A stretch of DNA of 64,000 nt, from contig JAPLKG010000008.1 in the NCBI GenBank assembly GCA_026388185.1, forward strand, positions 124,001 through 188,000, given 5' to 3'. The position numbers and the translations under genes were made by a program. This DNA is from Candidatus Eisenbacteria bacterium (GTDB taxonomy: Bacteria; Eisenbacteria; RBG-16-71-46; JAFGJU01). The notes under the pieces were generated by a model that saw nothing but the letters and a program-made list of their open reading frames with translations, had not been told where the DNA came from and ran no database searches. This document shows, piece by piece, positions 1 through 64,000 of this stretch (positions are counted from its first letter, which is position 1; each line of letters starts with the position of its first letter).

Positions 1-1
1 T

Positions 2-658
2 GCGAGAATCCAGGGAAAATGGGAGATAGTTCAAATCAGCGGTCCCTTACACCCCGGAAACAGCGGCGCAGCCGTTTTGAATACTAAAGGGGAACTTGTG
101 GCCATGGTTGTTGGGAAGCTGGTGGACGACTCGGGGGCTGGTTTTAACCCGGGTTCGGGTGACGTCGGACAACAAATCGACGCATTTTCACGAGGCGCGG
201 GGGGTGGGGTAGGGCTCGCCATTCCGGCCGAAGATGTGCGCAGGGTGGTTGACGGGTTGCTCAAGAATGGCTACGTGGAGAACGGCTATCTTGGCGTGAG
301 AATACAGAGCTATGCCGCCGGTGGGCCCATTACAAGAATAGGCCTTTCCTCGGCTCCTGGCATAGAGATTGCCGAGGTCATCTCTGGCAGCCCGGCAGAG
401 AAGGCAGGCTTCAAGAGCGGTGACATCATGAGTGAATTCGACAACGAGGCTGTTTTTGAAGCGGCCCAACTTTCCCAGATGGTGAGCGCCACAAGGCCTG
501 GCGAAAGAGTCAGGGTTTCTTTCTGGCGCGGCCCAAAGAGGTTTACTGTTGCGGTGACGATCGGAACCACACGCGCCTCTCGTGACGAAACTCCAACAGG
601 CGTGAGACCTCGACCCTCTGCACCCAAGGCCGACCGCCGGGTGCTGTCCACGCAATAG
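2..658 (+). CDS. HtrA/Deg-type serine protease, C-terminal part (5' end outside window)
   Basis: The reading frame is open from the left edge, so the N-terminal part lies outside the window. The first residues include HPGNSGAAV, matching the GNSGG-type catalytic serine loop of trypsin-like HtrA/DegP proteases. This is followed by the strand LNTKGELVAMV and by GVGLAIPAEDVRRVVDGLL, the usual end of the protease domain. A PDZ domain follows (GYLGVRIQ... to ...FWRGPKRFTVAVTIG), with the peptide-binding region around AEVISGSPAEKAGFKSGDIM. The protein ends with a short basic, proline-rich tail and only one PDZ domain is visible. The family does periplasmic quality control or regulated proteolysis; the substrate here is unknown. 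The lipoprotein gene at 676 follows 17 bp downstream and may be co-transcribed. Confidence 0.85.
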   Translation, partial: ARIQGKWEIVQISGPLHPGNSGAAVLNTKGELVAMVVGKLVDDSGAGFNPGSGDVGQQIDAFSRGAGGGVGLAIPAEDVRRVVDGLLKNGYVENGYLGVRIQSYAAGGPITRIGLSSAPGIEIAEVISGSPAEKAGFKSGDIMSEFDNEAVFEAAQLSQMVSATRPGERVRVSFWRGPKRFTVAVTIGTTRASRDETPTGVRPRPSAPKADRRVLSTQ

Positions 659-675
659 GAAACCTTGATCCTTCC

Positions 676-1713
676 ATGAATAAGCGTGCATCGCTCGTTC
701 TCGTCGCCGTTGGTTTTTGCCTGGCGGCACTGTCTCTTGCCGGTTGCTCACCCAAGAAACTACCTGCCTACGGTGCCGCCAACGAGATAACAATCGTTAC
801 GAACCTCGGCACTCAGGACGAGGCCGTAGTACTTCTCAGGTCTACTCTCGCCAAACCTCTGATAAGCGTTGACGAGGACACGTTGTACATCCCGGAAGTC
901 CTCTCCGGGGCTGAATTCGCAAAACATGGCAGGAGGTACGACGCCTACAGAAATCTTGTCATGCTCGTAGACATTACGAGGGACGACGGCCTGACGAAGA
1001 AGATCGAAGGCCTGCTTGGCACGAAAGTCCTCAAGCGGATTCAGGAAGGCTCAGCAGAGTATTTCGTGCGTTCCGACGTGTGGGCACTTGCTCAGACTCT
1101 GACCATCATCGCCGGAGCAGGCAAAGAGAGCTTGGCCGCAGTCATTGAGAGCGAAGGAGAGAGCCTCTACGCAGAGTTGGATAGCCTGGTGACGGAAAGG
1201 ACAGGAGAGGTTATCTTCGCCGGAGGAGAGCAGCCGCTCATCACGAACGACCTTGCTTCCAGGTATGGTTGGAGCCTGAGAGTACCTCCCGGGTTCAAGC
1301 CCGTGGAGCTGGACACTGTAGAAACGGGCATGCTGCTCAGGTTAAGAATCGACGAACCCACTCGTCTCGTGTTCGTCTATTGGATGCCGTTCCATGGAAA
1401 CGAGAGTGAGGTCCTCGATCCAAGGAAGTGCCTGGAACTCCGCGCCAAGTTGGTCTGGGCCGTCTACGACCAGGACGTGATGGACCGCGCACGAACCATC
1501 ACGAGGGAAGCGGTGTTTGAAGGTCGAAAGGCAGTCAAGATCGAGGGGATCTGGCAAAACGAGAAGTACGTCATAGGCGGCCCCTTCTTCACGTACTGCT
1601 TCCTGGCCAAGAACAGATTCTACATGATAGACGCTGTTATTTATGCCCCCGGTACCCGCAAGGGTGCGCTTTTCAAGCAACTCGAAGCGATGATGATGAC
1701 GTTCAGAGGCTAG
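676..1713 (+). CDS. DUF4837-family lipoprotein
   Basis: The N-terminus has a lysine/arginine start, a hydrophobic stretch and a lipobox (LSLAGC) with the acylated Cys near residue 24, so a membrane-anchored lipoprotein is predicted. The 345-residue body resembles DUF4837 proteins, which are common in Bacteroidetes and relatives. The visible features are an opening ANEITIV segment, a half that mentions a pair of short effector-like strands (LYIPEVLSGAEFAKHGRRYDAYRNLVMLVDI), and a C-terminal half with repeated aromatic strands ending near MMMTFRG. The function of the family is not established. It sits 17 bp after the HtrA-like gene. The DUF assignment comes from recalled sequence resemblance, not from a search. 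Confidence 0.75.
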   Translation: MNKRASLVLVAVGFCLAALSLAGCSPKKLPAYGAANEITIVTNLGTQDEAVVLLRSTLAKPLISVDEDTLYIPEVLSGAEFAKHGRRYDAYRNLVMLVDITRDDGLTKKIEGLLGTKVLKRIQEGSAEYFVRSDVWALAQTLTIIAGAGKESLAAVIESEGESLYAELDSLVTERTGEVIFAGGEQPLITNDLASRYGWSLRVPPGFKPVELDTVETGMLLRLRIDEPTRLVFVYWMPFHGNESEVLDPRKCLELRAKLVWAVYDQDVMDRARTITREAVFEGRKAVKIEGIWQNEKYVIGGPFFTYCFLAKNRFYMIDAVIYAPGTRKGALFKQLEAMMMTFRG

Positions 1714-1776
1714 TTAGAGTCCTGGTAAGGGGTTGCAGGGACCATCCGGACCTCTTGTGCACTGGGGCCTTTTGTG

Positions 1777-1805
1777 TTGACAGGCTGTAGGGGGTCTGCT
1801 AGGTT
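1777..1805 (+). promoter_or_regulatory. Putative sigma70-type promoter upstream of TPR gene
   Basis: TTGACA (1777-1782) and TAGGTT (1800-1805) are separated by 17 bp, in the 143-bp gap before the TPR gene at 1857. The -35 box is perfect and the -10 box is imperfect. Confidence 0.5.
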
Positions 1806-1856
1806 GGGCTTCCGGGGAGCCATGCCCTGTCCACTCCATGGTAGAAAGGGTTCGAC

Positions 1857-2546
1857 ATGACGCTTATTCTCGAGACTTCCTCCGACAAAGCTCCGCTTGA
1901 GGCCCTCAGAGACAGTTGCCAGAGGGATCCCAACTCCAAGCTATTCATGCCGCTTGCAGAGCAGTTGCGGAGGAGAGGATGCTACGGCGAAGCGATTGAC
2001 ATCTGTATACGGGCGAAGGCCATCCATCCTCGCTACGTTAGCTGCCGAGTTCTTCTCGGGAGATGTCTGATAGAGCTCGGCATGAGAGAAGAGGCACGGA
2101 GAGAGCTGGAAGACGTGCTGACGTTGGACAGAGAGAACGTTTTTTCGCTGCGCGTGATGGCCGAGATACTCAGAGCCCAGGGGGAATTGAGAGAGGCAGT
2201 GGATTATTACAGGGCGCTCGTGCGCATCAACCCTGGAGACATGGATGCCCAGAGAAGACTTACCGAGCTTATGCAACTTCCTGAGACTTCTCAAGATAGG
2301 GAGTCAACGCCCTCCTCGCTGAATCGTCATTGTACCGAGGGGGCGTCCGCACTCGATCCGCCCAAAGAGGAATCTCCCGCCGTGGGCGACCCCTCGAGTC
2401 TGGAGACATCACTTCGAGGCTCACGTGAGCTCCTCAAGAGGGAGATCAGACGTTCTGATTTCTCAAGATTCGCGGAATGGGTCAGCGCTAACTGGCAAGA
2501 CCACCCAATGCCACAGGGCGGGACGCATCTTGGTGGCCAAGACTGA
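1857..2546 (+). CDS. Tetratricopeptide-repeat protein
   Basis: This is a 229-residue protein with no signal peptide. Residues about 10-145 form consecutive TPR-like helix pairs, visible in MPLAEQLRRRGCYGEAIDICIRA, CRVLLGRCLIELGMREEARRELEDVL and RVMAEILRAQGELREAVDYYRAL. The rest is a low-complexity Ser/Pro/Glu-rich linker and a short helix ending at the C-terminus. TPRs mediate protein-protein contacts, and no partner can be named from the sequence. The start follows GAAAGGG. The gene lies 56 bp upstream of efp in the same orientation. A role in translation or cell-envelope assembly would be a guess. Confidence 0.8.
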   Translation: MTLILETSSDKAPLEALRDSCQRDPNSKLFMPLAEQLRRRGCYGEAIDICIRAKAIHPRYVSCRVLLGRCLIELGMREEARRELEDVLTLDRENVFSLRVMAEILRAQGELREAVDYYRALVRINPGDMDAQRRLTELMQLPETSQDRESTPSSLNRHCTEGASALDPPKEESPAVGDPSSLETSLRGSRELLKREIRRSDFSRFAEWVSANWQDHPMPQGGTHLGGQD

Positions 2547-2602
2547 GGAAGGCCTCCACCCTTTGGCGTCTTGAACAGCTTGAGCAGACAAGGTGATTTG
2601 GG

Positions 2603-3163
2603 ATGGCAACAACTAGTGATTTTAGAAACGGGATGATACTGGACTACGAAGGAGCGCTCTACGAACTTGTCGAGTTCCTCCACGTGAAACCCGGCAAGGG
2701 GGGCGCCTTTGTACGCACGAAGCTCAAGAATGTTGTGACGGGAAGCGTGATAGACAGAACGCTTAGGGCGGGCGAAAAGGTTACTGAAGCCAGGCTGGAG
2801 CGTACGACCTTTCAATATCTATATAGCGACGGCAGTTCCTACTACTTCATGAATACCGAGACGTTTGATCAGCTGGGGCTTCCGAGCGAACAAGTTCAGT
2901 CCAAGAAGGGCTATCTGAAAGAAGACCTTAGGGTGACCGTCTTGTTGCAGGGAGAACAGCCCATCGCTTTGGAAGTGCCGACGTTCGTGGAGCTTTCTGT
3001 TCGCTCCACCGATCCGGGATTGCGAGGAGACACGGCATCGGGCGGCTCGAAACCCGCCGTTTTGGAGACTGGCCTTGTAGTGCAGGTGCCTCTTTTTATA
3101 CGGGTGGGCGACGTACTGAAGATAGACACGCGAACGGGGGAATACGTGGAAAGGGCGACTTGA
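2603..3163 (+). CDS. efp: Translation elongation factor P
   Basis: At 186 residues this is the standard EF-P length, with three beta-barrel domains. The N-terminal KOW-like domain carries the loop [10 protein letters not shown] with Lys32 at the tip. This residue is modified by beta-lysylation in some bacteria and left unmodified or otherwise modified in others. EF-P enters the ribosomal E site and relieves stalling at polyproline stretches. The C-terminal domain ends with [16 protein letters not shown], a family hallmark. The ATG is preceded by AAGGTGATTTGGG. It is followed 25 bp later by accB, an efp-accB order found in many bacteria. Confidence 0.97.
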
Positions 3164-3188
3164 CCGAGCTGTCCGGAGGGGAGAGTCT

Positions 3189-3653
3189 ATGAAGCTCAGT
3201 AAGATAAAGGAACTCGTCCGGCTTCTGGAAGAGAGTGGCATAGAAGAGATCGAAGTCTCGAGCTGGGGGCGAAGGATAAGAGTTTCCAAGTCGGGTAATT
3301 CCTACCACTCCCACGCTCCTGCCTTTGTGTCGGCCAGAGAGGGGACGTCCGGGGTGGGTGAGTCTGCTTCCAGGAACACCCAGACTGATTCCCATGAGAA
3401 GTCGCTCGGTGACTTGAAGGAGATCAAGTCTCCCATGGTCGGCACGTTCTACAGGGCCCCTGCGCCTGGCGCAGAACCATTCATCGAGGCCGACTCCAGG
3501 ATTGAAGTTGGACAAACCGTCTGCATCATCGAAGCCATGAAACTTATGAATGAGATTCAGTCGGAGGTGTCTGGAAGAATCGCCAGAATCCTCGTGGAAA
3601 ATGCCCAACCCGTGGAGTACGGCCAGACTCTTTTCCTCGTGGCACCCGGTTGA
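3189..3653 (+). CDS. accB: Biotin carboxyl carrier protein of acetyl-CoA carboxylase
   Basis: This 154-residue protein has an N-terminal helical segment ([31 protein letters not shown]), a flexible Ser-rich linker (about residues 38-75) and a C-terminal biotinyl domain of about 75 residues. The biotinylation motif EAMKLMNEI is intact, with the modified Lys at its centre, and the domain contains [20 protein letters not shown]. It carries CO2 between AccC and the carboxyltransferase in the first step of fatty-acid synthesis. The AccC gene is nearby but separated from it by a pilT-type gene. No carboxyltransferase genes (accA, accD) are in the window. Confidence 0.96.
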
Positions 3654-3745
3654 GAGAATCCGGCCAACCTGAACCAGGGCTTGCGGGCTTTGTCGACTCG
3701 CATTGAGCTCGCTCAGCCGGCCCGAGTCCCGAGGAGGGACATCCA

Positions 3746-4864
3746 ATGAATATCATCAGTGTACTTGAGGGGATGGTTCAACTCAACGCTTCCGACCTGC
3801 ATCTCAAGGTTGGAGCTCCTCCCACCGTTAGGGTTGACGGTGGGCTTCAGCCTCTCGACATGCCCCCGGCGACTCAAGAAGAGCTCGTCAGGGTCGCGGA
3901 TCAAATCCTTACCCCTCGCCAGAAGAAGATCTTCGACGACACGAAAGAGGTCGATTTTGGCTTCGGCGTCCCCGGCCTCAGCAGGTTTAGGTGTAACTTC
4001 TACGTTCAGAGGGGCACGATCTGTATGGTCTTCAGAAGGGTCCCCTTCAGCGTTCCTACCTTCGAAGAACTCAACTTGCCTGCCGCCGTAAAAGACCTCC
4101 CGATGAGCCCCAGGGGCCTCATCCTTGTGACGGGGACCGTCGGCAGCGGCAAGTCCACCACGCTCGCGGCCATGGTACAGGCCATAAACACGACCGTCCG
4201 GAGGAACATAATCACGATCGAGGATCCGGTGGAGTTTCTCATAAAGGACGACAAGAGCATAATCAGCCAGCGAGAAGTGGGCATGGACACCCTGAGCTTC
4301 CAGGAAGGACTCAGGCACGTCTTGAGGCAGGATCCCGACGTGGTTCTCATCGGCGAAATAAGAGACGTAGAAACCATGTCGATTGCGCTGATGGCCGCCG
4401 ACACGGGACATCTCGTTCTCAGTACCCTTCATACTGCCGATTCCGCCCAGACGGTGGCACGCGTGATTTCTTTCTTTCAACCTCATCAGCACGAAGAAGT
4501 GCGTTTCATGCTTGCTTCCACCTTGAGGGCCGTCATCTCCTTGAGACTGATCCCCAAGGCCGCGGGAAAGGGTCGAGTTCCCGCAGTCGAGGTCATGGTC
4601 TGCACCGCGGCAATAAGAGACTACATTGTCGATGCCAAGAAGACTTCTTCAATAACGTCCGCGATCCAAGAGGGCGTCAGCCAGTACGGGATGCAGACTT
4701 TCGATCAGGCCATCATGCGACTTTACAGGCAGGAGATCATAACGCTGGATGACGCACTCAGGTATTGCTCCAATCCCTCGGAGTTCAGCCTGAGAATCAA
4801 AGGAATCGAGGCCACGTCGAGCAAGACCTGGGAGATGTTCGAAAGCGGAGGTGCGAAGTCCTAG
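3746..4864 (+). CDS. pilT: PilT-type twitching-motility ATPase
   Basis: This is a 372-residue hexameric secretion-type ATPase. The N-terminal PAS-like domain (NASDLHLKVGAPPTVRVDG) is followed by a RecA-like core. The core has Walker A GTVGSGKSTT (about residues 130-139), an Asp box, a Walker B-like segment DVVLIGEIRD and a His box around HTADSAQ. A C-terminal AIRDYIVDAKK resembles the AIRNLIRE motif that marks PilT and is needed for pilus retraction. It would depolymerise type IV pili at the inner membrane, powering twitching or DNA uptake. No other pilus gene is in the window. It lies 92 bp after accB and 9 bp before accC. PilU or a PilT paralogue is the alternative. Confidence 0.9.
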   Translation: MNIISVLEGMVQLNASDLHLKVGAPPTVRVDGGLQPLDMPPATQEELVRVADQILTPRQKKIFDDTKEVDFGFGVPGLSRFRCNFYVQRGTICMVFRRVPFSVPTFEELNLPAAVKDLPMSPRGLILVTGTVGSGKSTTLAAMVQAINTTVRRNIITIEDPVEFLIKDDKSIISQREVGMDTLSFQEGLRHVLRQDPDVVLIGEIRDVETMSIALMAADTGHLVLSTLHTADSAQTVARVISFFQPHQHEEVRFMLASTLRAVISLRLIPKAAGKGRVPAVEVMVCTAAIRDYIVDAKKTSSITSAIQEGVSQYGMQTFDQAIMRLYRQEIITLDDALRYCSNPSEFSLRIKGIEATSSKTWEMFESGGAKS

Positions 4865-4873
4865 CGCGTACCT

Positions 4874-6223
4874 ATGTTTAAACGAGTATTGATTGCAAAT
4901 CGCGGCGAAATCGCCATTCGCGTACTCCGCGCTTGCCAGGAGCTTGGAATCGAGACGGTGGCGGTCTATTCGGAGGCCGACGCCGACTCGCTTCACGTGC
5001 GACTCGCCGACGAGGCGGTGTGCATAGGCCCGCCTCCCAGCGCCGAAAGCTACCTCAACATCCCCCGCATAATAAGCGCAGCCGAGATCACAGACTCAGA
5101 AGCAATACACCCGGGGTATGGATTCCTTGCCGAGAATCCTGAGTTCGCCGAGATATGCGAGGCAAGCAACATAAAGTTCATAGGTCCGACGTCCGCGCAC
5201 ATCAGAAAAATGGGCGACAAGGCGTTTGCACGCTCGAGCATGGTGAGAGCAGGAGTCCCCGTCCTGCCGGGCAGCGAAGGCGCCGTTGACAGCGTGCGCG
5301 ATGCGGAGAAGGTGGCCGAGGACGTCGGTTATCCGGTAATGATAAAGGCGGTGGCTGGCGGCGGCGGAAGGGGAATGAGGGTGGTGAGGTCAAGCGAGAG
5401 CCTTCCGAACAGCTTTCTCATGTGTAGGGCGGAAGCCGAGTCCGCCTTTGGGAGTCCGGAAGTCTACATAGAGAAATACATAGAGAAACCTCGCCACGTT
5501 GAAATCCAGATTATGGGGGATTCGGCAGGCAACGTGGTGCACCTCTTCGAGAGAGACTGCTCCATTCAGAGAAGGCACCAGAAGCTCATAGAGGAGGCTC
5601 CGTCATCGGCCATCACGCCTGAACTGCGCAAGAAGATTGGCGGCATTGCCGTGATGGGCGCAAGGAAGATTGGCTACGAGAACGCGGGCACGATCGAATT
5701 CCTGCTTGACGAGAATGCGAACTTCTATTTCATCGAGATGAACACTCGCATTCAGGTGGAGCACACCGTCACGGAAGAAGTCACAGGTTTCGACCTGGTG
5801 AAAGAGCAGATCATCATAGCCTCTACCGGGAATCTGACCTTCGCCCAAGAAGACGTGTCGATCAACGGGCACGCGATCGAGTGCCGCGTAAATGCCGAAG
5901 ATTCTGAAGCCAACTTCAGACCCTGCCCGGGAAAGATCACTTATGTTCATCTGCCGGGAGGGCATGGCATAAGGGTTGACACGCACGTGTATGCCGGCTA
6001 CACGATTCCGTCTCACTACGATTCTCTCATCGCCAAGATAGTTGCGCACGGAAGGGACAGGGCAGAGGCCACGGCGAGAATGAAGAGGGCTCTCAGGGAA
6101 TGCCTCATCGAAGGAGTAAAGACAACGATACCGTTCTACCAGAAAGTGCTTTCCGACGAGACCTTTGTCAGCGGAAAAGCAGACGCAACTCTTGTCGAAC
6201 GCCTCTCTAAGAAGGAGGGGTGA
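4874..6223 (+). CDS. accC: Biotin carboxylase subunit of acetyl-CoA carboxylase
   Basis: This 449-residue ATP-grasp enzyme carboxylates the biotin on AccB using ATP and bicarbonate. The N-terminal Rossmann-like domain begins [17 protein letters not shown]. The glycine-rich ATP lid [13 protein letters not shown] is near residues 160-172, and the metal and bicarbonate site lies in [26 protein letters not shown]. The C-terminal domain includes [14 protein letters not shown]. Length and motifs are typical, so it should be active. It starts 9 bp after the pilT-type gene, which implies co-transcription with it. Confidence 0.97.
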
Positions 6224-6263
6224 AGGACAAACCCGAGATCGGAGGATAGTCGCTCCGACGGCG

Positions 6264-6281
6264 TGCTTGTGAAGCATTTTT
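6264..6281 (+). terminator. Weak intrinsic-terminator-like hairpin after accC
   Basis: A TGCTT/AAGCA stem with a 3-nt loop is followed immediately by five T. A second small hairpin, TCGGAG/CTCCGA (6239-6258), lies just upstream. The stem is short and A/T-rich, so termination may be partial. Confidence 0.35.
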
Positions 6282-6330
6282 CCCAAAAAAGAAAGGTGAA
6301 GGACCTTAACCAAAGGTCCTGTGGACTGCG

Positions 6331-7056
6331 ATGAAATTAGATTGCTACATGGTTCCCTCCGAGATCACCGAAACCGTATTGAGGGGGAAGATCGTCGTAA
6401 TAATTGACGTGCTTCGCTCTTGCTCTACCGTGGCGTATGCACTCGTAAACGGCGCCGAGAAGATTATCCCCGCGGCGACCGTGGAGGCTGCCACGAAGCT
6501 CATGTCGTCGTTGGACAGGGGGAGCACGCTGCTCTGCGGTGAGAGAGAGGGCAAGAAAGTCGATGGATTCGATCTCGGCAATTCGCCACTCGAGTACACG
6601 CGTGCAATCGTCGGGGGAAAGACGTTGGTCTTTGCCAGTACGAACGGGACCAAGCTCATGGCGAAGGGGCAGAAGGCCCAGGAACAGCTTCTGTGCTCCT
6701 TTGTCAACATGGGCAAAGTCATTGAAAGATTGAGACCGGAAGGCCCGGAACCGGTCATAGCCTGTTCGGGCACGAACGGTCAATTCTCTTTGGAAGACGC
6801 TGTTTGTGCAGGCATGGTCGCATCGAAGCTGGGAGACGTGTTTCCAGGGGCGTGGGAACTCAACGACGGTGCCAAAGCGGCCGTCGCGCTTTTTGAGGAA
6901 TTTGGAGGCGACATACACAGGATGCTTCACGGCTCTTCGCACGGACTCTATCTGCTCTCCTTGGGTTTTGGTCTGGACGTCGAAATCTGCGCACGGACAG
7001 ATTCCGTGCCCGTACTCCCCGTTCTCAAGGAGGGGAGGATAACACTCTCCGGCTGA
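6331..7056 (+). CDS. comB: ComB-family 2-phosphosulfolactate phosphatase-like protein
   Basis: This 241-residue protein matches the ComB family, Mg-dependent phosphatases that convert 2-phospho-3-sulfolactate to sulfolactate. The visible hallmarks are VVIIDVLRSCSTVAYAL near the N-terminus, GEREGKKVDGFDLGNSP in the middle, STNGTKL and CSGTNGQFSLEDAVCAG. In methanogens the reaction belongs to coenzyme M synthesis; in some bacteria it belongs to sulfolactate metabolism. No ComA or ComC homologue is nearby, so the pathway is open. The gene stands alone after the accC terminator-like region. The family call is firm, the substrate in this organism is not. Confidence 0.85.
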   Translation: MKLDCYMVPSEITETVLRGKIVVIIDVLRSCSTVAYALVNGAEKIIPAATVEAATKLMSSLDRGSTLLCGEREGKKVDGFDLGNSPLEYTRAIVGGKTLVFASTNGTKLMAKGQKAQEQLLCSFVNMGKVIERLRPEGPEPVIACSGTNGQFSLEDAVCAGMVASKLGDVFPGAWELNDGAKAAVALFEEFGGDIHRMLHGSSHGLYLLSLGFGLDVEICARTDSVPVLPVLKEGRITLSG

Positions 7057-7098
7057 CGCAGAGCACAGACTCTCCGGCATCCAGTCGTGGGGGCTCCC

Positions 7099-7533
7099 TT
7101 GGCTAACAAAGTTGAAGAAGAGCGGCAGAAGCTTCTGAGGGCGATTGATGCCAATTCCAACAGGGTGTCCGAGGGGCTGCGAGTCGTCGAGGAAGTCGTG
7201 CGGTTTGTACTGGACGATTCCGATCTCACCAAGAAGCTCAAGGGGGCTAGGCACTTCGTGAGAGAGAAGGCACAGGACCTGGGCGGGTCGCTGTGCAATC
7301 TCGTTGCAGCAAGGGAAAGCGACGCGGACGTCGGGAGGGGACTCAGCACGACCGACTCTTCCGAGAGAAAAGATGCGGCGGGCATAGTGGCGGCAAACAT
7401 GAAGAGGGCGCAAGAGGGCGTCAGAGTTCTTGAAGAGCTTTCGGCCTCGTTTGACGCCGGGAGCTCGAACAAGTTCAAAGAGCTGAGGTTCGAGTTATAC
7501 TCGCTGGAAAAGAACATCATCGGAAGGCTGTAG
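7099..7533 (+). CDS. ThiD2-like protein (domain usually fused to ThiE)
   Basis: About 144 residues. The sequence AIDANSNRVSEGLRVVEEVVRFVLDD, the repeated partner AANMKRAQEGVRVLEEL, and a KELRFELYSLEK tail match the helical ThiD2 domain. That domain is found N-terminal to ThiE in cyanobacterial proteins and is proposed to act on hydroxymethylpyrimidine phosphate. Here it is a separate gene directly before thiE, which supports a thiamine role. I prefer the TTG at 7099, which has GGGGGC just upstream, over the in-frame GTG at 7087, which lacks a ribosome site. It lies 28 bp from thiE. Confidence 0.75.
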   Translation: MANKVEEERQKLLRAIDANSNRVSEGLRVVEEVVRFVLDDSDLTKKLKGARHFVREKAQDLGGSLCNLVAARESDADVGRGLSTTDSSERKDAAGIVAANMKRAQEGVRVLEELSASFDAGSSNKFKELRFELYSLEKNIIGRL

Positions 7534-7561
7534 AGACGAGGGCTGGCAGGGATTCTGAACA

Positions 7562-8206
7562 ATGAGTCGGAGGATTGACGTCAGTCTCTATGCAATAATA
7601 GACGAAGACTGCGTCGGTGGGCGCAACCTGGGCACTTGCGCAAGCGAGCTGGTGAGGGCAGGGGCCAGCGTCGTTCAATATCGCGCGAAGAATCTCTCGT
7701 CCAGAGAGTTCCTGTTGAAGGCGCTTTCGATCGAGAGCGCGATCAGAGGCAGTGGGGTGCCCCTCGTAATAAACGACAGAGCCGACATCGCGCTGCTGAG
7801 CGGCGCGAGCGGCGTTCATCTGGGAAGCGATGACATTCCGCCTGAAAAGGCGAGGCAGCTCCTCGGGCCTGATAGGATAATCGGCGTGACGGTGCACGAC
7901 GTGCAAGGCGCCATTCGCGCTGAGCGCGAGGGAGCAGACTATTTGGGAGCCGCCTCCGTCTTTCCGACTTCCACGAAGGGCAACGTACCGCTAATCGGGT
8001 TAGGGGGGCTCAAGGACATCAGTTCAAGCGTCAAGATTCCGGTCGTTGCGATAGGCGGGCTCACGCTCAAGACAGTGGGGCTCGTAATAGAAGCAGGCGC
8101 CGATGGCCTTGCGTTCATTTCCGAACTCTGGAAAAACAGAGAACCAGGAAAAAGGGCAGGAGAGTTGCGCGCGGCGATAGATTCTGCCTACCGTCTCGCT
8201 CGGTAA
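7562..8206 (+). CDS. thiE: Thiamine-phosphate synthase
   Basis: This is a 214-residue TIM-barrel enzyme that joins hydroxymethylpyrimidine pyrophosphate and thiazole phosphate to make thiamine phosphate. The motifs visible are VVQYRAKNLSSREFL, LVINDRADIALLSGASGVHLG with the pyrophosphate-binding Asp residues, IIGVTVHD, GADYLGAASVFPTSTKG and VVAIGGLTLKTV. Length is normal and no catalytic segment is missing. Its end overlaps by 19 bp the end of the convergent lptG-type gene on the other strand, so no terminator separates the two. Confidence 0.96.
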   Translation: MSRRIDVSLYAIIDEDCVGGRNLGTCASELVRAGASVVQYRAKNLSSREFLLKALSIESAIRGSGVPLVINDRADIALLSGASGVHLGSDDIPPEKARQLLGPDRIIGVTVHDVQGAIRAEREGADYLGAASVFPTSTKGNVPLIGLGGLKDISSSVKIPVVAIGGLTLKTVGLVIEAGADGLAFISELWKNREPGKRAGELRAAIDSAYRLAR

Positions 8207-9264
8207 AGAAGACACACCGCCAGACCACCGAAGAATATGTTTCCCATCCAAGCGGCAAGCACCGGAGGAAGAGTCCCACTGTGGCCAAGAGCCTGACCGG
8301 TCTTGAGGAATCCGTAGTAGACGAAGCTGATCAATAGGCTTAAGCCCACCCCCCAGGCCATTGTTCCGCGTCTCACTCTCGTCGAGAGGGCCACCCCGAT
8401 GAGTGTGACTATGACGTTGGTCAGAGGGAACGCGAGTTTCATGTGGAGTTCGACAAGATACTTCTGGACTCTTCCACCGCTCTCCCTGACCTTCTTGACG
8501 TAGTGAAATAGTTGGAAGAAATTCATCTCGTCCGGCTCCACGTCTCCCTTGGTAAAGTCTTCCGGCTTTTCGCTGAGGTAGGGAAACGTGAGGGTGCTGA
8601 AATGGGAGGCATGCTCCTCGCCCTGATTGAAAGTTCTTATGAATCCATCATAGAAGACCCACCGCTTGCCGTCCCAGACTGCCTTTGCGGCGTCTATGCG
8701 GCGGAGCAGCGTGTTGCTGCCAAACTCCTGAATGACCACCTCCGTCATTGATTTTTGGACAGTATCGTAGAGCTTGATCAGGAATATGCGGCCGTGGCTG
8801 CCCAGATAGTTCACGTTGGCTTTCCTGGTCACGACGCTGCCAAACTGCTTCTTGATCTCCACCCTCATCACGTTTTCTCTTGCTCTGTTGGTCGCGGGGA
8901 TGAGAAATTCCCCCACTGCAAGTGAGAAACCGCTGACGGCAAGAGAAAGAACGATCGCAGGTGCGACGATCCTGATGAAATCTATTCCCGAAACCTCCAT
9001 CGCGATAATCTCGTTTCGTCTCGCCAGTTGTCCTAACGAAAGCAAACACCCCAAGAGCAGAGCGATGGGCAGAATCAGCACGACTATGTAAGGAATGCCG
9101 AACAGGTAGAACTTGGCTATGGAAGCCATGGAGGCGTGGTGATCGATGAAGGTATCTATCTTCTCGAACACATCGACTATGACAAAAATAGCGAGGAAGA
9201 ACACGAGTGCGAGCAAGAACGAAACCAACAGCTCTTTGAGGAGATATCTGTCCAAAATGCGCAC
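8188..9264 (-). CDS. lptG: LptG-type lipopolysaccharide-transport permease (YjgP/YjgQ family)
   Basis: This 358-residue inner-membrane protein begins MRILDRYLLKELLVSFLLALVFFLAIF. It has a pair of N-terminal helices and a third pair near VVLILPIALLLGCLLSLGQLARRNEI. A central beta-jellyroll-like periplasmic region (about residues 125-260) follows, then three C-terminal helices ending in GGLAVCLLYRARR. With LptF and the ATPase LptB this family extracts lipopolysaccharide or a similar glycolipid from the inner membrane. It starts 27 bp after the lptF-type gene, in the same operon. LptF and LptG are similar to each other, and the assignment of F versus G rests on gene order. Confidence 0.88.
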   Translation of the reverse strand: MRILDRYLLKELLVSFLLALVFFLAIFVIVDVFEKIDTFIDHHASMASIAKFYLFGIPYIVVLILPIALLLGCLLSLGQLARRNEIIAMEVSGIDFIRIVAPAIVLSLAVSGFSLAVGEFLIPATNRARENVMRVEIKKQFGSVVTRKANVNYLGSHGRIFLIKLYDTVQKSMTEVVIQEFGSNTLLRRIDAAKAVWDGKRWVFYDGFIRTFNQGEEHASHFSTLTFPYLSEKPEDFTKGDVEPDEMNFFQLFHYVKKVRESGGRVQKYLVELHMKLAFPLTNVIVTLIGVALSTRVRRGTMAWGVGLSLLISFVYYGFLKTGQALGHSGTLPPVLAAWMGNIFFGGLAVCLLYRARR

Positions 9265-9291
9265 GGCTGACTGCTCCTCACATGGGGTTCA

Positions 9292-10695
9292 CTATATGGG
9301 ACTCACTGCTTTCGGTCGACGCCTTCCCAGCATTCTCAGCGAAGATAGACTGACGATCTCGCATGCGTCCAGGGTCAAGGCCAGTCCCACGATTCCCAGA
9401 ACGATGTTGGGCATCCAGACGGCAATGCCCGGGGGGAGAAGCCTTCTGTCGGCGAGCTGTTCTCCTCCCAGAAGAAAGACATAGTAGAACACGAAGAACC
9501 CCAGGCTGGCAAACCCTATCGCGAGGCCGCTCTTCCGCGCCCTCATACCCAGTGGGCCGCCGACAAGGACGAATACCACACACGCAAAGGGAATCGAGAA
9601 CTTCTTGTGAATCTCGACTCTGAACGAGTTGATCTGGTTCCGTATCGCCTCCAATTCAAGGAGAGTGTACTGAACGGACCTCGATACGTTGAGCTGTCCC
9701 TCCCTGGACGCGAGTCCCGCGGCGTCGTCAGAACGCTTCCAGAAGAGGAGAAGGCCGCCCGCCTTTTTCGCGAGACCCTTCAAAGTGAGGGTTCGCCCAG
9801 TCTTTTTCAGGAAGTCTTGATACGAACCGTAACCTTCCGCCTTGAGCTGCGGCGTAAGGCTCCTCATCACGGCCGCTTCTTGTGTTGAGAGCTGACGAAT
9901 TCTCTCCCTCAAGGCAGAGACGTTCATTTCCCTTTCGCCTCTCACCTGCCGGTTGGAACGCTCCAGTTGTGAATATGCATTTGTGATATTGATAACGTGA
10001 GTCTTGAACACGAGCCTTCGATACTTGCGGGGCTCGTTGACGTCGGGGATCTCGTGGATCTCTCCGTCCTGGAGGTAAAGCGTCAACGTATTCTTGTCCT
10101 CAGCGAAGGTGAGAGTCCCCTTCTTGGCGAATATGGTCGTGGGGACGCTTCCGGTATGAAAATCATATATCGTCACGCTGGACATCTTTCCCGTTCTGTC
10201 GTCAAGCTTGTTTATGAGCATGCTGTAGCCTTCGAAGTCGTCGATGAAGACCCCTTCTCTTATCTGGGCGGCCGGACGTTTCCTGCTGATGTCCATCAGA
10301 AGATTGGCAAACGCGTGATTAGACTCCGGCAGAACGAAATTCATGAAGAGAGAGAGAAGAAGACTGATGATCCCCGCGGTGACAAGCGGCGGGAACATGA
10401 TCGAGAAAGGGTTGACTCCGTTGGCTCTCATGGCCCTTATCTCGTTGTCCTGCGAAAGGCGGCCGAAAGTCATGAGAGACGCAACCAGGACCGCGCATGG
10501 GATGGATAGCGCTATCATCCACCCGAGGCCGTAGACGAAGAGCTGAAGCACGATGAACGCCGGAATCCCCTTGCCGATCAAGAGGTCCAGGTAGTCGAAG
10601 AGAAGATCCATTGTGAGAAGGAACGTGACTACGCACAGACCCATGAGGAACGGGAAGAGGTGCTCTTTAAGGATGTATTTCTGTAGGATCGTCAT
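9292..10695 (-). CDS. lptF: LptF-type lipopolysaccharide-transport permease (YjgP/YjgQ family)
   Basis: About 467 residues from the ATG at 10695, which has GGAG about 9 nt upstream. The frame runs upstream to a TTG at 10797, but that codon lies inside the -35 box of the promoter at 10769-10797, so the longer form is unlikely. The N-terminal helices (ILKEHLFPFLMGLCVVTFLLTMDL, VYGLGWMIALSIPCAVLVASLM) precede a periplasmic beta domain. C-terminal helices end the protein. An extended Lys/Gln-rich insert of roughly 80 residues (about RQVRGEREMNVS to NSFRVEIHKKFSIP) makes it longer than LptG. It is the first gene of a two-gene operon. Confidence 0.88.
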   Translation of the reverse strand: MTILQKYILKEHLFPFLMGLCVVTFLLTMDLLFDYLDLLIGKGIPAFIVLQLFVYGLGWMIALSIPCAVLVASLMTFGRLSQDNEIRAMRANGVNPFSIMFPPLVTAGIISLLLSLFMNFVLPESNHAFANLLMDISRKRPAAQIREGVFIDDFEGYSMLINKLDDRTGKMSSVTIYDFHTGSVPTTIFAKKGTLTFAEDKNTLTLYLQDGEIHEIPDVNEPRKYRRLVFKTHVINITNAYSQLERSNRQVRGEREMNVSALRERIRQLSTQEAAVMRSLTPQLKAEGYGSYQDFLKKTGRTLTLKGLAKKAGGLLLFWKRSDDAAGLASREGQLNVSRSVQYTLLELEAIRNQINSFRVEIHKKFSIPFACVVFVLVGGPLGMRARKSGLAIGFASLGFFVFYYVFLLGGEQLADRRLLPPGIAVWMPNIVLGIVGLALTLDACEIVSLSSLRMLGRRRPKAVSPI

Positions 10696-10768
10696 CCCTG
10701 GGAACTCCGTCCCGAGTCTTGCCAGCTGCAGGCTTACTTTGTGACCAAATCTTCTCACTCTGGGCCAG

Positions 10769-10797
10769 ATGCTAGCACCGCGCCGAGGGGTTGTCAA
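10769..10797 (-). promoter_or_regulatory. Sigma70-type promoter for lptF-lptG
   Basis: On the minus strand TTGACA (10797-10792) and TAGCAT (10774-10769) are separated by 17 bp. Transcription would begin near 10762, about 65 nt before the lptF ATG. Apart from this promoter, the 329-bp stretch 10696-11024 between lptF and the zinc-ribbon gene shows no coding sequence I can support. Confidence 0.7.
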
Positions 10798-11024
10798 TCA
10801 AGGGACGAAGGATCAGGATGCTTCCCAGAGACGAGCCCCGCGCCAACAGGACGGGAGGGCCAAGAGTAGGTGGCGTTCTCTGGGGATCCGGGATGCTTGA
10901 AATGAATAACGCAGTCTCTAAAGATCGACTAGCGATACGTGGAGCTAGATGAAACCTGACCTCAGACAAATCGAAGTCGTGATTCATCCGGAGGGCACAA
11001 GAAATCCCGATGCTGCGGCTTTTC

Positions 11025-11183
11025 TCACTTCGCGGCCCTGGCTTCCTTCTGTTCCTTGATTCGCCGCATGCTGTTGCTCTTGCACTTGGGGCAAGCTCGC
11101 TCTTGTAGCTCGGCGTCGGGAGAGTAGGGGAGCTTCGTGATGGTGCCGCATCTTAGGCACTTGAAATCAGCTTCCTGAGCCAT
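11025..11183 (-). CDS. Small zinc-ribbon protein at end of Hdr operon
   Basis: This is a 52-residue protein with two CxxC knuckles, FKCLRCGTI and ACPKCKSN, set 19 residues apart, followed by a basic helix rich in Arg/Lys/Ala. The pattern predicts a single structural Zn (or rubredoxin-like) site. The ATG is preceded by GAGGAGATCTTAG, a good ribosome site, 44 bp after the hdrA stop, so it is probably the last gene of the kor-hdr operon. No function can be assigned. It could be an assembly factor or regulator for the complex, but that rests on position alone. Confidence 0.75.
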   Translation of the reverse strand: MAQEADFKCLRCGTITKLPYSPDAELQERACPKCKSNSMRRIKEQKEARAAK

Positions 11184-11227
11184 CTAAGATCTCCTCACAC
11201 AATCTGGCGTGTCCAGCCGCGTCTGAC

Positions 11228-13687
11228 TCACTGTGTCTTGGCCGCTTCCTTCTTTTCTTTCGGCTCTTCTTTCTTCTTCGGCGCGAGCGCCTGTTTTGTG
11301 AACTCTACTTCCTTCGCCGTGACCTTCTTCCTCATTTCTTCCACCTCGCGCATCACGAGCGCGAACTTCTGCCCTTCCGCGGCGCTTATCCACTCGAGCT
11401 GCAGTCTCTCGGGCCTGATGCCCTTCTTCTCGAGCTGGTCCCAGAGTCTCTCGACTCTTAAGACGGTCTGTCTGTTGGCGTTGATGTAGTGGCAGTCGGC
11501 AAAGTGACACCCCGAGACTAGCACTATTGGCGCGCCCTTTCGGAACGCGTAGAGGACGAAGTCTTCGTTCACTCTTCCGCTACACATCGTCCTTATCAAA
11601 CGGTTGGTGGCGGGATACTGAAGTCTTGAGACACCAGCGAAGTCTGCTCCGGCGTAGGAGCACCAGTTACACGCAAAGACCACGACCTTGTTCTGAGAAT
11701 TTTCCTCGAGGATGGCGTCGATCTGCGCGTAAATCTGATTGTCCTGGAAGTGACGCATCGTGATGGCGCCGAACGCGCACTCCGCCCCGCACGTCCCGCA
11801 ACCCGCGCACGCAGCCTCTATGACCTTGGCAGGAACCTTGGTCTTGCGGTCGGTCTGAGTAATGGCCTTGTAAGGACATACCTTCACGCACAGGCCGCAG
11901 TACTTGCAGAGATCCGGGTCGATGTGGGCAGTTATCGCCTCGACCTTGATTTTCCCGGCCGCAAGCACGATGTTGGCTCTGGATGCAGCAGCAGAGGCCT
12001 GAGTCACGCTGTCCTTCACATCCTTGGGGGACTCTGCGCAGCCTGCGAGAAATACGCCCCTCGTGGGGGCGTCCACGGGCTTGAGCTTGGGATGGGATTC
12101 CATGAAAAATCCATCAGAGGTCTTCGAAAGAGTGAGTAGCTGTCGGACGACTTCGCTGTCCTTCCTGGGCAGAAGCCCCACGGAGAGGACAAGCATGTCG
12201 ACCTCGTGCTTCTCGATCTTACCGGTGGTGGTGTTCTCAACTGTAACGATGAGATTACCCGTTTTCGGATCTTCCTCCACGTCTCCGGGCAGTCCCCTTA
12301 TGTACTGAACGCCTTCCGCCTTGCTTCTCATGTAAAGGTCTTCGAAACCCTTCCCGAAGGCGCGTATGTCCATGTAGAAGACCTTGAGGTCGATGCCCGG
12401 GTAATGATCCTTGAGGAGGACCGTGTCCTTTATGGTGTTCATGCAACAGATGTTACTGCAGTAAGGATTTCCTCTTTTCTGCGAGCGAGAGCCCACGCAC
12501 TGCACGAAGCCGATGGACTTGGGGGTCGTCCTGTCGCTCGGGCGCACGAAATGCCCCTCGGTAGGGCCACTGGCGCAGATGAGCCTCTCGAACTCCATGC
12601 TCGTGATCACGTTCTCGTAGCTTCGGTATCCGTACTCGTCGAGTTCGGTCGGATCGTAGACGTCGTTTCCGACGGCGACGATTATGGCTCCGACGTCGAC
12701 TGTCACGAATTCGTCATGCATGTCGAAGTCGATGCATTTTTTCTCGCAGACCTCGAGGCACTTGGCGCACGCTATCGGGTTGTTCCCGAGGCACGTCTTC
12801 ATGTCTATGACGTAGCTCGAAGGGACTGCTTGTGGGAGCTGAATGTAGATGGCCTTTCTCGAGGAGAAACCCATCTGGTACTCGTCGGGAATGGCGACGG
12901 GACAGACCTTGGCGCATTCGCCGCAGGCGTTGCACTGCTTTTCGTCTACGTAGCGTGCCTTTTTCCTGATGGTGACTTTGAAGTTTCCGATGTAGCCGGA
13001 AACGTTATCGACTTCGCTGTAAGCCATCAACTCGACCCTGGGATGTCGACCGACATCCATCATCTTCGGACCGAGTATTCATATGGAGCAGTCCATCGTG
13101 GGATAGGTCTTGTCAAGCTGGGCCATTATCCCTCCGATGGACGGTTCTTTCTCAATCAGATACACGTGATATCCGGCGTCGGCCAGGTCGAGAGCGGACT
13201 GAAGACCCGCTATTCCACCGCCGATCACGAGCGCCTTCCTCGTTACGGGAATTTCCTTCTCGTCCTGTGGTTGGAGCAGGCGGGCGCGCGCCACCGCTAT
13301 CTTGACCAGGTCCTTGGCCTTCTCGGTCGCCGCCTTCCGGTCCGCGATGTGAACCCAGCTACAGTGTTCCCGCAGGTTGGCCATCTCGAGAAGGTAGGGG
13401 TTGACACCCGCTTCTTCCACGCACGCTCTGAAAGTGGGCTCGTGCATCCTCGGAGAGCAAGAAGCGACCACCACTCTGTTGAGCTTGCTCTCGAGTATGT
13501 GCCGCTTGATCTCTTGCTGGCCGGGGTCAGCGCACGTGTACTTGTTTTTCACTGCGACCACCACGTCGGGAAGGGTCTCGGCGAACTTGCGGACTTCGTC
13601 GCAGTCCACGGAGGCTGCAATGTTCAGACCGCATTCGCAAACGAAGACGCCGACCCTCAGGTCTTCAGTGGTCTCTGGCTTAACCAT
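11228..13687 (-). CDS. hdrA: Selenocysteine-containing HdrA fused to an MvhD domain (TGA at 13079-13081 read as Sec)
   Basis: Read through one in-frame TGA this gives 819 residues with Sec at 203. Before the TGA come an N-terminal domain ([17 protein letters not shown]) and the FAD-binding [18 protein letters not shown]. After it come two inserted [4Fe-4S] sites ([12 protein letters not shown] near 252, [12 protein letters not shown] near 307), the rest of the flavin domain, and a second ferredoxin pair ([12 protein letters not shown] near 594, [12 protein letters not shown] near 628). Last is an MvhD domain ([10 protein letters not shown] near 671). HdrA is the flavin electron-bifurcating subunit of heterodisulfide reductase. 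The TGA lies in MDCSI-U-ILGPKM, where other HdrA proteins have Cys in a CxxC motif, and a SECIS-like hairpin follows. I start at the ATG at 13687, 8 nt after AAGGAGG, rather than the GTG at 13696. If the TGA were a stop, neither half would be complete. Confidence 0.87.
13041..13058 (-). promoter_or_regulatory. Bacterial SECIS element in hdrA
   Basis: On the minus strand GGATGTC-GGTC-GACATCC forms a perfect 7-bp stem with a 4-nt GGTC loop. The loop begins 28 nt after the TGA, inside the 16-37 nt range reported for bacterial SECIS loops. The E. coli fdhF element also presents a GGTC in its apical loop. It overlaps codons for MDVGRHP just downstream of the recoded TGA, where SelB would bind. Confidence 0.8.
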
Positions 13688-13712
13688 TCCTCGCACCTCC
13701 TTGGCTGTCTGA

Positions 13713-14855
13713 TCACTGCCTTAGCGCAGAGGCAACCAGTACAGTCAAATCCTCTACCTGGATCTTTGCTTCTTCGGGGAAGCCAACGTCCTTCATGGCG
13801 CACATAAAGTGAATCTTACACTTGGCGCATGCTGTGGCAAGGAGAGTCGCCCCGCCGTGCCGGGCTTCTCTCAGTCTGTCGGTCTGAATGGCCTTGGAGG
13901 CGACGCCGCAGTGAATCCAGCCGCTGGTGCCGCAGCATATCGAGGCATTTCCCGAGCGGCGCATGTCCTTGAAGCCGCCTCCGAAGAGAGCCTCCAGCAG
14001 ATTTCTCGGCTGCTCGTAAACGCCGAGGAATCGCCCCAATCTGCATGGATCCTGAAACGTGACCTGCTTGTCGCTCTTCTCTAACTTGAGCTGTCCAGAA
14101 GCGAGGCTCTTGTCAAGAAGTTCGCTCAGATGGTAAACCTCAAACGGCAAGGCGCCTGCAAAATCCGCATAGTAAAGCTTGAGGGTTGCGGCGCATTCGG
14201 GGCACGCCGTGACGACTTTCTTTGCGCCCGTGGCCCTGATTCTCTCGATGTTGTGTCTGGCCAACATTTCGAAACTCTTCACGTCGCCCGCCCACAGCAA
14301 GTCGTGGCCGCAACAGCGTTCGTCGGAGAGAACCATCGGTTCGATTCCCATGGCATTGAGAATCTTCAGCGTCGAGCGAGCGATCCTAACGGGATCGGCC
14401 TTCAAGTCCTCAAAAAATGCGTCGAAAAAGGGAAGGCATCCCACAAAGTAGAGGTACTCTGACTTGTCTGATACCTTGAGGTCCTTGGTCAGCCAGCCGA
14501 GTCTGTTCTGCTCCAGATCTGGAGTCGTCATGATTCTCATCAAGAGTTGGAACGCACTTCCGTGAGCGCAGACTGCCTCCTCGCCGCCGCTATACGCGTC
14601 TATGCGCACCACTTTTGTGAGATCAACGTAGTCGACGTCGGACGGACACCTTTCACTGCAAAGTTTACAGGTGAGGCAATGCCATATGCCTTCGTTCTTG
14701 AGCGCCTCTTTGTCGCCAGAGACGGCGTTCGCCACTATGCGCCGTGGCGAGAAGCACCCGTTGACACGAGAAACGGGGCAGACCGCCGTGCACTTGCCGC
14801 AATCAAGGCAGAGCCGCGCGCTAGTGGCCTTTATGGCTTCAACAGTGTCTTTCAC
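13713..14855 (-). CDS. hdrCB: HdrC-HdrB fusion, heterodisulfide reductase-type iron-sulfur subunit
   Basis: This is a 380-residue fusion. The N-terminal HdrC-like ferredoxin part has [12 protein letters not shown] (about 16-27) and [12 protein letters not shown] (about 60-71). The C-terminal HdrB-like part carries two CCG domains, with CCG at about 181 and CCG at about 308, plus TACPEC and TACAKC. These cysteines hold the noncubane [4Fe-4S] clusters that reduce disulfides in methanogen HdrB. The true substrate here is unknown, since coenzyme M-coenzyme B is not expected. The GTG start overlaps the mvhD stop and has GGGAGGAATAGG upstream. hdrA starts 25 bp downstream. A GlpC-like or lactate-oxidase-type Fe-S protein is the less likely alternative. 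Confidence 0.88.
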
Positions 14856-15307
14856 CCTATTCCTCCCGATTTTCTAAGTGGGCTTGGCCCGACGAGTGTC
14901 ACCTGCTCCACGAACTCGGTCATCGCTTTGCACAAGCCTTCCCCTCCATCAGGGGAGAGCCAATCCACCCTGAGCCTTTCATGCTCGAGGCCGATAAGGC
15001 CGGCAAGTTTCCTTGAAGTCTCGAACATTTCGACCTGCCGCTCGTTGCCGAAAGAATAGTGGCAAGCGCCCTTCTCGCAGCCGCAGACCATGACTCCATC
15101 TGCTCCAAGCTCGAATGCCTTGAGCACGAGGCCGGGAGTCACTCTGCCGGAGCACATCACGTTCACTATGCGCACATTGGCGGCACCCTCCGGAGAGCCC
15201 GGCGAGCCTCCCTTGACTCCGGAACACCAATTGCACACAAACGCGACGATTCGCGGTATGAACTCCTTTGGACTAATTGCCTTCAAGCTATCTGTTTTGT
15301 CTCTCAT
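14852..15307 (-). CDS. mvhD: MvhD-type [2Fe-2S] electron-transfer subunit
   Basis: This 151-residue protein of the methyl-viologen-reducing hydrogenase delta family has cysteines in VAFVCNWCSGVKG, VMCSGRV and VCGCEKGACHY. In methanogens MvhD passes electrons from the MvhAG hydrogenase to HdrA. Here no hydrogenase subunit is adjacent and a second MvhD domain is already fused to HdrA, so this copy may dock a different donor such as the co-encoded 2-oxoacid oxidoreductase. Its stop overlaps the GTG start of hdrCB. It starts 62 bp after korC, with only a weak ribosome site (AATCAGGT). Confidence 0.9.
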   Translation of the reverse strand: MRDKTDSLKAISPKEFIPRIVAFVCNWCSGVKGGSPGSPEGAANVRIVNVMCSGRVTPGLVLKAFELGADGVMVCGCEKGACHYSFGNERQVEMFETSRKLAGLIGLEHERLRVDWLSPDGGEGLCKAMTEFVEQVTLVGPSPLRKSGGIG

Positions 15308-15369
15308 ACCTGATTATCCACTCGGAATGCCGCCCGGCGGTTGTCCGGCCGCCGCCTGGACGTCCACCG

Positions 15370-15915
15370 CTACGGCCTCACTTGCAGGCCGTGATCGTAG
15401 CCCTGTTTCATGGCCGCCAAATTCAAATCCGTCGTTCCCGGCGGCACGGTCGTCGAGATGGCCTGTTTCATGGCTTCGAGGGTCACAATCTTCGTGACTG
15501 CCGTGAAGAAGCCGAGCATTACGATGTTTGCCACAATCTTCTTTCCGAGTGTCTCTGCTATGCGCGTCGCCTTCACGCCGTAGATCTCTACACTCTTGTT
15601 CAGGCGTAGCGGCTTCACCAAGTCTTCATCAATGAGCATCACGGCTCCGTCGGGAAGCTGCGATTCGAACTTTGTACAAGCCTCCTGGGACATTACGACC
15701 AGAACGGTGGGCTTCACGGGGTGTGGGTAGTGGACGGTTGTGTCAGATACGACGACGCCGGCGCTACAAGCGCCGCCCCTGGACTCCGGCCCGTAACTCT
15801 GGGTCAGAGTGGCTTGCCTCTTGTCGTAGATCGAAGCCGCTTTTCCGACGATGTAACCGGCGGAGATTATTCCTTGTCCGCCGAAGCCTGCAAATCTCAA
15901 CTCTGTTCTTGCCAT
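15370..15915 (-). CDS. korC: 2-oxoacid:ferredoxin oxidoreductase, gamma subunit
   Basis: This 181-residue protein has the gamma-subunit signature ELRFAGFGGQGIISAGYIVGKAA, then QATLTQSYGPESRGGACSAGVVVSD and VLVVMSQEACTKFE. The gamma domain completes the heterotetramer in which the alpha and beta subunits do the thiamine-diphosphate chemistry. The start has GGGAGG 4 nt upstream of the ATG. The gene begins 9 bp after the korB stop. The specificity (2-oxoglutarate, pyruvate, branched-chain 2-oxoacids) cannot be read from this subunit. Confidence 0.93.
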   Translation of the reverse strand: MARTELRFAGFGGQGIISAGYIVGKAASIYDKRQATLTQSYGPESRGGACSAGVVVSDTTVHYPHPVKPTVLVVMSQEACTKFESQLPDGAVMLIDEDLVKPLRLNKSVEIYGVKATRIAETLGKKIVANIVMLGFFTAVTKIVTLEAMKQAISTTVPPGTTDLNLAAMKQGYDHGLQVRP

Positions 15916-15924
15916 AGTGCCTCC

Positions 15925-16800
15925 CTACTCATCCGCGCTGGGGACCGTGACGTGCACCGGGTCAGGTTTCTCCCACGGAATCTTGAACTTGTCTCCCAGT
16001 CTTTCCTTGACCAGATCCAGAAAAGTGGGACGCTCTATGTCCACGAACTTGCCGACTATGATCTTCCCGTCCTTCTCAATGGCCACCTTGGCCGGATCGG
16101 CTCCGTGCTGGATGACGGAGTTCTGCTGGTAGCTCCTCAGAACGTCGAGCCCCGTGCCCTGCTTGTTAAGCCGGTTGAACAGAGTGGGGCAGGGGGATAT
16201 TATCTCGACCACGCTGAAGCCTCTCTTGTGGATGGCCTCCCCGAGCGACTTGGTCAGCCTTCTCGTATCAAGAGCGGTCCAACGGGCGACGTAGGAGGCA
16301 CCACTGGCCGCTGCGAGATAGGGGATGCTGAAAGGAAACTCATAGTTGCCATAAGGAGTCGTGGTCGTCCTTGATCCAAGCGGTGTCGTTGGCCCGCCCT
16401 GGCCTCCGGTCATTCCGTAGTTGAAGTTGTTGACGCATACAACGGTCATGTCAAGATTGCGTCTGGCCGCGTGGATGAAATGATTGCCTCCAATTGCGAT
16501 CAAGTCGCCATCTCCGGAGACAACTATGATCTTGAGGGACGGGTTTGCCAAGTGAAGACCCGCTGCAAATGGAATCGCCCTTCCATGCGTGGTGTGAAAC
16601 GAATCCATTTTGAGATATCCGGCCACGCGGCCAGTGCAGCCGATTCCAGACACAACGCACATCTTGTCGAGTGGAATACCAGACTCCTGAATCGAAGAAA
16701 TGAGAGCCGCAAGACAGGTCCCAAGGCCGCAGCCTGAACACCAAATGTGCGGGATTCTGTCCTCCCTCAAGAGTTGATCCATCGGATGCCGTTCATTCAT
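15925..16800 (-). CDS. korB: 2-oxoacid:ferredoxin oxidoreductase, beta subunit
   Basis: About 291 residues from the ATG at 16800, which has AGGAGGGC upstream and overlaps the korA stop as ATGA. The thiamine-diphosphate and Mg site is visible as VVSGDGDLIAIGGNHFIHAARRN followed by VNNFNYGMTGGQ. The cysteine segment IWCSGCGLGTC and the FHTTHGRAIPFAAGLHLA strand are also typical. It decarboxylates a 2-oxoacid to acyl-CoA and reduces a ferredoxin cluster. The four-subunit layout fits 2-oxoglutarate:ferredoxin oxidoreductase or a close relative, and the exact substrate is open. Confidence 0.93.
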   Translation of the reverse strand: MNERHPMDQLLREDRIPHIWCSGCGLGTCLAALISSIQESGIPLDKMCVVSGIGCTGRVAGYLKMDSFHTTHGRAIPFAAGLHLANPSLKIIVVSGDGDLIAIGGNHFIHAARRNLDMTVVCVNNFNYGMTGGQGGPTTPLGSRTTTTPYGNYEFPFSIPYLAAASGASYVARWTALDTRRLTKSLGEAIHKRGFSVVEIISPCPTLFNRLNKQGTGLDVLRSYQQNSVIQHGADPAKVAIEKDGKIIVGKFVDIERPTFLDLVKERLGDKFKIPWEKPDPVHVTVPSADE

Positions 16801-17951
16801 GCCGCAGCCCTCCTGATGGCGTCCAGTACCTTGTCCGGATCGTGAATTCCGCCGCCGGCATGCGGTACCAGGATGACTTTCGCTTTTCCGTGCGCGCAAC
16901 GTTCGACTTCTAGAGAAATCTGGCCGAAGTTGATCTCTGGCACGACAAAACCCTTCACGCGTCCTGCCAATTCGTCAATCCGCTCGTCCGGGAACGGCCA
17001 TACCACAATGAGCTTGAGGAGCCCCACCTTGATTCCCTCTTCCCGTGCCTTCTCTATAGGCAATAGAGAAGTTCTTGCGGAGATGCCGTACGAACAGACT
17101 ATAACGTCGGCGTCTTCACACATCTCCTCCCGGTACTCGATTATCTTGTCTCTGTTCTTTCTGATCTTCTCGACCAACCGCAGGACGAGTTCACCCTGAG
17201 CCTCCTCGCTTATGACCGGGTATCCTTTTCTGTCGTGAGTGAGACCGGTGATGTGCATTCCATAACCATGCCCGGCAATCGCCATCTGCGGAACAAGATC
17301 CGCGTCCGGTTCGTAGGGAAGATACTTGTCCGGAGGAACTCTCGGGGTCCTTCTGGGAGTGAGCGGGATCGTGCCTGGCTCAGGCATCGTGACCTTCTCG
17401 GTCATGTGACCGACGACCTCGTCTGCCATCACTAGCACCGGCACTCTCCACTGCTCGGAGAGATTGAATGCCTTGATGGTGAAGTCGTAAAACTCCTGAG
17501 GAGAGCTGGGACTCAAGGCTATGATTTCGTAAGGTCCGTGCGAACCCCATCTGGCCTGCATCATGTCGCCCTGGCCCACGAGCGTTGGAAGACCGGTGGA
17601 AGGCCCCCCTCTCTGCACGTTAACGAGAACGCAGGGAGTCTCGGTCATCACTCCCAGCCCCAGGTTTTCCATCATGAGGCTGAAACCTGGACCACTCGTG
17701 GCAGTCATCGTCTTCATTCCTCCCCAGGACGCTCCGAGGATCGCGTTCATGGAGGCAATTTCGTCCTCCATCTGTATGAAAATGCCGCCTACTTCGGGCA
17801 GTCTTTCGGCAAGGTGTTCTGCCACCTCTGTGGAGGGAGTGATGGGATAGCCAGCAAAAAAGCGGCATCCCGCCGCTATTGCGCCCTCGGCGCAAGCTTC
17901 GTTGCCGCCAAGAAAATGTTCTCCCGTGAGAACACCGGCTTCACTTTCCAA
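16797..17951 (-). CDS. korA: 2-oxoacid:ferredoxin oxidoreductase, alpha subunit
   Basis: This 384-residue subunit begins at a TTG with GGAGGT 8 nt upstream, inside the end of korD (11-bp overlap). It has GNEACAEGAIAAGCRFFAGYPITPSTE, then MEDEIASMNAILGASWGG and TATSGPGFSLMMENLG, all typical of the alpha subunit of KorABCD-type enzymes. The C-terminal VWPFPDERIDELAG strand and IRRAAA end are normal. Length and co-transcription with beta, gamma and ferredoxin subunits make a complete enzyme likely. Confidence 0.93.
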   Translation of the reverse strand: MESEAGVLTGEHFLGGNEACAEGAIAAGCRFFAGYPITPSTEVAEHLAERLPEVGGIFIQMEDEIASMNAILGASWGGMKTMTATSGPGFSLMMENLGLGVMTETPCVLVNVQRGGPSTGLPTLVGQGDMMQARWGSHGPYEIIALSPSSPQEFYDFTIKAFNLSEQWRVPVLVMADEVVGHMTEKVTMPEPGTIPLTPRRTPRVPPDKYLPYEPDADLVPQMAIAGHGYGMHITGLTHDRKGYPVISEEAQGELVLRLVEKIRKNRDKIIEYREEMCEDADVIVCSYGISARTSLLPIEKAREEGIKVGLLKLIVVWPFPDERIDELAGRVKGFVVPEINFGQISLEVERCAHGKAKVILVPHAGGGIHDPDKVLDAIRRAAA

Positions 17952-18249
17952 TTTTCTCCACCTCCGTTTCTACTGCTTCGCTGAAAATTGCAAATTCCGG
18001 ACAGAGCATTTCGCAAAGCTTGCAGTTTACGCACGCCTCTTCTCGCGTTGCCAGCGGGAAGTGGTAGCCCTTTGAATTGAATTCCGTGGAGAGTTCCAGC
18101 ACGTCCCTCGGGCAGTATTCGACGCAGAAGCTGCAACCCTTGCACCTTTCCTTGATCAAGTGGAGCTTGCCGTGCGGCATCTTGAGTTTGTCCAAATCAA
18201 GAGGAATTCTCCAGTACTTTGGTTTTTCGGCAGTTGAAGCCTCTTTCAT
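17941..18249 (-). CDS. korD: 2-oxoacid:ferredoxin oxidoreductase, 2x[4Fe-4S] ferredoxin (delta) subunit
   Basis: This 102-residue ferredoxin-like protein has two 4Fe-4S motifs, CKGCSFCVEYCP and CVNCKLCEMLCP. The N-terminus up to DLDKLKMPHGKLHLI is an extension before the ferredoxin fold. It is the first gene of the kor-mvhD-hdr operon, about 81 nt downstream of the promoter -10 box. It accepts electrons from the catalytic subunits and could hand them to the Hdr part of the operon. Confidence 0.9.
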   Translation of the reverse strand: MKEASTAEKPKYWRIPLDLDKLKMPHGKLHLIKERCKGCSFCVEYCPRDVLELSTEFNSKGYHFPLATREEACVNCKLCEMLCPEFAIFSEAVETEVEKIGK

Positions 18250-18329
18250 GCCTCTCTAGCCTCCATGGTATGACCTCGGAATCAACGGCGAAACGCGTTG
18301 AGTTCGGTGTATCAAAACATAAGGAAATT

Positions 18330-18358
18330 AGTATATTCCACCCCGACGTGCCTGTCAA
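18330..18358 (-). promoter_or_regulatory. Strong sigma70-type promoter for the kor-mvhD-hdr operon
   Basis: On the minus strand TTGACA (18358-18353) and TATACT (18335-18330) are separated by exactly 17 bp, close to ideal consensus. No other clear promoter is seen within the operon, so one transcript from korD to the zinc-ribbon gene is likely. Confidence 0.8.
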
Positions 18359-18388
18359 ACGATTATTGCGGCGCCGAAGAGTGCCAAG

Positions 18389-18417
18389 TTGTAAATATCT
18401 GCTTTAAGTGCTAGGAT
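18389..18417 (+). promoter_or_regulatory. Sigma70-type promoter for sprA
   Basis: TTGTAA (18389-18394) and TAGGAT (18412-18417) are separated by 17 bp. It is divergent from the kor operon promoter, with the two -35 boxes 30 bp apart. Transcription would start near 18424, 40 nt before the sprA ATG. Confidence 0.6.
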
Positions 18418-18463
18418 TTACGCGGCATCGCCCTTGCTGTGTGGACAATGGTGGCGGCTTTTG

Positions 18464-21400
18464 ATGGTTAGATTTTTCCTATTCTGTTCTATAGTCACAG
18501 TTTTCCTTTTGGTCACGGGGTCTTTAGTCGCGGGGCTATCGTTCGCAAACCCTGGTGTCTGGGAGTGGTCTCCCTCGGGTCCTGAACTTTCACCTTCAGT
18601 TCTGCTCCTTGCTCCACGCGATTTTCTGACGCCGCCGCAGGAACGTCTCGTCTTGAAACCCGGATACGCCCTGAAGAATTCGGAGATTTTCGTAGATTTC
18701 GAATCCGACGTGGTCCGGCAGACAACCTCCGCAATGGGGGTGGATGTCACGCCGCCCGTCTCATCCTCTATTCGGCAATACTCCTATCTTCTGAGTCGCA
18801 ACACGTTGAGAACGCTGTGGAGAAGTGAGGCCGGAAAGGGAATCCGGGACATGTCTCAGGCGGGACGTACTGGAGGTCTTTTCAGCATCGATCTGCCAAT
18901 CCAGTTTCCCAAGGCAGTACAGGCCGTCGTAGGAAAAGGGAAGCCCAATCTGAAGGTGACGGGGAGCGAGACGATCTCCTTCAGCGGCTACAGTAGCTGG
19001 ACCGTCGGACAGCAGTACAGCGAGTACGGGAAGCAGAGCAAGTTTCCACGGATTGAGATGAAGCAGGATCTTGCCGTGAAGATGGGCGGCACGATCGGCG
19101 ACAAGATAGACGTTGACTGGGATCAGAGCAGCGCCGCTGCCACGGACCTTCAAAACAGAATACGCATCAAGTACCACGGTTACGACGACGAAGTTATCCA
19201 GAGCGTGGATTTGGGCAACACGAATCTCTCGATACCGAACACTCAGTACGTAAGTTACTCGGGCACACACGAAGGCCTGTTCGGGATCAAGACAGTGGCC
19301 AAGCTCGGAAGCGTAGACGTTACTGCCATCGCCAGCAAGCAGGAGGGCAAGCAGGACAAACAGAGGATAGTCGGAGGAGCGAAGACGGTTGAGAAGGTGA
19401 TAAGCGATCTTGACTACAAGAAGCGCACGTATTTCTTCCTCGACGCACCCGACTTCAACAAGACTCTGTACCCGATTGTCCTCGAGAACGTGCAAGTTTA
19501 CGTGGATGACCGGAACGGCTACAACGATACCTCTGCAGTGGTGGCCAGAGCCTACCGCTACAACAACGACGGCACGCCCGATACTTCGGCCCACTTCGAC
19601 GGTCACTTCGAGCTTAAGACACCGGAACAGGACTACACGCTCGAGAATAGGTTCAACTTCAATGGCACGGTGATACCGGTTCTCGTCGTGACGGGAAGCC
19701 TGCCTGCCAATTACGTACTTGCTGTCGCCTATCAGGAGAAGGTGGGTTCGGGCAACGACTACAGGTGGATAGGCGATCTGAGTCAGACCCCCTTGCAACT
19801 CAAGATGATAGCTCCGGGGCTTGACATGCTCGAGCCGAACATCATCGAAGATCCTAAGTGGGGAAGTCTCAGCCGTTATGAACTCAAGAACTTCTACTAT
19901 CTCGGTTCGGAGGCCATCATAAAAGAGAGCTTCAAGCTTTCTATTAAGAGGCGTGTCGGCGGAACAGATCTGGATGAAGATGCCTCGATAACCAAGAAGG
20001 TCCCATACATCCAAGTCATGGGTCTTGACATGGCCGACGCCACGGGAAAACTCAACAACCCGGACGGTGTGGTTGACGGGAGCTTCGTCTATTTTGAAGA
20101 GGGGCTGCTCTGGTTTCCCGATCTTCACCCTTTCGCTCCCGATTCGTTTGACACGCACGGTTGGGCCGTAAGCGGCTGGACGCGGCCGGACATTTTGACG
20201 GCCGGCGAGATAAACACCGCCATGTACAGCAAGAAGTACACGGATTATGTGTATGCCAGCGATACTCGCTACTATCTGGACGTCGAGTACAAGAGTCCGC
20301 AGACGACGTTCTCTCTGGGTTGGAACGTTCTGGAGAACTCGGAGGTCGTGACGCTCAACGGAGTGAGGCTGCAAAGGGGCAGTGCGTACACCATCGATTA
20401 CGACACCGGCGAGCTCACTCTTCTCACTTCCGCAGCGCTGGAGCCCGGGGCCGACGTCTCCGTTGATTTCTCGCGCGCCTCGCTCTACGGTCTCTCAAAG
20501 AGCCTTCTTGGCATCTCAAGCCAATACAAGCCCAGAGATGAACTCTCGCTCTCAACGACCTGGCTTTATGAGAGCAAGGGAACCCTCGAGGAACGGCCAC
20601 GCCTCGACCAGGAGCCGTCCCGGACCATCGTGGGCGGACTCAGTGGGGCACTGAAACTCTCTCCCAGTTTGATGACTACACTGACGAATGCATTGCCCCT
20701 CGTTTCCACGAGGGAGAAATCCAGCCTGAGTGTCTCAGGTGAGTTTGGGGTGAGCATTCCAAATCCCAACACGAGAAATGAAGTCTACCTGGATGACATG
20801 GAAGGCAACAAGGAGACGAGACCCCTCAGTCTGCTTCGCGCGCTGTGGCGAGTCAGCAGTCTGCCGGAGGACGTCACACTCGGTGTCTTGCCGACGGGCA
20901 GGCGGGCACTGTGGTGGTACAACATCCTCCCCACGAACAACACGGGAAGAGAGGTGCGCGCGAGAGACCTTTTCCCTGAGTTGACGACGGCCGAGGAGAG
21001 AGACAAAGTACTGACTACCCTGGAGTTTTATTTTAACCAGGCACAAGGTTGGCACGGTCTCACTCAGGTCATCTCCTGGCTTGGAGAAGACCTGACGGAG
21101 ATGCAGTACGTTGAGATTTGGATAAACGACTTCAACCAGACAAGAGGCCCGGAAAAGGAGATCAAGCTGGACCTTGGCACCGTGAGCGAAGACGCGATGT
21201 GGGACCCCTTTTCCCTCCCGAACGGGAAACTTGACACGGAAGACAGAAACAGAAACAGCGTTCTTGATCTCGGCGAAGATACGGGTTTGGACGGGCAGTG
21301 CGATCCGAACCCTAAGTCCGAATGCCCGTGCTCTTCTGACGACGGCACATCGGAACAATACACAGCCGGCGTAAGCTTCTCCGAGCAAGACCCCAACGGA

Positions 21401-24328
21401 GACGACTACCATTACAGTCAGGATTCTCCGAATGACTTTTCCGGAATCAACGGGACCGAGTGCAACGGCGCGACGTCTTCCAGTCCCACTCCCGACACGG
21501 AAGACCTCAATGGGGACGGAACGCTCAACACGGAACAGGACTATTTCGAGCTTACCTTGAATCTTGCTCAGAACAGCAAGTTTCAGGTCAGGGACAACGG
21601 AAACGGCTGGAGGCTTTTCAGAATTCCTCTTTCAGATAGCTCAGTGGTTGCGGTTGGGCAGCCGCGCTGGGACAACGTCAGACATGCCAGACTGTGGTTT
21701 GACGGTTTCCAGGATTCGACCATCGCGCTTCAAACTGCCGGCATAGAAATAGTGGGAAACAGATGGGTCGTCAGTCCCGTCCGGGACTCGCTGTCGCTGG
21801 AGGGCGGTGAGCGTTTTTACGTAGGTGTTATCAACAACAAGGACAACGCCAACATATATCAGGCGCCTCCCATCAAGATCGGCGAGGAGAACGGAGTCCA
21901 GAAGAAGGAACAGTCGCTCGTACTCTCCGCCGTAAACCTTTTCCCCCGTGACACAGTGTCCGCCTTCAAGTCGTTTGCCAGCGGGACCGACTACACCCAG
22001 TACGTGTCACTCAAGTTCTGGGTTAGAGGTGGTTCCGATTCGCTCGCGTTCATAATGAGGTTCGGAACGGACAGCCTGAATTTCTACGAATACGGCACGC
22101 CAGTTTCCGCCGCTTGGGAATCGAAGGAATTCAAGCTGGAGGAATTGAGCATCATCAAGGAGGGGCTTGCAAGCTCCGTGAGGGACACAACGTTACAAAG
22201 AGACGGCGGAGTGTGGTTTAGGCTCAAGGGACGGCCGTCCTTCACCAACGTACAGAGAATAACCGTGGGACTTGTCAACGTCCCCGGGAGAACCGATTCG
22301 ACCATGATTGCGTCAGACAGTGTCTGGGTGGACGAACTCAGACTCACGGACGTGAAGAAGGCGGTCGGCACGGCCGAAAGGGTGTTCGTCGAGGCGAAAT
22401 TCGCCGACTTTCTCTCGGTCTCCACCCAGGTGGAATCACGTGGAGAGGATTTCCTTGCCATCGGCAGCACGAAAGGCAGCGGGAGGCGCACCAGCTCGTA
22501 TTCTGCCTCGGGAGTGATGGCCGTTCACAAGTTCCTGCCGGACGGAATGTTCAACATCCCCCTGAATTTCTCCTTTTCCGGGTCAAAGCAGATTCCCAAG
22601 TTCAGGACTGGAGACGACATTGTTCTCACGAAAGAATACGAGGAGGTTCAGACCACCAAGACCGGAATGCGCTCTCTGGCGGTGAGCTTCAGGAAAACTC
22701 CGACTGCCAGCAAGTGGTTGAGACACACGATTGAGGGGGTCGGCCTGAGTCTTGCGCTCACCGACATGCATTCTGCAAACGTGAGCACCGTAGACTCGTC
22801 GCGTTCGCTTTCGGGCACTTTCAGCTATCAATTCTCACCCGGGGGGCGGACTGCCTTCGACATCCCCCTCGGCCACGGCAGGAAAATCTCGTTCTTCTAC
22901 CTGCCCTCTTCGATTAGTTTCACGGGGCACGGCTTGAGAACTCAGTCAAAGTCGTACCAGAGGTCGAGCGAGGATCCAATGGATCTCATCCTCAGAAGTG
23001 ACGTGTTGCGCAAGACCGGGGACTTCAGTTTTCAGACTTCGTACTCGCCGTTCTCGATTCTGAGGTGCAACTACGGCATAAACACTTCGAGAAACTGGCT
23101 CCTCTACAACCCGAGCAAGGTCCTCGGCAACGTCAACATCGGGACGGAGACCTCACGTAATCAGACTTTCAGGTCCGAGTTTACTCCCAGGTTCGGCGCC
23201 TGGCTTGCTCCGAGCGTGAGCTTTGCCGGCTCCTACAGGGAAGATCACAGTCCCGAGCTAACGAGAATCGATGACGTGACTGAAGTGCGGAACGTCACAA
23301 ACTCCGGCGCCATCAATCTTGGTGTCGGCATACCGATTTCGCGACTCACCCAGCTTCTCACTCCCAAACCGGCTCCGAGAGACACCTCACAGGCAAGACC
23401 TGCCATGGCGGGGGGTGGATTGACGCTCGCCGGGTTGCTCGGGAGGGTTGGTGACATTCGAGCGAACCATTCTTTCTCCTACGGAAGTCAAATCAGCCGG
23501 ATATACGGCAAGCCAAACCTGAGTTACATGTTCGGTATAAGGCGCGCCCCGGGTGGCAATTCGAGATTCGCCGCCGCCGGCTCGATGACGTCCAACATTG
23601 CGCATACGACTTCAATGAGTGCGAGCAGCAGGCTGTTCAGGGGAGTCAGCGTAGACACCAAGTTCGAGACCACCGGCAGCGAGACTGAAGCGCTGACCGG
23701 CGTCAGGGTGGAAAAGAAGCTCGTGTGGCCCGAACTCCGGTTGGCAGTCAGTGAACTCGAAAAATATCTCCGCGTGGGAGGTCGAATAAAAGTCATCCGG
23801 CTCGACTCTACGTTCAAGCACACCAAGCAGGAGTCGGGCGCCAAGGGAAAAGCGAGCGAGAGAGTAATCACGAAGAGCGACTGGTCGCCGCTCGTGAGCT
23901 TGAATGCAACGTGGAAAAACGGTATGAGCACGAGCTTCACTTCGCACATCTCCACGACCCAAACAGACAGCCGGATAGGCACCGCATACACCTCCACCTC
24001 GACTACCTCAAATCACAATTTCACCCTACAGAAAACCCTTGATGCGACCAAGGGGTTCTCACTTCCTTTTTCCGGCAAAAGGACCATCAGGCTCAAGAGC
24101 AGCGTCAACATCGGCCTTTCGGTGCAGTACTCTACTGCAAGCTCAAGCGTGCCCCCGTCGTTGGCCGAGAAGAGTGACGACCTCTCCGTCACTTCAAACG
24201 CCAGTTACAGTTTCAGCGCGAACCTCTCGGGAGGCGCCAACTTGGGTTTTGCGCAGACCAGAAATCTCCAGACCGGTGTGACGGGGCGAAGTCTGAGGCT
24301 CGGTTTTTCTGCTTCCTTCAGGTTCTGA
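18464..24328 (+). CDS. sprA: SprA-family giant outer-membrane protein
   Basis: About 1954 residues with a signal peptide (MVRFFLFCSIVTVFLLVTGSL, cleavage near AGLSFA). The body is dominated by alternating beta strands and ends in the aromatic LGFSASFRF typical of outer-membrane barrels. The segment YLDDMEGNKETRPLSLL (about residue 775) and the WYN/FNQAQGWHGL region match SprA of gliding Bacteroidetes, whose very large barrel is the translocon of the type IX secretion system. Two Asp-rich, Ca-site-like stretches (near 923 and 1010) are unusual. I chose the ATG at 18464, which gives a clean signal peptide, over a TTG at 18434. No other type IX secretion gene is in the window, so secretion function is inference. 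Confidence 0.85.
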   Translation: MVRFFLFCSIVTVFLLVTGSLVAGLSFANPGVWEWSPSGPELSPSVLLLAPRDFLTPPQERLVLKPGYALKNSEIFVDFESDVVRQTTSAMGVDVTPPVSSSIRQYSYLLSRNTLRTLWRSEAGKGIRDMSQAGRTGGLFSIDLPIQFPKAVQAVVGKGKPNLKVTGSETISFSGYSSWTVGQQYSEYGKQSKFPRIEMKQDLAVKMGGTIGDKIDVDWDQSSAAATDLQNRIRIKYHGYDDEVIQSVDLGNTNLSIPNTQYVSYSGTHEGLFGIKTVAKLGSVDVTAIASKQEGKQDKQRIVGGAKTVEKVISDLDYKKRTYFFLDAPDFNKTLYPIVLENVQVYVDDRNGYNDTSAVVARAYRYNNDGTPDTSAHFDGHFELKTPEQDYTLENRFNFNGTVIPVLVVTGSLPANYVLAVAYQEKVGSGNDYRWIGDLSQTPLQLKMIAPGLDMLEPNIIEDPKWGSLSRYELKNFYYLGSEAIIKESFKLSIKRRVGGTDLDEDASITKKVPYIQVMGLDMADATGKLNNPDGVVDGSFVYFEEGLLWFPDLHPFAPDSFDTHGWAVSGWTRPDILTAGEINTAMYSKKYTDYVYASDTRYYLDVEYKSPQTTFSLGWNVLENSEVVTLNGVRLQRGSAYTIDYDTGELTLLTSAALEPGADVSVDFSRASLYGLSKSLLGISSQYKPRDELSLSTTWLYESKGTLEERPRLDQEPSRTIVGGLSGALKLSPSLMTTLTNALPLVSTREKSSLSVSGEFGVSIPNPNTRNEVYLDDMEGNKETRPLSLLRALWRVSSLPEDVTLGVLPTGRRALWWYNILPTNNTGREVRARDLFPELTTAEERDKVLTTLEFYFNQAQGWHGLTQVISWLGEDLTEMQYVEIWINDFNQTRGPEKEIKLDLGTVSEDAMWDPFSLPNGKLDTEDRNRNSVLDLGEDTGLDGQCDPNPKSECPCSSDDGTSEQYTAGVSFSEQDPNGDDYHYSQDSPNDFSGINGTECNGATSSSPTPDTEDLNGDGTLNTEQDYFELTLNLAQNSKFQVRDNGNGWRLFRIPLSDSSVVAVGQPRWDNVRHARLWFDGFQDSTIALQTAGIEIVGNRWVVSPVRDSLSLEGGERFYVGVINNKDNANIYQAPPIKIGEENGVQKKEQSLVLSAVNLFPRDTVSAFKSFASGTDYTQYVSLKFWVRGGSDSLAFIMRFGTDSLNFYEYGTPVSAAWESKEFKLEELSIIKEGLASSVRDTTLQRDGGVWFRLKGRPSFTNVQRITVGLVNVPGRTDSTMIASDSVWVDELRLTDVKKAVGTAERVFVEAKFADFLSVSTQVESRGEDFLAIGSTKGSGRRTSSYSASGVMAVHKFLPDGMFNIPLNFSFSGSKQIPKFRTGDDIVLTKEYEEVQTTKTGMRSLAVSFRKTPTASKWLRHTIEGVGLSLALTDMHSANVSTVDSSRSLSGTFSYQFSPGGRTAFDIPLGHGRKISFFYLPSSISFTGHGLRTQSKSYQRSSEDPMDLILRSDVLRKTGDFSFQTSYSPFSILRCNYGINTSRNWLLYNPSKVLGNVNIGTETSRNQTFRSEFTPRFGAWLAPSVSFAGSYREDHSPELTRIDDVTEVRNVTNSGAINLGVGIPISRLTQLLTPKPAPRDTSQARPAMAGGGLTLAGLLGRVGDIRANHSFSYGSQISRIYGKPNLSYMFGIRRAPGGNSRFAAAGSMTSNIAHTTSMSASSRLFRGVSVDTKFETTGSETEALTGVRVEKKLVWPELRLAVSELEKYLRVGGRIKVIRLDSTFKHTKQESGAKGKASERVITKSDWSPLVSLNATWKNGMSTSFTSHISTTQTDSRIGTAYTSTSTTSNHNFTLQKTLDATKGFSLPFSGKRTIRLKSSVNIGLSVQYSTASSSVPPSLAEKSDDLSVTSNASYSFSANLSGGANLGFAQTRNLQTGVTGRSLRLGFSASFRF

Positions 24329-24379
24329 GGCTCACAGTTTTTCTCTTGCCTTCCTTGCCTGCTTGTAGTAAATTGACCT

Positions 24380-24406
24380 AGAGTGGACTTGAAACGTGTC
24401 CACTCT
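24380..24406 (+). terminator. Perfect 9-bp hairpin between sprA and rimP
   Basis: AGAGTGGAC and GTCCACTCT form a perfect 9-bp stem around a 9-nt loop, followed by TATATTTTG. It could be the sprA terminator or a leader structure controlling the rimP-nusA-infB operon. The T-run is interrupted, so termination is not certain. Confidence 0.5.
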
Positions 24407-24432
24407 TATATTTTGTGTATTGTGGAGCGAGG

Positions 24433-24933
24433 ATGGACACCGTCGAGAAGATTTGGGTCCTGTGTGAACCCCCGATCAGCGACATGGGGATGGAGCTTGT
24501 GGAAGTCGAGCACTTAGGCGCTCCAGGGGGGGCGGTAGTCAGACTTTACATCGATCGCAACGAAGGGGTGTCCGTAGGCGATTGCGCCAGAGTGAGCAGG
24601 GAGATCGGTTATCTTCTGGATGCCGAGGACGTTGTGCGCGGCCGCTATTTTCTGGAGGTCTCGTCCCCGGGCATAGACAGGGTTCTGAGAAAGAAAGAGC
24701 ATTTTGAGAGATTCAAGGGGAGTCCGCTGCGTGTTGTCACGAAGGAGCCCATACAGGGAGCGAGAGGAGTGCGTGGTCGTATCCACGCTTGTGACGACTC
24801 GACCTTGTACGTTGAGACGGACGCAGGAAGTATTGTCGAAGTCCCCTTGTCGCTGATAGAAAGAGCCCGTCTGCGGGGCGAGATTCCCTTTGGCGCCGGT
24901 GGCAAGCTCAAGAAGCGGGGAAAGGCACGATGA
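24433..24933 (+). CDS. rimP: Ribosome maturation factor RimP
   Basis: About 166 residues, needed for 30S subunit assembly. The N-terminal domain shows MELVEVEHLGAPGGAVVRLYIDRNEGVSVGDC. The hinge FLEVSSPGIDRVLRKKEHFERFKG and the C-terminal SH3-like domain (VRGRIHACDDSTLYVETD) are characteristic. The ATG at 24433 has GGAG 5 nt upstream and is preferred to an in-frame upstream TTG at 24415. It overlaps nusA by 4 bp, the classical rimP-nusA-infB order. Confidence 0.95.
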   Translation: MDTVEKIWVLCEPPISDMGMELVEVEHLGAPGGAVVRLYIDRNEGVSVGDCARVSREIGYLLDAEDVVRGRYFLEVSSPGIDRVLRKKEHFERFKGSPLRVVTKEPIQGARGVRGRIHACDDSTLYVETDAGSIVEVPLSLIERARLRGEIPFGAGGKLKKRGKAR

Positions 24934-26477
24934 ACTACGAACTCACTGAGGCGCTTGCCCAGCTTGTCAGGGAGAAAAGCCTGGACAAACAGCTGGTGGC
25001 GGAAACGCTGGAGGCAGGACTGCTGTCTGCGGCCAGGAAGAAACTAGGTCCCACGGCCGACGTCGAGGCAAAAGTCGACATGGACGCAGGCAAGATCGGG
25101 ATGTGCGTGAAGAAGAAAGTGACCATCCGAGTGCACGATCCTGCTGCGGAGATAAGTCTGGCGGACGCCCACAAGGTGAAGAAAGACATTAAGTGCGGAG
25201 AGACGTTGTCCGTCCAGTTGAGCATCGAAGAGTTCGGCCGCAATGCAATACAGGCCGTCAAGCAAGTACTGGTCCAGCGTGTGAGGGAGGCGGAGAGGGA
25301 ACGCATCTACAAGGAGTTTCAGGGAAGAATCGGCGAGCTCGTCAGGGGTACCGTTCAGCAGGTGGATCGCACGTGTATAATTGTGAAGCTTGACAGGACG
25401 GAAGGAGTTCTGCTCACCAAGGAAACGATGCCTCGCGATAGATTCAGGCACGGCGATTACGTCAGAACGTGCGTTATCGGGGTTGATAAGTCAAGCAAGG
25501 GCCCGCAGGTAATGCTCTCCAGGACGCATCCGGACTTTCTGAAGGGTCTTTTTGCCAGCGAGGTGCCGGAGGTCGCGGATAAGATAGTCGAAATAAAAAA
25601 CGTGGCCAGGGAAGCAGGGAATCGTACCAAGATTTGCGTTGTTTCGAACGACGAGAAAGTGGATGCAGTGGGTGCGTGCGTGGGCGTCAAGGGTTCCAGG
25701 GTGCAGGCCGTCGTGCGCGAGCTCAGCGGCGAGAGGATCGATATCGTTTCATGGAGCGCCGACCCCATGGTGTTTGTGACAAGGGCGTTGAGTCCCGCGA
25801 AGGTGCTCGAAGCGAGGATGTTCGAGCGCGAGAAGAAAGCGGAGGTCGTCGTCAATGACGATCAACTTTCTCTGGCGATAGGCAAGGGTGGTCAGAACGC
25901 GAGGCTTGCTGCCAAACTGACCGGTTGGAAGATAGACTTGATGAGCCTTTCTCAGAAGGAGAAGTTGCTCGCCGAGGAGAAGGCCTTGCGAGTTGATGTC
26001 GAGACCATTGACGGCATCGGTCCAAAGCTTGCCGACAAACTTATCAAGGCGGGAATAGAGACTGCCCAGGACATTGAAAAGCACGGCGTCAAAGGGCTCG
26101 TAGAAGTCGAGGGCGTCGGCCAGAAGACTGCCGACAAGCTTGCGATCCTGGCAAGCCAGGCAATCGCCGACGCAAAAGAGAAACTGATGAGTAAGCGAGC
26201 CGCGGCGGCCCGGGAGGAGAAGGCTGCGGAAAAGCCGGAACCAGCCGGCGAGGCGGCCGAAAAAACCGGGGTTGCGGCTGAGAGTGAAAACGAGCTTGTC
26301 CAGAGCGTCGAGACCGAAGTCCACGTCGACGGAGATGCTCTTCGGGTTTCGACGGAGGAGCCTGCTTCCGGCAAGGACGCCGAGGTGGAGCCGGTAGCTG
26401 AGGCCGAAGAAGATGAAGATGACGACGAAGAGGGTGAGGATGAGGAAGATAAGAAAGGCGATGGTGGCGACGACTAG
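24930..26477 (+). CDS. nusA: Transcription termination/antitermination factor NusA
   Basis: This 515-residue protein has the NusA N-terminal domain, an S1 domain (IGELVRGTVQQVDRTCIIVKLDRTEGVL), then KH1 (VGACVGVKGSRVQAVVRELSGERIDIVSW) and KH2 (LAIGKGGQNARLAAKLTGWKIDL). A helix-hairpin-helix region (TIDGIGPKLADKLIKAGIE, VEGVGQKTADKLA) follows. It ends in a highly acidic low-complexity tail of about 80 residues (EDEDDDEEGEDEEDKKGD). The tail is an addition beyond the common core and may modulate RNA-polymerase contacts, though that is inference. Confidence 0.96.
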   Translation: MNYELTEALAQLVREKSLDKQLVAETLEAGLLSAARKKLGPTADVEAKVDMDAGKIGMCVKKKVTIRVHDPAAEISLADAHKVKKDIKCGETLSVQLSIEEFGRNAIQAVKQVLVQRVREAERERIYKEFQGRIGELVRGTVQQVDRTCIIVKLDRTEGVLLTKETMPRDRFRHGDYVRTCVIGVDKSSKGPQVMLSRTHPDFLKGLFASEVPEVADKIVEIKNVAREAGNRTKICVVSNDEKVDAVGACVGVKGSRVQAVVRELSGERIDIVSWSADPMVFVTRALSPAKVLEARMFEREKKAEVVVNDDQLSLAIGKGGQNARLAAKLTGWKIDLMSLSQKEKLLAEEKALRVDVETIDGIGPKLADKLIKAGIETAQDIEKHGVKGLVEVEGVGQKTADKLAILASQAIADAKEKLMSKRAAAAREEKAAEKPEPAGEAAEKTGVAAESENELVQSVETEVHVDGDALRVSTEEPASGKDAEVEPVAEAEEDEDDDEEGEDEEDKKGDGGDD

Positions 26478-26498
26478 ACCCGACTGGAGGTGTCACTT

Positions 26499-28667
26499 TT
26501 GGGCAAACCACGTGTATATGAGGTAGCCAAAGAACTGAATATCTCGAGCGTGGCACTTCTTGAAGTGATACGGAGCTTCGGGATTGAAGTCAAGAGCCAC
26601 ATGAGCACCGTCGACGACGATGTTGTCGAGAAGGTCAGGAAGAAATTCGAGAAAGAAAAGGCCGCGGTCAAGGAAGAATATGCTCGCAAAATGGAGAAGC
26701 GGGCTGCGAGACTCGAGACCGAAGCGAAGGAACGGGCCACGAAGGTCGTAGCTAAGCCTCCCGAGAAGAAACTGCGGGCTCGTGTGCCTCGGAAGAAGAA
26801 GAGAGTCGTAGACGAGAAGGCCGTGCGGGAGAGCGTAAAGCGTACCCTGGCTGGAATGGATGTCTCGCGAGTAAGGAGGCGAAGGCATAAGGAAGACGGC
26901 GAGGCCCTCGTTGTTGAAGAACCGAAACTCATAAAGGTGAGCGAGTATCTCACGGTCGCGGAGCTTGCCACCCGGATGGGGTGCAAGCCTAGTGAGGTGG
27001 TGGCGGCGTGCCTTCAGTTGGGCCTCATGGTGAACGTCAACAAGAGACTTGACCGGGACAGCATAATCACGGTCGCGGTCGAGTTTGGATATGCGGTCGA
27101 GTTTGTTTCCGAGTACGGATCCGAACTCATCGAAGAAGCCCCACCGGAGGAAAAGGCGCTCGTCAAGAGGGCCCCGGTTGTCACTATCATGGGCCACGTG
27201 GACCACGGCAAGACGTCTCTGCTGGACTACATTCGAAAAAGTAACATTATCGGCGGAGAATTCGGCGGAATCACGCAGCACATCGGTGCGTATGAAGTCG
27301 AACTCGAGGGCGGAAGGGTCGTTTTCCTCGACACCCCCGGCCACGAGGCTTTCACCGCGATGCGCGCAAGGGGCGCTCAGGTCACCGATATCGTGGTCAT
27401 AGTCGTCGCTGCCGACGATATGGTCATGCCTCAGACAATCGAGGCAATCGACCACGCAAAGGCCGCAGGTGTTCCGATAGTCATCGCCATAAACAAGATG
27501 GATCTTCCCGGCACCAAAGCAGAGATCGTGAGGCAGAGCCTTTCGAAGGCCAACGTTCTGGTTGAAGAATGGGGTGGCAAGACCGTCTGTGTTGAGATTT
27601 CGGCAAAGACCGGCAAGGGTGTCGGCAAGCTTCTGGAAATGATCCTGCTTCAGGCAGAGGTTCTTGAATTGAAGGCCGATCCCACAAGGAGAGCCAGGGG
27701 AGTCGTGATAGAGTCACAGATCGAACAAGGAAGAGGGATCGTGGCGACCGTTCTGGTTCAGGACGGCACGCTTCGAATAGTCGATCCTTTCGTGTCTGGT
27801 TTGTACCAGGGCAAGGTGCGGGCGATGTGCAACGAGCGGGGCGAGAGAGTGAAGAAGGCGGGGCCCTCGACCCCTGTAGAGGTGCTCGGCTGGACTGGAT
27901 CTCCTCAGGCAGGTGACAGTTTCGTCGTGACCAGAGACGACCGGGAAGCCAGAGAAATCGCCATCAAGAGACAGCAGCTTCACAGAGAGCACGAATACCG
28001 GCTTCGCAAGCCCATGACGCTCACCGATCTCTACGAGCAGATCAAGCGCGGTGCACACGACCTCAGACTCGTCGTCAAGGGTGACGTCGGAGGTTCCGTC
28101 GAGGCCCTCTGCGACGCTCTATCGGGCATCTCTTCGGAAGAAGTGCGACTCGACATAATTCACAGGGGAGTTGCCAACGTGAACGAATCGGACGTGCTAC
28201 TCGCCGCGGCCTCGGACGCAGTCATAATCGGATTCGGCGTGGAGGCTGAGCCGAGGGCAATGGAGATTGCCCAGAAGGAAAGAGTGGACGTGCGACGTTA
28301 CAAGGTCATATACGAGGCCGTCGACGACATAAAGAAAGCGATGTCGGGGCTGCTCAAGCCGGAGAGAAAAGAGACCATAATCGGCACTGCCGAGGTACGA
28401 GAAGTGTTTCGACTTTCCAGGTCCGGTGTAATCGCCGGGTGCTCCGTAAGCTCCGGTGTCGTGAAGCGAAACGCCAAAGTGCGCCTCCTGCGTGAGGGCA
28501 AGGTCCTCTTTGAAGGCGCCATTCGTTCTCTCAAGCGCTTCAAGGAAGACGTGAAGGAAGTGAGTGCGGGCTTCGAGTGCGGGATAGGCCTTGAGGGATT
28601 CGACAAAATAGAGACACACGACATTCTTCAATCCTACACCGTGGAGGAAATCGCGAGGAGCATTTGA
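26499..28667 (+). CDS. infB: Translation initiation factor IF-2
   Basis: About 722 residues. Two IF2-N helical modules (KPRVYEVAKELNISS at the start and SEYLTVAELATRMGCKPSEV) flank a charged linker rich in Lys/Arg. The GTPase core has G1 GHVDHGKT, G3 DTPGHE and G4 NKMD. The C-terminal C1/C2 domains bind fMet-tRNA. The TTG at 26499 lies 7-8 nt after GGAGG and is preferred to the in-frame GTG at 26490, which abuts it. It is co-transcribed with nusA, 21 bp upstream. Confidence 0.96.
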   Translation: MGKPRVYEVAKELNISSVALLEVIRSFGIEVKSHMSTVDDDVVEKVRKKFEKEKAAVKEEYARKMEKRAARLETEAKERATKVVAKPPEKKLRARVPRKKKRVVDEKAVRESVKRTLAGMDVSRVRRRRHKEDGEALVVEEPKLIKVSEYLTVAELATRMGCKPSEVVAACLQLGLMVNVNKRLDRDSIITVAVEFGYAVEFVSEYGSELIEEAPPEEKALVKRAPVVTIMGHVDHGKTSLLDYIRKSNIIGGEFGGITQHIGAYEVELEGGRVVFLDTPGHEAFTAMRARGAQVTDIVVIVVAADDMVMPQTIEAIDHAKAAGVPIVIAINKMDLPGTKAEIVRQSLSKANVLVEEWGGKTVCVEISAKTGKGVGKLLEMILLQAEVLELKADPTRRARGVVIESQIEQGRGIVATVLVQDGTLRIVDPFVSGLYQGKVRAMCNERGERVKKAGPSTPVEVLGWTGSPQAGDSFVVTRDDREAREIAIKRQQLHREHEYRLRKPMTLTDLYEQIKRGAHDLRLVVKGDVGGSVEALCDALSGISSEEVRLDIIHRGVANVNESDVLLAAASDAVIIGFGVEAEPRAMEIAQKERVDVRRYKVIYEAVDDIKKAMSGLLKPERKETIIGTAEVREVFRLSRSGVIAGCSVSSGVVKRNAKVRLLREGKVLFEGAIRSLKRFKEDVKEVSAGFECGIGLEGFDKIETHDILQSYTVEEIARSI

Positions 28668-28805
28668 GCGGCCGTCCGAGCGCCGGCTGCACTGTCTCCT
28701 GTCGGTGTGGTTCTTTCTCTAGTTTCTGCAAACGCCGGTTTTTCTCCAATCTGTTGCCGTGAAATCTCCCACGGTTCTGCTTCTGGCACAGGAGTCAAGT
28801 CCTGC

Positions 28806-28832
28806 AAAAACCAGATACTGACTGGTTTTTTT
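28806..28832 (+). terminator. Terminator-like hairpin after infB
   Basis: AAAAACCAG and CTGGTTTTT form a 9-bp stem with a 7-nt loop, followed by two more T. It lies in the 245-bp gap between infB and the DUF503 gene, where I see no coding sequence. The stem is mostly A-T with a CCAG core, so it may be only partial and may also act on the minus strand. Confidence 0.5.
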
Positions 28833-28912
28833 GAAATCTGCAGACCACTTTCGTGTGAGCCTGAAGTGGTTTTCGCTCTCGAGGCCGGCCACCCAGAGTT
28901 TGAGGAGTCCGG

Positions 28913-29194
28913 TTGGTTGTAGGGATTGTCTTGATTGAGCTACACATTCCGGGCAGCACTTCGCTCAAGGCGAAGCGCTCGGTTTTGAATCGAATCAAGG
29001 AACGATTGAAAAGTAGATTCAACGCCTCCGTTGCCGAAGTGGACTACCAGGATCTGTGGCAAAGAGCGGCCATCGGAGTTGCGGTAGTCGGAATAGAAAA
29101 GGGGGTCGTTGAAAACACGCTGTCCCACATTGTCCGCGTGACGGAAAGCGAAACCAGAGTCGACGTTACTCAGGTCCAGATGGATTTTTACTGA
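28913..29194 (+). CDS. DUF503 (YlxP-like) protein
   Basis: This 93-residue protein belongs to DUF503, which commonly lies between infB and rbfA. The family pattern is visible as VVGIVLIELHIPGSTSLKAKRSVLNRIKERLKSRFNASVAEVD, then VVGIEKGVVENTLSHIVRVTES. It is a small dimeric alpha-beta fold, and a role in 30S ribosome biogenesis has been suggested for YlxP. The TTG start follows GAGGAG by 5-6 nt. The next gene, rbfA, begins 27 bp later. Confidence 0.85.
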   Translation: MVVGIVLIELHIPGSTSLKAKRSVLNRIKERLKSRFNASVAEVDYQDLWQRAAIGVAVVGIEKGVVENTLSHIVRVTESETRVDVTQVQMDFY

Positions 29195-29221
29195 TGCAGA
29201 ACCTGCAAGAAGGTGAGCGGT

Positions 29222-29584
29222 ATGAGCTTCCAGAGAACACAGCGGGTCGGCGACTTGCTCAGACAGGAAATCAGCGAGATAATTCGGCTCAGAATGAAGG
29301 ATCCCAGGCTTGGCTTCGTAACGATTACGTTCGTAGAAGTGAGCCAGGATCTCAGACATGCGAAAGTACACGTAACAAGTCCCGGTTCACAGGAGGAGCT
29401 CGCTCATAGCGTGGAACTCCTCGTTGGGGCCGCTGGTTTCATCCGCAATGAGCTCTTCAAGCGAGTCTCCCTCAGGTCAATACCTGAGCTTGCTTTCAGG
29501 GCCGACAGTTCCATCGAACACAGCGTGAGAATAAGCCAGATACTGAAAGAGTTGGAAGACGAGACGCGAAGGAGAGAGTCTTGA
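29222..29584 (+). CDS. rbfA: Ribosome-binding factor A
   Basis: About 120 residues with the type-II KH fold of RbfA, which matures 16S rRNA and the 30S subunit. Diagnostic segments are RTQRVGDLLRQEISEIIRLRMKDPRLGFVTIT and VSQDLRHAKVHV. The end, ELAFRADSSIEHSVRISQILKEL, is also typical. I chose the ATG at 29222, which has AAGGTGAG upstream, over the GTG at 29213. Its stop overlaps the next gene by 4 bp. Confidence 0.95.
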   Translation: MSFQRTQRVGDLLRQEISEIIRLRMKDPRLGFVTITFVEVSQDLRHAKVHVTSPGSQEELAHSVELLVGAAGFIRNELFKRVSLRSIPELAFRADSSIEHSVRISQILKELEDETRRRES

Positions 29585-30549
29585 GCCTCGTTGACGTTGT
29601 ACATCTCTTGAATGACTCGGATTCGTTTGTAGTGACGTCTCACGTGGACCTTGACGGTGACGCCCTGGGCTCCGAGCTTGGTCTTGCCCTGGTTCTCAAG
29701 CGCATGGGCAAGCACGTGCGGATAGTAAATCAGGACCGTTCTCCTCTGTCATACAGATTTCTTCCCGGCGCTCATCTCCTGGAAGACCTCTCGGGCAAGC
29801 TGGAGGACCTCGATGCAGCCCTAGTGCTTGACTGCACCTGCATGGAGAGAACCGGTGGTGTGGCGGCATCGATATTGAAAAGCCGCGTCCCCATCGTGAA
29901 CATTGACCATCACAGTGGCAATGTGCATTTCGGCAGCACGAACTTCGTACGTCCCGATGCCTGTGCCGCAGCGCTTCTGATACTTCAGATCATAGACGAA
30001 CTCGGTCAAAGCGTGGGCCCAGAGGTGGCGACCTGTCTTTACGCGGCGATACTTGCCGAGACCGGTTCGTTTCGCCTTTCCAATACCTCTGCCGAGGCTC
30101 TCTCGGTCTCAGCCAGACTTGCCGGAGAAGGTGCCAATCCGTCGGCCATCGCGGCCCAGGTTTACGATCGTAGATCACCAGCCACTTTGAGACTCATTGG
30201 CAGCGCACTCAGCTCGCTAGAAATAGCAATGGACGGAGCCGTTTCCATCATTTCTATCGAGAGGAGCAAGCTCGATGAAAGCAAGATCGCGAGTGACGAA
30301 CTCGAGGGAATCGTCAACTTCGCCATGGCCGTCGAAGGCGTCAAGGCCGCCGTCTCTCTGAGAGAACTTCCCGGTGGAATAGTGAAAGTAAGCCTCCGTT
30401 CCAGCGGAGCCGTCGACGTTGACCTCGTGGCCCGCCAGTTTGGTGGAGGAGGGCATTCAAATGCGGCCGGGGCCAAGGTGAACGGAACTCTCGCTGGCGT
30501 GAAGGGAATCGTCCTTGAGAAGATCGCAGACGTCCTTGCTGGAAGATAG
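29581..30549 (+). CDS. nrnA: DHH-family oligoribonuclease/phosphatase (NrnA-like)
   Basis: This 322-residue DHH-DHHA1 protein degrades short oligoribonucleotides and dephosphorylates 3'-phosphoadenosine 5'-phosphate in NrnA relatives. The catalytic motifs are SHVDLDGDALGSELGL, LVLDCTCMERTG and the DHH motif itself in NIDHHSGNVHFG. The C-terminal DHHA1 segment is FGGGGHSNAAGAKV. The TTG start follows AAGGAGAG and overlaps rbfA, which implies translational coupling. Placement between rbfA and truB is frequent in bacteria. Confidence 0.92.
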   Translation: MSLVDVVHLLNDSDSFVVTSHVDLDGDALGSELGLALVLKRMGKHVRIVNQDRSPLSYRFLPGAHLLEDLSGKLEDLDAALVLDCTCMERTGGVAASILKSRVPIVNIDHHSGNVHFGSTNFVRPDACAAALLILQIIDELGQSVGPEVATCLYAAILAETGSFRLSNTSAEALSVSARLAGEGANPSAIAAQVYDRRSPATLRLIGSALSSLEIAMDGAVSIISIERSKLDESKIASDELEGIVNFAMAVEGVKAAVSLRELPGGIVKVSLRSSGAVDVDLVARQFGGGGHSNAAGAKVNGTLAGVKGIVLEKIADVLAGR

Positions 30550-31468
30550 AGTACTCAACGTAGACAAGAATGCGTCGGTGACTTCTTACGGAGTCGTTGA
30601 CCAACTCAAGAGACTTCTCGGAATAAGTAAAGTTGGGCACGCTGGAACGCTCGATCCCTTTGCCACGGGCGTTCTGCTCGTGTGCACGGGAAAAGCGACA
30701 AAGATAACCCGTTTTCTAATGGAGCTCGAGAAGGAGTACGTGGGCACGATCTCATTTGGGGTGGAGACAGACACGGACGACTCAACCGGCAGAGTAATTT
30801 CCTCGAGAAGGGATTTCTCCATTTCGAAAGAAGACATCGAGAAGGAGATGTCCGCCTTCGTCGGACGTATTCTTCAGTGTCCACCCAGGGTTTCTGCCCT
30901 CAAGCGCAGCGGCGTACGTCTATATGAGATGGCCAGGCGCGGCGAGAGCTTCGAAACGGAGGCCAGGGAGGTCACGGTCCATGATTTCAGAGCGCTCGAG
31001 TTTCGTTTTCCGAAGCTGGACTTCCTGGTGAGGTGTTCGAAAGGGACCTACGTTCGGGCGCTGGCCAGGGACATGGGCAAGAGGCTCGGCTGCGGTGCAC
31101 ATCTTGAGACATTGAGGAGAGTGAGGATAGGTCCCTTCGCCGTCGAGAGTGCTATCAGCGTTCAGAGGCTGGAAGACGTCATCGAAGCGGGTGAGCTTGC
31201 GTCTTGCTCGCTCAGCGCCGTTTCCATCGACGAGGCCCTGTCCTTCATGCCGGCCTGTATTCTCAAGGAAAATGTTGAACAGAAGGTGATGCACGGCCGG
31301 AGCCCTGCGTTGAGCGAATTCGATCGAATTGACGCAGCAGTTCCCGCAAATCAGACGGTGAGGATCTTCTCGTCGCGGGGGGAGTTTCTGGCCGTAGGCA
31401 GAACCCCTTCCACCGACCGCGACAACGTCATAAAGCTAGAGAAGGTGATAGCTGAAACACGTGGCTAG
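30515..31468 (+). CDS. truB: tRNA pseudouridine-55 synthase
   Basis: About 317 residues. The catalytic Asp lies in VGHAGTLDPFATGVLLVCTGKATK. The downstream EKEYVGTISFGVETDTDDSTG, RVSALKRSGVRLYEMAR and CSKGTYVRALARDMGKRLG segments are typical of TruB, which makes pseudouridine 55 in the T-arm of tRNAs. The start is uncertain. TTG at 30515 gives a 35-bp overlap with nrnA; TTG at 30536 would give a more usual length before the LNVDKNASVTSYGVV core. A PUA-type C-terminal extension is present. Confidence 0.93.
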   Translation: MRRSQTSLLEDRVLNVDKNASVTSYGVVDQLKRLLGISKVGHAGTLDPFATGVLLVCTGKATKITRFLMELEKEYVGTISFGVETDTDDSTGRVISSRRDFSISKEDIEKEMSAFVGRILQCPPRVSALKRSGVRLYEMARRGESFETEAREVTVHDFRALEFRFPKLDFLVRCSKGTYVRALARDMGKRLGCGAHLETLRRVRIGPFAVESAISVQRLEDVIEAGELASCSLSAVSIDEALSFMPACILKENVEQKVMHGRSPALSEFDRIDAAVPANQTVRIFSSRGEFLAVGRTPSTDRDNVIKLEKVIAETRG

Positions 31469-32369
31469 AGAAACTGTCAAAGGCTCGGTTGCTACAGTAG
31501 GTGTATTCGACGGAGTGCACCTCGGACACGTCAAGATACTCGAGGTCGTTTCCTCTCGCGCACGCGAGCTTGGTCTGGCCGCGGCAGTCCTCACGTTTGA
31601 TCCTCACCCCGACGAAGTACTGGGAAAGCTCGACACGACGAGATTTCTTCTCACGACTCGGCGCGAAAAGGAGCTCCTTCTGGCGAATCTCGGCATCGAT
31701 GCAGCGATGATCGTCGAATTCACGCCGGCCTTGGCTCGCCTTGACACAATCGGTTTTGTCCAGAAATATCTTTTGAGCTCCCTCGGACTCAAGGAACTCG
31801 TGGTCGGGCACGACTTCAGGATGGGTAAGGATAGAGCGGGTGACAGGGCCCTTCTCAGTTCGCTCGGTGCCAGGTTCGGCTTTTCCGTGATTGACGTCGA
31901 AGCAGTGCTGGTCGATGGGACCCCCGTGAGTAGTACCAGGGTGAGAGAGGCGGTCGCGACCGGCGACATGGACGCGGCGGCAAAGCTCCTGGGCAGGAGC
32001 TATTCCCTCGAGGGGACGGTCGTCAAAGGCGAAGGCATCGGTAGAAGCTTGGGGTTTCCGACGGTCAATCTCTCCGTGCACGAGAAGAAACTGCTTCCCC
32101 CCGATGGTGTTTACGCTGGATACGCGGAAGTGCGTGGTCGAGTTCTCAGGGCCGCCATCAACATTGGTCTAAGGCCCACCATCGCAGGCGGGACAAGACT
32201 CGTGGAAGCACACATTATTGGATTTGAAGAAAACATCGTTGGGGAGTCAGTCACGCTCACATTTGTTGTGAGGATGCGACCCGAAAGGAAGTTCGCAAAT
32301 CGAGACGAACTGAGGCAGGCCATAAGGAGCGACGTGGATAAGATAGCCTATTTACTTGAACAACAATGA
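31461..32369 (+). CDS. ribF: Bifunctional riboflavin kinase/FAD synthetase
   Basis: This 302-residue enzyme makes FMN and FAD. The N-terminal nucleotidyltransferase domain has TVGVFDGVHLGHVKIL and VVGHDFRMGKDRAGD, and the segment TPVSSTRVREAVATGDM. The C-terminal flavokinase domain has GRSLGFPTVNLSVHEKKLLPPDGVYAG and LRPTIAGG. The GTG start overlaps the truB stop. It is the last gene of the rimP-to-ribF block, with a terminator-like structure after it. Confidence 0.95.
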   Translation: MARETVKGSVATVGVFDGVHLGHVKILEVVSSRARELGLAAAVLTFDPHPDEVLGKLDTTRFLLTTRREKELLLANLGIDAAMIVEFTPALARLDTIGFVQKYLLSSLGLKELVVGHDFRMGKDRAGDRALLSSLGARFGFSVIDVEAVLVDGTPVSSTRVREAVATGDMDAAAKLLGRSYSLEGTVVKGEGIGRSLGFPTVNLSVHEKKLLPPDGVYAGYAEVRGRVLRAAINIGLRPTIAGGTRLVEAHIIGFEENIVGESVTLTFVVRMRPERKFANRDELRQAIRSDVDKIAYLLEQQ

Positions 32370-32393
32370 GTTGTAGCGGTTTAGTCAGGTTTG

Positions 32394-32440
32394 ACTTTAG
32401 GTTTTTGAGGCCTCCAAATCGACCTCACTTAAAGTTTTTT
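32394..32440 (+). terminator. Terminator-like structure after ribF
   Basis: TGAGG pairs with CCTCA and, outside an internal loop, ACTTTA pairs with TTAAAGT, and a run of six T follows (32435-32440). The G-C core is small. Confidence 0.45.
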
Positions 32441-32456
32441 GGGGAAACATTTTTCC

Positions 32457-32486
32457 TTTACTCTATTTTGGCGACTGTGATAGAAT
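32457..32486 (+). promoter_or_regulatory. Putative promoter for rpsO-pnp
   Basis: TTTACT (32457-32462) and TAGAAT (32481-32486) are separated by 18 bp in the gap upstream of rpsO. Transcription would begin about 75 nt before the rpsO start. Confidence 0.5.
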
Positions 32487-32569
32487 GCCCACTCGGGTTT
32501 GAAAGTTACCTTAGGGTGTGGGGATGAGTAAGCTCCTTCGTTTGTGCGCAGCAAGGGAGGTGAGACGAG

Positions 32570-32839
32570 GTGCCGCTTTCCAAGGATACGAAGAAAGGGA
32601 TAATAGGGCAATTCCAGTTACACGAGCATGATTCTGGCTCGCCCGAAGTACAAATTGCTCTTCTGACCGAGAGAATAAAAACCTTGACGGAACACTTCAA
32701 GGTTCACAAGAAAGATCATCATTCGCGCAGAGGCCTTCTCAAGATGGTGGGACAAAGGCGGAGACTTTTGGATTATCTGAAGGCCACGCGGATTGAAAGA
32801 TACAGGTCCCTTGTCAGAGAACTAGGGCTTAGAAAGTAA
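32570..32839 (+). CDS. rpsO: 30S ribosomal protein S15
   Basis: The length of 89 residues is standard for S15, a primary 16S rRNA binding protein. The pattern [51 protein letters not shown] is nearly invariant. The GTG start has GGAGGTGAGACGAG upstream. rpsO followed by pnp is a conserved order. Confidence 0.97.
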
Positions 32840-32841
32840 GA

Positions 32842-32921
32842 GGGTAGCTCTCCCAACTCGTTTCTTGGTGTCGGACTTGCGCGGAGCGCGTAGGGTTCGG
32901 CGGGAGCTATCCGTTTTTTTT
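32842..32921 (+). promoter_or_regulatory. Extended hairpin with T-run between rpsO and pnp
   Basis: GGGTAGCTCTCCC (32842-32854) can pair imperfectly with GGGAGCTATCC (32902-32912), enclosing a small GCGC hairpin, and a run of eight T follows (32914-32921). The pnp ribosome site TGGAGG overlaps the end of this run. The layout fits a partial terminator after rpsO. It could also be an RNA-stability element like the RNase III stem before E. coli pnp, through which PNPase autoregulates. Confidence 0.6.
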
Positions 32922-32933
32922 GGAGGTAGTCTG

Positions 32934-35033
32934 ATGTCAAACACCGTTGAATTGGAACTGGCTGGTAGAAAGCTGGTCTTAGAAACAGGCAAGGTTGCCA
33001 AGCAAGCCTCGGGAGCAGTCACGGTCCGTTACGGCGATACCGTGGTACTTGTTACCGCAGTTGCCTCAGAGGAGCCCCTCGAGGCGTCGCTTGATTTCGT
33101 GCCTCTCTTGGTGGATTACAGAGAAAAGTCATACGCGGCCGGCAGAATTCCCGGAGGGTTCTTCAAGAGGGAAGGTAGACCGACCGAAAAAGAGATCATG
33201 AGTTCCAGGCAGATAGACAGGCCGATACGCCCGATGTTCTCCAAGGACTTCAAGAACGAACTCCAGATAGTGGCGACGGTGCTTTCTTCCGATCAAGAGA
33301 ACGACTCGGATGTCCTGGCCATGGTGGGGGCTTCAGCCGCGCTGTGCCTGTCTGACATTCCCTTCCCGGAGCCCGTGTCTGCCGTGAGGATCGGGAGGAT
33401 AGATGGGAAATTCGTGGTCAATCCTACGTTCTCGGAACTGGATCGTAGTGACATGGACGTCGTTGTCGCCGGCACCGATCGATCTGTCTTGATGGTGGAG
33501 GGTGGTTCAAAGGAAGTCCACGAAAAGGATCTCATCGCCGCCCTGGCTCTCGCGCACGAGCACATCGGTCAAGTGAACGGCATTCAGACGCGGCTCAGGG
33601 AAATGTGCGGTAAGACCAAGATGGTCGTCCCTGTGCGCGAGATGGATCCTGGTTTGCTGCAGGAAATGAGGGCAAACTACCTTGAAGTAATCAGAGAAGC
33701 AAACAGGGTGTCTGACAAGGAGAAGAGACAGGACTCCATAAAGAGGACCAAGAAGGAAGCTAGCCTGGCGCTCGGCCAGAAGTTTCCTGGAAGAGAACTC
33801 GAGATAGGCGAGATAGTCAACTACATCGAGAAAGAAGACCTGAGGAGAATGATTCTAACCGAGAAGAGAAGGGTTGACGGCCGTTCCCCCGGCGAAATAA
33901 GACCCATTTCTTGTGAGGTCGGCGTCCTGCCGAGAACTCACGGTTCGGCGCTCTTCACGAGGGGACAGACACAGAGTCTGGTCGTCACAACTCTGGGCAC
34001 GTCACTCGACGAACAGAGGGTCGAAGAACTCGAGGGAGAGAGTTGGAAAACCTACATGCTGCATTACAATTTCCCTCCTTTCAGCGTCGGGGAGGTCCGA
34101 CCGATGAGGGGGCCAGGCAGGCGGGAAATAGGCCACGGAGCTCTTGCCGAACGGGCCATCCATCCCATGATACCCGCTTCAGGGGAGTTTCCCTACACGA
34201 TAAGAATAGTGTCAGACATATTGGAGTCGAACGGTTCCTCCTCTATGGCAACGGTGTGCGGCGCAAGTCTCTCCCTGATGGACGCTGGAGTTCCAATCAA
34301 GGCCGCGGTCGCGGGAATCGCGATGGGATTGGTCAAGGAGAACGACTCGTTCGAAATCCTGACCGACATTCTGGGTATTGAAGATCACCTCGGTGACATG
34401 GACTTCAAGGTGACGGGGACTCGCAAGGGTGTCACGGCTTTCCAGATGGACGTAAAGGCGACGCACATCGGTTTTGATACTCTGACCGCTGCCATGGAGA
34501 GAGCCAGAGACGCCAGGATCCACGTGCTCGATGCCATGGACAAATGCATTTCTGCTCCGAGGTCGGAGTTGTCGCCCTATGCTCCAAGGATAACCGTGAT
34601 TCAGATTGACCAGGACAAGATAAGAGACGTGATCGGTCCTGGCGGTAGGGTCATCAAGAAGATAACCGAAGAGACAGGCGCCAAGGTGAACATTGAGGAC
34701 AGCGGCGAGATCAAGATTGCCTCGTACAATGCTGCCAACGGCGAGAAGGCCCTCATGATGATAAAGAGCCTCACCGAAGATCCCGAGATAGGCCGCATAT
34801 ATCATGGCAAGGTCAAGCGGGTCGTGCCGTTCGGGGCGTTCGTCGAGATACTTCCCGGTAGGGACGGACTTGTTCACATTTCGGAGCTCGAGAATCGAAG
34901 GGTGGCGTGCGTCGAGGACGTCGTCAGAGAGGGCGACATGGTCATGGTGAAGGTGATCGGCATAGACAGGGAAGGCAAGATCAAGCTCAGCAGAAAGGCA
35001 GCACTCGGGGCGGCTTCCACTCCCGACGCCTGA
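32934..35033 (+). CDS. pnp: Polyribonucleotide nucleotidyltransferase
   Basis: About 699 residues from the ATG at 32934, preceded by TGGAGGTAGT. Two RNase PH domains are visible: SGAVTVRYGDTVVLVTAVASEE and EKRRVDGRSPGEIRPISCEVG with RTHGSALFTRGQTQSL. The second domain carries the catalytic region around TDILGIEDHLGDMDFKVTGTRKGVTAFQMDVK. KH (DVIGPGGRVIKKITEETGAKVNIED) and S1 (YHGKVKRVVPFGAFVEILPGRDGLVHISEL) domains follow. It degrades RNA 3' to 5' by phosphorolysis. Confidence 0.97.
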   Translation: MSNTVELELAGRKLVLETGKVAKQASGAVTVRYGDTVVLVTAVASEEPLEASLDFVPLLVDYREKSYAAGRIPGGFFKREGRPTEKEIMSSRQIDRPIRPMFSKDFKNELQIVATVLSSDQENDSDVLAMVGASAALCLSDIPFPEPVSAVRIGRIDGKFVVNPTFSELDRSDMDVVVAGTDRSVLMVEGGSKEVHEKDLIAALALAHEHIGQVNGIQTRLREMCGKTKMVVPVREMDPGLLQEMRANYLEVIREANRVSDKEKRQDSIKRTKKEASLALGQKFPGRELEIGEIVNYIEKEDLRRMILTEKRRVDGRSPGEIRPISCEVGVLPRTHGSALFTRGQTQSLVVTTLGTSLDEQRVEELEGESWKTYMLHYNFPPFSVGEVRPMRGPGRREIGHGALAERAIHPMIPASGEFPYTIRIVSDILESNGSSSMATVCGASLSLMDAGVPIKAAVAGIAMGLVKENDSFEILTDILGIEDHLGDMDFKVTGTRKGVTAFQMDVKATHIGFDTLTAAMERARDARIHVLDAMDKCISAPRSELSPYAPRITVIQIDQDKIRDVIGPGGRVIKKITEETGAKVNIEDSGEIKIASYNAANGEKALMMIKSLTEDPEIGRIYHGKVKRVVPFGAFVEILPGRDGLVHISELENRRVACVEDVVREGDMVMVKVIGIDREGKIKLSRKAALGAASTPDA

Positions 35034-35164
35034 GGTTGGACGCCTCGCCGTTCGTCTTCGATGCTGGCAGGCGCTTCGCCGTCTCTGCGCGCGGGTGTGC
35101 CGCCGAGCGAATGGAGAAATCGATAGGCGGTTGGTATCTTGGAGGTGCGTCGTAAAGGTTGATC

Positions 35165-36439
35165 ATGACTGAGGGTATGTTTCACAGAGATTGCCTGAGC
35201 CAGGGTATGACGGTGGTGGCCGAGGAAGTTCCCGAGGTCAGGTCCGTGTCAATCGGCGTCTGGGTACGCTCCGGTTCCAGGAATGAAACGTGGGGCCAAA
35301 GCGGGCTTTCTCATTTCATAGAGCACATGGCGTTCAAGGGCACCGCGAAGCGCAACGCGCTCGAGATAGCGAAAAGTCTCGAATGCGTCGGTGGTCACCT
35401 CGACGCGTTTGCCTCGAGAGAGTTCACCTGCTTCTATGCAAGGGTTTTGGAAGAACAGCTTCCTCTGGCAGTTGACGTGCTCTCGGACATCGTTTGTCAT
35501 TCGCTGTTTGACGAGAATGAGATTGAGAAAGAGAAACGCGTCATACTGGACGAAATAGGTACGCTCGAGGACACACCTGACGACCAGATCCACGATCTTT
35601 TCTCTCAAGTCATCTGGAAGGATCACCCGCTCGGTCGTTCTATCCTCGGACACAGCGAGACAGTGCGTGGCTTCAACAGGCAAGGACTGTTGAATTTCTT
35701 CACCGATCGCTATTTTCTTTCCAACGTCATAATATCGGTGGCCGGGAAATTCGACTACGGCGCGCTCGTGGAGCTGCTCGGTAGAAGTTTCGCGCTTCCA
35801 CACGGCGGTACGTCGGCGGACGGCGGACTTCCTCCCGACTACAGTCGCCAGACGGAGGTTTACGAACGAGAGTTGGCGCAGGAGTACGTCTGTTTGGGGA
35901 CAAGGGGAGTCTCCTACAATCACGAGCTTAGATTTTCTCTACTCGTGCTGAGCGTCATCATGGGCGGAGGGATGAGCTCCAGGCTTTTCCAGAGAGTGAG
36001 GGAGGAGGAGGGATTGGCGTATTCGGTGTACAGCTACGCAGATTTTTTGAAGGATTCCGGGCTCTTCTGCGCCTCCATGGGGGTCAAGCCGGATTCTGCG
36101 GGTAAGGCTCTCACCATCGTGCTTGAGGAATTCGAGAAGGCGCTGGAATCGAGTCCTTCCGCCGACGAGATACGAAGCGCTCAGTGGCAGCTCAAGGGTT
36201 CTCTTCTCCTCGGGCTTGAAAGCATGAGCAACAGAATGGCGAGGTTGGCCAAGTCGGAGATATATTGCGGCAGGTACGTGTCCCTGGATGAACTTGTCTC
36301 GATGATCGATCAAGTGGATGCGGGGACCATCGCCAGAGCGGCCGAGCTTGTCTTGAGGCGTGAGAGCCTGTCGGTCGTGGCGCTCGGGCCTTGCTCCAAG
36401 AAAGAAATCGCCGGGCTGGTCGAAACTCCCGCCCCCTAG
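35165..36439 (+). CDS. M16-family zinc peptidase
   Basis: About 424 residues of pitrilysin/processing-peptidase type. The inverted zinc motif is in LSHFIEHMAFKGTAKR (HxxEH), and the distal glutamate lies in the NEIEKEKRVILDEIGTLEDTPDDQ segment. The C-terminal half has MGGGMSSRLFQRVREEEGLAYSVYSY, a typical M16 C-domain motif. Placement after pnp is seen in many bacteria, often with a role in peptide turnover. The ATG at 35165 has AAAGG 6 nt upstream. Confidence 0.93.
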   Translation: MTEGMFHRDCLSQGMTVVAEEVPEVRSVSIGVWVRSGSRNETWGQSGLSHFIEHMAFKGTAKRNALEIAKSLECVGGHLDAFASREFTCFYARVLEEQLPLAVDVLSDIVCHSLFDENEIEKEKRVILDEIGTLEDTPDDQIHDLFSQVIWKDHPLGRSILGHSETVRGFNRQGLLNFFTDRYFLSNVIISVAGKFDYGALVELLGRSFALPHGGTSADGGLPPDYSRQTEVYERELAQEYVCLGTRGVSYNHELRFSLLVLSVIMGGGMSSRLFQRVREEEGLAYSVYSYADFLKDSGLFCASMGVKPDSAGKALTIVLEEFEKALESSPSADEIRSAQWQLKGSLLLGLESMSNRMARLAKSEIYCGRYVSLDELVSMIDQVDAGTIARAAELVLRRESLSVVALGPCSKKEIAGLVETPAP

Positions 36440-36454
36440 CAGAGGCTCCCGCTT

Positions 36455-37636
36455 CTAGTACCTGAAGCCCGCCTCTTTCATTCGTCTCACCGCTTCGATG
36501 AGCCTTTCCTCGCTCGCGATGAGTGATATTCTGACGTAGCCCTCGCCGTACTTTCCGAACCCCGAACCGGGAGCCACCAACACACCAGTCTTTTCGACCA
36601 GGTCATCCGCAAAATCGTCCGAAGACGAGTAAGAGCGGGGTATCTTGAGCCACACGTACAGCGTCGCCATGGGAGATCTGACGTCCCAGCCAGTCTTTAC
36701 GAGCTCGGGTATGAACGCGTCGCGCCTCTTTCTGTAGGCCTCGGACATTTGTTTGGAAAAAGTCTCCGCCCCTTCCAGGGCGGCCATTCCAGCCCGTTGG
36801 ACGGCCATGAACACGCCGAAGTCCATGTTAGATTTTATCTTGAGCAGATTGGCGACGGCCGAGCTGTTGCCGCACGCGAACCCGAGACGCCATCCCTGCA
36901 TACTGAACGACTTCGAGAAAGAGTGGAATTCGATAGAGTTCTCCTTGTTCTTGTCAAACTGCAGGAAACTCTTGGACCTGAAGCGCGGGTCGAGGCAGAC
37001 ATCGCAGTACGCGATGTCTGACATGATGAAGATGTTGTTCTCCAGCGCGAACTCCTTGAGCCGTTCGTAGAAATCGTCAGTCGCCAGGGCGCCGGTGGGA
37101 TTGTTTGGAAAGTTGACGAGTATCAGTTTGGCCTTTTTCAGAACATCTTTCGGAATCTGATCAAGCTGAGGAATGAAGTCATGCTTCTCGAGGAGCGGCA
37201 CCTGATAAGTGTCGGCCTGCGCCACGGTAGCAGCACCCAGATAGGCCGGGTAGCATGGCGAAGTTATCAGTATGCCGTCGCCGGGATTCAAGTGGGCCAG
37301 CATGAACTTGGCGAGGCCTTCCTTGGAGCCGACGAGCGGCAAGACTTCCTTGTCGGGGTCAAGCGTCACGCCGAAGCGCCTCGAGTACCAACCGGCGATC
37401 GCTTCTCTAAACTCTGGAAGACCACCGAAAGCAGGATAGCGGTGGTTCTCCTTGGTGACATCGTCCAGGGCCTGGTGCAGGGCGCGGATGACGGGTTCCG
37501 GCGGTCTCAAGTCTGGATTTCCCACACCGAGGTCAATAACGTCGACACCCTCGCGAAGCTTTCTGTCCTTTGCCGCAAAGAGTTTTGCAAGAGCGTAGGT
37601 CGGAAGGTTCTTCACTTTATCGGAAGGTTCTGGCAT
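36455..37636 (-). CDS. DapL-like class I/II aminotransferase
   Basis: About 393 residues from the ATG at 37636, preceded by GAGGAGG. The frame extends further upstream but with no ribosome site. The PLP fold is visible: GVGNPDLRPPEPVIRAL, HRYPAFGGLPEFREAIAGWY, PGDGILITSPCYPAYLGA, NFPNNPTGALA, and the Schiff-base lysine in SFSKSFSMQGWRLGF. These match LL-diaminopimelate aminotransferase (DapL), which makes LL-diaminopimelate directly for lysine and peptidoglycan, but closely related alanine/aspartate-type enzymes look alike. It is convergent with the M16 gene. Confidence 0.85.
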   Translation of the reverse strand: MPEPSDKVKNLPTYALAKLFAAKDRKLREGVDVIDLGVGNPDLRPPEPVIRALHQALDDVTKENHRYPAFGGLPEFREAIAGWYSRRFGVTLDPDKEVLPLVGSKEGLAKFMLAHLNPGDGILITSPCYPAYLGAATVAQADTYQVPLLEKHDFIPQLDQIPKDVLKKAKLILVNFPNNPTGALATDDFYERLKEFALENNIFIMSDIAYCDVCLDPRFRSKSFLQFDKNKENSIEFHSFSKSFSMQGWRLGFACGNSSAVANLLKIKSNMDFGVFMAVQRAGMAALEGAETFSKQMSEAYRKRRDAFIPELVKTGWDVRSPMATLYVWLKIPRSYSSSDDFADDLVEKTGVLVAPGSGFGKYGEGYVRISLIASEERLIEAVRRMKEAGFRY

Positions 37637-37705
37637 AAAAGCCTCCTCGCAAGACGACACCTTTGGCGAAACTTGCAGGAACCATGAAGTCACATACAAC
37701 CTGTA

Positions 37706-37733
37706 AGCATAGCATGAACGAGCGGCACGCCAA
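37706..37733 (-). promoter_or_regulatory. Possible promoter for the aminotransferase gene
   Basis: On the minus strand TTGGCG (37733-37728) and TATGCT (37711-37706) are separated by 16 bp. It is suggestive but short of consensus. Confidence 0.35.
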
Positions 37734-37751
37734 AGTGGTTTGTCTTACGCC

Positions 37752-37780
37752 TTGACTTGCGCTCTAGCTTACACTATTCT
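37752..37780 (+). promoter_or_regulatory. Sigma70-type promoter for the WecG-like gene
   Basis: TTGACT (37752-37757) and TATTCT (37775-37780) are separated by 17 bp. Transcription would start about 75 nt before the GTG at 37861. Confidence 0.6.
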
Positions 37781-37860
37781 GCAGTGTGATTTTGAATTTC
37801 TGAATTGAGCCTGCGATCTCACGCACGCAGCTTCCACAGAGGTCCACCAAGGATTTGTAC

Positions 37861-38628
37861 GTGAAAGAGACCGTTACCCTGCTCGGAGTGACCGTTCACA
37901 ACGTGACTTCTGCTCACGCAGTCAGGGCAATCGACGGCTTTGTCTCCTCCAGAACGCCCCACAAGATAATAGTGGCAAACGCCGCGAAGCTGGTGAAGGC
38001 CCAGAAGGATTCTGAGCTCCTCCAGGCATTGCATACTTCCAATCTCGTGACAGCTGACGGGATATCGATTGTTCTCGGGGCGAGGATATTCGGAGTGAAG
38101 TTGTTGGAGAGAGTCACGGGTTCCGAGCATCTGGTGCCGCTCTCGTGCGAGCTTGCTGCAAGAAAGGGCTACTCGGTATTCTTTCTGGGCGCGAGTCCCG
38201 GGATTGCCGAAAAAGCCTCCCTGATTCTGAAGCGGCAATTTCCTGCCCTCAGAATCGCGGGCACTTACTCGCCCGCGTACAACATACTGCGCGATCAAAC
38301 CGAGACGGAGAGGTCGATTCGGCTTGTCAACGACGCTTCGCCCGACATACTCTTCGTGGCTCTCGGTACCCCGAAGCAAGAGAAATGGATTTCCAGAAAC
38401 CTGGAGAAACTCGGCGTGCCCGTGACCATAGGTGTGGGCGCCACGCTTGACTTCATCGCGGGAGCCGTGGCGCGGCCTCCGGCGTGGGTGCACAGAGTAG
38501 GTTTTGCCTGGCTGTACAGGCTCGTTCACGATCCGAAGCGTCTCTGGAGAAGAAATCTCGAAGGAGTCGTCTTCCTGTGGCTTGTGTTGAGGGAGAGATT
38601 TCTGGGGAGAGCGGAGTCGCGCGAGTAG
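37861..38628 (+). CDS. WecG/TagA/CpsF-family glycosyltransferase
   Basis: About 255 residues of the GT26 family, which adds N-acetylmannosaminuronate or N-acetylmannosamine to a lipid-linked sugar. Diagnostic segments are NAAKLVKAQKDSELLQAL, LVTADGISIVLGARIFG, ERVTGSEHLVPLSCELAARKGYSVFFLGASPGIAEKA, and PDILFVALGTPKQEKWISRNLEKLGVPVTIGVGATLDF. The C-terminal amphipathic FAWLYRLVHDPKRLWRRNL anchors the family to the membrane. The GTG at 37861 has AAGGA 7 nt upstream. It is a single gene, convergent with the minus-strand unit that follows. Confidence 0.9.
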   Translation: MKETVTLLGVTVHNVTSAHAVRAIDGFVSSRTPHKIIVANAAKLVKAQKDSELLQALHTSNLVTADGISIVLGARIFGVKLLERVTGSEHLVPLSCELAARKGYSVFFLGASPGIAEKASLILKRQFPALRIAGTYSPAYNILRDQTETERSIRLVNDASPDILFVALGTPKQEKWISRNLEKLGVPVTIGVGATLDFIAGAVARPPAWVHRVGFAWLYRLVHDPKRLWRRNLEGVVFLWLVLRERFLGRAESRE

Positions 38629-38716
38629 GCCGACGGACGCTCGCGGCGTCTTCTCCGGAGCTTCGTGATTCGAGGCGTGCGCTTCTCGAAGTGTGGAGAG
38701 GCTTGGCCTTCGGCGT

Positions 38717-39730
38717 TCAAGCGCCAGAGAGTCTGTGTAGAATGGACGCCGTCAGAAGCGGGATCATTATCTCGTGATGGCCGGTGAGCTTTATCCCCAC
38801 AGAGTCCCTTCCTATCCTCGTGGGTCTTTCCACGATATTCCTCAGCGGCCTGTAGTGTTGAATCATGTCGATGTTGGCGGCAGTGAAGGGCCAGAATCTT
38901 GTTCCCCTGTTCCTCACGCTTGCAATTGCCTTGAGGAAAACCTCGGGGAGTATCACGGCCGAACCGACGTTAACAACGACACCGCCTCTCAGGTGCTCGA
39001 TGAGCGAAACAAAAAGCCTGAAGTCCCGCATGCTGGTTTCGCCGATGGCCTTGCCTGACGCTTCAGGGTGTTGGTGAATCACGTCAGTCCCGATTGCGAC
39101 GTGGACCGTGAGAGGTATACCCTTCTCGTAACAGCTCCCCACCAGACTCTTCTCGATAAAGGGAGCCTTTGCCTCATGCAGTGCGCTTCCCAGCGCGCGA
39201 CCCATGCCTTCGGCTCTCTCGAACCCCGCCGCCACGGCCTTGTTCATGAAGTGCGCGGTCTCGGCCGTCATCCCGAACACGCCCTCTTGGAGGGCGTCCT
39301 CCACTTCCTCGGAGGTTTTCCCCCACATGGCGATCTCGACGTCGTGGATCGCAGCCGACCCGGTCATGGCTAGAGCCGTCACGACATTCTCTTCGATGAG
39401 TTGTATGATGAGCGGCGACACTCCGGTCTTTATGACGTGCCCGCCGATCATGAATATGACGGGCCGCCTGTGTTTTCTCGCACTTACTATGGCCTCGACG
39501 AGTTTCTTGAAGTCTCTTCCGGCGAGTATGTCGGGAAAGATCTTGTGAATTTCGCCGCAGCTCAAGGAAGGAGAGAAGCCGGGCGAAAAGCTATCCACCG
39601 TAACCTTGCTTTTCCGGAGCGAGATGGAAACCTGCGACCCGGGCCGTCCGCGTCCGGCACGTGTGTGCGCGCCTGCCCGCCCGGCACTCTGCACTCGCTT
39701 CGGGCGTGACGAGGAAGCTCGAGCGCGCAA
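38717..39730 (-). CDS. Conserved protein of uncertain function (deoxyhypusine-synthase-like pattern)
   Basis: I do not recognise the gene with confidence. The conserved body runs from about SCGEIHKIFPDIL to the end. It includes FMIGGHVIKTGVSPLIIQLIEENVVTALAMTGSAAIHDVEIAMWG, which faintly resembles the NAD-binding strand-loop of deoxyhypusine synthase, and later HVAIGTDVIHQHP and GVVVNVGSAVILPEVFLKAI. No signal peptide is clear. The start is uncertain. A TTG at 39730, one base after the DUF3108 stop and behind AAGGAG, is plausible but gives an Arg-rich low-complexity N-terminus; a GTG at 39598 would remove it. It is co-oriented and coupled with the DUF3108 gene. Confidence 0.6.
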   Translation of the reverse strand: MRARASSSRPKRVQSAGRAGAHTRAGRGRPGSQVSISLRKSKVTVDSFSPGFSPSLSCGEIHKIFPDILAGRDFKKLVEAIVSARKHRRPVIFMIGGHVIKTGVSPLIIQLIEENVVTALAMTGSAAIHDVEIAMWGKTSEEVEDALQEGVFGMTAETAHFMNKAVAAGFERAEGMGRALGSALHEAKAPFIEKSLVGSCYEKGIPLTVHVAIGTDVIHQHPEASGKAIGETSMRDFRLFVSLIEHLRGGVVVNVGSAVILPEVFLKAIASVRNRGTRFWPFTAANIDMIQHYRPLRNIVERPTRIGRDSVGIKLTGHHEIMIPLLTASILHRLSGA

Positions 39731-39731
39731 T

Positions 39732-40628
39732 TTACTCCTTCGAGTATCTCGCATACTTTCCTCCGGCATTTTCGAGATGCATACCAGTGAGAATCGCAGA
39801 AATGGAGCCCACCGCAACCTTGCTCTTCATGAGCACGGGAATCTTGTATTCGTCGTCCGTGAGCCAAATAGTGAGACGTCCTTTCTGACGAAACAGACCG
39901 CTGGACTTCAAGATTGGCTCCACTACGACGCAGTCAAACTTGCCGATCGGCGTATCCACTGTCTCCTTGCGATAGACCATGACCTCGAGCGGGTAATTCT
40001 TCTTGTCCGAGTGACAAGGGACTTGAACACTGTCTCCGACGCCGAGGTTGAGAGTTCTGACGTAGAAGAAGGCCGACAGGATGTCCTGCGCGCAGGCAAG
40101 AAACTCCATCTCAGTTCCGTCCGAATACGTCGCGATCCGCCTTGCATGGTCAAAATTCACGGTAAACGCCGTCCGATAGTTGCCCTCGGATATATTCTTG
40201 GAGAAGCGCCTGGTGACGAAACTCTCTTTGTCGAGATAGGAGTCGATTCTGTCTCTCACCCTGTAGAACATGGAAAAAAGGCCGCTTGATTCTGCCTTGG
40301 AAACGAGATGGTAACACCGTCGTCCCTCGATCTCTTCGACGCTCTCCACCTGCATGAGCGCATCGCCGGCCTTTATGACGCCGTACTGTATCGAGAACTG
40401 AAACCATTCTCCGGCGTCAAAAGGCGTGCGAGCCGGTCGTACGTGACAGGAGTCGGTCGAGTCCAAAGAGACTGCGTTGCGCGGCCTTGCCTGGCCGAGA
40501 ATCGCGTCCTCGGCCTCCGTCGCTGGCGCGAGTGTCCACGCGAGCGCCATCAGCAACGCGGCCGAGACGCTCACAAGAGATATGTTCTTTCTTCTGCCGG
40601 CCCAGACAGTCCCGCAGAGATTTCTCAT
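39732..40628 (-). CDS. DUF3108-family exported protein
   Basis: This 298-residue protein begins with basic residues and a hydrophobic segment (ISLVSVSAALLMALAWTLAPA), so it is exported or anchored. The body is the DUF3108 beta-rich fold: FDAGEWFQFSIQYGVIKAGDALMQVES, RFSKNISEGNYRTAFTVNFDHARRIA and KFDCVVVEPILKSSGLFRQKGRLTIWLTDDEYKIPVLMKSKV. Its role is unknown; many relatives are periplasmic and associated with envelope biogenesis. The ATG has GGAGG 4 nt upstream, and the gene overlaps the deacetylase by 4 bp. Confidence 0.8.
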   Translation of the reverse strand: MRNLCGTVWAGRRKNISLVSVSAALLMALAWTLAPATEAEDAILGQARPRNAVSLDSTDSCHVRPARTPFDAGEWFQFSIQYGVIKAGDALMQVESVEEIEGRRCYHLVSKAESSGLFSMFYRVRDRIDSYLDKESFVTRRFSKNISEGNYRTAFTVNFDHARRIATYSDGTEMEFLACAQDILSAFFYVRTLNLGVGDSVQVPCHSDKKNYPLEVMVYRKETVDTPIGKFDCVVVEPILKSSGLFRQKGRLTIWLTDDEYKIPVLMKSKVAVGSISAILTGMHLENAGGKYARYSKE

Positions 40629-41488
40629 TGTTCCTCCAAAGGCCCAGGAGCGGAGTCTCTTCGAGTGCCCCTAAGTAATCCTTTTGCCACGGGTGTTCCC
40701 CTCGCGCACCAGTTGATGGCGCGAGCCTTCAGTCCCTCGAGCTTCGCCGTCGGCCCTCCCTCGAGCTTTCTTCTGAGAGAGCCGACTGTGTCGATCCTGT
40801 AAATGGCAGTTCGTTCCATACTATAGAGTGGATCGACATTCTCTCCACGTTTCTTGAAGAGTGTAAACGCGGCCTCGTACCCACAATCTCTGGCCGCTCT
40901 TGCTACCGAAGCATTATAAATGCCAAAAGGATACGAAAGATAGGGTACTTTCTGCGCAAGTCTGCGTTGTATTGTGACGCGCGAATTCTCCAGCTCCTCC
41001 CTCAGCTCGCCGTCGCTGAGACGCGTGAGGTCCCTGTGAGTAACGGTGTGTGAATAGAACTTTGTCCCGTACGACGCGGCGGTTTCGATGTCGCTCCAGG
41101 CAAGATGCTCGAATTTTCTCCAGCCAACGTTCACGTCCCAGAGATTCTTCTTACCAACGAAGGCAGTGACGATGAAGACCGAGGCAGGAACTGAGTAGTC
41201 CCTCAGCAGCGGGAGAGCAAAGTCCTTCAAGGCGAGGTATCCGTCGTCGAAAGTAATCGCGACCGCCCTGGCGTGACCGGCGGAAGCGTCCGCTTCCGGA
41301 AGTAATTCCTCCAACGTACAAAAACGGTACTGGCTCTCCTTCAAGAACCTGACGTGACTTTCGAACTGTGAAGGCGTCACCCATGTTCCTCCCAATTCGA
41401 ACCTAGTGTCAACTTTGTGATAGAGCAGAATCGGAGGATTGTGTCGCAACATGACCCTTGTCCGTTCCTCCAAATGCCGAGTTGCCAC
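40625..41488 (-). CDS. Polysaccharide deacetylase-family protein
   Basis: This 287-residue NodB-fold protein has the metal-site and catalytic segments ILLYHKVD, AVAITFDDGYLALKDFALPLLRDY (the catalytic Asp pair), FYSHTVTHRDL (the HxxxH pair) and YLSYPFGIYNASVARAARDCGY. It should remove acetyl groups from cell-wall or capsule sugars. The GTG at 41488 has AAGGA about 7 nt upstream, and an internal ATG at 41452 is the alternative. It is upstream of DUF3108 in a three-gene minus-strand unit. Confidence 0.88.
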   Translation of the reverse strand: MATRHLEERTRVMLRHNPPILLYHKVDTRFELGGTWVTPSQFESHVRFLKESQYRFCTLEELLPEADASAGHARAVAITFDDGYLALKDFALPLLRDYSVPASVFIVTAFVGKKNLWDVNVGWRKFEHLAWSDIETAASYGTKFYSHTVTHRDLTRLSDGELREELENSRVTIQRRLAQKVPYLSYPFGIYNASVARAARDCGYEAAFTLFKKRGENVDPLYSMERTAIYRIDTVGSLRRKLEGGPTAKLEGLKARAINWCARGTPVAKGLLRGTRRDSAPGPLEEQ

Positions 41489-42160
41489 GCCCTAATCCTT
41501 CTCCCCGCGCACCGTTCTCAGGGCGTCCTTGGATGGAACTTTGTTCTTGAAAGCGATTGAACCTTGTGCAAGCATACGCTTTGAAGTCGGACTTACTCTA
41601 GCACAGCGCCTCAAGATCCACAACGAGATACGGGGGAATGAGACGAGCGGAATACTGTTTCCGCGTGACCCCCGATGGCCTCGGAGCGACGGATGCAAAA
41701 CGGGACATCTTCCTGGAAGGCAGTGGCGGCCGTTCTTATTCCTGTTATCGTCTCGTCCATTCTTGTTGCAGCCATGCTCCTCGTGGTAGGTGGCCAGAGT
41801 TTATCGCTCTACTGACCCCCGGGAAAGGCCGACGCCTTTGAGAGTTGGAGCCCGTGGCTACTCGCGAACAGAGGCGCGGAACGCGTCCACTACCAGAAAA
41901 GCGTTGACTTTTGCGGTGGAGCGTGTTATAGTATCTACGGTTAAGGCTGTGTGCTTCTTGTCGGGCGAGTCGTGGCTGCCCTGTTTCTTTTGGGTAGCTT
42001 GTTGTTGCCACCAACCAGTGGTATAGGCCCACAGCCAAGCCGGGGGTTGATCAAGGAAGGGTCACGGTCAGTTCTGTGGACCGCAGGCTGCCGTGTTTTC
42101 CACTCGCCGGCCGCCAGCGCATCATGCTTGTGGTTACGTAGACTTGGCTAGGTGGGTAAA
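41489..42160. other. Intergenic region with long leader of the polysaccharide locus
   Basis: The 672-bp gap between the deacetylase and the first sugar transferase has no convincing coding sequence in either strand. Its left half holds a small AAAGGC/GCCTTT hairpin (about 41824-41839) and no recognised element. Its right half holds a promoter (41904-41932) and a leader of about 220 nt with several complementary segments. Confidence 0.6.
41904..41932 (+). promoter_or_regulatory. Sigma70-type promoter for the polysaccharide locus
   Basis: TTGACT (41904-41909) and TATAGT (41927-41932) are separated by exactly 17 bp. Transcription would start near 41939, leaving a leader of roughly 220 nt before the first gene. 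Confidence 0.75.
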
Positions 42161-42865
42161 TTGGTAGAGCGTTCGGAAGCGACTAGGCGCGTGATCGACG
42201 TAGTCGTCTCGTCGGTCTGCTTGGTGTTCTTTTCTGTGCTCTTCCTGTTCATCGCTCTCGCCACCAGGGTCGGAACGCGCGGTTCGGTTCTCTTCAGGCA
42301 AAAGAGAGTAGGAATAGGAGAGAGGCCCTTCACCATATATAAGTTCCGGAGTATGCCGGAACCGTGTGAGGTGTTTCTCGACCAGCGAAGACCAGTAGAA
42401 AAGGAAGTGTCCAGGGTAGGGAGATTTCTAAGGGGGCCGGGGCTCGACGAGCTTCCTCAGTTTGTCAATGTGCTCAAAGGGGAAATGAGCCTCGTTGGCC
42501 CGCGTCCTTTGATACCGGAGGAGCTCTACTGCCAGGGAGACCTCTACTACCTTGTGCGTAATCGCTGCCGCGTCAGGCCCGGGTTGACGGGTCTGTGGCA
42601 GATAACGAACAGAGAAAAGGGTGCCGTCCCCCCATTCTTGAGAGAGATGCTTGCCTGCGATGCTTTCTATATAGAGAATCGCAGCATATGGCTGGACTTG
42701 AGAATCTTGTTCGTGACGGTTCTTTACGTGGGAGGTTGCCTCTTCAAGAATGTGACACCTTCCAGGAACGGCAAGGGGCACGTGACTCTCGTGCCTTCCA
42801 AGGAGATCGCAAGGGTGTCCGAACCTCAGTCATATACTGAGGCCAGAACGTCCAAAATTGTGTAG
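42161..42865 (+). CDS. Bacterial sugar transferase (initiating phosphoglycosyltransferase)
   Basis: About 234 residues of the monotopic polyisoprenyl-phosphate hexose-1-phosphate transferase family. An N-terminal membrane segment (VVVSSVCLVFFSVLFLFIALATRV) is followed by RGSVLFRQKRVGIGERPFTIYKFRSM, GLDELPQFVNVLKGEMSLVGPRPL and RCRVRPGLTGLWQI. It starts chain assembly by moving a sugar phosphate to undecaprenyl phosphate. The TTG at 42161 has AGGTGG 5 nt upstream; a GTG at 42152 is possible. A paralogue follows at 43083. Confidence 0.9.
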   Translation: MVERSEATRRVIDVVVSSVCLVFFSVLFLFIALATRVGTRGSVLFRQKRVGIGERPFTIYKFRSMPEPCEVFLDQRRPVEKEVSRVGRFLRGPGLDELPQFVNVLKGEMSLVGPRPLIPEELYCQGDLYYLVRNRCRVRPGLTGLWQITNREKGAVPPFLREMLACDAFYIENRSIWLDLRILFVTVLYVGGCLFKNVTPSRNGKGHVTLVPSKEIARVSEPQSYTEARTSKIV

Positions 42866-43031
42866 TGTCTTTGCGTTACGGAGGTGATGCGCCGCTCAAG
42901 CTTGCTAAGGGCGATTTCTGAAAACTGAATAAGGATCTCCCTGTTGGGAGGTTGACCTTTCGGTATTTCGTCCTTTGCTTCTTGAGCGCCGGTGTCAGAT
43001 TCTTTTTGCTCAAGTCTGATTGACGGCACAG

Positions 43032-43071
43032 GCCGGTTTTGCTTTGAGAAGCGGGACCGGCTCTTTTGTTT
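43032..43071 (+). terminator. Terminator or attenuator between the two sugar transferases
   Basis: GCCGGT (43032-43037) pairs with ACCGGC (43056-43061), with an inner GCTT/AAGC stem and TGAG loop, followed by a TCTTTTGTTT tail. It ends 11 nt before the next ATG and could terminate or attenuate transcription into the second gene. Confidence 0.65.
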
Positions 43072-43082
43072 GGGGTTGACAC

Positions 43083-43856
43083 ATGAGAGAAGTGCTATTC
43101 CGTTCGTCGTTTGAGCCTACAGGCAGAGCGCAAGGGCGTTCCGAGGTCTCGCGCACTGGGCCCTACGCCGGGCCATCCGGAAATCCTGCGTCCGGGATGA
43201 TTGTCCGGGGAGAGACCGCGGCACGTGCCTTGTGGATCATCACGGATGATACTTTCTACCTGCGCCACTTTAAGAGAGTGCTTGACCTTGTTCTTTCGCT
43301 AATAGGCATGATCTTGGGAATCCCCCTGGCTTGTCTCATTGCGCTGGCGATAAAGCTAGACTCGCCCGGTCCTGTCCTGTTCAAACAGGTGAGAGTAGGC
43401 CAGGGGGGAACCCTCTTCGTCTTCTACAAATTCCGTTCGATGTTCGTCGGGGCGGAAGGAATAAAGAAGGAATTTCTTCACCTGAACGAGATGGACGGGC
43501 CAGTGTTCAAGCTCTTCGACGACCCACGAATTACGCGAGTAGGTCGCTTCCTGCGTAAGAGCAGTCTTGATGAGCTTCCTCAGCTCATCAACGTCTTGAG
43601 AGGGGACATGTCACTTGTCGGACCAAGGCCGCCTGTCCCAGAAGAGGTGAGGCTCTATGAGCCGTGGCAGATGCGCAGGCTGGCCGTGAAACCAGGTATG
43701 ACGTGTCTCTGGCAGGTCAGCGGCAGAAGCATCATAGGTTTTGACGAGTGGATGAGACTTGACACCCAGTATATTCGTAACCGGTCCTTTCTCTTAGACT
43801 TACGGATTCTTCTCAGGACCATTCCGGCCGTCCTTTCCGGCACCGGAGCCTACTAG
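43083..43856 (+). CDS. Second bacterial sugar transferase (exopolysaccharide polyprenyl glycosylphosphotransferase)
   Basis: This 257-residue relative of the gene at 42161 begins with about 38 variable residues, then a membrane hairpin (VLDLVLSLIGMILGIPLACLIALAIKL), SPGPVLFKQVRVGQGGTLFVFYKFRSM, SLDELPQLINVLRGDMSLVGPRPPVPEEV and VKPGMTCLWQVSGRS. The start is uncertain; an internal ATG at 43197 would omit the variable part, though the visible ribosome sites are weak for both. Two such enzymes in tandem imply either different lipid-linked sugars or a duplication. Confidence 0.88.
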   Translation: MREVLFRSSFEPTGRAQGRSEVSRTGPYAGPSGNPASGMIVRGETAARALWIITDDTFYLRHFKRVLDLVLSLIGMILGIPLACLIALAIKLDSPGPVLFKQVRVGQGGTLFVFYKFRSMFVGAEGIKKEFLHLNEMDGPVFKLFDDPRITRVGRFLRKSSLDELPQLINVLRGDMSLVGPRPPVPEEVRLYEPWQMRRLAVKPGMTCLWQVSGRSIIGFDEWMRLDTQYIRNRSFLLDLRILLRTIPAVLSGTGAY

Positions 43857-43918
43857 GCTTGGCACGTGTCTTGCTGCTGGAGGTCAAGGGGTAAGAGGCT
43901 CTTGGGGTTATCGCTTGT

Positions 43919-43947
43919 TTGACACCCCGATTTGCCTCTGTTATTTT
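43919..43947 (+). promoter_or_regulatory. Sigma70-type promoter upstream of the export gene
   Basis: TTGACA (43919-43924) and TATTTT (43942-43947) are separated by exactly 17 bp. It overlaps a GAGGC/GCCTC and GGGGT/ACCCC potential stem. The gene at 44011 is about 60 nt downstream of the start site. Confidence 0.7.
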
Positions 43948-44010
43948 AACGACTGACTTCGGCGCTGGTGCTTCGGTTCGTCTGACGATCGCTGCAAGGA
44001 GTGGAAACAC

Positions 44011-44940
44011 GTGAAGCTGTCTCTGGTTGGTAGAAGAGCTCCCTCCTCTAAAGTGCGTGGCAGACCTCGCCGTGGCGAGGCTGGTTGTCTTCTCGGGGCC
44101 ATGAAAGCCTGGGGTCCGCGGAGAAGTCGACGCATGTGCTGCGTGACAAGCTACTTGCCGCTCTTGGCGATGTTCGTTTCACTCGCGGTTGGAGGTTGTG
44201 CGACAACTGAGAAGGCGCCTTCAAACATGGAGAGTGGCATCATAAGGCTCGAGAAACTCACGCAGCCGGAGGAGGCAGGTGTATGGGAAGCAGGAAAGGA
44301 CCGGGTAGGTTGGGAGGCGGATTCTTACAAGCTCCAGTCGGGCGATGAGGTGGAAATCCGTGTTCTTTACAACAATGACCTGTCGACGGTGACGCGCGTC
44401 CTGCCTGACGGCACGATTTCGGCCCCGATAGTGGGCCAGATTGGCGCTACCGGCAAGACTCCCAGTGAGGTCGCCGCAGCAATCGCCGAGGGGTTGAGCC
44501 AGTACATAGTCGAGCCCAAAGTATCTCTCTTGGTGAGAAAACTCGCCGGCAACTACGTCTTCGTTATGGGAGAGGTCAAGTCGCAGGGCGCCTACGAGGT
44601 TCTTGGGCCCTTGACCGTCACGCAAGCCATAGCGAGGGCGGGGGGTGGGACCAACGCAGCCAAGCTGAATAGCGTCCTCGTCATCAGGAGGACGTCTCCT
44701 GACACGGTTGTAGGTATGAGAGTCAACGTTGATTGGCTTCTCAAGAATAGAGTCTCCTCAAAGGACAGGACAGTGCGTGCCTACGACATCATCTATGTAC
44801 CCTCCACCTTTATTGGAAAGGTCGACGTCTTCCTTGAGCAGTTCTTCACTAAGACCTCGTCTCCGTGGCTCTGGTATATCTGGGCGCGCTACGCGATTGA
44901 CTGGAAAGCAACCAGTAACCTGGAGACTCCAACACGATGA
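44011..44940 (+). CDS. Polysaccharide export lipoprotein (Wza-like)
   Basis: About 309 residues, beginning at GTG 44011 with AAGGAG about 9 nt upstream. It carries a lipobox (SLAVGGC) with the Cys near residue 63. That leaves a long N-terminal region, so an internal ATG at 44134 behind GGAGAAG may be the true start. After the anchor come a polysaccharide-export domain (YKLQSGDEVEIRVLYNNDLSTVTRVLPDGTISAPIVGQIGATG) and SLBB-type domains (YIVEPKVSLLVRKLAGNYVFVMGEVKSQGAYEVLG). It should form the outer-membrane export channel for the polysaccharide. The Wzz-like gene follows 67 bp downstream. Confidence 0.88.
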   Translation: MKLSLVGRRAPSSKVRGRPRRGEAGCLLGAMKAWGPRRSRRMCCVTSYLPLLAMFVSLAVGGCATTEKAPSNMESGIIRLEKLTQPEEAGVWEAGKDRVGWEADSYKLQSGDEVEIRVLYNNDLSTVTRVLPDGTISAPIVGQIGATGKTPSEVAAAIAEGLSQYIVEPKVSLLVRKLAGNYVFVMGEVKSQGAYEVLGPLTVTQAIARAGGGTNAAKLNSVLVIRRTSPDTVVGMRVNVDWLLKNRVSSKDRTVRAYDIIYVPSTFIGKVDVFLEQFFTKTSSPWLWYIWARYAIDWKATSNLETPTR

Positions 44941-45007
44941 TATAGAGAGGCGCGATGTGCGGGCAGGACGAGGCGTGATGAACTGAGCGAGAGTCAAGCG
45001 AGGAAAA

Positions 45008-46402
45008 GTGGCAGAGCGCGAGACAGAAAGGTACGAAGCTACGCTGAGGGATTACCTCGGCATCATGTTCCGGCAGAAGTGGGTAATCCTCACTGTTCTT
45101 GCTATTCCGACCATCGTTGTTCTCGTCCAAACACTCGGATCGAGGACGTTGTACAAGTCCACATCAACGGTGCTGTTGAGGAGAGGGCAGAAAGAGAGTG
45201 CGATCGTCCCTTACGTGACCGTGCTTCCCTGGGAAGAGCAGGTTAGTTCGGAGGAGCAAACTGCGACCAGTGCGGTTGTCATAGCAGAGGCCCAGGGTAT
45301 ACTCGACGGATGGCAGACCCAGGTGCCTGAAAAGGAGCGCATTAGGATAAGGGCTGCGTCTGCTGAGGCAGGAATCGTAGGGGAGTCGAACGTTCTGGCC
45401 ATCTCATATGTGGACTACAAGCCCGAAGTCGCAAGAACGGTGACCCAGGCCCTGACCGACGCGTACGTGAAGTACAGGCGGGAGACGGGTCTTGCTCCTG
45501 GCCTTCTGGGTTTCTTCGACACGCGAATCGAAGAGGTGAAGACCAGACTTGACGAATTGCGCAAAGAGCGAGAAGTGTTCATGCAGGAACACGGCGTAAA
45601 CGATCTTGATTGGAAGACCAAGACGCTGCTTGACATGTGGAACAACTTGTCTTCGCAGGTCAGCGACGCCGTTTCTGCGCGAGTTGTCCAGGAAGCCAAG
45701 ATCGCTCAGATGAGGAAGCTCTTGAGCAATCCTGACGTGGAGATGCCCATTTTTGACGACGAGGCTCTTGGCGGCCAGTCCGTCATACCTACGCTTCGCG
45801 GCACCAGAGCAAGTATCAGGCAGGAACTGGAGAAAGTGCAGGCGAATTATACGGACAAGGACCAACGTGTTATTGCGCTCAGGAGACAACTTGCCGAAGT
45901 GGAAGACCAGTTGAGCAAAGAGGTGAAGCAGGCGATAGTGATCGCCGAAGCCAGACTGGGCCCACTCGTGGCCAATGAGAATCAGCTCAAGCAGGGTGTG
46001 GCCAGAGTGGAGGCGCAGTTGGTGGGATATCCCGAGCAAGACGCCGTGCTTGGCGATCTCGATACAAGGATAAGAATACTTGAGAAGGACTACGAATCCC
46101 TGACGAGTAAGAAGACCGAAGCCATGGTTTCCAAGGAGAGCTCTCCCGAGTGGGATGTCATCCTGCTTTCTTCACCTTCCCATGCCGTGGCGCTCAGGAC
46201 AAAGGACTACGTGAGACTTTCTCTGGGGCCTCTGCTGGGCCTCTTGGTAGGAATAGGCTTGGCGTTCTTGTTTGACAGTCTTGATCATTCGGTGAAGACA
46301 AAGAGCGAGGCCGAGACTCTTATCGGCGTCCCTGTCGTTGCGTCAATTGTTGACTTGAAAGGCTGGGACAGGACGCTGCAAGAGTTGGAGAGCAAGAAGT
46401 GA
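45008..46402 (+). CDS. Wzz/GNVR-type chain-length determinant protein
   Basis: This 464-residue inner-membrane protein has an N-terminal helix (WVILTVLAIPTIVVLVQTLG), a large coiled-coil periplasmic region (about residues 150-380) and a C-terminal helix (LGPLLGLLVGIGLAFLFDSL). The topology is that of polysaccharide co-polymerases that set chain length. No kinase domain is fused to it; a separate CpsD-like gene lies downstream. It starts at GTG after GAGGAAAA and overlaps the next gene by 4 bp. Confidence 0.9.
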   Translation: MAERETERYEATLRDYLGIMFRQKWVILTVLAIPTIVVLVQTLGSRTLYKSTSTVLLRRGQKESAIVPYVTVLPWEEQVSSEEQTATSAVVIAEAQGILDGWQTQVPEKERIRIRAASAEAGIVGESNVLAISYVDYKPEVARTVTQALTDAYVKYRRETGLAPGLLGFFDTRIEEVKTRLDELRKEREVFMQEHGVNDLDWKTKTLLDMWNNLSSQVSDAVSARVVQEAKIAQMRKLLSNPDVEMPIFDDEALGGQSVIPTLRGTRASIRQELEKVQANYTDKDQRVIALRRQLAEVEDQLSKEVKQAIVIAEARLGPLVANENQLKQGVARVEAQLVGYPEQDAVLGDLDTRIRILEKDYESLTSKKTEAMVSKESSPEWDVILLSSPSHAVALRTKDYVRLSLGPLLGLLVGIGLAFLFDSLDHSVKTKSEAETLIGVPVVASIVDLKGWDRTLQELESKK

Positions 46403-47259
46403 CGTACGAGGATTTCTACGGACTCAAAGAAAATCCCTTCGGCGTGACACCGGATCCCAGGTTCTTTTTCTCGAGCAAGGGCCATCAGGACGCGCTTGCC
46501 TATCTTCGATACACCCTTGGGGAACATAAGGGCTTTGCGGCGGTGACTGGAGAGGTTGGAGTGGGGAAGACGATGGTGGTCAAAACATTCGTTGAGTCGC
46601 TCAATGGCGGCGTAGACCTGGCGGTCGTGTTGAACCCGAAGCTTTCGTTCAAACAGCTTCTCTCCATCGTCGTGAAGGAACTCGGCTGCACGGTCAAAGG
46701 AAAGAGCAAGGCAGAGCTTCTAATGGATCTCGGGCAATTTCTTGTCGAAGCCAGACGCCGAGGCAGAAGCGTGATTCTCATCATAGATGAAGCTCAGAAT
46801 GTTCCCGTCGCCTCTCTCGAGGAAATACGCATGCTGTCGAACCTGGAGTCCGACGACAGAAAACTCCTCCAGATAGCGCTCGTGGGGCAGCCCGAGCTTG
46901 AGGAGCTTCTGCAGTTGAGGTGCCTGAGGCAGCTCAGGCAGAGGATTCCGGGTGTGTGCACGATCACGCCTTTGTCCCGAGGCGACGTCGAAGAGTATGT
47001 GACAACGCGCATGGCCAAAGCCGGTTCAGACGGGTCGCTCAAGTTTACCGGCGACGCCCTTGACGAGATCTATAGGTACTCAGGTGGAACGCCGAGGCTG
47101 ATAAACTTTGTCTGTGACAGAGCTCTCCTACTCGGCTTTGTTGAGGAAGCACGGCTCATCGACAATAGACTTGTGCTCACCGCCGTCAAGGACTTGGATG
47201 GCGGCTTGGGGAAGGAGCAGGCGACGGAGGGGCGCGTGATCTCTCAGCAGTGTGACTGA
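46399..47259 (+). CDS. ExeA-like AAA ATPase
   Basis: This 286-residue protein has an N-terminal MTYEDFYGLKENPFGVTPDPRFFF segment typical of ExeA and of ATPases in exosortase-linked exopolysaccharide loci. Walker A is GEVGVGKT (about residues 50-57), Walker B VILIIDEAQN, and an arginine-rich sensor region RLRQRIPG follows. A role in energising or positioning the export machinery is inference. It is coupled to the chain-length gene by a 4-bp overlap. Confidence 0.88.
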   Translation: MTYEDFYGLKENPFGVTPDPRFFFSSKGHQDALAYLRYTLGEHKGFAAVTGEVGVGKTMVVKTFVESLNGGVDLAVVLNPKLSFKQLLSIVVKELGCTVKGKSKAELLMDLGQFLVEARRRGRSVILIIDEAQNVPVASLEEIRMLSNLESDDRKLLQIALVGQPELEELLQLRCLRQLRQRIPGVCTITPLSRGDVEEYVTTRMAKAGSDGSLKFTGDALDEIYRYSGGTPRLINFVCDRALLLGFVEEARLIDNRLVLTAVKDLDGGLGKEQATEGRVISQQCD

Positions 47260-47339
47260 AACTCGATCAAATGGGGTGCCTATCCTGACACGGCCGACAC
47301 AAGATGTCGGCATCGAAATGCAAACCGGGAGGGGCTTAG

Positions 47340-48086
47340 GTGAGCAAGATCTCAGAAGCGCTTGACAAGGCTGACAGAGAACGAAGACGAGGTGAGGAGT
47401 CAGGGGGTCTTGTTGCGGAAGAGTCCGAGTTGGGCCCATCGCTTTCGGGCGACATACCACGCTCGGTGTGGCGCGAGCTCGGCATCATGAGGAATCTTGT
47501 GGAGTCGCAGCTTCCTTCTCGCAAGTCTCGCTCGCTGCTCTTGACGAGCGCTACTCCAGAGGAGGGTGTGTCCACAATAACCGCGAATTTCGCCAAGGCG
47601 CTCGCCGACGATCCTCTGCTAAACATACTCGTCACGGATGCAAATCCGGGGGACGCCACCCAGCATGAGCTGTTCGGACTGGAGAACAGAGCCGGTTTCG
47701 TGGAGTACGCCAGAGGGGACGCAAGACTGGAGGACGTGATCCAGACCACGACTCGCAGGAATCTTTGTGTCATAACGAGCGGGATGACCACGGCTGGAAT
47801 GTTTCAGTTGGCGGGGACCGAGGGAGTGGCTGCTTTTGTAGAGAGCCTTCGATCTCGTTTTCAATACCTCTTTCTTGACGCACCGCCAGTCCTATCGTAC
47901 CCGGAGACGTCTGTTCTCGGTAGTCATGTGGACGGCGTGCTTCTTGTGGTGCGTGCACTCAGCACCCGACGAGAAGCCGTTGCGCGCGCCCGAGACACGC
48001 TCATGAAGTCCGGCTGTAACGTAGTCGGCGTCGTCCTCAACAGGTACAAGTACTCCATCCCAGAATTCATCTATAGAAGAGTCTGA
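47340..48086 (+). CDS. CpsD/CapB-like ATPase with degenerate Walker A
   Basis: This 248-residue protein has the fold and context of bacterial tyrosine kinases paired with Wzz proteins, but the usual GEGKST P-loop reads PEEGVST. The Walker A lysine (residue 77) is replaced by Val. The A' motif also reads VTDANPGDAT instead of the usual D-D-RR pattern. The Walker B strand YLFLDAPPVLSY is recognisable. The C-terminus has three Tyr (YKYSIPEFIY), where a Tyr cluster would be phosphorylated in active homologues. It may be a pseudokinase. Confidence 0.8.
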   Translation: MSKISEALDKADRERRRGEESGGLVAEESELGPSLSGDIPRSVWRELGIMRNLVESQLPSRKSRSLLLTSATPEEGVSTITANFAKALADDPLLNILVTDANPGDATQHELFGLENRAGFVEYARGDARLEDVIQTTTRRNLCVITSGMTTAGMFQLAGTEGVAAFVESLRSRFQYLFLDAPPVLSYPETSVLGSHVDGVLLVVRALSTRREAVARARDTLMKSGCNVVGVVLNRYKYSIPEFIYRRV

Positions 48087-48137
48087 TGTGCTCGAGCCTC
48101 TCATTCTTGAGCAAGGAGGGCCCTCCAGGTCGTTTCT

Positions 48138-49301
48138 TTGATGGAAGAGCTAGTCTACGAAGGTTCGACAGATGACGAAGAGAGACTCCGGGGGGTCCTG
48201 GAGAGGGCAGCAAGATACATAGTGGAGAGGGTTGGCAAGAAGGGCCTGGAAGCCATAGTATTGGCGGGTGGTTTTGGTAGGGGGGAGGGGACTCTGCATA
48301 GAGACGACGGTGCGCCGGGCCTTCCGTTCAACGACCTTGACCTGCTTCTCGTCGGAACGAGACGAGGCATAGCGTCGGGCGTGCTGCGACATCTCAAGAG
48401 TTCTCTGGCGCAGCTTCTTGGCGTGGATTTTCTGGACATAGGCTACATGTGCTCTTCTCAGTTTCGTGAGGCTCGACCTACCATCTTTCTCTATGACCTC
48501 AAGTACGGGAGCAAGATTCTCTGGGGTTCACCCGACGTCCTTGAGCAGGTCCCGTCGTTCGCCAGCTCCGATTTGCCTTTGACCGAGGCCACGCGACTCT
48601 TTCTGAACAGAGGAATTGGTCTGCTTTACGTTCTTCTCTCGATTGAGCGCGGCGAGACCGGTTCCGTCTCCAGGAAAAACGCTGCCGTCGCGTGGAGCAA
48701 GGTCGTACTTGCCGCGGGCGATGCAATCTTGCTCGAAAGAAAGCTCTACCACTGGTCGTACGTTGAGAGGATGAAGCGAATCGATGAGATGTCCGGAAGT
48801 TCTGTCGCCGATGGGGATTTTCTCCAAAAACATAAGAGCGCCACTCTGTTCAAACTCACGGCAGATTTCGGAGTCTTGCCCACGCAGGACCCCGCTCGGC
48901 TTTGCGTGGAGGCGAGATTCTTGCACGAGAAGTACTTCAGGTGGGTCGAGCAAAATAGAACGTTCGCGAACCTCACGGACTGGACAGCGTACCCGTCTGT
49001 TCTGCTCAGGGTGGGGCTTAGGCCTCTGCGAGGGAGGCTCAAGGACTCTCTGACGGAGCTGAGGAGTGCCCTGGGCCACGTTGACAGGCTGGGTCGCTTC
49101 GCCAGGCTTCCCCTGTGGGGCGAGGAACGAAGACTCGCGCTCCTTCCTTTGGTCCTGTATGCGATTCAGGAATCCGTGAGCCCGCCAAGGGAGAACGGCT
49201 ATCTTGAAGCAGCGTGCATGATCGAATTCGGGCGCAGGAGAGTCGAGGCTCAAGACTGGAATCTGTTGGCGAGCGCGCTTGTCGGGGAATCTCATCCATG
49301 A
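48138..49301 (+). CDS. Nucleotidyltransferase-fold protein
   Basis: This 387-residue soluble protein has the Pol-beta-type motif near the N-terminus: VLAGGFGRGEGTLHRD, then FNDLDLLLVG with the DxD. The rest is helical (for example LFLNRGIGLLYVLLSIERGE) and I do not recognise it. It may transfer a nucleotidyl or related group to a sugar, phosphate or protein. Its stop overlaps the next gene (ATGA), so the two are translationally coupled. Confidence 0.7.
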   Translation: MMEELVYEGSTDDEERLRGVLERAARYIVERVGKKGLEAIVLAGGFGRGEGTLHRDDGAPGLPFNDLDLLLVGTRRGIASGVLRHLKSSLAQLLGVDFLDIGYMCSSQFREARPTIFLYDLKYGSKILWGSPDVLEQVPSFASSDLPLTEATRLFLNRGIGLLYVLLSIERGETGSVSRKNAAVAWSKVVLAAGDAILLERKLYHWSYVERMKRIDEMSGSSVADGDFLQKHKSATLFKLTADFGVLPTQDPARLCVEARFLHEKYFRWVEQNRTFANLTDWTAYPSVLLRVGLRPLRGRLKDSLTELRSALGHVDRLGRFARLPLWGEERRLALLPLVLYAIQESVSPPRENGYLEAACMIEFGRRRVEAQDWNLLASALVGESHP

Positions 49302-50581
49302 ACAACAAGAGAAGCGTCAGGAGCAAGCGTGGATACGGGAGAATCTCCATTTTTGTGCTTGTGGACGCACTCGGATGGCAGTTTGCCCAGGCGCACGCCT
49401 TTCTCTCAGACATGTTGCCCTTCAGGTATCCCGTGGAGACAGTCCTCGGCTTCAGCTCGGCAGCGATCCCCACGATCCTGAGCGGAGAGATGCCGGAAGT
49501 GCACGGCAACTGGTGTCTGTTCAAGAAGGCGAAGTTCTCCTCTTGTTTCAAGTGGACTCTTCCCATGCTCGTCTTGCCCGCGCTGTTGAGAGAGAATCAT
49601 CGTACCCGCAGCCTCGTGTCTGCGTTGACCCGCGCGATGTACGGAATCTCAGGCTACTTCTGTCTGTACGAAGTCCCCGTCTCGATGCTCCATCGTCTTG
49701 ACTACGTCGAAAGGAAAAACCTGTGGGCCCCCGGCGCACTGTCAGGGTGTCCGAACATTTTCGATAGACTCACGTCGTGTTCTGTTCCCTACTACTCCAG
49801 CGGATGGAATCGCTCCGACGAGCATAGGACGGAGGCTTCGTCCGGCGCTCTCTCGGACGGGCCACTTCGGTGCTGTTTCTTGTACTTGAGCGAGCTGGAT
49901 GCCGCCCTACATCGCTTCGGCCTGGAATCCAGACAGACCAAGGAGGCGCTTGCGGCTGCGGGCGTAAGAATCAGAAGGCTCGTTGCGAGGGCCGAAAGAC
50001 TCTATTCGTGCGTTGAACTCTTTGTCTTCTCTGACCACGGCATGACACCCGTCACGGAATGTCATGACCTACAGTCGGTGATGACTTGTTCCGGGCTCGA
50101 CGGCTCCCGCCATCAGGCATTTTTCGATGCGACGATGGCGCGCTTCTGGCCCAAGGACACTGAGGCGAAGGCACAGATCGAGAAGGTGCTCGCCCCGCTC
50201 CAATTCGGCAGAATCCTGTCCGACGCGGACAGGACAGAGCTGGGTCTGAGATTTAGAACCAACGAGTATGGGGAGATCATCTTCGTCATGAATCCGGGCC
50301 ATCTGATCGTGCCGAGCCACGTGGGAAGCAAGGCTCTCGAGGCGATGCATGGCTTTCATCCTTCGGACGAGTACAGCCGTGCTTGCTTTCTCTCTTCGAA
50401 GGAGCTCGATGTCCCTCCGCATCACGTGCGCGATCTGTTCTCGTTTTTTGTGAGGCAGCTCGATCTCGATGTCACGAAAACTGTCGGGGCGACGGGACCG
50501 CGCCGGTCTGGGATCAAGGAAGGCGATCGTGAGGACACTGCGGGATTCGAGTCTGAACAATCCAGTGCGCCCCAATTCTAG
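49298..50581 (+). CDS. Alkaline-phosphatase-superfamily phosphodiesterase/phosphotransferase
   Basis: About 427 residues from the ATG at 49298, which overlaps the previous stop. Metal and active-site segments of the superfamily are visible: FVLVDALGW, the nucleophile loop GFSSAAIPTILSG, LSELDAALHRFG, FSDHGMTP and the final MHGFHP. This pattern is used by nucleotide pyrophosphatases, phosphoglyceromutases and polymer-modifying phosphotransferases. With a nucleotidyltransferase partner inside a polysaccharide locus, a decorating or trimming role on phosphodiester-linked groups is possible but inferred. Confidence 0.82.
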   Translation: MNNKRSVRSKRGYGRISIFVLVDALGWQFAQAHAFLSDMLPFRYPVETVLGFSSAAIPTILSGEMPEVHGNWCLFKKAKFSSCFKWTLPMLVLPALLRENHRTRSLVSALTRAMYGISGYFCLYEVPVSMLHRLDYVERKNLWAPGALSGCPNIFDRLTSCSVPYYSSGWNRSDEHRTEASSGALSDGPLRCCFLYLSELDAALHRFGLESRQTKEALAAAGVRIRRLVARAERLYSCVELFVFSDHGMTPVTECHDLQSVMTCSGLDGSRHQAFFDATMARFWPKDTEAKAQIEKVLAPLQFGRILSDADRTELGLRFRTNEYGEIIFVMNPGHLIVPSHVGSKALEAMHGFHPSDEYSRACFLSSKELDVPPHHVRDLFSFFVRQLDLDVTKTVGATGPRRSGIKEGDREDTAGFESEQSSAPQF

Positions 50582-50679
50582 GTTGACGAACAAAATACAG
50601 GGAGAAGCGTGAGAGACTGGGACGATCAGGGCGAGCCGACGGCCGATGGACAGGCCGCGGTGCCACATCGGAAGGGGTT

Positions 50680-52215
50680 GTGACCGGAGACGACGCGAGA
50701 CGAAACTTCACTGCACGCAAGGTCTCCGTGGCGATGGGCTGGAGTGTCGGCGCAAGGGTGACACGGCTTGCCATAGGTGTGGCCACTTCGATCATCGTAG
50801 TGAGGGGTCTTGGAAGGTATGACTATGGTGTTCTGAGCATCGTAAGAACGATTCTGACCTTTTTGGCCTTCGTCTGCGGATTGGGATTGGGTCAGGCTCT
50901 TCTGAGATTCATGCCCGAGCTGAGGATCAAGCGTGACGTCGAGGGAATGAGAGGGCTTTTTGCTTTCGTGCTCGTCGTACAGGTAATAGCCTGGGCAGTA
51001 TTTCTTGCCATCTTCACCTTTGGGGCGGGCAGCATTGAAGTTCTGTACCGGACACCCGGTCTGGCTTTCATTCTCAAAGTCGGAGTGGCCCTCATTCTGA
51101 TCGATCTTGTGGGTCTTCTGCTTTCGCAGATGCTGACTTCTTTCTACGACGTGAAACTCCTCAGCGTGTACACGACCATCTCGCTTCTCGTCACACTTGG
51201 CCTGACCGTAGTGTTTCTGAAGATGGGCTATGGGGTCTTGGGTGTTCTGGTGGCGGCAGCCGTCTCGGGGGCCATGCTTGCGGTGGCTCTGTTTGATCGC
51301 TGCGCTCTTCATGTCCCCCTGAGTCTCAGACCCTCCCTGTCCGACGCGAGGAGAGTACTTAGGTACTCTATGCCTTTTGCCGTGATATCTCTGCTCAACC
51401 TCATAACGTGGAGACAGTCGGAGACGCTGTTCCTGGGCTACTTCAGGACTCCCGTCGAGGCGGGACTCTTTGATCTCGGCTACAGGATTCCACAACAGAT
51501 GCTCGAGCTGGTGCCTGGAGCCGTGTGGCCGTTGCTCCTGGCCACGTTTTCGGAAGTCTATTCGAGGAGGAGAGAATCTCTCGGGGACGCCATCAGCGGC
51601 TACTACAAGCTTCTCTTTGTCTTGGTGGCACCGATCTCCATTTTTGGCGCGGCGATTTCGGGACCAGCTGTTAGAATACTCTTCGGTTCGGAAATGGCCA
51701 GCTCTGGAACGCTGGCTCAGATGTTCTTCTTGATTTTCTCGGTCTCGTTCTTTTCAACTCCACTGAGCATGGCACTGTACGTGAGGGAGCTCACCTGGTT
51801 GAATCTCGTCATATACATCTGCAATGCTACCGTGAACGTGGGATTGGATTTTGTACTGATACCCAGATACGGGTTGTACGGCGCGGTGGTGCCGGTGGGA
51901 TTGGTAGTATTGGCCTCGCCTTTTGTCTATTACTACACGCTCAGACGAGTGGGCTTCAGCTATTCGATACCTTGGGGTTTCATCGGGAGATGCTACCTGG
52001 CCTCTTTGCCCTTGCTGAGTTTCTTTGTCTTTGCGAGGCGGATTAGCTCGGTCGGCAGTCTGATCGCGATATGCGTACTGGGAATCCTGGTTTTCTGGGG
52101 ATCGGCCAGGTTGGTGCGCATTTTCAGGAATGAAGAAAAGATCCTTCTCGAGGGGCTCGGTCCCCCCATCAGGTCGCTCGTTCTGGGCGTGTTCGGTTGG
52201 AAAGGTCAACGTTAA
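50680..52215 (+). CDS. Polysaccharide flippase (Wzx/MOP family)
   Basis: This 511-residue protein has about 12-14 membrane segments, beginning with VATSIIVVRGLGRYDYGVLSIVRTILTFLAFVCGLGLGQALLRFMPE. The GRYDYGVLS motif and periodic arginines are typical of polysaccharide-type MOP flippases that turn lipid-linked repeats to the outer face. It starts at GTG after GGAAGGGG. It lies between the phosphodiesterase and epimerase genes. Confidence 0.92.
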   Translation: MTGDDARRNFTARKVSVAMGWSVGARVTRLAIGVATSIIVVRGLGRYDYGVLSIVRTILTFLAFVCGLGLGQALLRFMPELRIKRDVEGMRGLFAFVLVVQVIAWAVFLAIFTFGAGSIEVLYRTPGLAFILKVGVALILIDLVGLLLSQMLTSFYDVKLLSVYTTISLLVTLGLTVVFLKMGYGVLGVLVAAAVSGAMLAVALFDRCALHVPLSLRPSLSDARRVLRYSMPFAVISLLNLITWRQSETLFLGYFRTPVEAGLFDLGYRIPQQMLELVPGAVWPLLLATFSEVYSRRRESLGDAISGYYKLLFVLVAPISIFGAAISGPAVRILFGSEMASSGTLAQMFFLIFSVSFFSTPLSMALYVRELTWLNLVIYICNATVNVGLDFVLIPRYGLYGAVVPVGLVVLASPFVYYYTLRRVGFSYSIPWGFIGRCYLASLPLLSFFVFARRISSVGSLIAICVLGILVFWGSARLVRIFRNEEKILLEGLGPPIRSLVLGVFGWKGQR

Positions 52216-52248
52216 GAGTGCCGATCCATATTGACTGAGGTGGTAAAC

Positions 52249-53238
52249 ATGGAAAAAGGAAGAGTCCTTGTCACGGGAGGGGCCGGCTACGTCGGCTCCC
52301 ACTTGGTACGCAAGCTGCTCTCAAGGGGCTACGCAGTCAGGGCTTTGGACAGCCTGCTCTTCGGAGACGCTTCCGTCAGCGAACTCCACTCGAACCCCGA
52401 CTTCGAGCTCGTGAAAGGAGACATCAGGCACATCGAGGACGTCGCCGAGTCGATGGAAGGCTGCTACGCGGTCGTTCATCTGGCAGGACTTGTGGGAGAC
52501 CCGGCCTGCGAATTGAAGCCGGAACTCACGCATGCGATCAACTACGAGGCCACGAAATTGATGGTGGAGATCACGAAATACAAAGGGCTCAAGAGGTTCA
52601 TATTCGCCTCTACGTGCAGCGTTTATGGGGCCGCAGAAGACTACGTCTTGAACGAAGGCTCCGTAGTCAATCCCGTGTCTCTATATGCGGAAACGAACCT
52701 CAGGTCCGAGCAGATAATACTCAGAGGCTTCGACGGGACCGACGTGGTTTGTTCAATCATGAGATTGGCGACGGTCTACGGCGCGTCCTACAGGATGAGG
52801 TTCGATCTCGTCGTGAACATCCTCTCGGCAAAGGCCGTGAAGGAAGGGAAGATCAAGATATACGGCGGCAAGCAATGGAGACCCAACGTACATGTCGAAG
52901 ATGTGGCGGAGGCTTGCGTCATGCTGCTGGAGTCGCCCCCTTCACGGGTGGACAAAGAGACCTTCAACATCGGCAGCAACGAACAGAACTACAGGATCGC
53001 CGAACTCGGAGACATCGTCAGACAGTGTATCCCCGGCATCGGCGTCGATACCCTCGACGAAAGTCCTGACCCGCGCAGTTACCATGTCTCTTTTGACAAG
53101 GCGCGTCACGTGTTAGGTTACAGGGTAGGACGCACCGTGAAGTCCGGAGTGCTGGAGATTCAGAAGATGTTCTCGGATGGGCTGGTAAAGAATTACCTTG
53201 ACGACGTGTACTACAACGTCAGGTACCGCTACAAGTGA
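52249..53238 (+). CDS. NAD-dependent epimerase/dehydratase (YxxxN variant)
   Basis: About 329 residues from the ATG at 52249, preceded by GAGGTGG. The Rossmann motif is VLVTGGAGYVGSHLVRKLL, with the usual FIFASTCSVYG. The catalytic Tyr is present (SLYAETNLRSE) but the position normally held by Lys in YxxxK reads Asn (residue 150). The rest matches extended short-chain nucleotide-sugar enzymes. It probably acts on a UDP- or GDP-sugar for the polysaccharide; the Lys change raises doubt about activity or marks a subfamily. Confidence 0.85.
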   Translation: MEKGRVLVTGGAGYVGSHLVRKLLSRGYAVRALDSLLFGDASVSELHSNPDFELVKGDIRHIEDVAESMEGCYAVVHLAGLVGDPACELKPELTHAINYEATKLMVEITKYKGLKRFIFASTCSVYGAAEDYVLNEGSVVNPVSLYAETNLRSEQIILRGFDGTDVVCSIMRLATVYGASYRMRFDLVVNILSAKAVKEGKIKIYGGKQWRPNVHVEDVAEACVMLLESPPSRVDKETFNIGSNEQNYRIAELGDIVRQCIPGIGVDTLDESPDPRSYHVSFDKARHVLGYRVGRTVKSGVLEIQKMFSDGLVKNYLDDVYYNVRYRYK

Positions 53239-53246
53239 GGAGGCCG

Positions 53247-54446
53247 ATGAAATCTTCACTCGCATCCCTGGGGGGACGACCTGTACGTGAAAAGTTCTTG
53301 CCCTTCGCGCTTCCCCTTCTGGGCGAAGAAGAAAAACAGGAAGTCCTCAAGGTGCTCGACTCAGGATGGATCACCACGGGTCCCCGAACCTTCGAGTTCG
53401 AAAAGAGGATCGCCGCATACGTGGGGGCTTCCCACGCAATAGCGCTCAGCTCATGCACGGCGGCGCTCCACGTCTCGCTGGCCGCTCTCGGCATCAAAGA
53501 GGGTGACGAAGTCATTACGTCGACCCTCACGTTCTGTTCTACCGCGAACGTCGTATTGCATCTGAGAGCGAAACCCGTGCTCGTTGACGTCGAACGTGAG
53601 ACTCTGACGATGGATCCGTCCCAGCTCGAAGGAAAGATCACACGTAAGACAAAGGCCATCGTGCCCGTCCACTACGCGGGCCATCCGTGCAGGATGGACG
53701 AAATAGCGGCCATTGCCCGGGCCAAGGGGATTCCGATTGTGGAGGACGCCGCTCACGCTCTTGGCGCCAAGTACAGGGACAAGAAGATAGGCACGTTGAG
53801 CGAGGTCTCCTGCTTCAGTTTCTATGCGATCAAGAACATAACGACCGCCGAGGGGGGCGCCGTGACTCTGGAGGACGAGGAATTGGCAAACAAGATTCGT
53901 CTCTACAGCCTTCACGGAATGAGCAAGGACGCGTGGAAGAGATACAGTTCCACGGGCTCGTGGTACTACGAGGTCTTGTACCCGGGTTTCAAGTACAATC
54001 TCACCGACATTCAATCTGCCCTCGGTCTCTGCCAGCTTGAGAAGATCGAAGCCTTTCTGGCCAAGAGGCACGAGCTCGCCTCGCTCTACGACGAGGCATT
54101 CTCCGACGTGGACGAGGTAAGTACTCTCTCCGTTCGGCGTGAAGCTACTCATGCGAGGCATCTCTATCCAGTGCTTCTCAATCTTGGCAGGCTTGGCATA
54201 GACAGAGCGAGATTCATTGAGGAATTGAGAGCGGAGAACATAGGAACTACCGTGAATTTCGTGCCCGTGCACATGCACCCTTACTATCGTGACACTTTCG
54301 GCTACAAGAGCGGCGACTTTCCGGTCGCAGAAGATGCCTACGCGCGGCTTATCTCCCTGCCGCTTTATCCTCGGATGACCGTGCGGGACGCTCAGGACGT
54401 GGTCGAAGCCGTGAAGAAGATCGCCCTCTATTACAGGAAGGGCTGA
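53247..54446 (+). CDS. DegT/DnrJ/EryC1-family sugar aminotransferase
   Basis: About 399 residues from the ATG at 53247, with AGGAGG upstream. The PLP-binding SCFSFYAIKNITTAEGGAVTL has the Schiff-base Lys. The segment ITSTLTFCSTANVVLHLRAKPVLVDVE and IVEDAAHALGAKY are also diagnostic. It transfers an amino group to a keto-sugar nucleotide made by enzymes such as the upstream epimerase/dehydratase. A GNAT acetyltransferase follows 23 bp downstream, suggesting an N-acylated amino sugar. Confidence 0.93.
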   Translation: MKSSLASLGGRPVREKFLPFALPLLGEEEKQEVLKVLDSGWITTGPRTFEFEKRIAAYVGASHAIALSSCTAALHVSLAALGIKEGDEVITSTLTFCSTANVVLHLRAKPVLVDVERETLTMDPSQLEGKITRKTKAIVPVHYAGHPCRMDEIAAIARAKGIPIVEDAAHALGAKYRDKKIGTLSEVSCFSFYAIKNITTAEGGAVTLEDEELANKIRLYSLHGMSKDAWKRYSSTGSWYYEVLYPGFKYNLTDIQSALGLCQLEKIEAFLAKRHELASLYDEAFSDVDEVSTLSVRREATHARHLYPVLLNLGRLGIDRARFIEELRAENIGTTVNFVPVHMHPYYRDTFGYKSGDFPVAEDAYARLISLPLYPRMTVRDAQDVVEAVKKIALYYRKG

Positions 54447-54469
54447 CCGCGACGGAGGAGAAGAGAAGA

Positions 54470-54994
54470 ATGAAGGCAAATCGAGTCTCCCTGCGTGCCC
54501 TGGGAGCAGAGGATCTGGAGAGAACGCTCCAGTGGGTGAATGATCCGGAAGTGACCAGATTCACTGGTACCGTGTTCCCTGTCTCCGGGAGTGAGCACCA
54601 ATTCTGGTATCAGGAGCTTCTGAAGGACCACACAAGACGAATGTTCGCTATCATGACGTCGGACGGCAAGCACATCGGGAATATCGGCGTGAAGAACATC
54701 GACTGGGTCGCGAGAAACGCCGAAGTCTTGGTCTACATCGGCGAGGCAGACTTCAGAGGGAAAGGATACGGAACCGAGGCAATTGCGGCCCTGAGCGATT
54801 TCGCCTTCCGGAGGCTCAACCTGCACAAGCTCTACGCCAGGGTCTTTTCCTACAATGAACGCGCCGCGAAGAGCTTCGAGCAATGCGGTTTTCAAGGTGA
54901 GGGGCTCTTGCGGGAGCACGTCTTCAGGGACGGTCGCTATCATGAGGTTGTCATCCTGGGTCTCTTGAGAAAGGAACAGGAGTCTGGTTCCTGA
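54470..54994 (+). CDS. GNAT-family N-acetyltransferase (RimJ/PseH-like)
   Basis: This 174-residue acetyltransferase has the GNAT acetyl-CoA loop in VLVYIGEADFRGKGYGTEAIAALSDFAFRRLNLHKLYARV. The order aminotransferase then GNAT enzyme matches amino-sugar pathways such as those to UDP-N-acetylated 4-amino sugars. The true acceptor is unknown. It follows the aminotransferase by 23 bp and precedes an ATP-grasp gene by 9 bp. Confidence 0.9.
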   Translation: MKANRVSLRALGAEDLERTLQWVNDPEVTRFTGTVFPVSGSEHQFWYQELLKDHTRRMFAIMTSDGKHIGNIGVKNIDWVARNAEVLVYIGEADFRGKGYGTEAIAALSDFAFRRLNLHKLYARVFSYNERAAKSFEQCGFQGEGLLREHVFRDGRYHEVVILGLLRKEQESGS

Positions 54995-55003
54995 TCTTGC
55001 CAA

Positions 55004-56188
55004 ATGATGTCGGGGAAAGTGCTCGTCATAGGGGCAGGCTTCCTACAGGCCTTTGTGATCAGACGAGCCTGCGAAATGGGGCTCACCGTCGTAGCCGTTG
55101 ACAGAGATCCCAGGGCTCTCGGCTTCGAGTGGGCCCACAAGCGGGTGGTCGTGGACATAAAGGACCAGGGGAGCTGTCTCGAGGTCGCTGAAAGCGAGAG
55201 CGTTGACGCCGTCCTGTCGGTCTGCACCGATCTTGCGGTGAAGACGGTGGCTTTTGTTGCGGGCTCTCTCGGTCTTCCGGGGCTTCCCGCCGAAGCAGCG
55301 CGAACGTGTACAAACAAGGCGCTGATGAGAGAAACACTCGCGCGTGCGCACGTGGGGCGTGTCGCTTTCGGGAAGGCGAGCTCTCCGGAGGAGGCGGTCC
55401 GGGCTGCTTCTTCGATTGGTTTTCCCTGCATCCTCAAACCGGTGGATTCGGTGGGGAGCAGGGGAGTCACAAAAATAGATAACGTCTCGCTGGTTGTGGC
55501 AGGTTTTGAGGCCGCGGCTCGAGCGTCCGCTTGCGGAGACGTCATCGTAGAGGAATTCATAGACGGTCCGGAGATTAGCGTGGAGGCCGTCACGCGGGGA
55601 GGAGAAACTACGATTGCCGCCGTGACTGACAAGATTACGAGCGGCCCGCCGCATTTCGTTGAACTGGGGCACACCCAGCCGTCCGTGTTTTCGGACGAAC
55701 GGGCAGTGAGAGAGACCGTTCAGGACTGTGTGCGTGCGCTCGGAGTGGACTGGTCAGCCAGCCACACCGAGCTAAGACTTACGGAAGAAGGCCCGCGAGT
55801 CATGGAGGTGGGTGCGAGGCTCGGAGGTGACAGGATCACTTCGGACCTCGTGCCTCTTTCTACCGGAATAGACCTCATGGAGGCGGTGATCCTGACTTCC
55901 TTCGGCCGTGCGCCGCAAATGACACCGCGGTACAGGAAGGGTTCGGCCATACGTTATTTGCGTGTGCCCCCCGGTAGGATAACAGCGATACGGGGAGTCG
56001 AGTCCGCCCGTTCGGTGGCGGGCGTGACGGACGTACACATGGACATGTCAATCGGGGACACCGTTCCTCGACTCAGGAGTAGCCTCGATAGAGTCGGGCA
56101 CGTCGTGGCACAGGGTCCTAGCGCATCTGAGGCAGCCAGCGCGGCCGAAGAGGCCGTGGCCAGGATAGAAGTAGAGGTGAGACAGTGA
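55004..56188 (+). CDS. ATP-grasp ligase
   Basis: This 394-residue enzyme begins with a Rossmann-like segment (KVLVIGAGFLQAFVIRRACEMGLTVVAVDRDPRALG). It has the ATP-grasp core: FPCILKPVDSVGSRGVTKI, VIVEEFIDGPEISVEAVTRGG and the metal-binding VMEVGARLGGDRITSDLV. The family joins a carboxylate to an amine or thiol with ATP. In a sugar locus it might attach an amino acid to a sugar, but the substrate is unknown. It overlaps the glycosyltransferase gene by 4 bp. Confidence 0.85.
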   Translation: MMSGKVLVIGAGFLQAFVIRRACEMGLTVVAVDRDPRALGFEWAHKRVVVDIKDQGSCLEVAESESVDAVLSVCTDLAVKTVAFVAGSLGLPGLPAEAARTCTNKALMRETLARAHVGRVAFGKASSPEEAVRAASSIGFPCILKPVDSVGSRGVTKIDNVSLVVAGFEAAARASACGDVIVEEFIDGPEISVEAVTRGGETTIAAVTDKITSGPPHFVELGHTQPSVFSDERAVRETVQDCVRALGVDWSASHTELRLTEEGPRVMEVGARLGGDRITSDLVPLSTGIDLMEAVILTSFGRAPQMTPRYRKGSAIRYLRVPPGRITAIRGVESARSVAGVTDVHMDMSIGDTVPRLRSSLDRVGHVVAQGPSASEAASAAEEAVARIEVEVRQ

Positions 56189-56913
56189 CAAGAGGTTCAC
56201 GTATTCTCGTGGTGATTCCGGCTTACAATGAGGTCTCAAACGTGGGCAAGGTCGTGGAAGAGGTGAAGAGAGAGGCTCCCTCTGTCGACGTCTTGGTGGT
56301 AGACGACGGATCCATCGATGCTACGGCCGACGCGGCTCTCAAAGCCGGAGCCATCGTTGTCAAGCTGCCCTTCAACCTCGGAATGTTCGAGGCGGTGAGG
56401 ACGGGTTTTGTCTACGCGGACAGGAAGGGCTACGACATCGCAATCCAGGTCGACGCCGACGGGCAACACGTTCCCCGTGAGATAGGAGCGCTGGTAGATC
56501 CAGTCGTCAGAGAGGGTTTTGATGTCGTAGTGGGCTCCAGATATCTTGAGAGTCGCGGATACAGAACACCTTTCTTTCGCAAGTGCGGCATCAGTCTGTT
56601 CGCATGGCTCACGTCGGTGGTGTTGGGACAGAAAATCACAGATACAACATGCGGTTTCAGGTCCTACGGCACGCGCGCAATAAGGATGTTTGCCAGGTAC
56701 GACTCGGCCGAGTTCAAAGACTCCGTGGGGCTTGTGATTCTTGGAAGGGCAGGGCTGAAGATAAAGGAAATCCCGGTGACAGTGCGTGAAAGGATTGGAG
56801 GCAGGTCGACGATCTCGACCATCAAGGCGCTCATCTATCCCTTCGACTTCGTCCTTTCGCTCGTGGCCGTACTTGTGAGAACGAGACTTACCGTTCCTGG
56901 AGGTGAAGCATGA
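56185..56913 (+). CDS. Family 2 glycosyltransferase (dolichyl-phosphate mannose synthase-like)
   Basis: This 242-residue GT-A fold protein has ILVVIPAYNEVSNVGKVVEEV, VLVVDDGSIDATADAALKAGA, and the DxD-containing AIQVDADGQHVPREIGALV. A C-terminal membrane-associated segment ends with ALIYPFDFVLSLVAVLVRTRL. It likely transfers a sugar from a nucleotide donor to polyprenyl phosphate or to a growing lipid-linked chain. The GTG start overlaps the ATP-grasp stop, and its stop overlaps the DUF2304 gene. This GT2-DUF2304 order is common. Confidence 0.93.
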   Translation: MTRGSRILVVIPAYNEVSNVGKVVEEVKREAPSVDVLVVDDGSIDATADAALKAGAIVVKLPFNLGMFEAVRTGFVYADRKGYDIAIQVDADGQHVPREIGALVDPVVREGFDVVVGSRYLESRGYRTPFFRKCGISLFAWLTSVVLGQKITDTTCGFRSYGTRAIRMFARYDSAEFKDSVGLVILGRAGLKIKEIPVTVRERIGGRSTISTIKALIYPFDFVLSLVAVLVRTRLTVPGGEA

Positions 56914-57347
56914 TAACTCCCAGAGTAGAGCGCTTCGCTATTGTGATTAGTATAGTGCTCATACTCATCGTGCTGGACATGGTGAGAAGACGAAGGCTGA
57001 GAGAAAGGTATTCGCTCGTCTGGCTCTTTGCAGTTGTGGCAATGACGACACTCGTGGTGTGGGAGAAGCTCTTGGTCTCGATCACTTCCATGATCGGAGC
57101 CACGGATCCTTCTTCCACTCTGTTTCTTTTCGGAATCCTATTTGCACTCGTGATCCTTCTTCATCTTTCAAACAAGGTCTCGGATTTCTCAACGCAGCTC
57201 AGGATACTGGCCAAGGAAATGGCCGTGCTGAACGCCCAACTCTCGGAGGTTCGCCCTGCGCATTCAACTCGTGAGGAGGGGGCGCGAGACAAGAACCTGG
57301 GCCGTGAGTCGGAAGGAAGCAGAGTAATCGAGGAGGGCCGGTTATGA
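56910..57347 (+). CDS. DUF2304 membrane protein
   Basis: This 145-residue protein has three hydrophobic segments (FAIVISIVLILIVLDMV, SLVWLFAVVAMTTLVVW, LFLFGILFALVILLHLS) and a charged helix, as in DUF2304. Members frequently pair with polyprenol-linked GT2 enzymes, as here. They may assist membrane anchoring or flipping, but the role is not proven. It overlaps both neighbours by 4 bp. Confidence 0.85.
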   Translation: MITPRVERFAIVISIVLILIVLDMVRRRRLRERYSLVWLFAVVAMTTLVVWEKLLVSITSMIGATDPSSTLFLFGILFALVILLHLSNKVSDFSTQLRILAKEMAVLNAQLSEVRPAHSTREEGARDKNLGRESEGSRVIEEGRL

Positions 57348-57709
57348 AAACCGCCGTCTACGTATTCGTGTGCGTGACCATGCTTGTGGCCGGGCAACTT
57401 CTGGTCAAGCATGGACTCACTCTGAAGGGTGGGTTTCAGCTTTCTCTCTCTTGCTTCTGGCCCGAGTTCACCAAGCTCATCACGTCCGGCTACATATGGC
57501 TGGGAGCGTTCGTGACCATGAGCAGCGGGCTACTCTGGATGGACGTGCTTTCGAAGAGAGAGCTCAGCTTCGTCTATCCCTTGATAAGCCTGACGTACGT
57601 GTTTTCTCTCGCCGCATCGACCCTCATCTTCAGAGAACATGTTTCTCCGCTCCGCTGGTTGGGAGTGGTCGTCATTTGTCTGGGTGTATACATGGTTTCG
57701 AGGAGTTGA
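57344..57709 (+). CDS. Small EamA/SMR-type transporter (ArnE-like)
   Basis: This 121-residue protein has four membrane segments: AVYVFVCVTMLVAGQLLVKHG, YIWLGAFVTMSSGLLWMDVL, LSFVYPLISLTYVFSLAAS and LRWLGVVVICLGVYMVSRS. The SFVYPL motif is typical of ArnE/ArnF-type subunits that flip undecaprenyl-linked sugars. With the GT2 and DUF2304 genes it may make a lipid-carrier sugar pathway feeding the polymer. Confidence 0.88.
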   Translation: MKTAVYVFVCVTMLVAGQLLVKHGLTLKGGFQLSLSCFWPEFTKLITSGYIWLGAFVTMSSGLLWMDVLSKRELSFVYPLISLTYVFSLAASTLIFREHVSPLRWLGVVVICLGVYMVSRS

Positions 57710-57713
57710 GAAC

Positions 57714-60329
57714 GTGAACACGGTGGCCAGCGAGAAGACCGTCGCGCGGTTCTTCCTCGCAGTGTTTCTCGTCTCTCTGGGCGGCCTCTGGCTTTGCCGC
57801 GCGTGTGGGATAACGAACGGATTCAGTCTCGCCCCATCCCTTTTTCTGTTTCTGATCGCTCCCGGTTTCATTCCTTCGCTCAGGATAGGACGGAAGCTTG
57901 GGCTCGGTCTCCTGGAAGTGCTTCCGTTTGCTGTCAGTTTGAGCTTGGGGCAGGCTGCTCTCTTGCTTCTGGTGTTCGATTGGCTTGGTCTCTCCGTGTT
58001 CAATGCAACGTGGGCACTGCCGACCTGCACTTTGGCGTGGTACCTTTGGATCGAACTCGCGGGCACGAGGGGAACGGAATTCGGAGCCGGATCGGACATC
58101 GACTCCGCCCAACCGCGTCTGAGTCGACGGGCCACGAGGTTCCTCTACTTGGCCTTGCTTCTCTACCTCATTGCCGTCTCCGTTCTGCTTCTCAGGGCCG
58201 GCGCCCCTCTCCAGTGGCAGACTGATGCGCCGGCGCATCTTGCTGCTATCCGCGGTGTGGTTGAGGAAGACAGGGTTTTCCCCGCGATGCAACCTTACGG
58301 CCCAAACGGAGTGGTGAAACCCGACCCACGATTCGGCGTTTTTCATGCGCTGTGCGCGCTCCTTTTCGTCGCCTCTGGAACAGAGATATACACTCTCTGG
58401 AAAGCGCTGCCCGCCTTCTTCACTCCATTCCTTGCCCTGGGGCTCTTTTCTGCCACGAGGTCTCTGACTGGAAACGTCAGAGCAGCCTTCGCCGCCGCCT
58501 TTCTTTTCCCGCTCTGCTATGGTGGTATTGGTGGTGGCGCGCTTCGCACAGTTGGTTACCCGAACAGAGTGTCCATGCTTCCGTACCTCGTCTCGTTGGC
58601 AGTGCTTTTCACGTATCTCCGAGCGGAGAGAAGATGGCTTCTGATGCTACTCGGGATTCTCGCCGTGACGACGGTCGCGGTACATGTCTACTATTTCATC
58701 GAGTTTCTCTTCGTCGTCACTTGTTTCTTCCTTCTGAAATTTCTGGTGTCGTGGGCCGACGCGTCTCGGATTGCCAAGTGTTGGGCTCGCGTTGTCGGGG
58801 TCACCGTAGGCATCTCACTGCCGTTTCTCGTGTACAGGCTTCTAAGCTCGTATTCCACGGCGAATCCATATTCCGTTGAGGGCCAGAACCTCCTCTACCT
58901 GGACGAACGGTTCTACATTCTGAACCCGTTCAAAGCCTACGGCTGGTTCGGTCTTGCCGGCACAGCCTCGCTCTTGCTCTTGCCATACTTCATTCTGCGT
59001 GCAAGGAAGAGCGACGCGTACGTCTTTGTCACGGCGGCAACCGCAGGACCCTTGCTTCTGATATTCAACCCCCTCGCCATGCCCGTCGCGAGCAAGGTGC
59101 TGAGTTATCTTGCCTGGCGATTGATGTGGGCCGTGCCGTACGTTCTCTCGATCGGGATCTTCGTGACAGAGTTTCCCGTAAACATCAGGCGTTCGTCGCT
59201 GAAGAGCAAGTTTTTCTCCTGCGTCGGGATGGGGCTCGTTGTGGCGGCGCTCCTCGGAACACTGAATTGGAGAGTGGATTTCTACAAGAAAGCCGTTGAG
59301 ACGACGCGGGAATCCTTCGCGGACGATTTTGCCGTGGCTTCCGGAACTCTCGGCCGCCTCGACAAAGAAGTGAAAGGCAGACGGGTCTTTCTCTCGGATC
59401 CAGTCACCGCATACGCGATTCCTGCGTTGACGAGGCACTTCGTGACGGCGATACCCGTGGCTCATTCCGCGCCGACCGATTCCTTTCCCGTCAGCAGGGT
59501 CAGGGACGCTCTCGATGTCCTCAATCCCTCGGTGGGTCTTCGACGAACGGCCGAAGTGCTCCGAAAGTACGGCGTGGAATATGTGATGGTCAACACCGGC
59601 TTTTCTGAGAGACTGCACGCGTTTGAATACGAAATCGATCCCGAGGAGCAAGAACGTGTCCTCTCAAAGATCACCTCTGCCCGTGTCTTGTTCGAAGAAA
59701 TCTTTTCCGAGGGGGACCTGCATGTTTTTCGCGTGACCGATTTGAAGAAGGCGGAATTTCAAGAGGGCGGGCTGTCGCGGAATCTCGTTCCGGGCGAAGC
59801 GGACTTCGTTTCGACGCCGATCGCTGATTTCGCGAGCCTCTTTTCCATGGAGAGAGTCCGCGTATCGCCGGCGTCCGTGGAGCCGGGCGACTCAGTCAGC
59901 GTTCACTTTCTCTGGAAGTGCCTTTCTCCTCTTCCACGTGAAGACGTCTACAAGCTATTCATAAGAATGGACACCGAGTTTCCAAGAGGGCGCTTCTTCG
60001 CGAAAAGCTTGGGCAAGCCCTACAGGAAGCTCCTCGAACGAAGGGTCGGAAAGAGGTTTAGACTCAAGGTGGACGTGGATCCAGAGGGGTGCGAGCCTCC
60101 CTTGCACCTCTGGAAGAGGGGGGAACTCGTGGAGCAGGTCGTAACCTTTCCGGTTCCGCTAACCCTGTCTCCGGGCAGGTACAGTGTGAAGGCCAATCTG
60201 AGAAGGACGCCCGCTTCGATGGACTTCCACGTTTCTGACTACTTGCGGGACGAAGACTACTTTTCTGGCGTTGAGATAGGAAGCGTGGTTGTTCGAGGCG
60301 AGAAGACGACCGACGCTCGTGTGCCTTGA
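57714..60329 (+). CDS. Large multi-pass membrane protein of the polysaccharide locus
   Basis: About 871 residues from the GTG at 57714, which has GAGGAG 8 nt upstream; the frame upstream overlaps the transporter. The N-terminal 500 residues have about 11-13 membrane segments and a short periplasmic motif (QTDAPAHLAAIRGVVEEDRVFP) resembling lipid-linked-sugar glycosyltransferases of the GT-C type. The C-terminal 350 residues are soluble and beta-rich. A GT-C-type transferase or polymerase using the carrier sugar from the preceding genes is plausible, but I cannot name a family. Confidence 0.7.
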   Translation: MNTVASEKTVARFFLAVFLVSLGGLWLCRACGITNGFSLAPSLFLFLIAPGFIPSLRIGRKLGLGLLEVLPFAVSLSLGQAALLLLVFDWLGLSVFNATWALPTCTLAWYLWIELAGTRGTEFGAGSDIDSAQPRLSRRATRFLYLALLLYLIAVSVLLLRAGAPLQWQTDAPAHLAAIRGVVEEDRVFPAMQPYGPNGVVKPDPRFGVFHALCALLFVASGTEIYTLWKALPAFFTPFLALGLFSATRSLTGNVRAAFAAAFLFPLCYGGIGGGALRTVGYPNRVSMLPYLVSLAVLFTYLRAERRWLLMLLGILAVTTVAVHVYYFIEFLFVVTCFFLLKFLVSWADASRIAKCWARVVGVTVGISLPFLVYRLLSSYSTANPYSVEGQNLLYLDERFYILNPFKAYGWFGLAGTASLLLLPYFILRARKSDAYVFVTAATAGPLLLIFNPLAMPVASKVLSYLAWRLMWAVPYVLSIGIFVTEFPVNIRRSSLKSKFFSCVGMGLVVAALLGTLNWRVDFYKKAVETTRESFADDFAVASGTLGRLDKEVKGRRVFLSDPVTAYAIPALTRHFVTAIPVAHSAPTDSFPVSRVRDALDVLNPSVGLRRTAEVLRKYGVEYVMVNTGFSERLHAFEYEIDPEEQERVLSKITSARVLFEEIFSEGDLHVFRVTDLKKAEFQEGGLSRNLVPGEADFVSTPIADFASLFSMERVRVSPASVEPGDSVSVHFLWKCLSPLPREDVYKLFIRMDTEFPRGRFFAKSLGKPYRKLLERRVGKRFRLKVDVDPEGCEPPLHLWKRGELVEQVVTFPVPLTLSPGRYSVKANLRRTPASMDFHVSDYLRDEDYFSGVEIGSVVVRGEKTTDARVP

Positions 60330-60351
60330 AGGAAGGTGAACCCGGGATCGT

Positions 60352-61581
60352 ATGAAGATCGCGTTTGTGGTGGAGAGTTTTCCGAACAAGGACGAGATGA
60401 GCGGCGGCGTCAAAGTGAGTGTAAGACGACAAGCCGAGTCCTTGAATCGCGAGCACGACGTGGTCGTCTTTGCTGCCCGCACGATTTTCCCGAGGCTTGC
60501 GCGATATTCCAAGATGAAGGAAGCTCAGGGGAGAGGTGGAGATTTCCGCGGCTCGGAAGGCGGCATGAGAATCTACAGACCTCCGTGCGTGCACGTCCCC
60601 TTGTTGTGGAAGGCCCTGGGCCCGCTTCAGCTGGCCTTCTGGATCGTCATCGTCTACTCGACCTTCGAGCGAAGGATCTCTCTGATACACGCGCACAGAT
60701 GCTTTCCCGTCGGCTTTGCCGCGGCTCTTGCCGCCTTTCTCTTGAGGCGCCCCGTCGTCCTCACGACGCACGGCTCGGACGTGAACTTCGGCCTGAAAAG
60801 AGACGCCGTGGGCCTCTGGATAAGTCTTGCGAGCAAATACGCCCTGAGGCACGCGTCGATCGTGATCGCGGTGAGCAATGCGCTTGCAGGCAAGATAGTG
60901 TCGGCGGGCACAGAGAGAAACAGGATCCGTGTAATCCCAAACGGAGCCGAGGCCTCGCTCGTGAAGTCAATGGACAAGCAGGAGGCCAGGAGAAAGCTGG
61001 GGCTTCCGGCGGACGTTCGGATCATTCTTTTGGCGTCGAATCTCGTGCCCGTCAAAGATCCCCTCACGATGGTCAGGGCGTTCGCGATTCTCAGTGAGAC
61101 CGTGAAGGATGTCATTTTGGTGATTCTTGGAAGGGGCGAGCTCGAGGAGACCCTGCGCAGAGAGATCGGTCTGCTTCCTGCCTCGAATTCCGTTCTACTG
61201 AAAGGAAGAAGGCCGCACGAGGAAATGCCTCTGTGGCTCGCGGCGTGCGATATAGTGGCTCTCTCGAGCCTCGACGAAGGTTCTCCCCTCATGGCCGTCG
61301 AGGGTTTCATCAGCGGAAAGCCGTTTGTGGGGACGGCGGTCGGTGGGGTGCCGGAAATCGTCTCGGATGAAAGCCTGGGTCTCCTGGTTGAGCCGGCGAA
61401 TCCTTCGTCGCTGGCCGGAGGTCTCAAAGAAGCATTAGGCAGGAAATGGGACAAGGAGAAGCTGGCACGGCACGGTCTCAAGTATTCGTGGGAGAATCTC
61501 AGTAAGCAGATATCCCAGGTGTACGCCGAAGTGTGCGGGTGTGTCTGCGCGAGAACTTCTCAGGAAGGTTCTTCCGCGTGA
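60352..61581 (+). CDS. Family 4 glycosyltransferase
   Basis: This 409-residue GT-B fold enzyme begins MKIAFVVESFPNKDEMSGGVKVSV and has IHAHRCFPVGFAAALAAFLLRRPVVLTTHGSDVNF. The C-terminal donor-binding domain includes IRVIPNGAEASLVK and the EX7E-type segment SLDEGSPLMAVEGFISGKPFVGTAVGGVPEIV. It adds one sugar, donor unknown. It is 22 bp after the large membrane protein and 39 bp before the epimerase gene. Confidence 0.95.
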   Translation: MKIAFVVESFPNKDEMSGGVKVSVRRQAESLNREHDVVVFAARTIFPRLARYSKMKEAQGRGGDFRGSEGGMRIYRPPCVHVPLLWKALGPLQLAFWIVIVYSTFERRISLIHAHRCFPVGFAAALAAFLLRRPVVLTTHGSDVNFGLKRDAVGLWISLASKYALRHASIVIAVSNALAGKIVSAGTERNRIRVIPNGAEASLVKSMDKQEARRKLGLPADVRIILLASNLVPVKDPLTMVRAFAILSETVKDVILVILGRGELEETLRREIGLLPASNSVLLKGRRPHEEMPLWLAACDIVALSSLDEGSPLMAVEGFISGKPFVGTAVGGVPEIVSDESLGLLVEPANPSSLAGGLKEALGRKWDKEKLARHGLKYSWENLSKQISQVYAEVCGCVCARTSQEGSSA

Positions 61582-61620
61582 GTACCAGGAACCCGGTCCT
61601 GCTGCCGGGAAGGAGCCGGA

Positions 61621-62595
61621 ATGGTTTCCGAAAAAGAAAGGGTTCGAAAACTCCGCTTCACGATCGGCACCAAGATACGAGGGCAAGTTCTCGGAGAATA
61701 CTACGTTAGCTTCAGAAACTGGGTGCCGTTCATAGAGTCTGGAGGCTACGGCCCCCTCGATAAGGACGGGATTCCCCTCGTTCACTACTCGGGTGACGCA
61801 AGGATGAGCGGGATCGGTCCAGTCTATTTTGCCATCACAGTGGCACAATATGCGCTCGGCATTTTCGACCTGTGGTTGGACACGGGCCTCGATAAGTACA
61901 GGCAGAAGTTCATGGAGCTCGCACGATGGCTCGAGCTCCACGCTGAACCTGTGGGCGATGCCGCTCTGGTGTGGCCTGCCGGATTCGACTTTCATGTTTA
62001 CGGGCTCGACGCGCCCTGGATTTCCTCCATGGCCCAGAGCCAAGTCGCTTCAGTGCTGCTTCGCGCGTACCAGGTCGAAAAACGGAACGAGCTACGAGAA
62101 ATGGCCGGAAAGGCCTTGGCCACTTTCTACATTCCTGCGGGCGAGCCCGGAGGAGTGAGGTACGTGGACGGTGACGGAGACGTGTGGTTTGAAGAATACG
62201 TGACGGACCCTCCCGCCCACGTGCTGAACGGCTTCATATTTTCGCTCTTCGGATTGGATGAGTTTGCGAGGGTCACGTCCGACGACGCTGCGCGGCAGGC
62301 CTGGGACGAGGGACTCCGCACCCTTGAACGAAAGCTGTACCTTTATGACACGGGCTACTGGTCGAGATACGACCTCTTGCGCGACTCCGTGGCGAGCACG
62401 TTCTACCACGGCAACGTTCACGTGCCCCTACTCAGAGCACTTCATCTTGTGACCGGCAAGAGTATCTTCCTCGACTTTGCGGACAAGTGGCAAGAATATC
62501 TTGAGAGTACCGTGTGCAGGTTCAGGGCAAGGTATTACAGACTGCCTTCGAGGGTCGTGCGAAAACTCGGCGGGGTGGTGGGAGGACCGAAATGA
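61621..62595 (+). CDS. D-glucuronyl C5-epimerase-like protein
   Basis: This 324-residue protein matches the C-terminal catalytic domain of heparosan glucuronyl C5-epimerases. The features are LDAPWISSMAQSQVASVLLRAYQ, EEYVTDPPAHVLNGFIFSLFGLDEF and the Tyr-rich YDTGYWSRYDLLRDSVAS. These enzymes convert glucuronate to iduronate within a polymer, or epimerise related uronates. The ATG at 61621 lies in the last gene of a sugar cluster and overlaps the next gene by 4 bp. Its presence suggests a uronic-acid-containing surface polymer, which is inference. Confidence 0.82.
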   Translation: MVSEKERVRKLRFTIGTKIRGQVLGEYYVSFRNWVPFIESGGYGPLDKDGIPLVHYSGDARMSGIGPVYFAITVAQYALGIFDLWLDTGLDKYRQKFMELARWLELHAEPVGDAALVWPAGFDFHVYGLDAPWISSMAQSQVASVLLRAYQVEKRNELREMAGKALATFYIPAGEPGGVRYVDGDGDVWFEEYVTDPPAHVLNGFIFSLFGLDEFARVTSDDAARQAWDEGLRTLERKLYLYDTGYWSRYDLLRDSVASTFYHGNVHVPLLRALHLVTGKSIFLDFADKWQEYLESTVCRFRARYYRLPSRVVRKLGGVVGGPK

Positions 62596-63881
62596 AGATC
62601 CTCTATGTTTGCTCTGACCCGAGCATCAGGCCCGGCAGTCGCGGGGGCGGATTTACGACGCACATGGAAGAAATGATTGAGAGCTTCAGGAAACTCGGGA
62701 ACGAAGTCGTCGTCGTCGACACAAAGACTGGCTCTCACGAGGGGCCGCAGGCCGCGAACCCCAAGAGCGACTGTCTTGAGAAGGATGACCCCCGGACGGA
62801 GAGAACGCGTAACGAAGGCTCGCAAGAAGTCGGCCCGAGCGTGGCAAGATCACGCGGAGTGGATTGGCGCAACGCGCGGAAGGTGCCTCGCGTGCTGAGG
62901 GTGACTCTGCGAGATCTGTTCTACTGCCTCCACAACGCCGGTTTCTATTTCCGAGTCGCGGCGGTTCTAAAGAAGACGCGCAATCTCGATTTTGTGTACG
63001 AACGTTACTGCGTCTATCAGTTCGCGACCTCGATGGCCGCGCGCAAGCGGGGCGTCCCGCTCATACTTGAAGTCAATGCTTCAACGGACGAATTCAAGCT
63101 GACGGACGGTCTCGGCTTGAGACCGCTCGCTGCCCTTGTGGAGAGAGTGTTGACCAGGAGAGCAGACGCCGTGATAACCGTCTCGGGTTTTCTCAGGGAC
63201 CGTCTGGTGCGCAGGGGCGTCCCGCCGGAGAAGATCCACGTGATGCACAACGGTGTGAACCTTTCCAAATTTTGTCCGGACACGCCGGGTGACGCGATTC
63301 GGCGGACGTTCGAATTGTCGCGAGAGGACGTCGTTGCGGGCTTTGTCGGAGGATTCTCCGCTTGGCACGGGGCACACCTTCTGCTCGACGTGGCACCTCT
63401 TGCCGTGAAAGAAAACAAGAGAATCCGCTTCTTCATGGTGGGGGGAAGAGAAGGGAGCCCCAGGTTCGAACGTTTTCGAAAAAGCGTGCGCGAGAGGGGG
63501 CTCACCGAGATATTCCGCTTTGCGGGAGAGGTGCCTCGGGAACGCGTTCCCGAGCACATAGCTGCCATGGATGTCGCCGTAATATCCTGGGCGACAGATT
63601 ATGGCTCTCCGACCAAGACCTTCGAGTACATGGCAATGGCCAAGGCGCTGGTTGCTCCACGGGTTGCGGCGCTAGAAGAAGTCTTGACGCACGAGAAAAC
63701 GGCTCTGCTTGTGGCCGCCGCCGACGTGCAGGACATGGCCAGGGCCATCGTGCGTCTCGCTTCTGATCGGAATCTGCGGGACAGTCTCGGCGCGAACGCG
63801 AGGAGGGCGGTCGAGGAGAAATATAACTGGGACCGTAACGCGGCCGCGACCGTCGAGATCGCGAAGGGTCTTATTGGATAG
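62592..63881 (+). CDS. Family 4 glycosyltransferase
   Basis: About 429 residues from the ATG at 62592, which overlaps the epimerase stop; upstream in-frame codons are not needed. The N-terminus MKILYVCSDPSIRPGSRGGGFTTHMEEMIESF precedes a charged low-complexity insert (about residues 55-90). Then come VFYERYCVYQFATSMAARKRGVPLILEVNA-like acceptor strands, IHVMHNGVNLSKF and the C-terminal YGSPTKTFEYMAMAKALVAPRVAALEE donor segment. It is the second GT4 enzyme of the locus. Confidence 0.93.
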   Translation: MKILYVCSDPSIRPGSRGGGFTTHMEEMIESFRKLGNEVVVVDTKTGSHEGPQAANPKSDCLEKDDPRTERTRNEGSQEVGPSVARSRGVDWRNARKVPRVLRVTLRDLFYCLHNAGFYFRVAAVLKKTRNLDFVYERYCVYQFATSMAARKRGVPLILEVNASTDEFKLTDGLGLRPLAALVERVLTRRADAVITVSGFLRDRLVRRGVPPEKIHVMHNGVNLSKFCPDTPGDAIRRTFELSREDVVAGFVGGFSAWHGAHLLLDVAPLAVKENKRIRFFMVGGREGSPRFERFRKSVRERGLTEIFRFAGEVPRERVPEHIAAMDVAVISWATDYGSPTKTFEYMAMAKALVAPRVAALEEVLTHEKTALLVAAADVQDMARAIVRLASDRNLRDSLGANARRAVEEKYNWDRNAAATVEIAKGLIG

Positions 63882-63896
63882 AAAAGTGTCACGGAA

Positions 63897-64000
63897 ATGG
63901 AGAAAGAGAGAAGTCGTGTGACGAGAGTCATGTATTTCAGCGACGCCCCCTATTTTGGCGGAGCGGAAAGGTACCTCGAGCTTCTCATCTCGGGACTCAA
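63897..64000 (+). CDS. Glycosyltransferase (N-terminus only, runs off window)
   Basis: The first residues after a Lys/Glu/Arg start are VMYFSDAPYFGGAERYLELLISGL, the usual N-terminal GGAE loop of family 4 glycosyltransferases. The ATG at 63897 and a GTG at 63918 are both possible starts, and neither has a strong ribosome site. The gene continues beyond position 64000. Confidence 0.75.
   Translation, partial: MEKERSRVTRVMYFSDAPYFGGAERYLELLISGL

Follow-up and report, generated by a model that had tools for sequence, protein, structure and literature searches.

The window, a stretch of 64,000 nucleotides from a 2.6 Mb Candidatus Eisenbacteria genome, carries two overlapping genes inside a polysaccharide assembly locus. 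The first gene, called NT here, is predicted to encode a nucleotidyltransferase of the Pol-beta fold, and the second, called AP, encodes an NPP-type enzyme of the alkaline phosphatase superfamily. The features around the pair are as follows.

42152-42865 and 43083-43856, + strand: two Bac_transf sugar transferase genes (PF02397)
44011-44940, + strand: Poly_export (Wza-like) protein (PF02563, E 1.8e-19)
45008-46402, + strand: Wzz-like chain-length determinant (TIGR03007, E 4.2e-25, below cut-off)
46399-47259, + strand: XrtA/PEP-CTERM-type AAA ATPase (TIGR03015, E 1.2e-87, 293.8 bits, below the cut-off of 324.5)
47340-48086, + strand: BY-kinase-like (Wzc C-terminal type) ATPase, 5' of NT (TIGR01007, 106.5 bits against a cut-off of 108.05)
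48138-49301, + strand: NT, predicted Pol-beta-fold nucleotidyltransferase, 387 aa from TTG
48267-48341 (to the second Asp), + strand: NT active-site stretch GGFGRGEG ... PFNDLDLLLV with G44, E50, D66 and D68 (P0001 numbering)
48435-48437, + strand: NT third carboxylate, D100 (P0001 numbering), D or E in 42 of 46
49298-49301, + strand: ATGA start/stop overlap of NT and AP, 4 bp, from the sequence
49298-50581, + strand: AP, NPP-type alkaline-phosphatase-superfamily enzyme, 427 aa, ATG start at 49298
49454-49456, + strand: AP nucleophile position Ser53, invariant in 71 of 71, aligned with the Thr of the ENPP7 VTMT motif in a weak, motif-level alignment
50680-52215, + strand: Wzx-like flippase, the next gene after AP (Polysacc_synt_3, E 3.4e-21)

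NT can start at the TTG at 48138 or at the ATG directly after it at 48141, and the ATG is the likelier start. An earlier note on this DNA had described a 4-bp overlap, a Pol-beta-type active site in the first gene, an intact phosphatase-superfamily site in the second and a polysaccharide setting. These observations hold up: the ATGA junction is read in the sequence, NT has the GG motif, the D-x-D/E and the third carboxylate, AP has all seven catalytic or metal-binding residues, and the Pfam and NCBIfam matches of the neighbors agree with such a locus. On the 3' side of AP the window holds the flippase, an NAD-dependent epimerase/dehydratase, a DegT aminotransferase, a GNAT acetyltransferase, an ATP-grasp ligase, glycosyltransferases and a glucuronyl C5-epimerase-domain protein. 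The last of these (61621-62595, D-glucuronyl C5-epimerase C-terminal domain, PF06662, E 8.7e-46) is flanked by two GT4 genes and hints at a uronic-acid polymer. The consecutive genes at 56185-60329, which encode a GT2, a DUF2304, an EamA-like and an 896-aa DUF6541 protein, might form an additional glycosylation module.

The window NT has no Pfam or NCBIfam match. Its AlphaFold model (pLDDT 90.3, pTM 0.90) predicts a Pol-beta-fold domain and a C-terminal helical, HEPN-like domain in one chain. Residues 1-275 of the model align with AadA over both domains (Z 12.8, rmsd 3.9 over 224 residues), and residues 15-268 align with AAD(9), again over both domains (Z 12.3), while MntA and HalB fall below these two in Z; residues beyond about 290 were barely probed by the structural search. 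NT has the signature of the Pol-beta superfamily, in which a GG/GS motif precedes D-x-D/E and a third carboxylate, and by motif and strand order D100 sits where AadA has its catalytic base, Glu-87. In AadA, two Asp and Glu-87 coordinate ATP and Mg, and the enzyme, with Glu-87 as its catalytic base, O-adenylates a hydroxyl on a sugar ring (PMC6065190).

Conservation was read from alignment A3, which joins the window protein to NTs located near AP, 45 of 46 because a length filter removed L094; its positions are numbered from the ATG start and are one less than in P0001. The glycine G43 is kept in 45 of 46 sequences, R47 and E49 in 44 of 46 each, and N156, R157 and K187 in all 46. The first D of the D-x-D (D66 in P0001, D65 in A3) is D in 42 of 46, N in 3 and a gap in 1; the second (D68, D67 in A3) is D in 36 of 46, E in 8, T in 1 and a gap in 1; and the third carboxylate (D100, D99 in A3) is D in 37 of 46 and E in 5. 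Among 21 NTs of the host class, the window's included, the D-x-D is present in 21 of 21, the Arg of GRGE in only 4 and a third carboxylate, D or E, in 16. Some NTs of the host class may therefore have altered chemistry, and for that class these substitutions weaken a strictly catalytic reading.

The NT family is essentially unannotated, within a known superfamily. Identity is mostly 15-31% outside the host family, and NTP_transf_2 is matched weakly by 9 of 46 family members (best E 1.6e-4), the window protein not among them. Searches of PDB sequences with NT profiles returned mostly unrelated helical proteins and weak ANT rows. A scan of genome contigs with the single NT sequence found no relative, probably because NT diverges fast, and the loci were recovered with an AP profile instead.

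Like AadA and AAD(9), NT joins a nucleotidyltransferase domain to a HEPN-like helical bundle in one chain, as in the ANT enzymes, and it shares the D-x-D and the third carboxylate. It differs from them in its low identity (12-15%), in a further C-terminal segment (about residues 290-386), and in its polysaccharide setting with a co-inherited AP partner. No ANT family model matched the window NT, 21 class members (Pfam and NCBIfam) or 46 family members (Pfam only). The NT domain also resembles MntA in fold (Z 11.0 over 119 residues), and an MntA model is matched weakly by 2 of the 21 class NTs (best E 0.042). MntA, however, consists of one short domain and has its HEPN toxin encoded by a separate gene, whereas NT carries its helical domain in the chain and has an NPP-type partner. 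The neighbors of the window NT are the BY-kinase-like gene and AP, with no separate HEPN toxin gene beside it; on this ground, and because the pair is found in polysaccharide loci, a toxin-antitoxin reading was rejected. A HEPN survey covers kanamycin nucleotidyltransferase and MNT-HEPN pairs, and the word polysaccharide does not occur in the part of its text that was available (PMC3710099).

AP matches Pfam PF01663 with 59.3 bits against a gathering cut-off of 23. Its AlphaFold model has a pLDDT of 92.0 and a core that begins near residue 15. The closest structural neighbors are ENPP6, autotaxin, ENPP1 and Xac NPP (Z 29-30), with ENPP6 at Z 30.0 and an rmsd of 2.9 over 320 residues. Alignment A4 comprises the window protein plus 70 APs from the best 80 loci described below, with ten excluded for size. 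All seven positions of the two-metal site of the superfamily (D, S/T nucleophile, D, H, D, H, H) are present and invariant in its 71 sequences: D23, S53, D201, H205, D246, H247 and H351. The ENPP7 Thr with which Ser53 aligns is the nucleophile of that enzyme. D277, T279, R282 and W284 are likewise invariant in 71 of 71.

NPP diesterases use an Asn near the phosphate. At the corresponding AP position, L74, the 71 sequences have F, L, S, Y, M or C and never N, in a part of the alignment that is weak, so plain NPP diesterase activity of AP is not assured. AP shares with Xac NPP, ENPP1, ENPP6 and ENPP7 the fold, a PF01663 match above the cut-off and all seven ligands, and differs from them in lacking a membrane-type stretch and the conserved Asn, in its own four invariant residues and in its NT partner. 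The top hydropathy windows of the window NT and AP are below 1.4, against 2.8 for the neighboring flippase, and a value of 1.9 is reached by 2 of the 46 NTs and by none of the 71 APs. With no membrane-type hydrophobic stretch, and with the AP core starting at about residue 15, both proteins look soluble and cytoplasmic.

Co-occurrence was evaluated in samples of genomes. Single-sequence searches of 59 genomes found AP in 29 and NT in 12, and profiles recover more NTs. In a host-phylum sample of 47 genomes searched with profiles (AP E <= 1e-10, NT E <= 1e-5), AP was found in 29 and NT in 28; 27 genomes have both, 2 have AP only, 1 has NT only and 17 have neither. All three single cases are at or within about 600 bases of a contig end: one AP (G018) has its start about 600 bases into a contig, the other (G042) runs off the end of its contig, and the lone NT (G004) is 85 bases from one. 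The two genes share a contig in 22 of the 27 genomes with both, NT directly upstream, and are on different contigs in 5, several of these visibly at contig ends. The second sample consisted of 240 genomes from the phylum of G069, a Lentisphaerae record, searched at AP E <= 1e-40 and NT E <= 1e-10. Here AP and NT were each found in 61 genomes, 59 of which have both, with 2 AP-only (G426 and G429, both partial matches), 2 NT-only (G337 and G478) and 177 with neither; in G470 the NT consists of two pieces, with a stop.

The phi coefficient between NT and AP is 0.87 in the 47 genomes and 0.96 in the 240, and the Fisher values ignore relatedness. The earlier note had proposed looking for the pair in relatives and had named a lack of co-occurrence elsewhere as what would speak against it. 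The outcome was strongly positive (27 genomes with both genes against 3 with one in the first sample, 59 against 4 in the second), and no such lack appeared. A chance pairing was rejected on the basis of these two samples. In the class of G081, a gammaproteobacterial record, the pair is too sparse to contribute much: among 185 genomes, both genes were found in 2, one of them the genome on which the sample was founded. The same class sample contains one NT-only partial match, in a genome without AP, in which an ORF (L187, 5933-7861, + strand) matches only positions 194-371 of the NT profile, its C-terminal half. The upstream part of that ORF shows no NT, and the ORF may represent an NT with a disturbed frame.

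That polysaccharide loci are modular, and that NT and AP can lie far from each other, would suit unrelated accessory genes that merely share such loci. The export gene used as a control, Poly_export, is far commoner than the pair (46 of 47 and 197 of 240 genomes), which means that only some polysaccharide systems carry the pair and that polysaccharide loci alone do not explain the co-inheritance. The association is also kept when the genes are unlinked: they are 3.9 Mb apart on one contig in G359 (less if the contig is circular) and on different contigs in G282. Given this near-perfect co-inheritance, we consider unrelated accessory genes a very improbable explanation.

A broader set of loci was collected by searching genome contigs with the AP profile, which gave at least 472 related stretches. 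The best 80 loci, from many phyla, were kept; they are a selection by AP similarity and not a balanced sample, three of them (L063, L064 and L067) come from genomes of the host-phylum sample, and two (L085 and L104) are from the same assembly. In 46 of the best 80 an NT is present within about 9 kb of AP, or up to the contig end: directly upstream of AP in 23 and otherwise nearby in 23. For the other 34, NT was found elsewhere in 29 genomes (for L085 this includes the copy beside L104, locus L143) and nowhere in the genomes of L066, L073, L077, L080 and L092. Both genes are present in the named isolates Thiohalocapsa halophila DSM 6210 (L068 and L153) and Lentisphaera marina IMCC 11369 (L133). 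Unlinked NTs have sugar transferase, Wzz/BY-kinase, Wza, Wzy or glycosyltransferase neighbors in L173, L177, L179, L181, L182, L185 and L186; the same kinds of neighbors flank NT in L183 and L184, from the NT-only genomes, and in L175 the only named neighbors of the unlinked NT are SpoIIE- and STAS-type. The ORF clusters behind the counts of neighboring genes include spurious antisense ones, and only clusters identified by Pfam or by the NT and AP profiles were used; since Pfam identified one member of each cluster, the labels of the other members rest on clustering.

In 18 of the 46 NT-bearing loci among the best 80, and in 11 of the 20 loci L143-L162, NT is immediately preceded by a GT2 gene. 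GT2 and NT form a single ORF in one Myxococcales record, a MAG (L126, 6809-8983), and AP and GT4 form single ORFs in two MAGs of one phylum, recorded as Omnitrophica/Omnitrophota (L069, 8953-11244; L112, 8977-11502). Single-ORF fusions in MAGs could be assembly errors.

A STAS cluster occurs in 29 of the best 80 AP loci, with RsbW- and SpoIIE-type genes near in many. These neighbors, the BY-kinase-like gene directly before NT in the window, and the resemblance of the NT domain to MntA, which AMPylates protein, are consistent with a regulatory cycle in which NT would nucleotidylylate a protein of the polysaccharide machinery (a BY-kinase, a glycosyltransferase or a STAS/RsbW switch) and AP would remove the nucleotide. 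However, STAS, RsbW and Wzz/BY-kinase clusters are absent from the fetched stretch of many pair loci (stretches end at contig ends) while the pair is nearly always complete, the fusions are with glycosyltransferases and not with regulators, and the fold that best matches both domains belongs to a small-molecule enzyme. The glycosyltransferase fusions and the co-inheritance modestly favor biosynthesis over regulation, the STAS clusters also fit a regulatory role, and we judge the regulatory cycle unlikely. As a separate observation, an RR-SpoIIE phosphatase, an RsbW-like kinase and a STAS gene precede AP in L068, L072, L077, L080, L086, L106 and L110, all gammaproteobacterial records; these genes are a partner-switching module tied to the polysaccharide locus.

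Two further gene types precede NT. A PRK/uridine-kinase-family gene is directly before it in a few loci (L159, which is L181, and L183, with L069 and L129 by cluster membership), and a gene for a hexapeptide (GMPPB/eIF2B-like) protein precedes it in several. Both would suit an activated-donor route that starts from a small alcohol or nucleoside, which the kinase phosphorylates, NT activates and AP transfers or trims. Yet the kinase cluster occurs in only 5 of the best 80 AP loci, and AadA modifies a hydroxyl and not a phosphate (PMC6065190), which leaves this route a rather doubtful one. The kinase-family gene overlaps the NT gene in L181 (7943-8611, - strand; the same as L159) and in L183 (6491-7132, + strand), and its product could recycle a released nucleoside or make the NT substrate.

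The structural matches bring up a nucleotide signal as well, with NT making a signal or oligonucleotide and AP hydrolyzing it, so controlling polysaccharide output. HalB, a nucleotidyltransferase solved with oligodeoxyadenylate (9dbh), was the top Foldseek family by E-value (9dbj), and ENPP1, an NPP-fold match of AP, has been solved with cGAMP and pApG. Against this, the HalB TM score is low (0.25-0.38) and its Z of 9.8 is exceeded by AadA, no receptor or effector gene was recognized among the named clusters of the pair loci, and glycosyltransferase fusions would be unexpected. A signaling pair seems improbable.

Our preferred reading, which we hold at close to an even chance, is that NT and AP work as an obligate pair of enzymes, probably in the cytoplasm, in one type of exopolysaccharide or capsule assembly, where NT makes a nucleotidyl phosphodiester and AP acts on it. 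By analogy with the aminoglycoside adenylyltransferases, NT would move a nucleoside monophosphate, perhaps AMP, from an NTP to a hydroxyl of a sugar intermediate before flipping, for example a lipid-linked oligosaccharide or a sugar donor. AP would attack the resulting nucleotidyl phosphodiester through Ser53. It might strip the nucleotide off again, making the modification a reversible cap, or it might exchange the nucleoside for another alcohol or for water, so that a phosphate or phosphodiester substituent stays behind; the sequences fit both outcomes. Several findings weigh against this two-enzyme assembly reading: the NPP Asn is not conserved, most NTs of the host class lack the Arg of GRGE and some the third carboxylate, STAS clusters accompany many APs, 5 of the 34 loci without a nearby NT have none in the genome, and the fusions come from one MAG (GT2-NT) and from two MAGs of one phylum (AP-GT4).

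The earlier note had suggested that the two enzymes add and remove, or transfer, a phospho-linked group on the polymer or its lipid carrier. That suggestion is partly supported: the adenylyltransferase-like and NPP-type folds fit the chemistry, the acceptor may be a polymer precursor, the lipid carrier, a sugar donor or a protein, and AP may either reverse or complete the NT reaction. Since both proteins seem to be cytoplasmic, they are unlikely to act on the exported polymer, and a precursor that has yet to be flipped is the likelier target. A more general version, that the pair is a general route for adding phosphate or phosphodiester groups to polysaccharides, is a tentative and less probable proposal. 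Here NT would cap a sugar hydroxyl of a cytoplasmic carrier-linked glycan, and AP would displace the nucleoside and leave a phospho-substituent, or remove the cap and so license export.

LicD-type phosphocholine transferases and periplasmic phosphoglycerol and phosphoethanolamine transferases are NT-fold or AP-superfamily enzymes that put phospho-groups on bacterial glycans. In contrast to these, NT and AP both lack membrane-type stretches and occur together, and the LicD family model in Pfam matched neither the window protein nor the 21 class NTs nor the 46 NT members. We know of no counterpart of the NT-AP module among glycan phosphotransfer systems. A search by title found no account of the pair in the open-access literature, which is weak evidence of absence as most subscription papers lie outside its scope. 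The components belong to known superfamilies, and the pairing is apparently undescribed and a possible new pathway step. Because NT and AP are co-inherited in widely separated bacteria and neither has a known job, the pair points to an undescribed step in polysaccharide making. The two enzymes, whose activities match chemically but look opposite, are co-inherited in the polysaccharide loci of different bacterial phyla, and the pair, which may reveal a nucleotide-dependent step in exopolysaccharide assembly, is a clear target for two-gene knockouts and assays.

Elsewhere in the window, at 18434-24328, lies a 1964-aa ORF with an SprA_N match (PF14349, motility related/secretion protein, E 8.5e-23), here in an Eisenbacteria genome.
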